This document shows, one piece after another, positions 1 through 45,339 of a stretch of 45,339 nucleotides of DNA (position 1 is the first letter of the stretch; every line of letters begins with the position of its first letter). Source of the DNA: a virus; IMG/VR virus record IMGVR_UViG_3300044699_000013, positions 1-45,339 of that record. One strand, written 5' to 3'. Below the pieces are notes generated by a model. It was not told the DNA's origin. It worked only from the letters and a program-made list of their open reading frames with translations, and ran no database searches. The translations under genes and the position numbers were made by a program.

Positions 1-283
1 CGTATACTGGCTATCGTTGTAACCGTCAATGAGGTAGCTGAGAAGAGTCTTTCTCTTCCTTTGCTCCGGTGAGAGTCATAAACTTCTTCTACCGTAGCCG
101 GAAGCGTAATCAGGCTGGCTAAGGTCAAAAGCCTCATATGAGATTGGGTAGGATTCTTACCGCGCGTTGCGCCTACCTTAACGCGCATCTTCCCTTACCA
201 TTACGACCCTTATTAGTTTCGGCCGCCGTGCTTCGAGCTTTTCGCGCGCAATCTCCAATGCAGACTTCTGGTCCTTCGCTCAT
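1..283 (-). CDS. hypothetical leftward gene, frameshifted, runs off window edge
   Basis: The reading starts at ATG 283 with GAGG eight bases upstream and lies just downstream of the leftward promoter at 359-387. Frame changes are needed at about 255 and 160; the clearest segment reads EKLEARRPKLIRVVMVRED, then, after a shift, GATRGKNPTQSHMRLLTLA. It is rich in Lys/Arg and I do not recognise a family. The last segment stays open to the window edge, so the gene probably continues at the other end of a circular map. Function unknown; the existence of a gene here rests on promoter, RBS and a long patchwork ORF. Confidence 0.45.
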
Positions 284-358
284 GGTGTAACCTCGCTAGA
301 TTGTCAAAGAGCCGATACCGGCCGTCGGCGTCATTGCCACTGAGCAGCCAGTAAAGAC

Positions 359-387
359 AGTCTACCACAAGTAGCCGTCTTTGTCAA
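359..387 (-). promoter_or_regulatory. leftward sigma70-type promoter P1
   Basis: On the minus strand a perfect -35 TTGACA (387-382) is separated by 17 bases from a -10-like TAGACT (364-359). It sits 76 bases before the ATG at 283. The spacer contains the polar hexamer ACGGCT on the minus strand. The -35 lies in a 16-base block that recurs exactly at 785-800. Confidence 0.75.
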
Positions 388-395
388 GCCCTAAT
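380..395. repeat. 16-bp direct repeat copy 1 (promoter upstream block)
   Basis: The + strand reads TTTGTCAAGCCCTAAT here and identically at 785-800. Each copy contains the -35 hexamer of a leftward promoter plus its upstream flank, so it may be a shared operator or an UP-like element. Confidence 0.8.
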
Positions 396-499
396 TTTGT
401 AACCAGGGCTTCACAACGGCGGCTAGCCGTTGAAAACTCCGCGCCTACTCGCTAGCGTAATAGTCTGCTTTAACCGTTCTGAGGATACGCTTAACCGTT

Positions 500-716
500 C
501 TATGGCTGGTCTGTCGCATTGCCCCCGAATGCTACCAGGACATTGATATACATCGGCATTCCCAAGTCATCTACCAGGGAACCATTAGCCGTTAGCTTAG
601 CCGGAGCGGCTAGCATTGAATACCGCGCGGGAATGGTGCCGCAGTACTGGCAATGAAATCTAGCGATATGGTTTAACGCCTAAGCAGATATCACAATCAT
701 AGCAAGTCTCAGTCAT
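500..716 (-). CDS. small zinc-ribbon protein, one frameshift
   Basis: ATG at 716 follows a strong GGAGG RBS and lies 48 bases downstream of the -10 of the promoter at 764-792. The N-terminus carries CYDCDIC; after a one-base shift at about 660 it continues RFHCQYCGTIPARYSMLAAP and runs to a TAG at 500-502, about 72 residues. The paired CxxC motifs predict a zinc ribbon, so a nucleic-acid or protein contact role is likely. It is the first gene of the leftward transcript, the usual place for early regulators or host-takeover proteins, but no specific function can be assigned. Confidence 0.6.
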
Positions 717-763
717 TGATAAATCCTCCGGCTATATCTCAATCAATCCTTATGCCTGAATAC

Positions 764-792
764 ATCCTAGCATATCCCAGGGTATTTGTCAA
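764..792 (-). promoter_or_regulatory. leftward sigma70-type promoter P2
   Basis: Minus-strand TTGACA (792-787), 17-base spacer, TAGGAT (769-764). It drives the zinc-ribbon gene whose ATG is at 716. Same -35 and upstream flank as the promoter at 359-387. Confidence 0.8.
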
Positions 793-800
793 GCCCTAAT
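785..800. repeat. 16-bp direct repeat copy 2 (promoter upstream block)
   Basis: Exact copy of the block at 380-395, again overlapping the -35 of a leftward promoter. Two exact copies at the same place relative to two promoters argues for function rather than chance. Confidence 0.8.
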
Positions 801-889
801 ATTAGCGTCTTATTATTACCAGAATTCTAGCTAGTATTCTGATTAAATCGAATTACCATAACTGCACACTGACAAGACATGCCACCCCT

Positions 890-901
890 GGGGTATACCC
901 C
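890..901. repeat. perfect 12-bp palindrome, candidate operator
   Basis: GGGGTATACCCC is its own reverse complement. It sits about 100 bases upstream of the leftward -35 at 787-792 and 200 bases upstream of the rightward promoter. A dimeric regulator site is possible; no binding data. Confidence 0.4.
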
Positions 902-1067
902 CTGCACAGAATAACATCCACACTGCTCGCCGGCGGGAGGTGTCTCACTTACTCTCAAAAGGTTCCCAATAAAAGGGTCCCATATAAAGGAATCATAATA
1001 ATAAAATAAAATATTATACTCGATGCTTTCAGGTTCTGAAACTTTCAGACGGGCGAGGCTCTATCTG

Positions 1068-1080
1068 CTTGACAGTCAAG
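1068..1080. repeat. 13-bp palindrome near rightward promoter
   Basis: CTTGACAGTCAAG has six-base arms around a central A. It ends 21 bases before the rightward -35 (1102), a common position for an operator. It also contains a spare TTGACA without a convincing -10. Confidence 0.4.
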
Positions 1081-1101
1081 AGGTTACGGGTTCGAGGGCG
1101 T

Positions 1102-1131
1102 TTGACAGGTGCTATTCGGTTATGCTATCAT
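1102..1131 (+). promoter_or_regulatory. rightward sigma70-type promoter for the late/structural module
   Basis: TTGACA at 1102-1107, 18-base spacer, TATCAT at 1126-1131. The first gene starts at 1170. It is the only convincing consensus promoter I could find facing the structural genes. Confidence 0.7.
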
Positions 1132-1169
1132 GCTCGGAGTCTCCGGGGTCCTATTAGGATTCATTAGAT

Positions 1170-1421
1170 ATGGATACACACATTAATACATCACAAGATA
1201 TCATAGACTTGTTGCGTAGGATGAAGGATGTTACGGCTAGCATCCGACATACTATGCAGTATAAAGTTCTACATGGTACAGAAGTAGCGAAGATATCTAG
1301 ACGGCTAGCGGAGATAGAAGGAGATTTAGAGCATATGAATGATAGGATCACAACGGAACTAATCAACAAGGAACTTGCAGATGCTAGTACCAAGCAAGGA
1401 AGCTCTAGGAAGATTGCATAG
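1170..1421 (+). CDS. hypothetical 83-aa protein
   Basis: First rightward gene, starting 39 bases after the -10. Mostly helical and charged, with a central region (EVAKISRRLAEIEGDLEHM) that looks like a short coiled coil. No cysteine or membrane segment. Intact frame. No family recognised. Confidence 0.6.
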   Translation: MDTHINTSQDIIDLLRRMKDVTASIRHTMQYKVLHGTEVAKISRRLAEIEGDLEHMNDRITTELINKELADASTKQGSSRKIA

Positions 1422-1435
1422 CGCCAGACAACTTA

Positions 1436-1800
1436 ATGAATCGTCTCTCTGCGAGACGAGATGCTATGGGTTTATTTGGCGTGGCTATGCAGCCTGCTAC
1501 ACAAACGGCTATAGCTGCTACTAATCCGGTACCATCTACAGCACTAGCAATACCAAACTTCAATCCATTCCCTAAGTCTTCATCTAATGTTCCTGCGGTA
1601 GAGCAGCCTATTGCTCCCAAGGATTCTGCTATTGATGAAGATGCCAATGGGCAACCCACTCTAGACAATTTAGTTAACAACGCTGGTGTGCAGATTAAGC
1701 TTGCTAATGCACATGATACAGCGTTGGTACTCTTGTTGATGCCATTAAAGAAGTTAAACTGCGTATCCCTGAAATTAAAGCTGATCGCTTGCCGGAGTAA
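1436..1800 (+). CDS. hypothetical, Pro/Ala/Asn-rich N-terminus, frameshifted C-terminus
   Basis: ATG at 1436, 15 bases after the previous stop. The first 90 residues are rich in Pro, Ala, Asn and Thr (NPVPSTALAIPNFNPFP), a low-complexity linker. A one-base shift near 1718 restores the tail GTLVDAIKEVKLRIPEIKAD before TAA at 1798. Position and composition would suit a small virion or scaffold-accessory protein, but nothing is diagnostic. Confidence 0.5.
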
Positions 1801-1817
1801 TCACAGCTACGAGTAAG

Positions 1818-1945
1818 TCGTAGAGCAGATTCAACGGCAAAGAATGGATGCGAATAAAGGTCGTGGAGATCAAACTGTCCATCTTCACTTCTATACTCCG
1901 ACGCAACGTAGGGCAGAAGAGTATGAAGTTATTGATGTGGGGTAG
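1818..1945 (+). CDS. short hypothetical ORF or tail of the preceding gene
   Basis: An open stretch reads VEQIQRQRMDANKGRGDQTV and ends with TAG at 1943-1945. No good start codon is visible, so it is either the frameshifted C-terminus of the preceding gene or an independent small gene whose start was lost. Confidence 0.35.
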
Positions 1946-1950
1946 CATCC

Positions 1951-2232
1951 ATGTTAGATCAGGAGTTCATTAAGTGGCTCCTAACTCTCGGAGTCGGCGG
2001 AGCAATTGCCGCATTAGTTATTACCTTCTACCGTAAAGACATTAAACAGTATACAGAACTTTGGCGTTCAACGGCTGAAATGCTGATGAAGGCTCTTAAC
2101 GAGAATACGGCTAGCAACGTAAAGCTTATATCATTGATTGAGTCTATGGAACGTAACCAGCTTCGTAAGGCTGATATTGAATTGTTAGTCGATCGAAGAA
2201 TGGGAAACGAAAGGAGAGACAGTGCCAACTGA
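1951..2232 (+). CDS. holin-like small membrane protein
   Basis: 93 residues. One hydrophobic segment near the N-terminus (residues ~9-27, WLLTLGVGGAIAALVITFY) is followed by a charged helical cytoplasmic tail (ADIELLVDRRMGNERRDSA). This is the shape of class III-like phage holins and related one-segment lysis proteins, which would let the endolysin at 20978 reach the cell wall. It is not next to the endolysin, so the holin role is inference; another inner-membrane early protein is possible. Overlaps the next gene by 11 bases. Confidence 0.5.
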   Translation: MLDQEFIKWLLTLGVGGAIAALVITFYRKDIKQYTELWRSTAEMLMKALNENTASNVKLISLIESMERNQLRKADIELLVDRRMGNERRDSAN

Positions 2233-2476
2233 AGTACTAACGATTGGACCAGTAGCTGCAATCACAGACAATACTATTAGAGCTTTACCGGCTCGTGCTG
2301 TTCGTTTATTTGTTACCTTCTCAACGGCTACTTCAGTGGATGTATCCAATGCTTCGGATATGTCTAACCCACAGAACTTGTTACCGGCTGCATTTGCTAC
2401 TGGTGGAGTTGACGTCGCTGCTCAATTCATTCGCGTGAATGGCGGCAACGCAACTGTCAGGTGTGCGGCTCGGTAG
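2222..2476 (+). CDS. small hypothetical beta-rich protein, GTG start
   Basis: 84 residues starting at GTG inside the end of the previous gene, with AGGAGAG upstream. Alternating hydrophobic and polar residues, Ala/Thr/Val rich, no cysteine pair apart from RCAAR near the end. Resembles the small single-domain virion proteins seen later in the window but no family is recognised. Confidence 0.5.
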   Translation: MPTEVLTIGPVAAITDNTIRALPARAVRLFVTFSTATSVDVSNASDMSNPQNLLPAAFATGGVDVAAQFIRVNGGNATVRCAAR

Positions 2477-2492
2477 ATAATAAGGAACTAAC

Positions 2493-2898
2493 ATGAAGCG
2501 ATACATTACACTCTCTGCCAATCTCCATCTTCTCGGAATCATTGCAGGGATAATTCCAATCAGTTCTCTATCAGCTCAGACTACCAATCCTACTTCACCT
2601 AGAGTATTACGATATCAGGATAACACACTAGCTTGGGATATTGACGCTCAGTCTCCATTTGAAGCATAGCTCGTTTAAGTACAAAGTATACTGGGCTAAC
2701 AACCAGGTCTATGAAGTAAATACTACTGTTAACTGTACTGGAGAAGTTAACCCTAGACATTGTACTACACCTGCACCAGAATTCGTTGTTGGTTCTAACG
2801 TCTTGCAGATGACGGCTAGTGCTAATACGAATGAGTCTCCTAAGTCTAATGTGTTGGAAGTATTCTACGCGGTGGCTCAGAAAGATAGTAATCATTAA
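2493..2898 (+). CDS. secreted beta-sandwich-like protein with signal peptide, frameshifted
   Basis: ATG at 2493 with AAGGA upstream. Residues 1-28 form a signal peptide: basic start MKR, hydrophobic core LHLLGIIAGIIPISSL, likely cleavage after SAQ. After DIDAQSPFE a one-base indel at ~2668 shifts to KYKVYWANNQVYEVNTTVNC. The pattern of aromatic and alternating residues suggests one fibronectin III/Ig-like domain; two cysteines (NC, HC) could form a disulphide. Export predicts a periplasmic or surface role in the infected cell, for example superinfection exclusion, but this is only inferred. Confidence 0.5.
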
Positions 2899-2939
2899 TA
2901 CGGAGAAGCAATCCGTACTGAGATGCCAGCCTGGGACTT

Positions 2940-3077
2940 ATGAGATTCAAAGAATCTCTGAGGCTTCTAAAACTTCTACCAGCGTTTAATACGACTACCA
3001 AGCACGTTGCTTACAGCTATGCAACGGCTACTGCTGTTTACATTATCACCTGTACTCTCTTGCAGAGCGGTACTTAA
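2940..3077 (+). CDS. 45-aa single-span membrane peptide
   Basis: Intact small ORF from ATG 2940 to TAA 3075. A basic N-terminus (MRFKESLRLLK) is followed by a hydrophobic stretch ATATAVYIITCTLL. Could be a lysis accessory or antiholin-type peptide given the holin-like gene nearby. The ATG of the next gene follows one base after the stop. Confidence 0.4.
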   Translation: MRFKESLRLLKLLPAFNTTTKHVAYSYATATAVYIITCTLLQSGT

Positions 3078-3078
3078 C

Positions 3079-3420
3079 ATGACTAAGAAGAACGAGCCAC
3101 AAAGCAATCAGCATTCAAGAGCTGCATATTCACATAGATAACAAGTTAGTAATCGATACAATCTTGGGAGTGGAGCACAGAATCAATCTCAGGTTAGACA
3201 GAATCGAGGAAAAGATCATGGCATTATCACCCGAAGTTCAGGCAATGAAGGATGCAGTTACGGCTGCACTCGACGATCTTGCTAATGACGTGAACACTCT
3301 GCTCGGTCGTGCGACCGGCTTGAGTGCAGAAGATAAGGAAGCTCTCACTGCTATTGCAGCGAAGGCTCAGGTACTGCTGGTATTTTTGATTGCACCGGCA
3401 GCGGCGACCGGTCTAAATAA
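3079..3420 (+). CDS. hypothetical coiled-coil protein, frameshifted
   Basis: ATG at 3079 gives MTKKNEPQSNQHSRA; a shift at ~3120 leads into VEHRINLRLDRIEEKIMALS and a helical region PEVQAMKDAVTAALDDLAND. A second shift near 3372 gives a short Gly/Ser tail ending TAA at 3418; without it the frame ends at 3475. Heptad-like spacing predicts a coiled coil. It precedes TerL, the position of a terminase small subunit, but no DNA-binding helix-turn-helix is visible, so I do not call it TerS. Confidence 0.45.
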
Positions 3421-3453
3421 GTTACCCTCCCAAGGCTTAGGTAATTCAACGAT

Positions 3454-5100
3454 ATGGATAGTTTGCAGGGCTTAACGCAGCGAGTCACTAGTGAAGGCAA
3501 CGGCTTATATCAAGATGTATTAAAGGATAAGAATATTAGAGGACATGAGAAACAGAACACGTCCTTCAACTTCCAGATGATATCTTCGAGGCTCTGTATG
3601 GCGGAGCGGCTTATGGTGGTAAATCCTGGCTACTCACTCTGCTGCCCCTATTCCGTGGCTTCTATAAATACCGAGGATTCAAAGGTATCATTCTTCGACG
3701 TAAGTTCCAGACCTGGAAAGAGAAAATTATCCGACTAAGTAAAAGAATACTATCCTCAGACAGGAGGTAAATACAATGAGCAGAAACATAGCTGGGAATG
3801 GCCCATGTATGCTCGTATATGGACTTCGGTCATATCCAACATAATACCGACGTTACTATGTACGACTCTGCCCAGTATAACTATTGCGGCTTTGACGAGC
3901 TTTACTCACTTCGATGCCTACCCGTATCATTATATGGTCGGTAGTCGTGTACGTCCTGGTGGAGACTTCCATATTGCTTTTGTTAGGAATGGAACCAATC
4001 CTGGAGGACCAGGACAGACGTTCGTCTACAATAGATTCGTTAAGCCACACGAAGACGGCTACAAGATTATCAGAGATAGAGCAACTGGATTACTTAGAAT
4101 CTTTCATCCAGCGTTAGCTGAGGATAATCCTTATGGCATGGAGTACGATCCACTCTATGTCAAGAAGCTAGAAATCCTTAGGGAGAGTAGCGAAGCAGAG
4201 TATAAGGCTAAGAGATATGGAGACTGGCACGCCTTTAAGGGCTCAGTATTTACCACCTTTAGGGCCATTCGATTCCCTGGTGAGCCGGATAACGCACTGC
4301 ATGTTATTTCACCATTTGAGATCCCTGAGTGGTGGCCCCGTTATTGTCAATTGACTGGGGCAAGACAGCAATGTGTTATGCTATGTGGGGAGCCATTGGA
4401 CCAGATAAACGCGTATACGTTTACAGAGAACGAGGCTGGCGTGGTAGAGTATTTCCCATTGGGCATCGGAGATTAGAGAAATCCATGACGAGTTAAACGA
4501 AACACCAACAGTGACTGTCCTTTGTGGAAGTGCATGGCAAAATCGAGGAGGCACTGAGATTCAGGAAGACTTCACTAAGTACTCAGGATTAGTTGCCATT
4601 TAGTTCTGAGAAATACTCCTGGATCACGAGTCGCTGGATTACAGACTGTTCACGATTTCCTCCGCTGGGAACAGAAGTCACGTCTGATGAGCAGAGAAGC
4701 TTATTATGACATGGCTAAGGCTCAGGAAATCTATCGTCGTTTCGGTCAGAGAGCTTTAGAAAGATATCGTTCTCAGTTTTAGATGAACCTGAAGAACAGA
4801 ATATTCCTATCCTACAACTATTTGAAGGTAGAACACCTATCCTCGTAGGACACTATTCCTATGGCTGTCTATGATGAGAAGAAGGTAGAAGACGTAGCTG
4901 ATTTGATGGTGATGAACCCAATTCGATTGCTTGCGATACTTCTGCAAGACGGCTCGCAGATTTATTGCTGGTGAGATTGGTAACATGGAACACCAGGTAA
5001 AAATTAGCCAGATTATCCAGACATATGAACAGTCAGGTGATATGAATAAGCTCTATCGTCAAATGGAAACTCTGAGCGTGGTAATAACATCATTAGGGCT
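3454..5100 (+). CDS. terminase large subunit, several frameshifts
   Basis: ATPase/nuclease motor that packages DNA through the portal. Visible in order: IRGHEKQ followed by LPDDIFEALYGGAAYGGKSW (Walker A GGAAYGGKS, ~3585-3645); GIILRRKFQTW; GHIQHNTDVTMYDSAQYNY and GFDEL (Walker B/coupling region, ~3820-3900); SRVRPGG; then a nuclease-type start IDWGKTAMCYAMWGA (~4350) with the first acidic residue, and the terminal LRYFCKTARRFIAGEIGNM. At least six indels split it. Length about 545 residues fits the family. The 3' end is uncertain (one frame runs to 5185). Followed closely by small membrane and basic proteins, then the portal. Confidence 0.9.
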
Positions 5101-5106
5101 TCCGGA

Positions 5107-5355
5107 ATGGGACGATTCGTCCTCGTGGTGTTTTGGCAAGACGACACGGAAGGAGACACTACTGACACTCATTGGGCTTTCATAGCAGTGCTCATCATCG
5201 GAGTTCTCTGGTGGTGTATTAGCACTCTGATTTCATTCGTTTGGTATCACTCAGCCAATCGCTGAGTCATCTATGTTCTATTCGTTCTTATCGCTCTACT
5301 CTATCTACTAGGTCAATTCGGTTATGGGCCTGGATCATCTTGGAGGCTATGGTGA
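5107..5355 (+). CDS. two-span small membrane protein, one frameshift
   Basis: ATG 5107 with AGGG upstream. First span WAFIAVLIIGVLWWCISTLI ends with a TGA at 5263, and the adjacent frame immediately gives a second span VIYVLFVLIALLYLLGQF ending TGA 5353. Either one gene with an indel or two overlapping peptides. Its stop overlaps the ATG of the next gene (translational coupling). A membrane role in lysis or in DNA ejection is possible. Confidence 0.45.
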
Positions 5356-5594
5356 ATTGGATTCAAAGATTATTCCTTACTCCAAAGGAACCTGAGAAGT
5401 GTCTCACCTGCGAGGCTTATAAGGAACAGTTAGACTATCAGCGTAAGATATATGATGACTTGCAAGATACGATGATCTCATTGCTTAAGCCTGTCCCCAT
5501 TATTCGTGAAGGTGTAGATCCTAATCCAAAGCCTATCAGCACTGCTGGTAAGTTGTGGAGTAGGAGGCGCCATGAATTAGAAAAAGGCGGATAG
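5349..5594 (+). CDS. hypothetical 81-aa protein with one CxxC
   Basis: ATG at 5349 overlaps the previous stop. Contains PEKCLTCEAYKEQLDYQRK, one CxxC and a charged helix, then a Pro-rich section and a basic end SRRRHELEKGG. The weak membrane-like start of the longer ORF (5241) belongs to the upstream gene frame. Not recognised. Confidence 0.5.
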   Translation: MVNWIQRLFLTPKEPEKCLTCEAYKEQLDYQRKIYDDLQDTMISLLKPVPIIREGVDPNPKPISTAGKLWSRRRHELEKGG

Positions 5595-5724
5595 AGCGAC
5601 AGCAAGACTTAAGGTGACATCACCGGTAATTGCTAAATCTGATGCAGAGATTAAGGCTGAACAAAAGCCTGAGGATAATCCTACTGTAACGCCTATGAAC
5701 GAAGTAAAGACATTGACCAACTAG
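5572..5724 (+). CDS. hypothetical charged 50-aa protein with early in-frame TAG
   Basis: A strong RBS (GGAGTAGGAGG) precedes ATG 5572, but the third codon is TAG; the frame then stays open as KKADRATARLKVTSPVIAKS to TAG 5722. The early stop is most likely a base error, because TAG is used as a normal terminator in many genes here. Lys/Glu-rich, no domain seen. Confidence 0.4.
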
Positions 5725-5763
5725 AACTTGAATTAGGCGTTGTTGAAAAAGAAGGAGTCACTA

Positions 5764-5988
5764 ATGCCAGCAGGTGTTGTTCAGGCTACAGTCACGGGAA
5801 ATACTGGTCCGGGTAATGCCGTGACCTCTCTTATTATTACTAACGTGCGCAGCATCAACTTCCGATTCGCTGATGGCGCCGTTGATATTTATTCTGTATA
5901 ACGTGGCCTGGTTCATTCAGACGTTCCAGTATTCAGCTATGACTACCGTTACTTTTACCCGGCTTCACGTACTGTTGTAATGAGCTAG
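5764..5988 (+). CDS. hypothetical small virion-type protein, frameshifted
   Basis: AAGGAG RBS and ATG 5764. MPAGVVQATVTGNTGPGNAV is followed by alternating beta-type residues; TAA at 5899 is probably an indel artefact because an adjacent frame continues RGLVHSDVPVFSYDYRYFYP to TAG 5986. About 74 residues. Gly/Thr/Val-rich beta character like the decoration-type proteins after the capsid gene. Confidence 0.4.
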
Positions 5989-5995
5989 TAGTTAC

Positions 5996-6139
5996 ATGCC
6001 AGCTAAATCTGGAAAACAATATCGCCTTATGGCAATGATTGCTCATGGCGTAAGCCTGGAATAGGGCCGAGTAAGGAAGTAGCTGAGAGTTTGTGAAAGA
6101 GACACCTAAGGACAAACGCAAGCTTTTCAGCAGCAATAA
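5996..6139 (+). CDS. small basic phage protein, DUF3008-like, frameshifted
   Basis: Begins MPAKSGKQYRLMAMIAHG and after shifts continues KPGIGPSKEVAESF and KETPKDKRKL. This matches the layout of short basic phage proteins (start MPxxSxKQxR, then PSxEVAxxF) commonly found between terminase and portal; their role is unknown. Ends just before the portal RBS. Confidence 0.5.
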
Positions 6140-6151
6140 AGGAAAACGCCG

Positions 6152-8530
6152 ATGGATTAACTGAACAGGATAAGATCAGTCTAAAGGCTGTAGTCGATCA
6201 TTTCGACGCAGAGGATCTTATTGTCCGTCAGCGACAGCTTCGTCATTATCGTAGGCTGAAAACTTTATTGGAATAACTTTAGCCAGATTTATTGGTCTGA
6301 GAGTGCTAGGGATTATCGTGTCTATGTGGCAGACGACTTCGCATATGATGGCAATGATTCAGGATTACTATGATCGACCTGTTAACATCTTGCGTGCGCT
6401 TCTTGAAACTATTATCGCTGCTCTTTCTATACAAGTGCCTGCTCCTAGCTGTGTACCTGATTGACGCTGATAATCCGGCTGACCTATCTACTGCTAAAGC
6501 TGGTGATAAGATCGGAGAGCTTCTCTATAAGCATAATGATGTAATCTTTCCTGTGGCTTCATGCCCTGTATGTTCACGTAACTGAAGGTATGGTTGCGTG
6601 CTATCAGTATAATAAAGAGAGTAATGATTATGGTACTTACAAGGAACGTCAGTATAAGATGAAGAGATTGAGGCATATGTCTGTCCTCACTGCGGTGAGA
6701 GACTTGAAGACGACTCTTCTCAAATGAGGTTGCCTTTAGGTAATGACCAGCCACAGCAAATGCCTGCTCCTCCTGACCTCCTGATATTCCAGGTTCGTTC
6801 GTAGAGGAAAATGGAATTCGGACCAGACGATGATGATATCGATTTACACTCGGTATTAGATGAGAAGGTCCAATCTGCCAGCTTGTCAGCAGTCTTTAGA
6901 TCCTGAGCTGGAAAAGACTAAGCTTGTCGTTCCTCGATTCGTCGGGATGAATGATAAGGCTAAGTCACGAGTGTGTTTTGATATTAAGGGTGGTCTGTAT
7001 GTCAATGACGGCTAACTAATGCTGTTACACAGGCTGACACTCCTTACCTTATTTACAGCTATGAGACTCACTACGCTAACGCTATGCATGAATATAAGAA
7101 CCTCCGCGAGGAGATTCCGCAGGGAGGTTGGAGTAATGCTGGCGTTAATGATCCTTATGAGCAGTATGCGAGATTAAATCCTCAGTATCGTAATGCATTT
7201 CCTGAAGAACAGGTAAACTATTAAGAAGGCTTGGCTTCGTCCGGCTGCTTTTGAAATCCTCGAAGAGAAAGAATGCGAGAGATGCAGAGGAAGTTCCCAG
7301 ATGGTGCTAGAGTTGATATGGTTAATACGATTGTTTGCTGTGCGGAGAATGAATCCCTGGACGATTGCTGGATCTCTCACGCGAGATCAATGCATGACTT
7401 CATTTAATCATGACCCGCTCGTGAGATGCTCACCAATATTCAGGATATTGTTAATGACTTAATCAGCTTAACACTGCAAACTATTGAACATGGTATTACT
7501 CAGACTTGGGCTGATCCAGCCGTTGTTAACTTTGAGGCGCAAGAGCAAATGGAAGCCGCTCCTGGTTATATCACCCCGACTAAGTTACAGGGTGGAGCTA
7601 GGAATATTAGTGAGGCTTTCTTCTCCACTAAGTCTGCTAGCTTATCTGCTGAAGTATTCCAGTTCTATCAGATCATTTGGCAATTAGGCCAGTTCACTTC
7701 TGCTGCAATGCCATCTATTTAATGGTGGTGCTCCGAGTGGTATTCTTCCCAGACTGCTTCTGAATACTCGATGTTCGTCAGGCATCACTTCAGAGACTAC
7801 AGTTAAAGTGGAAGAGTTTAATATCTTCTGGAAGAATATCTTTGGTAAGGCTATTCCTGCATACATGAAGCTGATTAAGGAAGACGAACGATTTGTTAAG
7901 AAAGATCCTAACGGTGGATTCGTTAATGTTATTATTCGTAGGGCTGAGATGGGTGGAAAGCTTGGTTCAGTTGAGATGGAAGGCAGCGAATCTATGCCTA
8001 TCTCAGATGAGCAGAAGGCTGACCTCATTATGAAACTTATGGAATTAAATAATGAAGAGGTGATGGCTGCATTAACCTCACCTGAGAATTTACCATTTGT
8101 TCGTAAGTTGTTAAGATGCCTGAGTTCAAGTTGCCTGGTGAGAACGATCGCAGAAGCAGCTTGAGGAAATTCAGATACTCACTCAGACTGACCTATTGTT
8201 ATTCCTCCTGATCCTCTGCAGATGCAGATGGCTATGAGTGCAGGACAAATGCCTCAGCCAACTGAAATGCCCTCTGTAGAAGTTGATCCTTTAGTAGATA
8301 ACCATGCTCTAGAAGCACAAAGTTTGCCGTGATTGGGCAGTGTCAGAGCTGGGAGACTTTGCAAGCAAGAGAATCCCAACGGGCTATAAGAATGTATTGT
8401 TACATATGAAGGCGCATATGGATATTCAAGCACAGCAGATGATGCAGCAGCAAATGGCTGCTCAGTCTGCTCAAGCTCGCCTGATAAGGGCAAAAATAAC
8501 CCTGCTAAGCTAAGCAGGATTCACAGATAA
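6152..8530 (+). CDS. portal protein, about 790 aa, many frameshifts
   Basis: Dodecameric head vertex channel for DNA packaging and ejection. ATG 6152 with AAAGGA upstream. Readable pieces across frames: LTEQDKISLKAVVDHFDAED; NNFSQIYWSESARDYRVYVA; a zinc-ribbon-like CPHCGERLEDD at ~6690; QFYQIIWQLGQF; VKKDPNGGFVNVIIRRAEMG; and a Met/Gln-rich tail ending DKGKNNPAKLSRIHR. Position after TerL and before the acidic scaffold, the size (similar to the long portals of P22-like podoviruses) and a Gln/Met-rich C-terminus support portal. The identification rests on gene order plus general character; no single diagnostic motif exists for portals. Confidence 0.7.
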
Positions 8531-8542
8531 GAGAGGAATCAG

Positions 8543-9892
8543 ATGCCGGGACTCTGTCCAATAATGGAACTGGTGACGATACCACCGTTAAGACCGGCGG
8601 AGAAGTTAAGGATAACAATAACGCCGATGATATTAATGCTTTTCTGTCGTCAGATGATGACGACGTTAGCCTGTATTAGACGATAAGGACGATGATAAAG
8701 ACGACGATAAGGAAGATAAAGAAGATAGCCTGCTCGTCGTAGTAAGACATACTGATAAAGATGATAAGGATGACGACGATAAAGAAGATGACGATGAAGA
8801 TGACATTAGCCTTAAAGGCGATGACGATGATGAGAAACTTGACTTAGATGAAGATGGAGAGAAGAAGACTAAGGCAGATGATGATTTTGAATTGATGCTC
8901 CGCCTAAGAAGCGTGAGATTCTAGCTAAGTATCCCAAGCTTTTCAAGGAGTTCCTCACCTTGAGAAGATGATGTATAGGGATAGGCAATATACAGAGTTA
9001 TTTGGTAGCTTCGATGATGCTAGGAAGCGGCTGAACAGGTTCAGGTTCTCAATCGCTTTGAAACTGATCTTGGCAGTGGAAACACTACGACTATCCTTAA
9101 GCAGATTAAAGAAGTAAATAAGGAAGCCTATGATAAGATTGTAGATAATTATATTGATGCTCTTGGTGAGTTCGATAAGGAAGCACAATCTGAAGTCCTG
9201 GGTAATGTCGGTAAGAACTTCATTGCCGCTATGGTCCGGGATGCTAAGAGATATGCTGAGAAGGGTAACAAGGAAACTCAGATACTTTAGGCAAGCTGCT
9301 CTTGTCCTGAATCAGTTCTTATTTCAGAGCGATGAGTGGACGGCTCCTAAGCCTAGAGTTCAGAAGAGTGAAGCTGAGGATGCTGTTAAGCAGGAACAAC
9401 AGCAGTACGTAAGGCAAGGTTTTACAGATGCTCAGAACGATCTGCAGGTAAGGTCGATAACATTCTGAGAGCTACTATTAATGAGTATATTGATCGTAAC
9501 GGAGAGATGTCTGCATTCGTCAAGAAGCACGCTGTATCGGGTGCATTGAAGTCTCTTCATAAGTCGATTGGTAGTGATACTAATTTCCGTAAGGCACTAG
9601 ATAGCTCGTGGGAAGCGTCGTACAATGATCGTTTCTCACGTGGTTCTCAGGACAGAATTAAGTCCGCATATCTTGGTAGGGCTAAACAGCTATTGAAGAC
9701 TGTCATTAAGAACGCACGAGCTGAAGCTCTAAAGGATACTTACACCTTCTCGTCGAGTTAATGAACGAGGATGAAGAAAAAGACACACGCCCTCGTAGGG
9801 CTATTACTTCTGGCCGTCCGCGCCAATCATCTAGCGGAAATAGTGGAAAAATGGAGAAGGGCGAGTCTGTACTCGACTTCTTATCCCGATAG
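8543..9892 (+). CDS. scaffold/assembly protein with very acidic N-terminus, frameshifted
   Basis: GAGAGGA RBS, ATG 8543. The first ~120 residues are Asp/Lys repeats (DDKDDDKDDDKEDKED and similar), then helical segments KYPKLFKEF, QYTELFGSFDDA, ILKQIKEVNKEAYDKIVDNY and DAKRYAEKGNKETQ, ending after a shift with RRAITSGRPRQSSSG and VLDFLSR. Acidic plus helical protein lying between portal and capsid gene is the standard position of the internal scaffold. About 445 residues. Indels at ~8675, 8890, 8960, 9290 and 9755. Confidence 0.75.
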
Positions 9893-9921
9893 TCTGCTTG
9901 ATTTGTGTGAGGACCTAAAAC

Positions 9922-11171
9922 ATGCCAGCAGTTGTTGAATCTCAGGTAGCAGGCACTGAGTTAGAGCGTGTGCTGCGAAAGTTCAGGTCGTTTACGAGAG
10001 TGACGACCATTTCTATTCTAATATTAAGAAGCGTGAAGTAGAGACTGTTTCTTATCGTGAAATGAGGGCGCCTCTTGAATTGCGTCCCGGTGGTCGTTTC
10101 AGTACTTCAATCCAGGTGGTGGTGATCTGGGTCGAGGTGGTGGTCCACTTGGGATAAGGCAGTTCTTCGCCCTGTATTTCATGAGTGAGATATTGAATAT
10201 ACTAAGTTAGCTCAGTGGAGCACCGATGACAAGCGTAAGGCTGTTATTATGCTGTGCGTGTCTTACGGCTGGCGCTATCGTTGAAATGCGCCGTCAGATT
10301 GATGCCAGCTTCAGCAGCCCGCACTGGTGTATCGGTTACTATTACTACTGCTACGCCTTCTGGCGGTGTTGATACGTATACTCTGACGACTGATGGTTTC
10401 GGCGCTCGCTTAATGCGCTTTGACCAGGTTGTTCAGGTATTCGATTCTACCTTAGCTACTTTCCGTGGTAAGGGTGTTATTACTCAGTGGGACGTTGAGA
10501 ATAAGACCATCCAGGTTACTCCGTCGATTACTGGTGCAACCACTGGTGATCTTCTGGTTACTGATGGTATTACCTCTCCGAAATCGCTGGCCTGCTTTAT
10601 ATGGTATTCCCTATCATCACTCGAATGCGTTCCACGGGAACGTGGCTTTGGATTCGACCGTTCTATTACTCCTGAAATTCGCGCTAACCGAGTGAATGCG
10701 GGTAACAATCCGCTTACGCTTCCGTTGCCGCGTCTTGCTATTAATAAGGTTGGAAACCGTGTAGGTATTGATAATAACTTTAAGATGACTGCTTGGACTC
10801 ATCCGGCTCAGCCAGGCTTATGAAGAGATTGGACAGTTGATGTCCCGTCATTCACAAGTCTGCTAAGGATGAAGCTCTTAATGCCTATTTCGGCGATAAT
10901 ATGCAGTTAGCTGGTGCGCCTATCCGCACTCATTTTAACTGGAATAGGACCCGTATTGACTTCGTCGTTGATAGTGTGCTGGGGTCGTGCAGAGATTCTG
11001 CCTATCGTTTCTATACGTCCGATGGTCGTCGAATCTTTGAACTCCGCGGACTAGGCGGCGTGTGGCTACGGCCGATATCTTCTATATGGTTGTTGGATTC
11101 CAGACATTTGTTCTTAATTCCTGCTGCTTGTGCATATTATCGATAACCTTGCAGTGCCATCGGGCTACTAA
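9922..11171 (+). CDS. major capsid protein, frameshifted
   Basis: ATG 9922 with GAGG upstream. Pieces: MPAVVESQVAGTELERVL; REVETVSYREMRAPLELRPG (~10040); VLTAGAIVEMRRQIDAS; a beta-rich central part TITTATPSGGVDTYTLTTDG; ITPEIRANRVNAGNNPLTL; GDNMQLAGAPIRTHFNWNRT; and the end DNLAVPSGY followed by TAA at 11169. About 415 residues, expected for an HK97-fold capsid protein, directly after the scaffold and before decoration-type proteins. Indels are frequent between 9990 and 10240 and after 10980. Confidence 0.75.
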
Positions 11172-11180
11172 GGAGGAATA

Positions 11181-11499
11181 ATGGCTGACGCTCGTAATTG
11201 GCAGAATTTCTCTACTGTCCAGAGCGGTGTGCAGGATAGCCGCCTGGAACATTGCCTCAGCGGCTACTATTACTCCTACTAACTTTCTTACCTTTGTTAC
11301 CGGCACTGTGCAGGTTGCTAATATTACGCCTCCTATGGATGGCGCTCATATGCTTTGCATGGTATTTACTAACGCTGCTCTGGTGCGTTCCTCACGACTG
11401 GTAATATTCAGCGTGCTGCTAGCGCCCTTCCAGAATATCCCGATTCTTCTTATCTACGATCATGTCGGTAAGAAGTTACTGGGAGCTTATCTACGCTAG
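11181..11499 (+). CDS. decoration-type virion protein A (paralogue of next)
   Basis: AAGGAGG RBS, ATG 11181. MADARNWQNFSTVQSGVQD, shift at ~11240, then IASAATITPTNFLTFVTGTV and NITPPMDG. The core pattern IASAAxIT...TGTxQVxNIxxP recurs in the next gene at 11565, so the two are tandem paralogues. Small Ala/Thr-rich beta proteins directly after the capsid gene are often head decoration or cement proteins; role inferred from position. Confidence 0.55.
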
Positions 11500-11564
11500 C
11501 TAATTGATATACAGGGGCCGCGCATCTTACACGCGGACATCTCAAAGGTGGAGGAGGAAAAGAG
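11500..11564 (+). other. short intergenic spacer with hairpin
   Basis: CCGCG (11518-11522) and CGCGG (11532-11536) form a 5-bp GC stem with a 9-base loop. There is no T-run after it, so it is not an obvious terminator; it could slow ribosomes or stabilise mRNA ends between the two decoration paralogues. A strong GGAGGAAAA RBS for the next gene follows. Confidence 0.3.
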
Positions 11565-11865
11565 ATGATTCCTGGCTATGGGTCAAGTAGGTTAATCGAA
11601 TCGGAAAATCGCATCGGCTGCGAGCATTACAGTAAAGGCCGACCTTATTCGACTTACAGGTACTACTCAGGTTGATAATATTCTTGGACCTCCGACTCTC
11701 AGGGTCGCGATGCCAATCTTATCTTTGTTTATACCACTGGTGCTGGTCTTACTATTTCAGCGGCTGGTAATGTGGCTGTTGCACAGGCTCTCGTTACTAA
11801 CCGTATTTACGCTTATATCTGGTCTTATCTTGCTAACAAGTGGCTTCCGCACGCTGTCGTGTTAA
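11565..11865 (+). CDS. decoration-type virion protein B (paralogue of previous)
   Basis: ATG 11565 after GGAGGAAAAG. N-terminus MIPGYGSSRLIESENR shifts at ~11605 to KIASAASITVKADLIRLTGT and DNILGPPDS, parallel to the gene before. It continues NLIFVYTTGAGLTISAAG. The end needs another shift to reach TAA 11863. About 100 residues. Paralogy suggests two related capsid-surface or vertex proteins. Confidence 0.5.
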
Positions 11866-11874
11866 GGAGAAACA

Positions 11875-12045
11875 ATGGCAACTGGTAGACTTCAAGGTCA
11901 GATTGCTGTTGGCGACGTCATTAAGATTGTTGGCGTCGTAACGGCTATTGCCGAAGGCACTCAGCCTACTGTAACTATTACTACTAAATATCCTAATTTT
12001 GCTGGTGCTAAAACCTCCATCACCGTCGACACATTCAACGGATAG
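11875..12045 (+). CDS. 56-aa hypothetical virion protein
   Basis: Intact: AAGGAGAAACA then ATG. MATGRLQGQIAVGDVIKIVG starts a Val/Ile/Thr-rich single beta domain. Possibly a third small head protein. No family recognised. Confidence 0.5.
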   Translation: MATGRLQGQIAVGDVIKIVGVVTAIAEGTQPTVTITTKYPNFAGAKTSITVDTFNG

Positions 12046-12051
12046 AGACGA

Positions 12052-12294
12052 ATGAGCAATCCATTTGGAGGGTAGTAACCCGTTCGCGGCTCTTTCTAAG
12101 CCATCATCTGAGGCTCCTGCTGCTGAGCACGATTACGGATACTGATCCTAATAAGGATAAAAGTTACTTTCAACGATAAGCAGAGCAGCCAGAGCTGCCA
12201 AATATTGGAACAAGTAGAGACTGATCCTATTCCTCTTCCTGATTTGCCTCCTCCTGAGCCGTTCGTTATCAGTGAGACACCATCAGAAGGGTGA
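12052..12294 (+). CDS. Pro-rich hypothetical protein, frameshifted
   Basis: Begins MSNPFGG, and after an indel reads NPFAALSKPSSEAPAAEHDY; ends PIPLPDLPPPEPFVISETP. Low-complexity Pro/Ser/Glu content predicts disorder. Stop TGA overlaps the GTG start of the next gene. Role unknown. Confidence 0.45.
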
Positions 12295-12378
12295 TTGATA
12301 TTTTAGCTGAATATAAGAAATGTAGAGTCGGACATTCCGCTCACCTCTGAATACTGGCGTCTCAAGCACCTCATCTAA
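12291..12378 (+). CDS. ~30-aa hypothetical peptide, one frameshift
   Basis: GTG 12291 overlaps the previous stop (GTGA). VIDILAEYKK, shift, NVESDIPLTSEYWRLKHLI, TAA 12376. Tight overlap supports translation; function unknown. Confidence 0.35.
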
Positions 12379-12387
12379 GGAGTCTCC

Positions 12388-12626
12388 GTGTCTGAGTTGC
12401 AAGAGTCTATTGAGGACATTATCGCAAACTGAAGGACGAATACGGGTATGGTCCTGATGGCATTAACCCTGAGTGGAGAGTTGTCTTAGCTGGCTCATTA
12501 CTAGAGAAGCGTTGGATGACTCACACGGATGAAGGATTTATTCTGTTGAATCCTGAAGTTCGTGAGGTGCCTAAATATCAGCATATTGATAAACATAAAT
12601 ATGTATTGAAGTCAGGTTTCCTGTAA
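12388..12626 (+). CDS. hypothetical 78-aa protein, GTG start
   Basis: AAGGAG RBS then GTG 12388. MSELQESIEDI, shift, KLKDEYGYGPDGINPEWRVV and GSLLEKRWMTHTDEGFILL to TAA 12624. The stop overlaps the next ATG (TAATG). Compact overlapping order fits head-tail connector accessory genes. Confidence 0.45.
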
Positions 12627-12959
12627 TGGGAGAGACTGACGTAACTACTAAGACAAGTTATGAGCCAGCTTGGACATTTGAGGATAGGCATGGTACTTAT
12701 TTACCTCCTCAGTTCTGGGCTGCTAAGATTGTTATTGATAGGATTCATCATCAGATGGATAAGCATGGATGGTTTTAAGAAATATGATGACCCAGAAGCT
12801 ACTGAACAAGCTAGGCTTCAAAAGATCATTGACATGGAGAAAGTACTTTTCGGTAACGAGACTCCAGTTGGCGATGCATTAGCACATAAATACGCGCGTG
12901 TAGTGCCGGAAATGGACTCTCTGATACGACGGAGAAAAGCGAATGAGCAGCGGATTTGA
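12626..12959 (+). CDS. hypothetical protein in connector region, frameshifted
   Basis: Starts in the TAATG junction. MGETDVTTKTSYEPAWTFED leads to PPQFWAAKIVIDRIHHQMDK; shift at ~12775, then FKKYDDPEATEQARLQKIID. About 110 residues, helical. No domain recognised. Overlaps the next gene by 17 bases. Confidence 0.45.
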
Positions 12960-13645
12960 AGGACTCAGGCAAAGTAGGCGAATTTATTCAGCTAGAGGTT
13001 TGATTAGGACTGTCCGTAACCCAATGGACAAGGCTACTATTGTTAGCATCTATCCTAAAGATATTTATGATGTTTAAACATACTACACAGCCTAGCAAGT
13101 ACTTTATCAAGGGAGGAAGTGTTAAAGAGCCGTCGCTTACAGTAGTTGTCCTGCAAGTTGTGGAGAGACGTTGATATTGAGCAGCCATATGACTTGAGTA
13201 CCAGTAGCGGCTACTCAAGTTGCTCATGCTCTCATTACTGACTACTGTCAGGGATTTTCTTGCTTGCGATATGGAAGAGATCGCCCTGGGCTTTTCTTAC
13301 CCTGGCGAAATCACCCGCAAGGTTCTTATTACTGAATATTCTATCAAGCTAAAGGAAGCTGGAAGAGAGGCAGAAGAGTTGGTATCGTCTGCTTATGAGG
13401 CTTGCCGATTCTTATGGGCTCGTAGTAATGGTAATCCACTAGCTATTTGGGATGAAATGCTATGGCCGCTAGAGAATTAGGCCTCGATAATAGGCCCTGG
13501 CTTAAGCTGGATGTTCAAGTCGATATGGTCCGCTGCTTTGCTTGTGGAAGTCTTCGTAACCCTGAATTTCCGATTTGTGCAACCTGTAAGAACATAGACA
13601 TGACAACATCCGCGTGCAGGGGAAATCAAATTAGCGGCAGGATAA
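12943..13645 (+). CDS. connector-region protein with C-terminal zinc ribbon, frameshifted
   Basis: ATG 12943. MSSGFEGLRQSRRIYSARGL, KHTTQPSKYFIKGGSVKEPS, LWRDVDIEQPYDL, AHALITDYCQGFLACDMEEI, GFSYPGEITRKVLITEYSIK and, after a shift at ~13465, a zinc ribbon with CFACGS and CATCKN. Ends GEIKLAAG with TAA 13643. About 230 residues. A structural protein with a zinc ribbon in the connector region is unusual; it could be a tail adaptor or an assembly chaperone. Confidence 0.5.
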
Positions 13646-13646
13646 C

Positions 13647-14070
13647 ATGTCAACTTGGACAAGGCATACTATCAAGATCGGCAGCACTCCTGAATGATCA
13701 GGGACAGAGCGAACTACACTGATACGTTTTGCTGCCGTATCTGAATACAGCTTTATCCGAGTTGCAAGAGATATTTGAACTCAATAACATTCCGTCTACT
13801 AACGAAACTAGTGCAACAATCGCTGTCCCATCTGCTACTATCTGCTATAGGATTTACTACTGTTCCTGCACTACCTCTGATTTAGTTGAGATTCAGCAGT
13901 TGTGGGAATCTCAGACTGGTCAAGATAACTGGATGCCGGTTACTAAGAAAGAGTTCTTAACGGCTTCGATTCTTGGTACTGTTCAGTTAACTGTATTTGG
14001 TATCTGGGCTTGGATTGACCAGGAGATTCGAGTAAGAGCTGCTGTAACTCCTATCGATTTGGAAGCTTGA
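13647..14070 (+). CDS. tail/adaptor-region protein with in-frame TGA and frameshift
   Basis: ATG 13647 one base after the previous stop. MSTWTRHTIKIGSTPE meets TGA at 13695, then the same frame continues SGTERTTLIRFAAVSEYSFI; after a shift it reads IPSTNETSATIAVPSAT and VEIQQLWESQTGQDNWMPVT, ending TGA 14068. The TGA sits where Trp (TGG) would fit, so a base error is the simplest reading. Position before the nozzle-like gene suits a head-to-tail adaptor. Confidence 0.4.
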
Positions 14071-14315
14071 CTACATTAAGACATTATTCTTGAGCTAGCT
14101 CTATCAGGTTTAGGAATCAGAATACCATCATTAACACTGATACGTCTTTACATATAGAGTTGCTGCTCTAGCATCTGAGTTCATCGATGAGAACATCACA
14201 AGAGCCGACAAACAGAATAGTATGGCTGCTGGCTGCACTTGATCGTTCTCTTGGCATTAGCATTAAGGGTAAACAGAGTATTGCTGTTCGTCGCAGGCCG
14301 TTTAGAGCGGCTTGA
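14067..14315 (+). CDS. small hypothetical head-tail adaptor candidate, frameshifted
   Basis: Start unclear (TTG 14067 overlaps the previous stop). Readable: VAALASEFIDENITRADKQN, then SLGISIKGKQSIAVRRRPFR to TGA 14313. Helical first half followed by a basic tail. Small adaptor proteins have this length; no motif proves it. Confidence 0.35.
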
Positions 14316-14334
14316 AACGACGGAGGTCATTACT

Positions 14335-15842
14335 TTGAGAGATCATCAGCCAGTAGTTATTGACAACTTTAATGGCGTCTGGAGACGCGGTAATCCATAT
14401 GATGTTCCACTAGATCACTTAGATGAGGCTAACAATCTAGATCAATTTTGCACAGCACTGATGTCCAACTTCGTCCTGGAGTTGGAATTAAGCAAGATTT
14501 GCTGTTCCGCTAACTAATATTAAGAGGGTATACAACTATCTACAGCTACGTCTAACGGTATGATTGTTCTCACATATGATGGTACAACTGGTAAAGTCTA
14601 TCATGTTCAGGATGATGCAACTATATTTGGACCTATCCTCACTATTGCTGGCATGGAAGATATTGCTATGGTTCCATTTAACGGGAGAGCTTTAATTAGC
14701 CCATTTAAAACTTATCCTAATGCTCAGGGTATCAACTTTGAGAAGGAATGAATGGTCAATTCCTGTATGTTTATAACGGAGATGGAACTAATGCTCGTAA
14801 AGCTGGCGGGGCAGTTCCGGGTGGCTCAATAACAATCGCAAATGGAATTGCCGGGCATACAGATGCAGGGACACATGTATTTGGGGTTGTTGGAGAAACT
14901 GATTCCGGTTATCTTAGTGCTCCTACTGCTCTCAATAACTTCGTTACAGGTGCTAGTTTATCGGTCTCATTCTCGACTGTGCCGACTTTTGTTGGAGCAC
15001 AGTGGGTCAGAAGACATATTGTCGCATCTAAAGCTATTCCAACTTTTAACGGTGACAATACAGGATATACACTATACTTCATTCCTGGCGCTACTATCAA
15101 TGATAATGTCACTACTACTCTTAGTAACATTAGCTTTTACGATGCTGACCTCTTAGAGGATGCAAGCCATCTACTAGATAACTTCTCAGATATTCCTGCT
15201 GGTTCCTGCTTAGCTATATATCACAATAGACTTTGTTTAGCTGGTCAATTCGTTGATCCGCATCTTATTCGTGTGTCTGCAGCCGGTGAACCTGAAGCTA
15301 TTAATCAGATTAACGGCTTCCTTACTATGCCTGCTGATGGTAATCCAATAAATGCTATTGCTGAGCTGAGAGATGTCATTTACGGCTTTAAGAGGTCTAA
15401 GACGGCTAGTTGGGTAGATAACGATGGAGTGCCTACTTCATGGCCTTTTGTTGCTGTGGATGATGCTTTAGGCACTTCAGTTCACGGAATTGCCACACAT
15501 TTAGATTCTGGCTCGTCAGTTGCTGACTTCTTATATGTAGCCACCTATCGAGGATTATGCCTTTTTAATGGTAGATACGTAGCTCCAGAACTTAGTTGGA
15601 AGATTCAGGACGATTGGATTAACTTTGACCGTAACGAATTCAGGAAGATCCAAATCGTCGACAATCCCATTGAACAGGCCATTTTCATGGTTACACCAGA
15701 GAGAAACATACTAAAAGGCTACTACGGTAACGGTTTGACACCGAAAGATATCCAATGGTGGCCGTGGTCGTTTGATTTCAAAGTCAACACGATCGGAATC
15801 ATAAACATCAACGACTTCATCATTGGAGCTGACATAGTCTAA
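14335..15842 (+). CDS. tail nozzle/tubular-like beta-rich structural protein
   Basis: I chose TTG 14335 because GGAGG lies eight bases upstream and the protein opens with RDHQPVVIDNFNGVWRRG, a typical N-terminus for tail nozzle-type proteins. Indels at ~14465 and 14748; from there the frame is clean. Features: YDVPLDHLDEANNLDQF, MIVLTYDGTTGKVYHVQDD, FLYVYNGDGTNARKAGG, CLAIYHNRLCLAGQFVDPHL, FLYVATYRGLCLFNGRYV. Repeating beta blades suggest a propeller-like fold. About 500 residues. Probably forms the short tail tube end that carries the fibres. Confidence 0.55.
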
Positions 15843-15844
15843 TC

Positions 15845-16249
15845 ATGACTCTCATAGTTCCAAACGCTCGCGAAGTAGCTATAATGACGGAGTTTCTGAC
15901 TCCTAGTCTAACGCTAAAGCTTTATTCTAATGATGTTACGCCAGACGGAACTAAAGTAGCTGGCGATTTCACTGAGGTTTCTGGTGGTGGCTATACCAGT
16001 TTCCCACTTACGTTTGCTAATTGGACTATTGTTGGCGGTGCTCCTACTGTTTGTACTTATCCCATTCAAGGATGGGGATTTACAGGACCAACTAGTGCTC
16101 CCGGCACTATTTACGGCTATTTTATTACTAGGGTTTCTGATGGGGTTCTGATGTATGCTGAGCGTTTTCCTGGTGGAACAGTACCATTTACACCTGAGAA
16201 CGGCTCTATTATTCGTGTTACGCCCAAAATCACCTGTGAGAGTGCATAA
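15845..16249 (+). CDS. 134-aa virion structural protein
   Basis: Intact. Starts MTLIVPNAREVAIMTEFLTP, then a beta-rich Gly/Thr/Pro domain (LTLKLYSNDVTPDG, GTIYGYFITRVSDGVLMYAE). Similar short proteins often lie between nozzle and fibre genes in short-tailed phages. Overlaps the fibre ATG by one base (TAATG). Exact function unknown. Confidence 0.5.
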   Translation: MTLIVPNAREVAIMTEFLTPSLTLKLYSNDVTPDGTKVAGDFTEVSGGGYTSFPLTFANWTIVGGAPTVCTYPIQGWGFTGPTSAPGTIYGYFITRVSDGVLMYAERFPGGTVPFTPENGSIIRVTPKITCESA

Positions 16250-19200
16250 TGCCTAATTGGCCTACTGAACCGCCATCAAATGCGGTTGCTCTATATCTAT
16301 TCTACAATATCTGGTTTAGTAACAATGCCGACTATGATGCTGCTATAGCTCTCTATGGCAATTCAGTCTCTCGTAGCCCTGCCTCCATGCGTAATTTGCT
16401 TGGAATTAGCGAAACTGCTAATGGTTGGGATGGTGTTGATGATACGTGGATTCAATTCGTATCTCCACCTTGGGTTATAGATATTAACGCTGACGGCTCT
16501 TGGAAGCCTCCTGTTCCTATTAAGGATGCTCATGCATACGTGTATCCGTCTGATGCAAGTGGAAACCCGTATTGGTGGCCTCCTAGCTCATACACATTCG
16601 ATTATAACCAAGACTATCTAGTTGTTCCTGGACACCCAAGTGTTCCCATTTGGGGTGCCGGTAGAACATTAGTTTGGTACTGGGTAGGTATTCTTTTGTG
16701 CAAACAGGGTGGTGTAGCTACCACTCCTACCACTATTACACCTGTTGTTGGCGGTGGCGCTGTAGTCAGACAGAATATTAGACCTAGAAGGTTCTCTACT
16801 GGATTTGAAACTCAGAATGGCGGTCAGGTTGTACCAAATAGCTCTCCAGAAGGGTTAAGTGGTACTACACAATCTGAAGGCTATACCCGTTCTGCGTCTA
16901 GAACACCAGATGGTATAGGATATCTTTCATTAGGTGGTGGAAGTAGTTGCCGATATTTCCTAACTGATAATGGAACTCCATCTAATCAAGGTAACTCAGC
17001 AGAGCGGATGTATGTAAAATTCCAGAAATTTCCGACTGCAGCTAGTGGATTTATAACATTCACTACTGATGGTAACGAAACTATAACTGCAACTATCGAC
17101 CAGTTCGGTCAGTTAAATGCTTTTATTGTTAATAACTTTAGCATCAATAGCGGACCATTAGGAGCTGGAGCTACTCTAGCTCTTGATACCTGGTATAGAA
17201 TTGATTCATATGTGAAGTTTGTTATTTCAACCGGAAATACCGGAACTCTAATTATGAAGATACTTGGCACTACCGTCTTAAGTGTTAGTGGATTGGTTAA
17301 TACTGGATTTGGTCCACAGACACGAGTACATGCTCAGACTAGTATATCTAGTGGTGGACTTGGATTAGAAGTTTGCTATGATGATTGGGAAAATATCGAT
17401 CCTGGTCCTATTGGAACTAACCTTCAAGAAGGCACTATTGATTATTGGACTGGTGTCCATATGCAACTTATCAATAATACTGGATTTGCTGAGAATAGCG
17501 GCTGGACTGGTGACTATCTGCGTTCTATGCAGAAACAGCCTGCTGCTCCATTAGTTCAGATTAGCAGTAGTACATCTGGAGCTAGACTCAGGCTAAATAG
17601 TGATATGGATGCCAGCTTAACTGGCAGAATTAGTGGTGTAAGACAGCAAGGAACTCTCACTCTAAATGCTCTAGCTGCTGTATCAAAGGGTGTTGGTAGT
17701 ACTACTGATAGACTAGGTGCTCTCCATAGTGGAGCTGATGATACTAAAGCTATCACTATGGCAACCTCTTTAGAAGGATATCATAATCTATTAAACGTAT
17801 CTGCTGGATTACTTGATCCTAAGCCTATTGCTAGCCTAGAACCATGCTATCCACTGTTTATTAAGTCTACTGATGGTAATGCTACTAACGTAGTGTTCTT
17901 AGCCCTTGAAGCGGCTTTCATGGGCCAGTATGGCGCAGAAGATGGAGTAAATCCAGACTTTATTGTTACTACTGATCTAATTGGACACCATAATGCCCCA
18001 TACTGGGCTACTTATATGGGTCGAGGTACAGTTCCTCCCCTAATACAGTGGGTGTATCTGCTGGAACTTATGTCGGGAATGGCACCTTCCAGACTGTTAC
18101 TATCCAATTACCTGGTATTCATTGGTTAATGATTCGTAATACTGCTACTTTCCAGCAAACCTGGTGGGCTAGTACTCATCTTGGTCCACATTTGCTGGTA
18201 ACTGATGATGCTATCCGTCCTGGCCTGTTAATTGATGTTGATATTGATGATAACGGAGATACTGCGTTAAAGATTAGCAACGCTGATAATGCCAGTAATG
18301 CTGCTGGCGTGACTTATCAGTACGTTGCATTCTCTGACGTTATGTCTCGTTGTCTATTGAATATTCCACGTAGGCAGACATTTAATACTGGACAGGTTAC
18401 TAATCTATTTAGCGGAAGCTTCTTACCTGAATGGGCTATGTCTCAAGGTGAGAGTGTTAAAAACAACTCTGGTGCTATAAGCTTCTATTCTAAAGGTCCT
18501 GGCATGACGGCTGACCAAGCTAAGAATGCCAGTAACGTATCTCCAACTGCCACTGGTATGCGATTTGGTACTGGTAATATCACATTACTAAATACTGTTG
18601 GCGGTCAGGGCTTTGGCAACTCTATCTCTCTATGGAGACAGTATGCAGATGGTATTGGTACTAATCCTAATGTTTTATTCATTGGTCAGTATACAGGCAA
18701 TGGAGCCGGTGCTAGGACATTATCAGTCAATCTAAACGGCCGTAGACCTCTATTAGCTATCGTTGTTCCTTCGGACGCTAGTTCTCCATTCTTACGTGAT
18801 CCTGGTCATACTGGCAGCAACTCCTGTACTCTTGGTGCTGTTAATAATTTGACTAGTGGTATTACTGGTGGAGGCATTGACCAGCTTATTGTAGCTACTG
18901 GTCTAAATGTTAACCTTGTAGCCTACTCTGTATTCATCATTCCGTCATGCAGTACAACCGCTGGCAATGGTGGATTTGGCATTAACGAGACTTGTGGATT
19001 GGCTGAGCCTGGTTGGGATGCAGCTAATACACCTGATTTCACTCTAACACCTCCGGCACCTCCTGGATTTGATATCGTTGGTTCTGGTGGTTTGGTTCTT
19101 AGCGGTAATCCAGCTAAACTTATTCTTGAAAATGTAGGTGGTTTATACACTCTAGTTCCTGGTCAGCATCATGACCATCTACAAGATACACAGACAGGTC

Positions 19201-19262
19201 AGCCTGAAGTAGATGTTCCTATTCCTAACCCATACGGAAAGACAGGGTTTATAGGTGGCTAA
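16249..19262 (+). CDS. tail fibre/receptor-binding protein, about 1004 aa, one frameshift
   Basis: ATG 16249. The N-terminal ~150 residues (PNWPTEPPSNAVALYLFYNI, WYWVGILLCKQGG) probably attach to the tail. A jelly-roll LamG/concanavalin-like section follows (RFSTGFETQNGGQV, ERMYVKFQKFPTAASGF, LDTWYRIDSYVKF, EVCYDDWENIDPG), then further beta domains. One indel near 18050 splits it: PPLIQ continues in the other frame as GVSAGTYVGNGTFQTVTIQL and runs to TAA 19260. A sugar-binding adhesion role is inferred from the LamG-like pattern. Confidence 0.65.
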
Positions 19263-20328
19263 TCCAGTAGATTTAGCTAAATTAAAGAGCACTCTGGCAA
19301 CTTCTGGTATCTCACAGAAGAACCAGCCTCTACATCAGATATTATGGACTCTTATTGATTTCTGCCAGAAGAACTTTCAGTCTCAAGCTGCTGATATTGC
19401 TACTAGTTCTTCAGGTGGTGGCAGTGGCGGTGGAGGTTCCAGTACATTAGTAGGTGGTAATCACCCATTAGAACTATATGAGGAACAGTTTGATTCCAGC
19501 TTTCCTATGCCTGGTCCTATGGGACCAAGAGGTTTTACTGGCTTAGCCGGACCTCCTGGATTAGATGGAGACGATGGAATTGATGGAATTGATGGTTTTC
19601 CTGGCTGTTGTGACCCTACTTTAATTGCATCTGTTACTAGTACTGGCACTGTTAACGACTTAGCAATTGGTAGAGCCAGATACGTTTATCTCGATAATGC
19701 TACTGACGTCACTATTACTGGTATTGCAGGTGGAAAAGATGGAGATATCGTTACTTTCATATCAAGAGGCGCAGGCCATGCATTCTTTACTCCACAGGAT
19801 GCTGGTAGTGCGGCTGGCAATAGACTAATTAACTGGGTTACTGTAGGATTTACTCCTATTTGTGCTGCTGTTGGCACTGTTACATATGCCTATGATGGCT
19901 CTGTTTCTAGGTGGAAGATACAAAGACATAATCAAGGAGATTTCATTTCTATTCCATTTGCTAGCTGCACATATGATAGTAACACTGGTGCTTTCTGGAC
20001 AGTCACAGCACCTGATGTTATATCTCAGAAGTATTATCTATTGGGTAAGACCATGTTCGTTCATGTCACTATCAATCCGTCAGTTACTCTGGCTGGTGTA
20101 GGGACTAGACTTAGAATCAACTTTAGTGCTTATGCCACATGGTCCTGGCTAAATACTACTAGAAACTATGCTCGCGTAGTAGATGCCGCAGCCGCACAGG
20201 CTGGTATGATTACACTAGCTGCTGCTACTAATCTTATTCAGTTCTCTCACGATACTGCTGATACTGCATGGGCTGTAGGTGCTGGTAGAGTTATTGATGG
20301 CGCTACTGTAATGGGAATGCTGACTTAA
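19255..20328 (+). CDS. collagen-like tail fibre protein
   Basis: GTG 19255 overlaps the previous stop by eight bases. 357 residues: helical N-terminus (LKSTLATSGISQKNQPLHQI), a Gly/Ser linker, a collagen Gly-X-Y run (GPMGPRGFTGLAGPPGLDGD and DGIDGIDGFPG, residues ~85-122) ending in CC, then a beta C-terminal domain with YVYLDNATDVTITGIAGGKD. The repeat forms a triple helix, so the fibre is trimeric; the C-terminal domain probably contacts the host. Intact frame. Confidence 0.7.
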   Translation: MANPVDLAKLKSTLATSGISQKNQPLHQILWTLIDFCQKNFQSQAADIATSSSGGGSGGGGSSTLVGGNHPLELYEEQFDSSFPMPGPMGPRGFTGLAGPPGLDGDDGIDGIDGFPGCCDPTLIASVTSTGTVNDLAIGRARYVYLDNATDVTITGIAGGKDGDIVTFISRGAGHAFFTPQDAGSAAGNRLINWVTVGFTPICAAVGTVTYAYDGSVSRWKIQRHNQGDFISIPFASCTYDSNTGAFWTVTAPDVISQKYYLLGKTMFVHVTINPSVTLAGVGTRLRINFSAYATWSWLNTTRNYARVVDAAAAQAGMITLAAATNLIQFSHDTADTAWAVGAGRVIDGATVMGMLT

Positions 20329-20337
20329 GGAGAAGAA

Positions 20338-20667
20338 ATGGCAGGAAAAATCGCCAAGAGGATGGCAGGTCCAGCGCAAGTAAGTAATGCTGCTGCTACT
20401 AAATATACCGTCGCTGCAAATCGACGTGGCATCATTAGACATATTCACATTAGTAACCCGAGCGGCTCGATTGTTACGTTTACGATGTCTATTGGCGCTG
20501 ATGCAGCCGGTACTCGCATCTATGATGCTTTCCAAGTTGGCGCTAATACTGTCATTGATGCTTACTGCTATTACGTCTTAGAAGCCGCTGAGATTATCCA
20601 GGCTTTTGCTGGTACAAATAACATTCTGACTTTAACCATTGACGGTGACGAAGAAGTCTTAGCATAA
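20338..20667 (+). CDS. small beta-rich virion protein
   Basis: AAGGAG RBS, ATG 20338, 109 residues, intact. Starts MAGKIAKRMAGPAQ, then YTVAANRRGIIRHIHISNPS and VTFTMSIGADAAGTRIYDAF. This single beta-sandwich pattern (ligand NxSG turn, alternating residues) is common in small phage proteins next to fibres. Stop overlaps the next ATG (TAATGA). Confidence 0.5.
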   Translation: MAGKIAKRMAGPAQVSNAAATKYTVAANRRGIIRHIHISNPSGSIVTFTMSIGADAAGTRIYDAFQVGANTVIDAYCYYVLEAAEIIQAFAGTNNILTLTIDGDEEVLA

Positions 20668-20975
20668 TGACTACTACACGAATGGGCTCCGGGAAGGGCG
20701 GAGCAGAGGTTATATGGCATATTGCAGGTGTAAGATTAAGGATTGTTGGTAGTGGCAATCTTCAGATGTACCTTCGTACTCTTGATAATACTAGATCATT
20801 TACTATGCTTCCTCTTCCTATGGCAGCGACTACAGATAAGGAACCTACTAGATTAGGAAATATAAGATCTCAAAGGACTCAGGTCGAATTTAGAGTTACA
20901 GAGCAGGACGAATGGTTTAGGATTTCTAAATTAGTCGTCTTTGCCAAGGTGTCTGGTACATCTTTGCCAGGTTAA
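20667..20975 (+). CDS. small beta-rich virion protein
   Basis: 102 residues, intact, coupled to the gene before. MTTTRMGSGKGGAEVIWHIA then beta strands VRLRIVGSGNLQMYLRTLDN and EFRVTEQDEWFRISKLVVFA. Probably a fibre- or tail-associated domain protein. Two bases separate it from the endolysin gene. Confidence 0.5.
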   Translation: MTTTRMGSGKGGAEVIWHIAGVRLRIVGSGNLQMYLRTLDNTRSFTMLPLPMAATTDKEPTRLGNIRSQRTQVEFRVTEQDEWFRISKLVVFAKVSGTSLPG

Positions 20976-20977
20976 AC

Positions 20978-21325
20978 ATGACTCTACGTGAGAAACAGTC
21001 TATTTTTGTCTTTCTTATTAGTAAACTAATCACTTTTGCATACGAATCTGGTTATGAGCTGACATTTGGTGAATGCTGGCGCTCTCCTGAAGAAGCTTTA
21101 AGGCTGTCAAATGCTGATAAAGGGATTAAGAACTCACTCCATACAGTTAGATTGGCTATCGATCTACTTTTATTCAAGAATGGGAAGTACCTCACTAAAT
21201 CTACCGACTATCAAGTACTTGGTGAGTGGTGGGAACGCCAATCTACCACTGACTATACCTGCACTTGGGGTGGAAGATTCGGAGATGGTAACCATTTCTC
21301 TATTAGCCACCAAGGAAAGAAGTAA
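20978..21325 (+). CDS. endolysin, M15-type peptidase
   Basis: Cleaves peptide bonds in peptidoglycan for host lysis. 115 residues, about the size of T5-type L-alanyl-D-glutamate endopeptidases. Zinc-ligand pattern visible: SLHTVRLAIDL (HxxxxxxD, residues ~48-58) and GNHFSISH near the end (second His), with EALRLSNADKG before. The Gly often found after the first His is replaced by Thr-Val-Arg. No signal peptide, so it needs a holin; the candidate is the membrane protein at 1951. Confidence 0.7.
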   Translation: MTLREKQSIFVFLISKLITFAYESGYELTFGECWRSPEEALRLSNADKGIKNSLHTVRLAIDLLLFKNGKYLTKSTDYQVLGEWWERQSTTDYTCTWGGRFGDGNHFSISHQGKK

Positions 21326-21726
21326 TGAGAGCTAGAGGATATAGTATTAAGGATGCTGAGGCCGTTAAGGCTGTATTTGATAAGTTCTATTCTGAGGATA
21401 AGACTGGAAAGCTTAATTGCCCTGATTTTATGCGAGACTTTATGTGTGCTTTCGTAGTTAGTGATGATGATAATAGAATAATTACTGCGGGCGGAGTCAG
21501 GACTATTGCTGAAGTCTGTATAGTCACTGACAAAGATAGATCGCCTCGAACGAGAGTAGAGGCTTTGCGAGAGGTTCTTAGGATTTCAGGCTTTGTAGCC
21601 AAAGAGAACCGCTACGCCTATCTTCATGCAATAACTGATGACCCAACATGGGCGCATCATATGCGACAAAACGGGTTTGTAGACCGAGGTGCTGATCTGC
21701 TAATCCATGTTGGAGACATCAAATGA
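21325..21726 (+). CDS. GNAT-like acetyltransferase-fold protein
   Basis: 133 residues, starts in a TAATGA overlap. The order of elements fits a GNAT fold: MCAFVVSDDDNRIITAGGVR (beta hairpin), AEVCIVTDKDRSP, EALREVLRISGFVAKENRYA (helix and strand), HHMRQNGFVDRGADLLIHVG at the end. The usual acetyl-CoA loop Q/RxxGxG/A is not evident, so it may be degenerate. GNAT-like proteins among virion genes are seen in several podoviruses; role unknown. Confidence 0.5.
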   Translation: MRARGYSIKDAEAVKAVFDKFYSEDKTGKLNCPDFMRDFMCAFVVSDDDNRIITAGGVRTIAEVCIVTDKDRSPRTRVEALREVLRISGFVAKENRYAYLHAITDDPTWAHHMRQNGFVDRGADLLIHVGDIK

Positions 21727-22686
21727 GCATTTTTACTAAGGGACGGCTACATCCTTTCAAAGACTTTAAGTCTGACGATAGGAACAGAGTACAGGACACG
21801 ATTGGTCAATTAGACCCTGCGCAGTCTGCGAACGATACTACTCGTCAAGAGATGATCGTTCCAACTACGCAGAATATGTACAATAACTATCTAACTGGTA
21901 GTCAGAACGCCTTCGCCGATTACGGCGATATTATGAATCGCTATCGTGGCCTATCTAATACTATTGGAAACTATGACAAGGTAGATGCTCCTACTATTGG
22001 TTATTCTCGTAGTGGTGAAATGAATAAAGCTATGCAGGGCTTTAGTGAATTCTCCGATACAGGTGGTCTTAATAGTCAGGCTCAGGCCGATTTACGTGCT
22101 CGTGGTATTAGTCCTATTCGTTCTGCCTATGGTAATACAATGCGTGAGTTGGATCGTTCTAAGAGCTTAGGCGGTGCAGGTGGAAGCTCTAATTACATAG
22201 CAGCTAGATCAGCGGCTCAGCGTGAATTACCGCAACAGTTAGCTGATGCTACTCAGAATGTAAATGCTGGTATTGCAGAAATGGTCCAAAAGGGCCGATT
22301 AGCTGGTATGTCTGGCCTTGGTCAATTAGCTACTGCTGATAGCGGGTTTGGTCAAACTGCTCAACTCGCTAATCAAGATGCTACTCTTAAAGCTAGACTC
22401 GCTAATCAATCTGCCGGTCTGTCGGCTAATAATATGAGGCTCGGTGCTCTGTCTGGCATGAGCAATCTCTATAGTGCTAACGCCTGGGCAGGCTCAGACC
22501 TTCGGTAATCAAGTTCTTAATTCTACTCAGAACTGGCTGAATAATAACGCTCAGCAGACTGATATTGCTAAGGCTCGTATTAACGCTCAGCTCGGTAAGA
22601 CTCAGATTCCGACTGGTTTCCAGGCATTCCTTGGTAATGCTAGCAAGATTGGCGATATCGTTGGTGATGCAGCGAGCTACTTCTAA
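21723..22686 (+). CDS. internal virion/ejection-type protein, one frameshift
   Basis: Begins MSIFTKGRLHPFKDFKSDDR. Rich in Gln, Asn, Ala and Gly, helical (TQNMYNNYLTGSQNAFADYG; ANQDATLKARLANQSAGLSA). An indel near 22480 shifts to QAQTFGNQVLNSTQNWLNNN and ends GDAASYF, TAA 22684. About 320 residues. Composition and position after fibres match internal core or ejection proteins that enter the cell with the DNA. Confidence 0.5.
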
Positions 22687-24149
22687 TGCCTATCTTTGAT
22701 GACAACATTCGGCGCATTATGCGTATGCAGAACATAATGGGTAATGGCGCCCCGTTAGGTAATGATCTGCCCGAACAGGGCGGTATTATGGGTAATATGA
22801 GAGGTCCTGGAACTCCAGGTGGTAGTTATGGTAATTCAAGACCTACTGGTAACGTAATGAGTGCTCTGAAGGGTGGTGACTTCAGTTCATCTAAGCGTTA
22901 CTCAATGGGTGGTGAAAATACCTTTGGTACTGGTAGAACTGGCTCTGTTGTAGACCAGAATGATGATAATGACTATGATATCCATACTCGTATGCAGGAA
23001 CTCTATCATCCTAGCAACCAGATTCAGGATAGATACATTAAAGCCCTAGATGAAATGCCTACTAGGAATAAGCCTGGTATTGTTAGGAAGATTGTTGCTA
23101 CTGTTGGAGCCGCTGGCTCTCATGGTAGACAGAATGTAGATAATATCCTGTATGGTCCTTATAATCGCCAGATGGCAGATTGGACTAAGCGTATTGGTCC
23201 TCTGCATGAAGGTGCTGAACTGGAGCGTTCTAACAACACTAACTTACGTGGTATTGCTAGCAGTGTAATTAGCCAGGAAATGGCTGATAGGCGCATCGAT
23301 AGACAGATTCGTAGGGATAGAGTATTAGAAGATCAGGGAACGTCTAGGATTCGTCAAGGTGATGAAAGGATTCACCAAGGCGATGAGCGTATTGCTCAAG
23401 GTAATGCAGCCGGTGTCAGGGCCGATGCTAGATTAAAGATTGCTCAGGATGTAGCTAAGGGTGGTCAGCTTAAGTTAGATGATGCTGGCACCTTACGTAT
23501 GTATTATCGAGATGGCACCTCTAGAGAGGTTGATGGTCAGTTCCTAACTGCTGAAGAGAAGAATGATCTAATTACTCAAAGACAGAAGGATGTCAATGCA
23601 TCCAGACCTGGAGCTACTAGGGATAGAGTTGAGACTGCTGTTGTTGATGATCCTGATAATCCTGGCCATACTATCGCTGTTATTATCAATAAAGATACTG
23701 GTGAGGTTAAGAAGGCTAAGATTACTAAAGAAGGGACTACTGAGAGAGTTCCTGTCACTCCAACCGTTAAGGATAGCTCATTAGAGCAGGGTAGGGGAAT
23801 TACTCAGAAAGCCCAGCAAGTTAAGGCTCAGAACTCTGCTTGGAGCAAGTATATCAAAATCGATAAGCAAGGTAAAGTCTCTATTACTACACCAGGTATC
23901 TTTAGCGGTCCCAGTCAGGGTGATTACGATAAGATTTACCAGTCTATTTATGGTGATACACAGCCTGCACCTGCTCAGAGAACACCTAGTAGAATGGGTG
24001 GTCCTGGACCTGGTGCTCGTAATGGACAGGCTATTCCACCTGAAGGATTTGTTAGGGTTACTGGTCCTAAAGGTGAAAAGGGTAGAATGTCTCTTCAAGA
24101 ATGGAAGTCCAAGGACTGGACAAAAGAAGGTTGGAGGATGACACAATAA
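22686..24149 (+). CDS. internal virion-type protein with RI(H/A)QG repeats
   Basis: 487 residues, intact, coupled by TAATG. N-terminal region MPIFDDNIRRIMRMQN then Gly/Asn-rich; central coiled helix with a tandem RIRQGDERIHQGDERIAQGN repeat (residues ~218-238). The C-terminus has FVRVTGPKGEKGRMSLQEWK. Probably an ejection or core protein. Function not recognised. Confidence 0.5.
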   Translation: MPIFDDNIRRIMRMQNIMGNGAPLGNDLPEQGGIMGNMRGPGTPGGSYGNSRPTGNVMSALKGGDFSSSKRYSMGGENTFGTGRTGSVVDQNDDNDYDIHTRMQELYHPSNQIQDRYIKALDEMPTRNKPGIVRKIVATVGAAGSHGRQNVDNILYGPYNRQMADWTKRIGPLHEGAELERSNNTNLRGIASSVISQEMADRRIDRQIRRDRVLEDQGTSRIRQGDERIHQGDERIAQGNAAGVRADARLKIAQDVAKGGQLKLDDAGTLRMYYRDGTSREVDGQFLTAEEKNDLITQRQKDVNASRPGATRDRVETAVVDDPDNPGHTIAVIINKDTGEVKKAKITKEGTTERVPVTPTVKDSSLEQGRGITQKAQQVKAQNSAWSKYIKIDKQGKVSITTPGIFSGPSQGDYDKIYQSIYGDTQPAPAQRTPSRMGGPGPGARNGQAIPPEGFVRVTGPKGEKGRMSLQEWKSKDWTKEGWRMTQ

Positions 24150-24862
24150 TGCCTGGAATCTTTGAACCTCTTTGGAAGGGTCCACAGAGACTTGCTGATG
24201 ATTTAGCTGGTGCTATTGATCCTCAATATGGTGAAGGCGGCACTATGAAGGGTCTTGCGGCTGGAATGCTGCAGGGCGTTGGTAATGTCGCTTCTGATAT
24301 GACGTCTCCTTTCTCATTAGCTACTAGTGCTATTCCTGTTATGTCTAGGTTAGGTCTTATTGGTAAGGCTGCTGGTGGATTACGTAATGCTCAAACTGCT
24401 ACTCAGGAAGCACTAGCTGCAGAACGAGCAATGAAGCCTGCTATTGGTGGTAATGCTATTTGGGAAGAAACTGCTAATGCTGCTAGACGTGGTGATGAAG
24501 CTGTAGAAGCTGGAATGGCTGGTAAGAGAGTATCTCAAGTTCCTAGACCTAGTGGTACTAATACTGCACCTAAAGTAGCTAAAGAGGGATTCGATCATAG
24601 CATGCTATCACAAGGTGAAATAGGCCATGATGTCTATAAGATTGACTGGCCTGGTAATCCTCTGCATGGTGCTAGGGTAACGGCTGAAGGTCTTAAGAGA
24701 TTAGGTATGGATATACCTCAAGCTGCTGAATCAGCTCAGATGATTGATCCTGGTATCGGTCCTACTAGAGTATCTGCCTTCATGGAACGGCTAGGTAAAA
24801 TGGACGCAGCTAGAAGGCGTTCACAGCGTTTACAGCCTGGTAGATTTAATCCGGATTACTAA
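24149..24862 (+). CDS. hypothetical internal virion protein
   Basis: I start at ATG 24149, inside the TAATG junction; the longer upstream start at 24101 would overlap the previous gene. About 237 residues, Ala/Gly-rich helical (GMLQGVGNVASDMTSPFSLA, GKAAGGLRNAQTATQEALAA), possibly membrane-active as in ejection proteins. The phrase SPFSLATSAIPV parallels SPINLAATALTG in the next gene, hinting at related modules. Confidence 0.5.
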   Translation: MPGIFEPLWKGPQRLADDLAGAIDPQYGEGGTMKGLAAGMLQGVGNVASDMTSPFSLATSAIPVMSRLGLIGKAAGGLRNAQTATQEALAAERAMKPAIGGNAIWEETANAARRGDEAVEAGMAGKRVSQVPRPSGTNTAPKVAKEGFDHSMLSQGEIGHDVYKIDWPGNPLHGARVTAEGLKRLGMDIPQAAESAQMIDPGIGPTRVSAFMERLGKMDAARRRSQRLQPGRFNPDY

Positions 24863-27800
24863 TGCCTGGTCCTCAGTCATTCGTTCCAGATACTTTTGTA
24901 CCTGATGAAGAAGATAAGAAAGGTCCGTCTACATTCGTACCTGAAACATTTCAAGCTGACGAACCTGAACCTAAAGGATTATTAGAAACACTGTGGCATG
25001 CTGCTGCAGATCCATTAACGGATGCCCCCAGCCGATTTGCAAAAGGAGTAGCTAATTGGCTTGACAATCCTATGGATCGTGGTAGTGAAGCTACTCCTAT
25101 TAGATCATTTATCGCCGGTGCTACTGAAGGTGCTGGTGATTTAGTCTCTGGCCTTACTAGTCCTATTAACCTTGCTGCTACTGCATTAACTGGCGGTTCT
25201 AGTGCAGCGGCTAAGGCTGGATTACCTAATGCTGCTAAACTGCTAGGATATGGTGCTAAGGCTGCTCTTGCACCTGTATTAGCTCATGGCGCTATCAATA
25301 CGTTACATCCAGAATCTAGTCTTTCTGATAGAGCTTGGGGCGTAGCTGAAATGGCTGGCGCTGGTGCTGGTATGTTACATACTCCTACAGTCGCAGATAG
25401 AGGACCTAGATTAATACCTGATGAGCCACTAGAGATACCTGCTATTACCCGTGCTGACAGACTATTAGAAGCTCCTAAAGATCCATATATTGCATCTGAT
25501 ACTGGTCAAGTCCAGCGTCGTAGTCTGATTACTCCACAAGAGGAAGCAAGACTGGCTGGATATGATTATGAGTATGATCCTACTGGTCGTATGGTACCTA
25601 AAGGTGAAGAGAGTCTTAGTCCTGCAGATCATGGTGTAGACTTTGGTGAGATTAGAGAACGTGAGAGACTTGCTGGATTAGACTACACAGGTCATGAGCA
25701 GGCAGGTGGTTCGTTCTTAGAATTACCTGACCAGCCTTTAATGGATATTCCAGTTGAAGCAGGAGATACCAGACTTGGCTTCGGTAATGTTAGTAATGCT
25801 GATCTTCCGTATCCTCTTAATATTGCTCCTGAGTCTGTTCGTCCTCGCTCTGTGCAAACGGTTACTAGAGCACTGGCTGGAGATGATTTTGCTAGAGAGG
25901 TTGAGGGATCTACGCCTGTTGAATTTGGCAATGAGATTCCACCAGAAGCTACTCAACAGCCACAAACTATGGATTTACGAGGCGGTACTGCTTCTATTAC
26001 TCCTGACGAGCCTATATTACCATCAGCTCCTAGAACTCCTCCGCATGTAACAGAGCAGGAGATTCCTAAGACTGGTGGATATGAAGATAGGGTTTCTAAC
26101 TTCACGAGGAAGAATATTGATCCTGCTATTCCCGGCGCCAGTGCTGAAGTTGCTCCTATTATTAATGCGCGTAAGAGTACGTTTAGAGACTTTGCGGAAG
26201 GGATGCTTATCTCTGGTGAAAGACAACTGGAGAAGATGGGTCCAGTAGGCCAGGAATTAAGGCGTGTACTTTCAGGAGTCGAATATCAGAAGAGAGAACT
26301 CTTTAATGAGTTTGCTGATCCATTCATAGAGGCTACAAAGAAGCTATCTACCCAAGAGGCTTCTAACTTCGTAGACGTTATGGATGGCAAAGCAGATCCT
26401 ATCTCTCCTAATGTAGCTATTGCAGTAGAGAAGTCTAGAGCTATCACCACTAAGATGGCTGATTACGCTGAAGCTGCTGGTGTAAGAGTTAAGACCGGCA
26501 AAGGCGTAATGCCATTTAAGGGCTTAGATAAGTATTGGCCTCATCGACCTGTTAATCCAGTTGGGAGATCTAACTTTATTGACGAACTAATGAAGCGTAA
26601 TCCATCTCTATCAAGATCACAGGCTGAACGTCTATCTAGGAAGTTCCAGAATGAAAGCGAATTCTTTAACTCTCCTCAGCATAGTCGTATGTTTGGTGAT
26701 TTTGAATATCGTAAAGATCTTAATTCTATGGTTGACCATATGGCAGACATGGCTGATATTATCTCCCGCGCTGAGATACTTGGAGCAGGTGATATTGGAC
26801 AGAAGGGTACTCTTGTTAGTCGTTTAATTGAACAGGCTCCTGACCCTGCTAGAGCGGCTGAATTAGTTCGTACTCACCTACGAGGTGGTATGGATAAGAA
26901 CAGCAGATTCTATCAGGCAGTGAAACAGCTAATAGAGTAGCTACTAAAGTACAGGTATTTAACTAAGCTGGGCATGTTCCCAATCTCTAACCTTAATAAC
27001 CAGTTACAGACTATGCTGCATGGCAATAGGGATCTTTCGCTAGTGCTGTCGCAGATACGATCGCCGGCAGTCCTAACCCTTAAAGCAGTGGCTAAAGAAT
27101 ATGGTACTGTAGGAGTTGGAGAATACCTGTTGAAGTATTATCTGAAGCTGGTAAAAGGCAGGTTCCAGTTGTGGTCCTTTAATTAAGAAAGCAGAGGCTT
27201 TCGCTAGGACTATTGCTACTGGAACTGATAGGAACTGCTAAGACATTATTTAAGGCTGCCTAAGGCTGCGATCAAATGTCTATAAGGCGGCTCCAGAACC
27301 TCCTATTACAGTCAGATGTAACGGAAGTCCTGAAGCAACCTGAACTATCGCCAGAACAGCTCAAATATGCAACGCAGCGTTTTGTGGAACTCGCTCAGCA
27401 GCTTGATATGGAATTAAACTACCACCCGAATGGGTTAATGAGCCCTTATAGCCATACCACTTATCTTTAAGAAGTTCGCCTTCCAAGGCACTAAGTCTGT
27501 ATATGATGCTAATAATGATGAATCCCAAAAGGAAATTCCATTATTTCTCGTAGCGTCGCCTCTGTTGGAGAGCTAACGGGTGACCTGAAATCAGTTGTGT
27601 AATGGTGTAATTCGAGGGTCGGTAGAACCAGATGGAATGTTAAACGCCATAGCATATGAGCTGGGGAATAGACATAACTTTGCTGGTAAGTTGACTGGCC
27701 TAGATTCCCAGGAAGACGATACACAATGGGTGGCAAATCGATTGGCCGCTGATATTCTGCAATCGTGGGGTATTAGGCTTAATAGCAGATATGATGCAAG

Positions 27801-28038
27801 GGGCTCTTGGAGGGAAATCTGCGGGATATGCTGCACTATTTGGCCCGGCAATAGATCAAGCACTGTCGGTCCTGGATTCAGGTACCAAGGCCGTCGGTGA
27901 AATGATCTCTCCACGAGAGGAAGAAACATATCCTGTCTAAAAGGGTTAGGACGTGAAGCATTACGATCTACTCCTGTACTCGGACCTGGATTACAGCGTG
28001 GTTTGCTACCCTATGATGTTCAGGTTGACGAACCTTAA
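24862..28038 (+). CDS. giant internal virion/ejection-type protein, about 1058 aa, frameshifted after 26.9 kb
   Basis: The frame is clean for 692 residues to 26940. N-terminus MPGPQSFVPDTFVPDEEDKK has FVPDTF/FVPETF repeats, then a hydrophobic amphipathic region (VSGLTSPINLAATALTGGSS), a long linker, and from residue ~430 helical domains (FTRKNIDPAIPGASAEVAP, EKSRAITTKMADYAEAAG). After 26930 it continues through several indels (KLGMFPISNLNNQLQTMLHG; VGVGEYLL; LVASPLLESLTGDL; GYAALFGPAIDQALSVLDSG) to PVLGPGLQRGLLPYDVQVDE with TAA 28036. Recalls large polyvalent-type phage proteins (LPD38-like C-terminus) but that match is from memory. Likely injected or core protein. Confidence 0.55.
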
Positions 28039-28339
28039 TTAAGCTTATATCCCTTAGGAACTTCAGCTTCCAGTATAGCATTGTTAGCTTCGTTATTCTC
28101 AATAAACTTACCCTTTATAACCCCTTCTAGGAGCATGTGTGCTCCGTCGATAGGCTATCTTATTAGGGTGGATCCTCAGAGACTCCGATTAAGAACATAC
28201 ACATATCGTCTTTACCAGATGAGCTAAATCCTAATCCTGCATCTACGCAGTACTTAACTAACTGCTGCAAGATTTCATCTGGTACGCTTAGCATTCCTCC
28301 TGCGTTTGACACTCGCTTGCTTGGGTCCTCGTTCTCCAT
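28035..28339 (-). CDS. hypothetical leftward protein, last gene of the leftward module, frameshifted
   Basis: ATG 28339 with AGGAGAG upstream. MENEDPSKRVSNAGGMLSVP then EILQQLVKYCVDAGLGFSSS, shift at ~28165, then LLEGVIKGKFIENNEANNAI and GYKLN with TAA 28035-28037. About 100 residues. Its stop codon overlaps the stop of the convergent structural module on the other strand. Function unknown. Confidence 0.55.
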
Positions 28340-28369
28340 CTGATTCTCTCCTATTCTGACGGCTATCCT

Positions 28370-28857
28370 TCAACCATTAGCGAACAGCATTATCCTCTCA
28401 AGCTGGTCGTTGGGCATATGCATTAGTGTATCACATAGCTCGCCTTCAAACTTACGGCTATCAGCAGAATAGGATCTGATAACGGAAACTGGTCATCATG
28501 AAACATACCAGTACCTTCCTGATGCATCAATACAGAACAGCCCCACATAACAGCGGCTAGATCATCATCATTACGAGTATGGAAACTCATAGTCATACGA
28601 ACAGCGTGCATCAAATCATCACCAATTAGTCCGGCATGTATGTTCTTAGTAAGTGCATCTCTAAAAGCATTCTGATAATTGGTAAGATGATGAATAGTAT
28701 GATTAATAACATCAGAAGTAGGAAGACCCTTCTCCCAGTTACCCTCTCCATATTTAAGAGCACCTCCTTCAGGTACTTGTTGATATCCATAATGACCAGT
28801 ATACCTAAATGCTAACCTATCAATAGCGACCTTAGGAATCAGGTCATATCTATACAT
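28370..28857 (-). CDS. dATP/dGTP diphosphohydrolase-like (DUF5664 type), frameshift near C-terminus
   Basis: Likely removes purine deoxynucleotides from the pool by splitting off phosphate. Motifs: RYDLIPKVAIDRLAFRYTGH, KYGEGNWEKG, INHTIHHLTNYQNAFRDALT, DDLAAVMWGCSVLMHQEG; these match the dATP/dGTP diphosphohydrolase N-terminal family (KYGxxNWxxG, then HH...D). I start at ATG 28857, where MYRYDL begins and which overlaps the upstream stop; longer starts exist at 28953 (good GGAG RBS) and 28983. An indel at ~28475 gives the C-terminus SADSRKFEGELCDTLMHMPN to TGA 28370. Together with MazG (30817) it forms a nucleotide-pool pair. Confidence 0.6.
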
Positions 28858-29026
28858 CCTCTGGCTTCTTTGTGCTCCCGTCTGAAACGTCTGCTTTCCT
28901 GACGATGTAGAGACTGTGGACTGGTTTGCTTGCTGCTGCTCGTTTCTTTCCATGCTCTCTCCGCTCAGAGAAGAATTGTTCAAGCTTATCTAAATCTAAT
29001 GGATCTCCTAGTTCATCTACTACCAT
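28850..29026 (-). CDS. hypothetical 58-aa leftward protein overlapping the previous start
   Basis: ATG 29026: MVVDELGDPLDLDKLEQFFS to KKPEDV, ending TAG inside the ATG of the DUF5664-type gene (ATGTATAG). The overlap suggests coupling. The same protein may extend upstream (DDIPRGVNFSI) after an indel at ~29060. It conflicts with the longer alternative start of the neighbour; both cannot be fully right. Confidence 0.4.
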   Translation of the reverse strand: MVVDELGDPLDLDKLEQFFSERREHGKKRAAASKPVHSLYIVRKADVSDGSTKKPEDV

Positions 29027-29077
29027 GATAGAGAAGTTAACTCCTCTTGGTATATCGTCTAATTAATAGGTTCGTAT

Positions 29078-29253
29078 TTAGTCCCTGTCCAAGTCAGGAT
29101 CGTCGTCTTCCTCATCTTTACCCTTTTTAACTTCGCCCATTGAATTGGCCTTCTGGTCACATCCCCACTTAGGACATCTCCAGTAATGACCATGTTCTGA
29201 GCTAGCTCTTACCATTCTAATATTGTGCTTAGGGCACTCACATCTTCAATCAT
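29078..29253 (-). CDS. small zinc-ribbon protein with acidic tail, one frameshift
   Basis: ATG 29253 overlaps the previous stop. MIED, indel, ECPKHNIRMVRASSEHGHYW then RCPKWGCDQ: Cys/His pairs forming a zinc ribbon. The tail is Lys/Glu/Asp-rich (KKGKDEEDDDPDLDRD). About 58 residues. Probably nucleic-acid binding. Confidence 0.5.
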
Positions 29254-29391
29254 AAATGATCCATTCTATGGATCCCATATTGGGACGGCTAAGTCCTATA
29301 TCTTCAATCTCTCTATCAAATCTGCCCAACTACTAAATACAACTTTTCAGGTTGTGTATTCTGGAACTTTATCCAGTATGACTCTTGTCAC
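29246..29391 (-). CDS. ~48-aa hypothetical, frameshifted
   Basis: GTG 29391 overlaps the upstream stop (GTGA). TRVILDKVPEYTT, shift, RFDREIEDIGLSRPNMGSIE then WIIYD with TGA. Acidic/aromatic, no domain. Confidence 0.35.
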
Positions 29392-29649
29392 TTCTCCCTC
29401 TCAGCCTGTATGACAATAGATTGCCTAATCTTCTCTACGATAATCTCAATAATCTTTTCACTCTGTATCTGAGCCATGATAATCTCCTGATTACGCTTCA
29501 TATACTCATCTGCTATAGCATCACCTATCTTAGTAAGTGCATAGTTTAGTACTCTATCTGCTCTTTCGCTTAGCATATAGCTCCATTCTAGATATCGATA
29601 CACTCACTATGATGCCTCCGTCTCTGTCCGGTTCAACATGCGTATTCAT
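29388..29649 (-). CDS. hypothetical helical protein, frameshifted N-terminus
   Basis: ATG 29649 gives MNTHVEPDRDGGIIVSVSIS, and after a shift near 29580 LSERADRVLNYALTKIGDAI, ending with an amphipathic helix QSEKIIEIIVEKIRQSIVIQ. Alternatively starts at 29603 as an independent 71-aa gene. Helical, no recognised family. Confidence 0.4.
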
Positions 29650-29682
29650 ATCTTTTGCAAGCACTCTATTTGAAGCGGCATG

Positions 29683-29801
29683 TTAGGTTCTGCCGTAGGA
29701 ATTAATAACCACATTGTTCCATATCGGATCTACATATACCCAGTTACCTCCTAAATCTAACCATAATAGGACCAACATCTACACCTATTAGTTTTAAACA
29801 T
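29683..29801 (-). CDS. short hypothetical, frameshifted
   Basis: ATG 29801 overlaps the TAA of the gene before (TAATG). Best reading after shifts: IGVDVGPIMV then LDLGGNWVYVDPIWNNVVIN and SYGRT with TAA. About 40 residues with beta character. Confidence 0.35.
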
Positions 29802-29804
29802 TAG

Positions 29805-30055
29805 TTGGTACCACCACCTGGTGTATCTTCTTCTGATAGATATTTTCTTCATTCTAGTGACTTCACAATCTTAGCAAGCTTATCCCGGAGAACACGGTTC
29901 TCTTCAGTTGTAGAAATAATGTAATCTCTCATATCACCTAACTGTTTAATCATCTCATCTAGTAGTTCTACCGATACGTCAAGCTGAGGTCTAGCAGATT
30001 TAGGAACAGTACCAGCTCCCTGCTTCTTCCTCTCATTAGATACGAACTGAGCCAT
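29805..30055 (-). CDS. coiled-coil hypothetical protein with in-frame TGA
   Basis: ATG 30055. MAQFVSNERKKQGAGTVP, then a helix ELLDEMIKQLGDMRDYIIST and NRVLRDKLAKIVKSLE, the heptad pattern of a short coiled coil. TGA at 29849-29851 ends the ORF, but the same frame stays open as RKYLSEEDTPGGGTN to a TAA that overlaps the next ATG, so the TGA may be a base error. Function unknown. Confidence 0.45.
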
Positions 30056-30062
30056 ACTACCT

Positions 30063-30544
30063 TCAGTCGTTTCTAATGCCTAACTCAACGGCTTTATTCA
30101 ATAGGAATTTAGCATTCTCAGAGTTACTCTTAGACCAATCGATAAACTGTTTAAGCGGCTCTAGCGTGCCTCTCTTATTGTACTGTCTAACCTCACTCTT
30201 CTCTTCCTTGGTAAGCTCTATTCCGCTACCATTGCTACCTGGGAAGAAAGACTTGAAGTTCTCATAGACAGCTTGGTTAGACTTACGTACTAGATATGGA
30301 ATATTCTTAGTTCCTACAGAAGCTAGTAGCCCATACTAATGCCACTGTGGTACACCTTCTGTTAGGATAATAGCCTTGGTATTCTGAGATACTAGGTTAG
30401 TTAGCATCTCCTTATCTACATCCTTAGTGTCAATAAAGTCAACGGCTGGGTTATTCTGATACTCCTTTCACGAACCCAGTGTTACCAATAATAGACGCAA
30501 GCTTTACCACCTTTGGTGAGATCGATTACCTGCTTTTCAGCCAT
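30063..30544 (-). CDS. hypothetical ~160-aa protein, frameshifted, one in-frame TAG
   Basis: ATG 30544 right after GAGAGGAGA, directly downstream of the tRNA. MAEKQVIDLTKGGKA, NPAVDFIDTKDVDKEMLTNL, VSQNTKAIILTEGVPQWH, TAG, YGLLASVGTKNIPYLVRKSN, FKSFFPGSNGSGIELTKEEK, FIDWSKSNSENAKFLLNKAV, TGA 30063. Mixed alpha/beta; no family recognised. The TAG lies inside an otherwise continuous frame. Confidence 0.45.
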
Positions 30545-30574
30545 TCTCCTCTCCCGCGTTAGTCTGAATTAATA

Positions 30575-30660
30575 TGGTGCGGGCTGAGGGACTCGAACCC
30601 GCACGGTATTCCTACCGACGGATTTTAAGTCCGTTGTGTCTGCCATTCCACCAAGCCCGC
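30575..30660 (-). tRNA. tRNA-Leu (anticodon UAA)
   Basis: Class II tRNA of 86 nt including encoded CCA. The acceptor stem GCGGGCT pairs with AGCCCGC (30660-30654 with 30585-30579). Anticodon arm ACGGA-CTTAAAA-TCCGT with UAA at 30627-30625. Variable arm TCGGTAGGAATACCGT and T-arm GGGTTCGAGTCCC are intact. It reads UUA leucine codons. It sits in the leftward early operon and probably supplements a codon rare in the host. Confidence 0.95.
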
Positions 30661-30692
30661 CTACTATCTAGTCTTCGTCACTTCATCAGATC

Positions 30693-30833
30693 TCAATCGT
30701 CATCATCCTCATCGTCATCAATATCATCATCTTCATCATCTTCATCATCAATAAGATCATCGTCATCATCTTCTACAATATCAATAGGCTCTTCTTCCTG
30801 ATCAGCAAATTGAGTATCATCTACGGTTTTCAT
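30693..30833 (-). CDS. hyperacidic 46-aa protein
   Basis: ATG 30833 after AGGACGG. MKTVDDTQFADQEEEPIDIV then an almost pure Asp/Glu tract (DDEDDEDDDIDDDEDDDD) encoded by CAT/ATC-like microsatellite DNA on the + strand. DNA-mimic proteins that titrate host DNA-binding enzymes are this small and acidic, but that is speculation. Overlaps the MazG stop. Confidence 0.5.
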   Translation of the reverse strand: MKTVDDTQFADQEEEPIDIVEDDDDDLIDDEDDEDDDIDDDEDDDD

Positions 30834-31182
30834 GTCCGTCCTCCAATATCTTGCGCTCTTTTGTGAGGTCACGATTAAGGGCATCGGCCTCAGTGAACTT
30901 GTTAGGATATCTAGCACGCAGCTTAGTAATGTTAGTCTCGAATACTACACCAAACGTAGTCTTAATCTCATCAATAGCGAGTGGCAACGTACCACTCCAA
31001 ATCACCTAGTTCCTCAGTTAAGTTAACCTCGTTAACGTTTACCATATAGGATATGCTTCTTAAGAGCCTCCATAAATTCACCAGACTCAGTACAGAGTCC
31101 CATAGCAGCATGAAAGCAATCTAATAGTTTTAACCTTTTGAAGTCTTTCTATTACCGGCCCGTAATCCATCAGGTCGGTCAC
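30817..31182 (-). CDS. MazG-type nucleotide pyrophosphohydrolase, frameshifted
   Basis: Hydrolyses (d)NTPs to NMPs plus pyrophosphate. After joining frames: VIERLQ; HAAMGLCTESGEFMEALKKH with the ExxE helix; then NLTEELGDLEWYVA with the ExxD helix; end ITKLRARYPNKFTEADALNR, typical of phage MazG-like proteins. GTG 31182 is the most likely start; indels at ~31110, 31045 and 30990. About 120 residues. Nearest relatives may be dATP/dGTP-specific MazG proteins since a DUF5664-type enzyme is present, but no purZ-like gene was found. Confidence 0.75.
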
Positions 31183-31229
31183 GGTCGCGTCCTTCTGGTA
31201 ATTCGTCTGAGTCCATGCTCTCAGCCTCG

Positions 31230-31410
31230 CTGCATATGATTTTCTGAGACTCTCAGGATGTCTCCCCCACTTGGATATTTCTAAATCTACCTGGTCATCA
31301 TCTCTTTAGAGCCTCAGCTACAAAATCAATAATCTTTAGTCATCTCTCTAAGAACTCTTATTATGTTTATTAATGAACTTCCTACCATCCATAAGAACTA
31401 TCTGGATCAT
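31230..31410 (-). CDS. hypothetical, badly frameshifted
   Basis: ATG 31410 gives MIQIVLMDGRKFINKHNK; further frames read KIIDFVAEALKR and VDLEISKWGRHPESLRKSYA up to the MazG start. It may be one gene or the true N-terminal extension of MazG. Nothing recognised. Confidence 0.3.
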
Positions 31411-31790
31411 GGTATTAACTTGTTAATCTTTAAGTACATCCTCACTGCAGTGACCATGCCCATAGAGTCTTAGGACTCCCTAGTCTTCCTAAACTGTTCC
31501 CAGTTACTTCATCTCGTACATGGTAGCTAATCGACCGTAAGGCGAACAGCATAACAATGAAGTAGCCAGAAAACATAGTACCATCACATTTCCTTAGCTT
31601 TACCATTACCCTAATATCTAACTCACCATCGAAGTAATCAGAGCTTGCTAACATGATTAAACAGGCTGCTGTTAGGCCATTCCTATGATCGTATAATTCA
31701 CTAAGTTATGTACCCATCACTACACTTCAGCCTCGAGTCTACTCTCTAACGGCTTCGTGGTAGTTTGGTTTAATCAGAGGAATTTCTTCT
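31411..31790 (-). CDS. hypothetical leftward region, frameshifted
   Basis: Starts near 31790 with EIPLIKPNYHEAVRE, then LSELYDHRNGLTAACLIMLA, SSDYFDGELDIR and MGMVTAVRMYLKINK in different frames. An open 70-aa piece lies at 31442-31654. Probably one or two genes; frame breaks prevent a reliable product. No domain recognised. Confidence 0.3.
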
Positions 31791-31984
31791 TCATACTCGC
31801 TCTACGTTAACGCTCTCATTCCCTTAGGGCTATTCTCAGGCTCGAAGTCTACGTTATCATCTTTCCTAAGAGTATCGAATAGGAGTAATACACTGCGAAG
31901 TATGAAAGAAAGAAGTCCTTTCCTCCGCTAGTGATAAAACCAAAACCCTTGTCCGTAACGATGCGAGCAATCTTTTCCCGTCAT
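31791..31984 (-). CDS. cold-shock domain protein (CspA-like), frameshifted
   Basis: Small RNA/ssDNA-binding OB-fold protein. ATG 31984 overlaps the stop of the DHH gene (ATATGACG). After removing a one-base insertion in an A-run: KIARIVTDKGFGFITSGGKD (RNP1-like KGFGFI), then DNVDFEPENSPKGMRA, matching the CSD ending VxFExxxxxKGxxA. TGA 31791 gives about 65 residues, the family size. The RNP2 region (FFxH) is broken by an indel but FHTS is recoverable from the adjacent frame. Likely RNA chaperone in the infected cell. Confidence 0.7.
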
Positions 31985-32860
31985 ATCATTGCCACCAAGC
32001 CCTTCTCGAATCCTGCGGCATTCTTATGGCCGCCTCCACCGTTTGCTTTAGCTACTGCACTGACATCAAAATCACCAATACTACGACAGCGAATATTGCA
32101 TCTTACCGTCTTGTCTAATGAAGAAGCTAGCAGCAAATGGAGAGTCTGGATAGAGCTGACAGAGCCTATGACCTACCTCACTAAATAGAAGGGTAGCATT
32201 AATAGTTGGCACCATATATCCACCTATGTCACGGAATACGGCGTTATTACACATAGCATCTACCATTGATTTCTTATACCTATCAATAGATTCACCGCCA
32301 ACATAGGCTATATTCAAACCCTCAGGCTGCTCCAATTCATGATAGAGCATCTGATAGGCATCAAAATCCATAGGGAAGGACTGGATATAGGCGTTAATCT
32401 TTTCTGAATCTTTGAGAGCAAATCGCCACAAGTCCCTGTCCTCAATATACTTAATAAGGTTTGGAACTACAGCACCTAGATCAAGCTGCTCTTTGTAGTA
32501 GTGCCTCCAAGCCAATCCAGCACCTGACTGTTCCATATCAAATATACAGAAATCTAATCCCTCACAGGCTTCCTGCGCTGTCTTATGATGATCTAATACA
32601 AGCATGGCTTTAGCCTTGCTATTCATCATAACCATAAGCTCACGTGGGAAAGAGAAGTCTACAATAATATAATAGGTGTTAATATTAGCATTCTCATAGC
32701 AATCTTGCCAGAGAGTAGTAATTAGTTCTTTATCTCCATATTGTGCTGGAATAAACTTAGCATATGGAAACACAGTCTTAACTACCCAAGCCGCTGCCAT
32801 GCCATCAAAGCAGTTCTTATGGTAGAAACAGACTACCTCTTGGGGTACTAGTTCGGTCAT
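31981..32860 (-). CDS. DHH family phosphoesterase, frameshift near end
   Basis: Motifs: FYHKNCFDGMAAAWVVKTVF (D after C-F), VDFSFPRELMVMM, and DHHKTAQEACEG (the DHH motif, ~32600). After a shift at ~32095 the DHHA1 substrate loop appears as DFDVSAVAKANGGGGHKNAA. About 290 residues. Such enzymes cleave nanoRNA/oligonucleotides or cyclic dinucleotide products with Mn2+; the exact substrate is not visible. ATG overlaps the upstream stop. A cold-shock protein follows in the same operon. Confidence 0.85.
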
Positions 32861-33018
32861 ATCCCTCCCGTTTTCTTGATGTCTTCTGTGTGCTCGTCGA
32901 ATACTTTCTTGACTTCGTTAGCCCAGTGTAACCAGGCATGAACATGAGATAGCATCACAGCAGATTCAAAATCTCCCTGCTTTAATGCCTCATTTCTTAA
33001 TGCTGCCAAATCCGGCAT
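32857..33018 (-). CDS. hypothetical helical protein
   Basis: The longest frame starts at 33090, but ATG 33018 (MPDLAALRNEALKQGDFESA) gives less overlap with the upstream zinc-ribbon gene. VMLSHVHAWLHWANEVKKVF is a likely helical pair. Stop overlaps the DHH start. Function unknown. Confidence 0.45.
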   Translation of the reverse strand: MPDLAALRNEALKQGDFESAVMLSHVHAWLHWANEVKKVFDEHTEDIKKTGGI

Positions 33019-33244
33019 TAGCGACTCTGGTGAGTCCGTCTCGCTCGGATACTTTATTGGTAATCGCATCAAGCCAGTGAGGTTTTCCATTACCTGTTAT
33101 CCTTTCTCCTGTCATGGAACTATACACAGAAATTACTGTAGGGCCTTTACAATCAGGACAATATGGCATAGGAGGTGTTAAAGCTGGAAACTCCTTCTTA
33201 CACTTATCACACCAAATCTTACTGGCTTTCTGGTTATACTCCAT
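32990..33244 (-). CDS. small zinc-ribbon protein
   Basis: 84 residues: IWCDKCKKEFPAL then PYCPDCKGPTVISVYSSMTG, a four-Cys zinc ribbon (CxxC-x~15-CxxC) at residues 12-32. Overlaps the helicase gene's end and the next gene. If the long overlap is an indel artefact the C-terminus is uncertain. Possible DNA-binding accessory of the replication module. Confidence 0.6.
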   Translation of the reverse strand: MEYNQKASKIWCDKCKKEFPALTPPMPYCPDCKGPTVISVYSSMTGERITGNGKPHWLDAITNKVSERDGLTRVANAGFGSIKK

Positions 33245-34493
33245 GTCTACCTTTCTGCTGTAGTTCTTTGAACTTAAGATAGCTCTCTAACGGCTCACCT
33301 GATAGATGGATAGTCCAGTCTGAGTTGTTCCCGAAGAATGCCTTACTACGTTTAACCCACTTCATTTCCATAAGAGTATCAATAATACGATCGAGAGTGC
33401 TGCTGTCATAATTGCCGTAGCCTCGAACGAGAAGCTCTGTCCGAGTAAGCTTATTGTCAGGAGCACTAATAAGAAAGTCAACAACCTTCTTAGTAATCTG
33501 AGCAAGTGGATCTAATCCAGATCCTTCTGAAGCTTTCTTGCTAGCATAGATAAGTGAGGTGATTTTTTGTATAGCTTCACTAATATCCGACTCAGAGATG
33601 ATGAAGTCAGTCTCGTACCTTGATAAACAGATACACATGGCGACTTTAAGAACGTGATCTGGGACTCGGTTAACGAAACCAGTTTTGTCGTTGTAGACTG
33701 ACTGGCTTCCTCTCCATTCCCTTCGCCACTTATTGAAGACTTCTTTTGCTGCTGCATCTGGCACCATCTTAGCGTTGTTTGTGCCTATCTTTACCAAGTG
33801 AGGAACATATTTAGGTACTATATAATTAGTGAATCTGTCAGGATCTATACTCTCTTCTTCATCATCTAATAGATCTAGGTCTTTAGACCTTTTCTCTTCG
33901 TAGATTACAAGATTTCTCCCAATGTAGCCACCTTCGATATTTGGTTGAGGGATACTATCGTAAAAGTGGGCCGGGGATGAACCGAAGAGGCAGGTGATAT
34001 ATGGCTCTTTAAGCTTTTCATGTCCATCACCCTTAAGCATGTTTGTCCATTGCGGGTTATAGTTTCTATCATATAAGTCTGTAAGAATAGTGAGAGAATC
34101 GGGATCTGCGATAATAGCTGTGGATAGCTCACCGTTAACGATAAATCCACGGGAATCAGTGATGACTGGCTTACCCGCTGCTGATTTTGTAGTAGCCAAT
34201 TCTTTAATGATAGCTTGTATGCTTGATCTACCAGCAATGACCCTAGTAGTATCAGCTTGCTGTACGAGTCTTTTTGAGAGATTGACAGGGAATCCCTTTC
34301 CAAGTCCTGATTCTCCTAATAGCATCACGTATAGGTTAGGATAATAAAGTAGATTTCCTTTAAGGGTTCTTAGTGTATAAGCGTTCGCCGCTGCTGATGA
34401 AATACAACACATCAGACTCCAGTATAACCAAGACGTAGGCGTTTCCACATCCTGGTGTTCTTCTACCAGGTCGTGTACCCAAGAATTGCTCAC
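33234..34493 (-). CDS. DUF3987-type replicative helicase/primase-helicase
   Basis: 419 residues, intact. GTG 34493 overlaps the polymerase end. Walker A MLLGESGLGKGFPVNLSKRL (GxxGxGKG, ~residue 60), Walker B-like region FIVNGELSTAIIADP (~115-130), ITCLFGSSPAHFYDSIPQP (sensor) and a C-terminal winged-helix (LTRTELLVRGYGNYDSSTLD). Matches phage superfamily helicases of the DUF3987 type that unwind ahead of the polymerase. It is directly downstream of the DNA polymerase gene. Confidence 0.75.
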   Translation of the reverse strand: MSNSWVHDLVEEHQDVETPTSWLYWSLMCCISSAAANAYTLRTLKGNLLYYPNLYVMLLGESGLGKGFPVNLSKRLVQQADTTRVIAGRSSIQAIIKELATTKSAAGKPVITDSRGFIVNGELSTAIIADPDSLTILTDLYDRNYNPQWTNMLKGDGHEKLKEPYITCLFGSSPAHFYDSIPQPNIEGGYIGRNLVIYEEKRSKDLDLLDDEEESIDPDRFTNYIVPKYVPHLVKIGTNNAKMVPDAAAKEVFNKWRREWRGSQSVYNDKTGFVNRVPDHVLKVAMCICLSRYETDFIISESDISEAIQKITSLIYASKKASEGSGLDPLAQITKKVVDFLISAPDNKLTRTELLVRGYGNYDSSTLDRIIDTLMEMKWVKRSKAFFGNNSDWTIHLSGEPLESYLKFKELQQKGRHGV

Positions 34494-36995
34494 GCTGCAG
34501 CTTTACTTTCTTGAAATCGCCGTAGTGAGTTGTACTTAATTCAACATCGCACGGAATAGTTAGTACGTAGTCTCTTTTCAGAGAGCAATATGTAGAGAAA
34601 TCAATTGGAGTTTCCATATGCTTTTTAAGTAGTTTGGCATACGGCTCCCAATTGTTTTCTGGGACTTCCATTACTAACTCGTCGTGCTTCTCACCAATGA
34701 AATAACCTTCAGTATCGTCTTCACCGATCTCATCCTGAATCTTAAGAGCGGCTCCCTGTACTACGTGAGATACAGTTCTCTGTGGAATATTAGCTAATGC
34801 TTCTTTAACAAGACTCTCATCCATCCTAGCGTTGAAGATACGAACACACCGAAAGGATCTATGATAGTCCTGGTAGATTGTACTACTTCAGCTATATCGT
34901 TCCAGAAATTCTGCTCAAGTCTAGGATCTGCTGCCCTAAACTTCTCAATCATGATACCGGCTTTCCACTCACTAATATTAATAGGGATATCAAACTTCTG
35001 AGCATCAGTGTTGAAGTTAATCATGAACTCACCTTTGCCCATCTGGTAGTTACCAGCATGTCTAGTCTTCTTACCACAGAACCTTTCAGGCCCATCCTTT
35101 TCCATATCATCTACTACAGGTATCTTGATAGGTCTTAAGTCTAATGTGTTAGTATAACCCAGGATAAGAGCAGCAGTACGGCGATGAATATCAATCTTAT
35201 CAAATACATCTAATAGATCCCACTGCTTGGCTAATACTGCAACAACTCTTGCTTCTGCCTGACTAGCATCTGCCTTTACCAGTACCTTACCTTTACGCGG
35301 CCTAAGCATAGACTTGATACTTTTAGCCAAACGACCATGCGCCGGTATTGTGTGGAAAGACAAGCCATTTTCTTCGGGCGTAACGGCTTCTTAAGAATAC
35401 CAGTGGAAGAACGACAAGTCTCAGTAGCAATAATATTGAACGAGCTTTTACAAGTGTTGTCATAATCAGGGCAGAAGTTAATAGCCCTGGACAATTGATC
35501 TCGTACCCGTCTCTCTTCAAGTACATCGGTAAGGATGTCTTTGACTTTGACGCCATTGAACTTCTTCTCTTGGCATGATTCGCCATTAACCTCACAATAG
35601 CATCTTCACTAGTAGGTGCTCGCTTCAGAGCCTTGAACCTTAGTTCTTTATATAGAAAGTCAAACATCTGCGGTGCAGACTTAACATTCAGTTCATGACC
35701 TACAGCACTAAAGATTCGAGCATGGACAACGGCTGCCATACCCTTATACTCTTTACGTAGTTCCTTCTGTCTATCTAAATCTACATCAAGACCTACGTTC
35801 TCCATACGCAGATAGAGCTTATGCTTACGCATCTGATACTTATAATAGTAATCAACTAGAGGAACATTATGCCTCTCTTGCAGTGCGACTAGATCAATCT
35901 CTTGTTCTTCATCGACCTCCTTTTCTACTGCACAGTCTTTAGCATTGTACAATAGAAGTTGTTCAATCTTGCTCTTACCGAGCTTGAATTCCTTACCTTC
36001 ATCCTTATAAAATGGTTCTCTCGTCCAGAGTGAACTAACGTCACAGAGACGTTTCTGTGGCATCTCAGGAAAAATAACCCTAGTCTTAATAAGAGTATCG
36101 CTAACAACGCGCATAGTCCTATATCGCCTGTCACCAAAACCAGCGAGCGTGAGCTTGAACTCGTCGTACTTAAGGTTATGACCAATTAGCCCGACCTCTC
36201 TGAGTTTGACGAACATGAGACGCCATACTTCATTTAATTCGAGATCACCCATGTCAGTAATCTTGTGCTTACCGATAGTACGTAGCAAGGAATGCTAATA
36301 GCATGATGTCTGTTATATGCCCAGCCGATGCAGACTGGAATGCAATTAATAGACTCAATATCCATCGCAGCGCAGTCAAGCTTCTTATACTCCTCAAAGA
36401 ATCTATGCACATCTAGTGAACTATGAGCTACTGCAAGGTGACGGCTAGGAAGATTAAACTCTCTTGACTTAGATTCCTCACCAGCTCTAATTACATCAGC
36501 CTCAATGAGTTTAGTCCAAGTCCAATCTAATCCTCCCTTTGACTCATCTCCCTCACTTCTGCTAAATAATGCTGCAGGATGAACCGTAGGAACACACTTA
36601 GTAACACCATCACGTGCGCGGAGGATAGAACCACGATAATTAAGTATTCCGTCAAGGTCACAAACGGCTTTAAGAGCCTCATTACCAATGGCCAAGATGC
36701 ACTTTGGCCTGAGCTTTTTAATCTCAAACTCCCAGAGTTCTTTAATGCATTCATCTATATCTACCCCAATGAGGTGTAGCTTTTTGAAATCATTCATTGG
36801 AGGACGATACTTAACGACGTTAGTTAGATAGCAATCATTCCTATTAATACCTGCCTTGAACAAGTACTCATTGAGCATCTGTCCAGTAGCACCAACAAAA
36901 GGTCTACCCATTTCATCTTCATTCTTACCTGGAGCTTCGCCAATAATCATTAACTCTGGTTCTAATGAGCCATAACCTTCTACTCTATTAGGCAA
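34490..36995 (-). CDS. UDG-exonuclease-family A DNA polymerase fusion, frameshifted
   Basis: Replicative polymerase, ~835 residues when joined. I start at TTG 36995 (GGAGGAG RBS). Residues 1-~190: uracil-DNA glycosylase fold, GEAPGKNEDEMGRPFVGAT, TNVVKYRPPMND, PTVHPAALFSR; the family-4 iron-sulphur cysteines (two near the N-terminus, KCRPP) are missing. Then a 3'-5' exonuclease: DIESIN (Exo I), GHNLKYDEFKL (Exo II), YNAKDC (Exo III). Polymerase: KADASQAEARVVAV (motif A), RFCGKKTRHAGNYQMGKG (O-helix), EKHDELVMEVP (motif C). Indels near 36290, 35570, 35360, 34835. A UDG fused to PolA is known from SPO1-type phages but is rare. Confidence 0.85.
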
Positions 36996-37281
36996 GTTTT
37001 ATCTCCTCCATCCTAGCATTTTCTTTTTCTCGAATGAAGGCAAGACAGTCCTTAGCATACTTGAAACTCTTAATTTTATCTTCGTGAGTTCGCAGCCAGG
37101 ATGCTATCAGCATGTCTTCACTTATACTACCACTGCTTCTACCCAAAGCATCTGCCGTGTCTTTCTGGGTCCAGCGCGGCTTCTCTTTTAATTTGCAGCA
37201 GTGGAAGTTATAAGTGTCAACTGCTCTTTGCAGCCATGTCTTCTTGACTAGAGGATGACCCTTTACCATAACCTGCCTCAA
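36988..37281 (-). CDS. helix-turn-helix DNA-binding protein
   Basis: 97 residues. RWTQKDTADALGRSSGSISE is a good HTH (residues ~36-56), with flanking basic helices (VKKTWLQRAVDTYNFHCCKL; KSFKYAKDCLAFIREKENAR). Overlaps the polymerase TTG start by eight bases and the gene before by ~64 bases, so its own start could be the internal ATG (MVKGHPLVKK). A regulator of early genes or of replication is plausible. Confidence 0.55.
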   Translation of the reverse strand: MRQVMVKGHPLVKKTWLQRAVDTYNFHCCKLKEKPRWTQKDTADALGRSSGSISEDMLIASWLRTHEDKIKSFKYAKDCLAFIREKENARMEEIKLA

Positions 37282-37522
37282 ATTCCAGTTTGGTGCCGTA
37301 GCAAAACAGAATGTATTTTGCCCGGTTAGAGGCAGGGTCGTAGTACCTCAGTGAGATCAAATCCTCTGAAGCTAGGAGTTCTTTCAGTGCAGTCATGAAT
37401 TCGTCACTGGAGAATGACGAAGGATTGAGCTGTTGCATTAGCTTTAATGACATAGCAATATCAGTGATACCATTATTAGTGGTAATCAATTCAAGCATTA
37501 GCTGTTTCAGTTTATCAATCAC
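37217..37522 (-). CDS. hypothetical small protein, GTG start
   Basis: I choose GTG 37522 because AAAGGAG lies five bases upstream; the ATG at 37537 has none. MIDKLKQLMLELITTNNGIT, SLKLMQQLNPSSFSSDEFM, LKELLASEDLISLRYYDPAS, YILFCYGTKLEFE. A winged-helix-like order (helices then strands) but no diagnostic motif. Confidence 0.5.
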   Translation of the reverse strand: MIDKLKQLMLELITTNNGITDIAMSLKLMQQLNPSSFSSDEFMTALKELLASEDLISLRYYDPASNRAKYILFCYGTKLEFEAGYGKGSSSSQEDMAAKSS

Positions 37523-37533
37523 TCTGGCTCCTT

Positions 37534-37626
37534 TCATGCAAAAAGCCTGGGATGTTCTGCTGCGCACAGATCAGGCAGTATTACCCGCTGGATTATTTGA
37601 CCGGGGTAGGTCTTATTCGCCAGCAT
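37534..37626 (-). CDS. 30-aa small ORF between DUF669 and next gene
   Basis: ATG 37626: MLANKTYPGQIIQRVILPDL to TGA 37534, which is placed exactly before the RBS of the next gene, as in compact operons. No strong RBS of its own. The same bases can form the long stem described at 37547-37631, so it may instead be a structured leader. Confidence 0.3.
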   Translation of the reverse strand: MLANKTYPGQIIQRVILPDLCAAEHPRLFA

Positions 37627-37631
37627 CCCAG
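37547..37631 (-). other. candidate structured RNA/attenuator
   Basis: On the minus transcript CTGGGATG-CTG-GCG (37631-37618) pairs with CGC-AG-CAG-AA-CATCCCAG (37564-37547): 14 base pairs with two 2-nt bulges. Inside, GACC...GGTC (37612-37609 with 37602-37599) forms a small hairpin. TTTTT follows shortly after the 3' arm. A small ORF overlaps, so this could be coincidence. Confidence 0.3.
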
Positions 37632-37645
37632 AACACCGTTAGTAT

Positions 37646-38026
37646 TTAGCCAAGGGGCTTGAAGTCAACAACGTCGTTGAACTCATTACCCTTATTGCTC
37701 TTACCACGCTTAATATAGATCTGCAGCTTGCTACCAACAGTCTGCTGGAACAACTGGGTGCTAAGCTCATATCCCTTCTGTTCGTCATAAGGGAACTGCA
37801 GCGTCTTCCAGAGATTCTTACCGAATCCCAAGGCTTTCTCATTAAAGAGACGACGCGGCGAAATACCCTTATTCGGACCCTCAATAATCTTGAATAGGAA
37901 AATACAATTGGTGGAGCCGTCCGTGTCGGCTTCCTCTTCTTTGTATTCGATAATCTCAGCTGGGTGCCAACCGACTTCAGCAAGATCACCCTTTTTGAGA
38001 TCATCCGGAGTAAGAATTGCGCGCAT
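37646..38026 (-). CDS. DUF669 protein, SSB-like
   Basis: 126 residues, intact. MRAILTPDDLKKGDLAEVGW, then EIIEYKEEEADTDGSTNCIF, RRLFNEKALGFGKNLWKTLQ and KRGKSNKGNEFNDVVDF. Matches the DUF669 family, which usually lies beside Sak4-type recombinases and is believed to bind ssDNA. Directly downstream of the Sak4-like gene here. Confidence 0.7.
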   Translation of the reverse strand: MRAILTPDDLKKGDLAEVGWHPAEIIEYKEEEADTDGSTNCIFLFKIIEGPNKGISPRRLFNEKALGFGKNLWKTLQFPYDEQKGYELSTQLFQQTVGSKLQIYIKRGKSNKGNEFNDVVDFKPLG

Positions 38027-38044
38027 GGTTGTGTGTCCTTTCGG

Positions 38045-38940
38045 TTAGGTTTTCCACTTCGGTACGTTTGTAGCGAATGGATTGGGACTGGTTGATGGTT
38101 GTTCGTTCGATTCAGCCTTCGGAGCATTCATACGTTTCTCTTCAGCTTCTTTAATAGCACCCTTCCATACCTCATAAAATAGTTTATCGGTGTAGTCTAG
38201 CTCCTTAAAATAGTCGGCTAATAGAGGAGACTTTGCGAATTCGTCTCCGATAGTATTTAGTTCACAGACATACTTCTTGGAGCTCTTTCCGTTACTCCAA
38301 TCAGACTGCTGAGAAAAATGATAGATTTCAGTGAATGCACCTGGCACCATACCGGCTACCTTACTGCCATATGATACGAGGCTATTCACCTTAGAGACTC
38401 GAATGGAATTTACCAGAGCCTTCTACTTTAGTTGTGGGGAGAGGATGTGCCGTCCAAATTACATGACAGGGGAGAAGACGGCTAATGTCAATACACTGAG
38501 AGATGAGAGAAGTCTCGACCTTGTACTCATCCCATGAAGGGAGAATGTCTTTCATCTTCTTGTGAAGTTTATTCTCTTTACCAAAGTTAAGCGACCAGTT
38601 GACTGCTGCCGCCGTCATAAAGGTTAGAGAGTCATTGATGATAGCTGTGTAATCTACAATCGTTAACTCTATCCAATAACCAATTCAGATATTCACCTGC
38701 GTTAGCAGCACTATAAACATCATATTCAATATTCTCAAGAATAGTCTTAGCCTTAGAACCGAAGCGAGCTTCAGTAAAGTATGTAGCTAATTCAACGGGA
38801 CGCTTCTTGTCCCAATATGAAAGATATACCGGACCCTCTAGCGCAAAGCTAGCGGCAGCAAGTGTCTTGCCGAAACCGAATGGTCCTTTAAATAGCATTG
38901 ACTGAGCTTGTCCCAGCCTGAGATCACTTGCTTTTGCCAT
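38045..38940 (-). CDS. Sak4-like RecA-fold ATPase, frameshifted
   Basis: ATP-dependent recombinase/annealing helper. ATG 38940. MAKASDLRLGQAQSMLFKGP with Walker A KGPFGFGKTLAA (~residue 18-30), GPVYLSYWDKKRPVELATYF; after a shift at ~38655 the Walker B-like VDYTAIINDS, then HVIWTAHPLPTTKVEGSG (sensor) and, after another shift at ~38395, SLVSYGSKVAGMVPGAFTEI. About 298 residues, right for the P-loop ssDNA-annealing-associated Sak4 family. Pairs with DUF669 downstream. Confidence 0.75.
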
Positions 38941-39332
38941 TAGATGTCCTCTTCGTCTGGATGTGAAGTCACTTGCCTAAGTCTATCTAGTAATGATACA
39001 GTCGAAGACGGCTCAGCTATCTTAACTGTCCTAGCCAACTCACTCGCATCATCCATAGTAATAGTTCTAACAGGCTGTCCATCACCTGTATATACTAATG
39101 CTCCAGGTTTAATCTTAGGATTGTGGCACTTCTCACAATGAGGTTTAGCTAATCTAATAGCATACTCATTCATGATGAAGTCTTCACCACAACGCCAACA
39201 AACTGACCTCTTACCTAGAGCTAAAGCTACGTTAACCTTATACGAACAGTCAGGAAGCGCACAGAAATAAATCTGATTGCCTGTCTTATGAGTGTGCCTC
39301 CTGAGCTTATGAGTGTGCTTTTGGTTTGCCAT
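38940..39332 (-). CDS. zinc-binding protein with two Cys clusters
   Basis: 130 residues, intact. Cys at FCALPDCSY, VCWRCGEDFIM and HCEKCHNPKI; the last four Cys form a zinc ribbon. Basic N-terminus MANQKHTHKLRRHTHKTGNQ. ATG follows AGAGGG. Placed between the Cas4-like nuclease and the recombinase, so a DNA-binding role in recombination or replication is likely. Confidence 0.55.
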   Translation of the reverse strand: MANQKHTHKLRRHTHKTGNQIYFCALPDCSYKVNVALALGKRSVCWRCGEDFIMNEYAIRLAKPHCEKCHNPKIKPGALVYTGDGQPVRTITMDDASELARTVKIAEPSSTVSLLDRLRQVTSHPDEEDI

Positions 39333-39347
39333 GTTATCCCTCTAGAA

Positions 39348-39635
39348 TTACGCGGGGAGTCGGCTAACGCCATTCGGTTTACACCAAACAGTCTGAAAGC
39401 CGATCTCCCCTACTGAGTTTATCAAACACATTGAGCCCGCTCCCTCACGTTCTGCATTATTCCTATTGACCTAGCTTACTAGCTACACGGTTAAGGCTCG
39501 GAATGATAATCTCAGGTTTCAATCTTGGTAGTTCGGAACGTATGTTCTCTTACCTCGCCTAATCCTACGTCTCAGCCACCTTCTATCTTTCATAGGCCAT
39601 AGCCTAAAGTAGCCAAGACAAATCCAGATCGGCAT
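39348..39635 (-). CDS. hypothetical ~95-aa protein, frameshifted
   Basis: ATG 39635 overlaps the stop of the nuclease gene. MPIWICLGYFRLWPMKDRRW then basic RRRIRRGKRTYVPNYQD; shift, KPEIIIPSLNRVASKLGQ, shift, NNAEREGAGSMCLINSVGEI and GFQTVWCKPNGVSRLPA with TAA 39348. The stop is followed at once by the next RBS, which supports translation of the last part. No family recognised. Confidence 0.45.
39354..39410 (-). other. candidate RNA hairpin with GUAA loop
   Basis: On the minus transcript GGGGAG-A-TCGGCT (39410-39398) pairs perfectly with AGCCGA-CTCCCC (39365-39354): 12 pairs, one bulge. Inside, TTTGGT-GTAA-ACCGAA (39388-39373) forms a hairpin with a GNRA-type tetraloop. It ends 21 bases before the zinc-binding gene's ATG. 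The same bases are readable as protein, so it may be only coding sequence. Confidence 0.35.
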
Positions 39636-40626
39636 CAGTCCTTTTTAAGCTTCGCAGTAACGTCCCAGGGATTAGCTACCATGAAGCCCTGCTCAAGTTT
39701 ATATAGCTTGTTATCTGCACCAGACGTTTCACAAATCTCGTAGTACTCACAACGTCGGTTAAACTTGAAGCAGCTAGTAAAGTTCATTCTCCAAATGCCT
39801 CTAGCTACGCAATCCATATACTCGTTTAAGATACCGTCGATAAGGTTAGCTCGCCAATCGGCTAATAACATAGGATCATATGACAGCGGTACTCTCTTAA
39901 ACTTCTCTTCTGCTGTCTTAGGTTTCTTAGCGTCAGGATCATGCAGACCGATACGATTAACTACTAAGTAGTTTGATCCCACCGCGTCGCAATAATTCTG
40001 GAACTGGTTAGAAAGACGTGGGACTTCAAAATCTCGTGAGTATGTTTTATGGTCAATAGGTAATCCATTGTACGATGCGGCGCGACCAATGCCTTTAATG
40101 TTAACCAGAAGGTCAATCTTGCCAGAGACAAATATACGAACAAACTCATCCTCGTATATAAGACGTAGAAAGCTACGTTCGACCTCCAATATCTCCATTT
40201 GCTCATCTTCAAACCTCCAGAAATCACAAGATTCCTCGACGGCTCCAAATACACGCTTAGCTTCATTCTCACCTAATGCACACTGATCTGGATCGCTCGC
40301 TACCGCTCGCATTCGTTGGATACAAGCGTGCATACGGTCATTATAATGAATACCTTCTTTCAATAGATTGAAATATCTTTCCAGTCCCTCATGAGCAAGA
40401 CCACCTGAATCTAGCGCAGGCGCCTTATCCTTCATAGGAACTGACCTATTCATATTATGACGCATGTTATATCGAGCATGACATAACTCAATAAGTCCCA
40501 CGAAGACATATCTAGAATGATGTTAGCCTTACCATCCTCCTGTACCACTGTGATAGGTACGTTAGGATTCTCATCGTTCTTACTAACTAGAGCATTCCGT
40601 TCAGTATCTTTTTGAATCTCGTCCAT
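39635..40626 (-). CDS. Cas4-like PD-(D/E)XK nuclease, frameshift near N-terminus
   Basis: ssDNA exonuclease/recombination nuclease with iron-sulphur site. ATG 40626: MDEIQKDTERNALVSKNDEN, IILDMSSWDLLS, then after a shift near 40485 CHARYNMRH (Cys and the RecB-type N-terminal motif). Catalytic elements: HEGLERYFNLL, SGKIDLLVN (D), PIDHKT (D-x-K), QNYCDAVG (QxxxY-like). C-terminal cysteines TSCFKFNRRCEYYEIC plus the first Cys make four [4Fe-4S] ligands. About 330 residues. Works with the Sak4-like and DUF669 proteins downstream. Confidence 0.75.
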
Positions 40627-40823
40627 TCTCTTTCCTCTACTTCTGAAGTGACGCCATGAGCTTTAACATAGCGTCGGAATGCTCTCTCTACTATACCTAC
40701 TAATAGCGGTTTAAGCTCTTTCTCTACCTGACCCAAATCAAACTTAGCCTCGTCAGCCGTCTCACTTTGCCTAGCTGAGACATATGTATTACGGCTAAAT
40801 CCTTTAGTGCTAGGCTTTCCCAT
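40587..40823 (-). CDS. hypothetical 78-aa basic protein
   Basis: MGKPSTKGFSRNTYVSARQS then helix VEKELKPLLVGIVERAFRRY. The end overlaps the nuclease start by 40 bases. No family recognised. Confidence 0.5.
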   Translation of the reverse strand: MGKPSTKGFSRNTYVSARQSETADEAKFDLGQVEKELKPLLVGIVERAFRRYVKAHGVTSEVEEREWTRFKKILNGML

Positions 40824-41080
40824 TGAATATTACTCTTGCTGGTTCATCTGTCTCTTGCCTATTGATGATGTCAGCAAAATGTCTAGCTTTGTTACCTGCC
40901 TCTTTTAATTCCTCAGTTAGCTTATTCATATCTCTAACAATCATCTGCACTGTCTCTAGTGATTAGTTCACATAGCTGGACTACTATATACTCTCTACCA
41001 TACTTAATGGCTATCTTCTGTAGGTCGTGTATAGGATCTCTAGGTCTATGCTTATGAACATACCTATGTCTGTTACTCAT
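40810..41080 (-). CDS. hypothetical ~88-aa protein, frameshifted
   Basis: ATG 41080. MSNRHRYVHKHRPRDPIHDL is very basic, then IAIKYGREYIVVQLCELIT; shift, VRDMNKLTEELKEAGNKARH and ARVIFNGKA with TAG 40810. Basic start and helical end suggest nucleic-acid contact. Confidence 0.45.
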
Positions 41081-41346
41081 TAGCTCTTACGCCTCTTAGC
41101 CCAATAAGCCTTCATTCTAATGCTAACGGCTTTCTTTTGTGCCGGCGTCATCTTACGACGCTTCATGCCGCGGGCGACTTTCTTAATCGCCTTCAAATTC
41201 TTGATTGGCCTCTTATCGTTCACTACCAATCTACCTTCAGTCTTAGCCTCACTATCAGTGATAAACTTATCGAGGTTAGTAGACTGAATGATGTGAAGTA
41301 CTGCAATCTTAATGAGCTTAAGCTCTTGAGCGCGCGTCAGAATCAT
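41080..41346 (-). CDS. basic small protein
   Basis: 88 residues; ends KRRKMTPAQKKAVSIRMKAY followed by WAKRRKS. This TPAQxxAxxxRMKAYWAxRR tail is common in small phage and transposon-linked DNA-binding-type proteins. Coupled to the next gene (shared A). Confidence 0.5.
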   Translation of the reverse strand: MILTRAQELKLIKIAVLHIIQSTNLDKFITDSEAKTEGRLVVNDKRPIKNLKAIKKVARGMKRRKMTPAQKKAVSIRMKAYWAKRRKS

Positions 41347-41378
41347 CTCTTCTTCTTTCTATCCTACTGACGTAGGAG

Positions 41379-41588
41379 TTAGTTCTGGTTAGTTGGATCG
41401 TGATCACACAAATTGAACAGCCAGTAAAAGACTCTGGTCCTATTCAGTTTACCGCAGAATGGACAATGCCATGTTACATATACGCAAGTGAATAATACTA
41501 TATAGACAGGTATCAGTATCAGTAAGAAAGGTATGCTATTCGGGTACGCTCCTCTTTCTAAATCTTCGATAATCTGTGATATATCCAT
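41379..41588 (-). CDS. membrane protein with zinc-ribbon-like Cys motif
   Basis: 69 residues. One transmembrane stretch IPFLLILIPVYIVLFTCVYV (residues 19-38) followed by CPFCGKLNRTRVFYWLFNLC. A membrane-anchored Cys motif in a phage early region is unusual. Function unknown. Confidence 0.5.
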   Translation of the reverse strand: MDISQIIEDLERGAYPNSIPFLLILIPVYIVLFTCVYVTWHCPFCGKLNRTRVFYWLFNLCDHDPTNQN

Positions 41589-41632
41589 TCTTACCTTCGT
41601 GCCTGTATATAGTTAGCCAGCGCCAGAACTCT

Positions 41633-41938
41633 CTAATGAGTCGTCTTAACAAGACCTTGAGTCTTTCTCTCCATCATACGTCTCTCCCACTCCATTCGGA
41701 AAGCCGTAAGCCAGAGAATCTTAGTCTCGTCTTTAGCTCTATAGGTCTGGTATCCCATACCCATTAACATTAAGGCTGCGTTACGCAAGTGGGAGTCTTG
41801 CATGAACTTAAGACGAATAAAGCCTTCATCCTTAGTTCTCCACTGCAAATCCTCTACCTTGATATGACCTTCCTTAACACCATCTATATCACCTTGATCG
41901 ATAGGTGCTAACTCAAGTGGCATGTCATAATCAGGCAT
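41633..41938 (-). CDS. hypothetical 101-aa protein
   Basis: MPDYDMPLELAPIDQGDIDG, then EDLQWRTKDEGFIRLKFMQD and LRNAALMLMGMGYQTYRAKD. Starts as MPD like the next gene (MPDIAKLK), overlapping it by one base. No domain seen. Confidence 0.5.
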   Translation of the reverse strand: MPDYDMPLELAPIDQGDIDGVKEGHIKVEDLQWRTKDEGFIRLKFMQDSHLRNAALMLMGMGYQTYRAKDETKILWLTAFRMEWERRMMERKTQGLVKTTH

Positions 41939-42123
41939 TACTTATCCCTCACAAGTCGAAGCCAGAGTACTAGAGTATCGTGCTGCTCAACGTCTACGTA
42001 ATCAATAACAAACTTAGGATACTCAGCTACATTAGGAGGCTGTGACTGTGCATAGTTAGCGAATGCAGAGTGCGCCTCATCATGGTCTAGGAACTCATAC
42101 TTTAGCTTAGCTATATCAGGCAT
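41938..42123 (-). CDS. hypothetical 61-aa protein
   Basis: MPDIAKLKYEFLDHDEAHSA and FVIDYVDVEQHDTLVLWLRL. Acidic-aromatic. Overlaps both neighbours by one base. Unknown. Confidence 0.5.
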   Translation of the reverse strand: MPDIAKLKYEFLDHDEAHSAFANYAQSQPPNVAEYPKFVIDYVDVEQHDTLVLWLRLVRDK

Positions 42124-42332
42124 TACGATATCTTCTCCTCTACCATATATGCAGGAAACACTGACGTGAATAACTCTCTAGTGTAGTTCTTCTCCACGTC
42201 GTGAACTACCATCTTAGGTCCAATACGACCACGGCTAAAGCCCTTAAACTTATACTCTCTTAAGTCGCTACCTATGATTTTGTCTCCGATTTTGACTTCG
42301 TTGCCTTCCCTGTCTCGAAGGATGAAATCCAT
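42123..42332 (-). CDS. hypothetical 69-aa SH3-like protein
   Basis: MDFILRDREGNEVKIGDKII resembles the strand order of a small SH3-like barrel (GDKI, KFKGFSRGRIGPKMVVHDVE). Overlaps the upstream gene by 60 bases in another frame, so one of the two ends is probably shifted. Confidence 0.5.
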   Translation of the reverse strand: MDFILRDREGNEVKIGDKIIGSDLREYKFKGFSRGRIGPKMVVHDVEKNYTRELFTSVFPAYMVEEKIS

Positions 42333-42610
42333 GGTGAGTTCTTCCCTTCTCTTAACTTAACTAGTTCCATGATTACCTGAGTTCTGGTATTCGCTACCTT
42401 CATGTCAGTAAACGTGCGATAACCGAACTGTTTATCTGACCTACAGAACCAGAATACTACAGGCTTCTCACCTACATGCCCCTTATAGACAGCCTTAGTG
42501 ATATATCCATAGAAATATTTCTCCCAGAATACAGCCCACCTTTCTAGTTCACCGATTCTAGGCGGTACTCTTTCTATCCTATATCCTTTAACAGTAGTCT
42601 TAGTGACCAT
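42272..42610 (-). CDS. hypothetical 112-aa protein
   Basis: MVTKTTVKGYRIERVPPRIG then WAVFWEKYFYGYITKAVYKG and FGYRTFTDMKVANTRTQVIM. Tyr/Lys-rich, no domain. The C-terminal 20 residues overlap the next gene and may be an indel artefact. Confidence 0.45.
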   Translation of the reverse strand: MVTKTTVKGYRIERVPPRIGELERWAVFWEKYFYGYITKAVYKGHVGEKPVVFWFCRSDKQFGYRTFTDMKVANTRTQVIMELVKLREGKNSPWISSFETGKATKSKSETKS

Positions 42611-42619
42611 ATCACTGTC

Positions 42620-42835
42620 CTAAAAGCAGGTATCACAAGTACAATGTGGATGAGCACCAGACCTACAACTAGATAGTGCTCTATGCCTAGGTGCAAAGAT
42701 ATCTGATATATTCTTACCTTTCATTATCTGTGGTATGAAACTAATCTGACAAGTCATACAATCAGGATTAATCTCACCAGCTTGTATTAGCTTAGTCAGA
42801 TACTCTTCAGGTGTCCTAGTCTTTACAGTCTCCAT
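42620..42835 (-). CDS. Cys-rich small protein
   Basis: 71 residues. DCMTCQIS plus a C-terminal cluster SCRSGAHPHCTCDTCF provide six cysteines; a zinc knuckle is likely. Overlaps the SNF2 gene by 13 bases. Unknown function. Confidence 0.5.
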   Translation of the reverse strand: METVKTRTPEEYLTKLIQAGEINPDCMTCQISFIPQIMKGKNISDIFAPRHRALSSCRSGAHPHCTCDTCF

Positions 42836-44265
42836 TTATCCCTACCTTTCGTTACCAGCATGGAAGTGAGTTCTTTCATTAGACTCTGCTGGTCCCAAGG
42901 AACCTCTTTATTATCTAGCGTGCCAGCTACAATAGAACGCTTCTGTTCTACTAGCTCAGTGAAGTATTCGTCAATCGTTCCACTAGCTAGCATGTAAGTA
43001 ACTGATACATTATTCTCTTGTCCGAAGCGATGAAATCTAGCTTCAGCTTGTTCTTCATTAGCAGGATTCCACTGTCGCTCAAGCATTACAGCGTCAGCAC
43101 AGAATTGCAGGTTTAATCCTTCGCCTGCGGCTAGTGTGCTAGCAATCATAATGCGAGCAGGTGTATCCTTAAAGTCTTTGGCTAATTGAGCTCTCTGGTC
43201 GCCATTCAAACCAGAATGCATCATTAGTACAGGCGGGAATCCGCCATCTTTTAGCCAGTCATTCAGCTTAGCTTCTAATAGCTGAGCCACGTCTTGATGA
43301 TGAGTGAATATAGTAAGCTTTCGCTCACAGGACATCAGAAACTCTGTGGTCCACTCAACACAAGTCTCTATCTTACTAATGCCTGTAATGTGCCGCATCT
43401 TTGCCATGATAGCAATTTCAGCGGTAGTTCTAGCAAATCCACTCTCATCTGAATAGAACAGGTCATCTAACTCTTTAAGAGCGGCTGCATAAGCCTTATT
43501 CAGTTTAGGGTCTAAATCTACGTGATAGAACTTACGGTCTAGCGAAGGCAGGTCTTTCAGTACTTGGTCTTTAGTTCGACGTATGATAATATTACTCGTC
43601 GCATCATGGAATCTTTGCGGCTGCCGTAAGCCACCGACTTTAGTGCCCCATCCAGAATCATAAGAATCACAGTAATCATCTACATACCTCTGCCAATTAG
43701 GGAACTTATGAGGTGCTACAATGTTTAATACAGTGAAGTATTCACCTGCATTATTCTTAATAGGTGTCCCAGACATCGGGATGTGATATTCAGTCTTCTT
43801 GCAGATACGTTGTACTGCTTTAGCTCTATCACTCAGATGATTCTTAATACGCTGACACTCATCAATGATGATAGTCTTAATATCAGGAACATACTGGAAT
43901 AGATGTCGTCCTTCTTTAGCATATCGAAGGGTAACGATGTAGACTTGAAAGCCAGGGGGGGCCATAGCTTTCTCTTTCCCAGTTTGAATAACCTGAGCTA
44001 GAGAAATGTAGCCTTTTTGGTTTGGGTCGCTCCCTCTGCTACACAAATGCGATCTATTTACCACATCCACTGTCCAATTTCACAGTAGTTGGGTACTCAC
44101 AATTCACACAGGTAGAAGCTTTTCAGGCTGGAGTGTGAGCAGACAGAGTGATGTCGATAGTCTCTTACTAAGCCCTGCTCATCGGTCTATTAATCACATG
44201 AAGTTATTGCCTCTTCAGCAAACTTGACTGCTCAATCTGGTAAGGTCCTTGGCTCTTACCATCAT
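42823..44265 (-). CDS. SNF2-family DNA helicase, N-terminus frameshifted
   Basis: Two RecA-like lobes that translocate on dsDNA. N-terminal part recovered across frames from ATG 44265: GPYQIE, DEQGL with KT (Walker A, broken by an indel), then LTLQPEKLLPV and TVKLD. The clean frame from 44070 has IIIDECQRIKN (motif II, DECQ instead of DEAH), HIPMSGTPIKNN (III), FTHHQDVAQLLEAKLN, LMMHSGLNGDQRAQ (IV), ASTLAAGEGLNLQF (V) and EQAEARFHRFGQ (VI). About 480 residues. First large gene of the leftward replication module; may remodel DNA during replication or recombination. Confidence 0.8.
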
Positions 44266-44280
44266 TGAAATAACAATCTC

Positions 44281-44508
44281 TTATAGGAGTTCTTTATCGT
44301 TCTTAGCCGACTTGGGTATGCGTAAAAATGTATTAGGTGTCCGCGCACATGCTAGTTAATGAGCGTTGTAGAACCTAGCTTAACGCGCAGATTCTTTACG
44401 GCCACTCTTGCAGCTCTTCTCACATTCTACTTTGTATGATTTGACTTGAGAGCCATTAGTAATCACCTATTTAGCAGAAATGATCTTGTAGGACTGGCAG
44501 CGGTGCAT
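44281..44508 (-). CDS. small Cys-containing protein, poorly sequenced
   Basis: ATG 44508: MHRCQSYKIISAK, in-frame TAG, VITNGSQVKSYKVECEKSCK, then more in-frame stops before IPKSAKNDKELL and TAA 44281. Cys pairs (C..C; CEKSC) hint at a zinc ribbon. Several in-frame stops make this low quality; it could be a decayed gene or base errors. Confidence 0.3.
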
Positions 44509-44512
44509 TACC

Positions 44513-45150
44513 TTACTGAACGTCTTCAGTCTTCTCTACTTTGGTATTAGTCTTCTTCGCATTGTTAGTTACCTCTAGTAGCCTACATCAGACAGTCTTA
44601 CTGGGCGAATGGATTATGCAAACGGCTTAGTAGCCTCTTCAGCGGCTGCAGCGCCCTTTGATGTGAGTTTAGTAATGGTAGCTGCGCTAGTGATTCTCAT
44701 CAATTCTTTAGTATCGATGCCAAGCTTAGGCAAGACTGCTTTAATCTTAATCCATCTTAGACATTCTTTGCTTGCCGTTTCTTTACTGGCTATTGATAGT
44801 CATCACTAGTGATATCATCTAGGAACAGAGCAGTAAATCCCCTTTCTTAGCGTCTTTGCTTTCTGCTCGTTCTCCTACCATTATACTATCTGCTCTGGTT
44901 ATAGTCTTGCTCTAGCATCATAGTATTTGAGCTAATGATTCACGATGGGCTCTTAATTCCAAGCTCATACCATCGCTGGAGATTATGCCCTTCCGTACAT
45001 CATTGAAGGAATGACGCGATAAGCTTTTCTTTTTCGTCCACTGTGATATTCCGTCCATCTTTGAAAGATTACTAATGAACGAGGCCATGAGTAGTGGAAT
45101 TAGTGTATAACTTATGCTGCTATACGCAGTATTGACTCTGCTGGATAATC
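44513..45150 (-). CDS. hypothetical leftward gene(s), heavily frameshifted
   Basis: Readable pieces: NITVDEKEKLIASFLQ (~45050), EGHNLQRWYELGIKSP (~44980), KASKETASKECLRWIKIKAV and LPKLGIDTKELMRITSAATI (~44780-44690), GAAAAEEATKPFA, then a Lys/Thr tail KKTNTKVEKTEDVQ with TAA 44513. The tail style suggests a helical basic protein. No domain recognised; the number of genes is unclear. Confidence 0.35.
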
Positions 45151-45339
45151 ATCACTAAATCCAATGTCTGCGTATAAAATGGATGACGCGGTGCTATAAT
45201 GCCCTAGCGTTCACTGTAGCATAGAACACAATCTACGATTAGCTGTAGGATATATTAACACCTGCCTACATTATTAGGACAATCGCACCATTTACCGACT
45301 TTCTCGTGAAGCGCCCTAGTGTGTACTTAGCCTTCGGTA
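45151..45339 (-). other. poorly resolved right edge
   Basis: Minus-strand frames show only short open pieces, including GKWCDCPNNV at ~45290 (Cys motif). No reliable gene can be drawn. If the map is circular this joins the leftward gene at 1-283. Confidence 0.3.

Follow-up and report, generated by a model that had tools for sequence, protein, structure and literature searches.

The window analysed here, a stretch of 45,339 bases that constitutes the whole of the IMG/VR record IMGVR_UViG_3300044699_000013 (classed as linear), carries the hexamer ACGGCT predominantly on its top strand, with a small group of reversed copies close to its left end. An initial annotation had proposed that this flip in polarity is what a replication origin or a packaging start would produce, and the question is whether the reversal marks such a site, and if so where it lies. 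The genes of the window form two arms, a rightward one between about 1.2 and 27 kb and a leftward one between 28 and 44 kb, and its GC skew tracks gene direction. Among its products are an SNF2-family helicase, a terminase homologue, a DUF3987 protein of the kind annotated as a primase, and a family-A DNA polymerase that carries a uracil-glycosylase domain; the first two served as anchors:

42826..44079, minus strand: SNF2-family helicase, used for orienting relatives
3739..4473, plus strand: frame with homology to the large terminase subunit in the relative G001, used as the right-hand anchor

Several genes of the window are split over frames and correspond to long single frames in relatives. 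Both the polymerase (34360-36998, minus strand) and a leftward CxxC gene (about 495-719, minus strand) are broken over several frames and have longer frames in relatives, which makes it probable that the contig contains indel errors. For the stretches poor in ORFs we also considered other genetic codes, under which frames lengthened on both strands when a stop was removed; as the same genes are long in relatives under the standard code, frameshifts in the contig are the simpler reading. In the polymerase, a uracil-DNA-glycosylase-like N-terminal domain is fused to the family-A polymerase domain (36237-36995, minus strand, in the window; 21192-23669 in G001).

There are 55 copies of ACGGCT in the window against 12.9 expected from dinucleotide shuffles, 46 of them on the top strand and nine on the bottom (373, 425, 587, 7518, 12257, 13128, 37915, 40755 and 41702). 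The top and bottom counts are 0 and 3 in positions 1-1000, 17 and 3 in 1000-15000, 10 and 0 in 15000-28000, and 19 and 3 in 28000-45339. The elements that define the pattern are:

1233..44627, plus strand: stretch with mostly top-strand ACGGCT (46 top, 6 bottom by count), spanning both gene arms
373..378, minus strand: reversed ACGGCT found by motif search within the leftward sigma-70-like promoter 387-359, in its spacer
425..430, minus strand: reversed ACGGCT found by motif search in the hairpin AACGGC-TAGCC-GCCGTT; a GCGGCT on the plus strand begins at 419
587..592, minus strand: reversed ACGGCT within a leftward coding frame, from motif search and frame homology

Thus all three copies in 1-650 are indeed reversed, as had been claimed, and one of them does sit in a promoter spacer. 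The accompanying claim that every other copy (about 46) points the opposite way fails on the six further reversed copies, and the first top-strand copy, which does come first after the switch, begins at 1233 rather than 1234. The polarity is independent of gene direction, unlike that of AAGGCT, which switches along with the genes. When synonymous codons were shuffled in the window alone, top-strand ACGGCT stood at 24 against 4.4 expected and bottom-strand ACGGCT at 2 against 2.5.

The strong strand bias of an asymmetric word recalls the evasion of a type III restriction enzyme by one-way sites, for which phage T7, with 36 EcoP15 sites in one orientation and escape from EcoP15, is the precedent (PMC3874151). 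Such evasion is highly improbable here, since the nine reversed copies create inverted pairs where evasion calls for none, and the word is enriched rather than avoided.

Given nine reversed copies among the 55, the probability that the first three are all reversed is 0.0035, and that of a run of three reversed copies anywhere is 0.15; the window by itself is therefore weak evidence, and the trio, judged on it alone, is suggestive only. Counted together with the sister word GCGGCT, positions 1-1232 hold two top-strand copies (GCGGCT at 419 and 606) and three bottom-strand ones, and the remainder of the window 72 and 12. The surroundings of the trio contain the following elements:

503..679, minus strand: leftward gene piece with CxxC, frame broken in the window; homologous frames lie at +1.05 to +1.24 kb from the module S1 described below
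359..387, minus strand: leftward sigma-70-like promoter, sequence match TTGACA-17-TAGACT
764..792, minus strand: leftward sigma-70-like promoter, sequence match TTGACA-17-TAGGAT
1102..1131, plus strand: rightward sigma-70-like promoter, sequence match TTGACA-18-TATCAT
820-841 and 920-943, no strand: overlapping palindromes, from a palindrome search
981..1020, no strand: AT-rich patch by composition, adjoining the rightward promoter and distinct from the iteron-flanked core described below
1036..1048, no strand: dyad CTGAAACTTTCAG, from a dyad search

The AT-rich patch, the two palindromes and the back-to-back promoters do lie between the reversed and the first top-strand copies, as the initial annotation had it. 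Promoter-like sites number six in positions 1-1500 against 2.2 (sd 1.7) in shuffles, and a scan of the same positions against Rfam gave no family at the gathering threshold. The -35 hexamers of the two leftward promoters fall within a 22-bp direct repeat (91%) at 377-398 and 782-803. The CxxC product, which we take to be zinc-ribbon-like, has matches in nine of 20 relatives (eight of these with S1), with a best E-value of 1.5e-15 and a longer frame in G014. The arrangement of an AT-rich stretch, the dyad and a TTGACA promoter recurs in five of the 20.

These contexts invite the reading that coding sequence, a hairpin and a promoter spacer each account locally and by accident for one copy of the trio, with no larger island involved. 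Two of the three do lie in a hairpin or a promoter, and GCGGCT occurs on the opposite strand in the same region. Against this stands the bottom bias of the homologous region across pooled relatives, in the light of which we consider accidents of this kind unlikely.

The relatives were found among viral contigs by helicase matches, and 20 records were taken whole. Of 24 records oriented by the helicase, two of which (G019 and G021) look like near-duplicates, 20 have the majority ACGGCT orientation of the window, three the opposite one and one is tied, some of the margins being small. With the window and the 20 relatives pooled, ACGGCT is, of all 4096 hexamers, the one most enriched on the top strand over the codon shuffle in both arms (226 against 50.4 in the plus arm, 148 against 31.2 in the minus arm), keeps this rank without the window, and is followed by GCGGCT and then by overlapping words. 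The bottom strand is enriched as well (94 against 28.1, and 70 against 19.8). Top-strand ACGGCT exceeds codon use at least 3-fold in 17 of the 20 relatives, and RCGGCT density is 0.9-3.7 per kb in 16 of the 17 genomes counted. RCGGCT, and ACGGCT foremost, is thus over-represented beyond both composition and codon use, as a Chi-like word would be. The clearly polar records are the window, G017, G018 and G019. Seven of the 20 relatives (G001, G003, G007, G010, G011, G016 and G024) have no top-strand excess by observed/expected ratio; in G024, no hexamer is more frequent than ACGGCT, with 134 copies, and a polarity that is clear by raw counts is gone by that ratio (7.0x top, 7.1x bottom). A second polar word family, CTNCT, occurs alongside ACGGCT.

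One explanation of a polar word that ignores gene direction is that RCGGCT is a primase start site on the lagging-strand template, the top-strand polarity reflecting a fork that moves mainly rightward and the reversed island a short segment replicated leftward. The presence of CTNCT as a second polar family would fit, as would the fact that these phages encode a family-A polymerase together with the primase-annotated DUF3987 protein. The strength of the motif is, however, not tied to that protein, which in G002 is 67% identical over the aligned part (295 residues) although the motif is absent; G002 lacks it even though its helicase is among the closest. By reasoning, moreover, a bidirectional origin at S1 predicts opposite strands on each side, and reversed sites to the right of S1 would not prime a rightward leading strand. 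We therefore regard priming as quite unlikely to be what the word serves.

In most relatives the interval between the helicase and the terminase contains a module, S1, in which two arrays of 10-bp iterons, inverted relative to each other, flank an AT-rich core (TATATATAATAATATATATAAAAATATATA-like). In 17 of the 20 records this core is found upstream of the SNF2 helicase match, at a distance of 2.1-4.9 kb; it was placed by an ATATATA rule, except in G024, where it was set by hand, and G010 and G015 were dropped as the rule fell elsewhere. The arrays are centred near -190 and +190, with lag-10 identity of 0.48 near -220 and 0.55 near +160 against about 0.27 outside. Within 17 genomes the left iteron consensus agrees with the reverse complement of the right one at 7.06/10, compared with 5.20/10 between genomes and 4.94/10 in direct orientation. 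The iteron sequence accordingly differs from genome to genome and the inverted arrangement is kept (L083-L130, L171). A layout scan blind to the hexamer places S1 above the shuffle maximum of 0.40 in 16 of the 20 relatives, G004 and G014 barely passing at 0.42 (with one shuffle per record), and also in the new locus L171. G008, G015 and G024 fall under the threshold, G010 scores 0.42 at another place, and the best score among 50 distant loci is 0.40. S1 thus combines an AT-rich core and phased iterons with proximity to replication genes; the lambda O iterons are a familiar example of an iteron-type replication origin, and S1 is a probable candidate for one.

Around S1 the polarity of the word changes. 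In 18 relatives RCGGCT counts are 75 top and 29 bottom in the 3 kb to the left, and 21 and 50 in the 3 kb to the right (p 4e-8, shared ancestry ignored), these 18 including G008, which ends at S1, and G002, in which copies are absent nearby. In the first 500 bp to the right there are no top-strand and nine bottom-strand copies; parity is regained at 3-4 kb and a top-strand excess past 4 kb. The bottom majority on the right remains whichever genome is left out. The initial annotation had suggested looking at the same region in relatives, and a reversal is found there, at S1, although a bottom majority on its right holds in only eight of the 18 genomes individually (three opposed, four ties, three without copies); on the left, 14 of 18 have a top majority, with one opposed, two ties and one without copies. 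Among loci outside this set, seven were tried as an extra test, and the two that were new and had S1 in place were L171 (6 top and 1 bottom on the left, 3 and 3 on the right) and L008 (2 and 0, then 0 and 3), together 8 and 1 on the left and 3 and 6 on the right. The other five were left uncounted: L016, L020 and L026, in which S1 is not in place, and L029 and L172, apparent near-copies of G019 and G017, with 2 and 0 on the left and 0 and 1 on the right, and 1 and 0 followed by 1 and 1, respectively. A switch defined by gene divergence alone was blurred (47 top and 48 bottom from -4 to +2 kb, 8 and 16 from 0 to 1.5 kb, without the window), and the AT/iteron module gave a sharper one.

Could strand composition, combined with variable gene content between helicase and terminase, produce the reversal, the enrichment being a host-like oligonucleotide usage with no polar function? 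Pyrimidine-rich words flip at S1 too: by flip score, GCGGCT ranks 31st and ACGGCT 68th of 3626 words. The relatives without a top-strand excess and the 0.15 chance of the run in the window point the same way. The reversal is nonetheless seen separately within ORFs of either strand. In minus-strand ORFs only, the counts are 64 and 19 to the left against 5 and 12 to the right (p 3e-4, shared ancestry ignored); in plus-strand ORFs they are 10 and 23 within 3 kb and 130 and 82 at 3-12 kb. Intergenic copies number 8 and 9 on the left, where they lack a top bias, and 6 and 15 on the right. As the at least 3-fold top-strand enrichment also survives codon shuffling in most relatives, we hold composition to be a possible but rather unlikely explanation. 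In records over 40 kb the island counts are 13 top and 20 bottom, and a more bottom-biased 3-kb stretch (21 and 33) lies about 19 kb to the left of S1. Taken by itself, an association of the motif reversal with S1 appears somewhat more probable than its absence.

Where, then, is S1 relative to the window? The layout scan of the window, which is blind to its outermost 260-290 bases, gave a score of 0, its top strand contains no ATATATA, and no AT-rich core with phased iterons was found in positions 1-1234. Homology of the 503-679 frame in eight genomes would put S1 about 0.4-0.6 kb off the left end of the window. With the first 200 bases, which gave weaker matches, S1 comes to lie at 0.5-0.7 kb in most relatives and at up to 1.3 kb in G016, G020 and G024, and three weak matches of frames from the right end of the window fall to the left of S1. 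With the ends of the window joined, its helicase and terminase anchor are 5.0 kb apart; the interval measures 6.6-11.9 kb in 15 of 16 relatives, five of the relatives' intervals crossing contig ends; the other, G010, has 4.1 kb and is possibly incomplete as well. From the homologous frames and this short interval we infer that S1 most likely falls into an assembly gap to the left of the window, some 0.5 kb (0.4-1.3) away from position 1. The proposed origin within 1-1234 thus appears to be right as to its neighborhood, for an origin-like module seems to be close by and the polarity of the motif changes at it in relatives, and wrong as to its place, the module being outside these positions.

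On this placement the trio at 373-592 probably belongs to the reversed island. The switch between 587 and 1233 would then probably be the far edge of the island at a divergent promoter upstream of the terminase gene rather than an origin, and the AT-rich patch, dyad and promoters at 0.98-1.13 kb are probably a divergent control region on the far side of the island. Packaging may also begin close to this edge, which the terminase gene follows at a distance of no more than a few kb.

We propose that RCGGCT is a short polar signal under selection across this clade of phages and serves as a Chi-like word of a host helicase-nuclease of the RecBCD or AddAB type, oriented by late rightward replication, with the island guarding the origin end, and put the probability of this reading at roughly 0.4. 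At known Chi sites the enzyme recognises the word when coming from its 3' side, and AddAB enzymes have counterparts of the RecBCD Chi signals. Top-strand copies would accordingly rescue right-facing double-strand ends of a rightward late fork, in rolling-circle or concatemeric replication. Where a rolling-circle tail begins at the origin, its left-facing free end would be shielded by the bottom-strand copies immediately to the right. The island, extending some 3 kb rightward from S1, tends to carry the reversed word, and top-strand polarity would return near 1 kb of the window. A single Chi rule would account for the top-strand and the bottom-strand copies alike, though not for the bottom-biased stretch near -19 kb. 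The relatives encode Sak4-like and exonuclease proteins, so that a need for host recombination is not obvious. The composite proposition, that in this clade of phages a polar hexamer runs one way, reverses for 3 kb at an unusual origin of inverted, helically phased iterons up to the packaging region, marks origin, late fork direction and packaging start, and is the Chi of the host, is doubtful as a whole.

A near-identity search of a phage collection with 14.7-26.9 kb of the window and a tblastn search of it with a 626-aa protein gave no match, and a helicase search returned 691 records, each below 60% identity. The collection therefore yielded neither a close isolated relative nor a host. A scan of cellular contigs gave L131 alone, in a Pacearchaeota MAG in which it is perhaps misbinned; we did not use it as host evidence, and ACGGCT is not enriched in that MAG (173 against 497 for a control word). 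The window has a tRNA-Leu (taa) at 30575-30660 on the minus strand with weak full-length matches, at best 78.2% in Sinorhizobium records and 80.5% in Rhizobium phage Pasto. Matches this weak are not decisive. Different G+C-rich words are over-represented in other lineages, some of them without polarity, such as GCGCTG in G027 and the palindromic GCGCGC in L046. In L028/G027, GCGCTG is over-represented on both strands (21 and 22 in 32 kb, control word 0). In the distant relatives L046, L049 and L039, GCGCGC and CGCGCG are strongly over-represented beyond codon use (in L046, 41 against about 2 and 49 against about 3).

Should the island prove real, a single short word could, by its orientation, locate origins and give the direction of late replication or packaging in phages known only from metagenomes, and matching it to bacterial Chi-like motifs could help in identifying hosts. 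The S1 layout, with changing iterons in a constant inverted arrangement, offers a clear target for finding the initiator.

Neither this motif nor the S1 layout was found in the literature searched, which covered phage Chi, primases, iteron origins and type III sites in part. Known iteron origins, such as those of lambda O and of the RepA_N satellite PLE of ICP1, are similar to S1 in having repeats in the replication region; S1 differs in that its AT core has an array of 10-bp period on either side, at about -190 and +190, the two being inverted to each other, and further in its genome-specific iteron and in its probable position outside the window. ICP1 has been read as passing from theta to rolling-circle replication near its pac site, with a link between origin and pac proposed (PMC7145576). 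The EcoP15I sites of T7 are likewise an asymmetric word whose orientation along the genome of the phage is strongly biased (PMC3874151); all of them are one-way, whereas here nine of 55 copies are reversed and the word is enriched. There is also a likeness in form to the Chi sites of lambdoid, P1-like and T5-like phages, a short, asymmetric, G/C-rich word that is over-represented and distributed in a particular way from the origin to the packaging region, Chi being concentrated in lambdoid phages between the origin and the packaging site (PMC3784561). In the phages considered here the word is a different one, it is dense, its orientation reverses at an origin-like module, and its role as a Chi is one that we infer.
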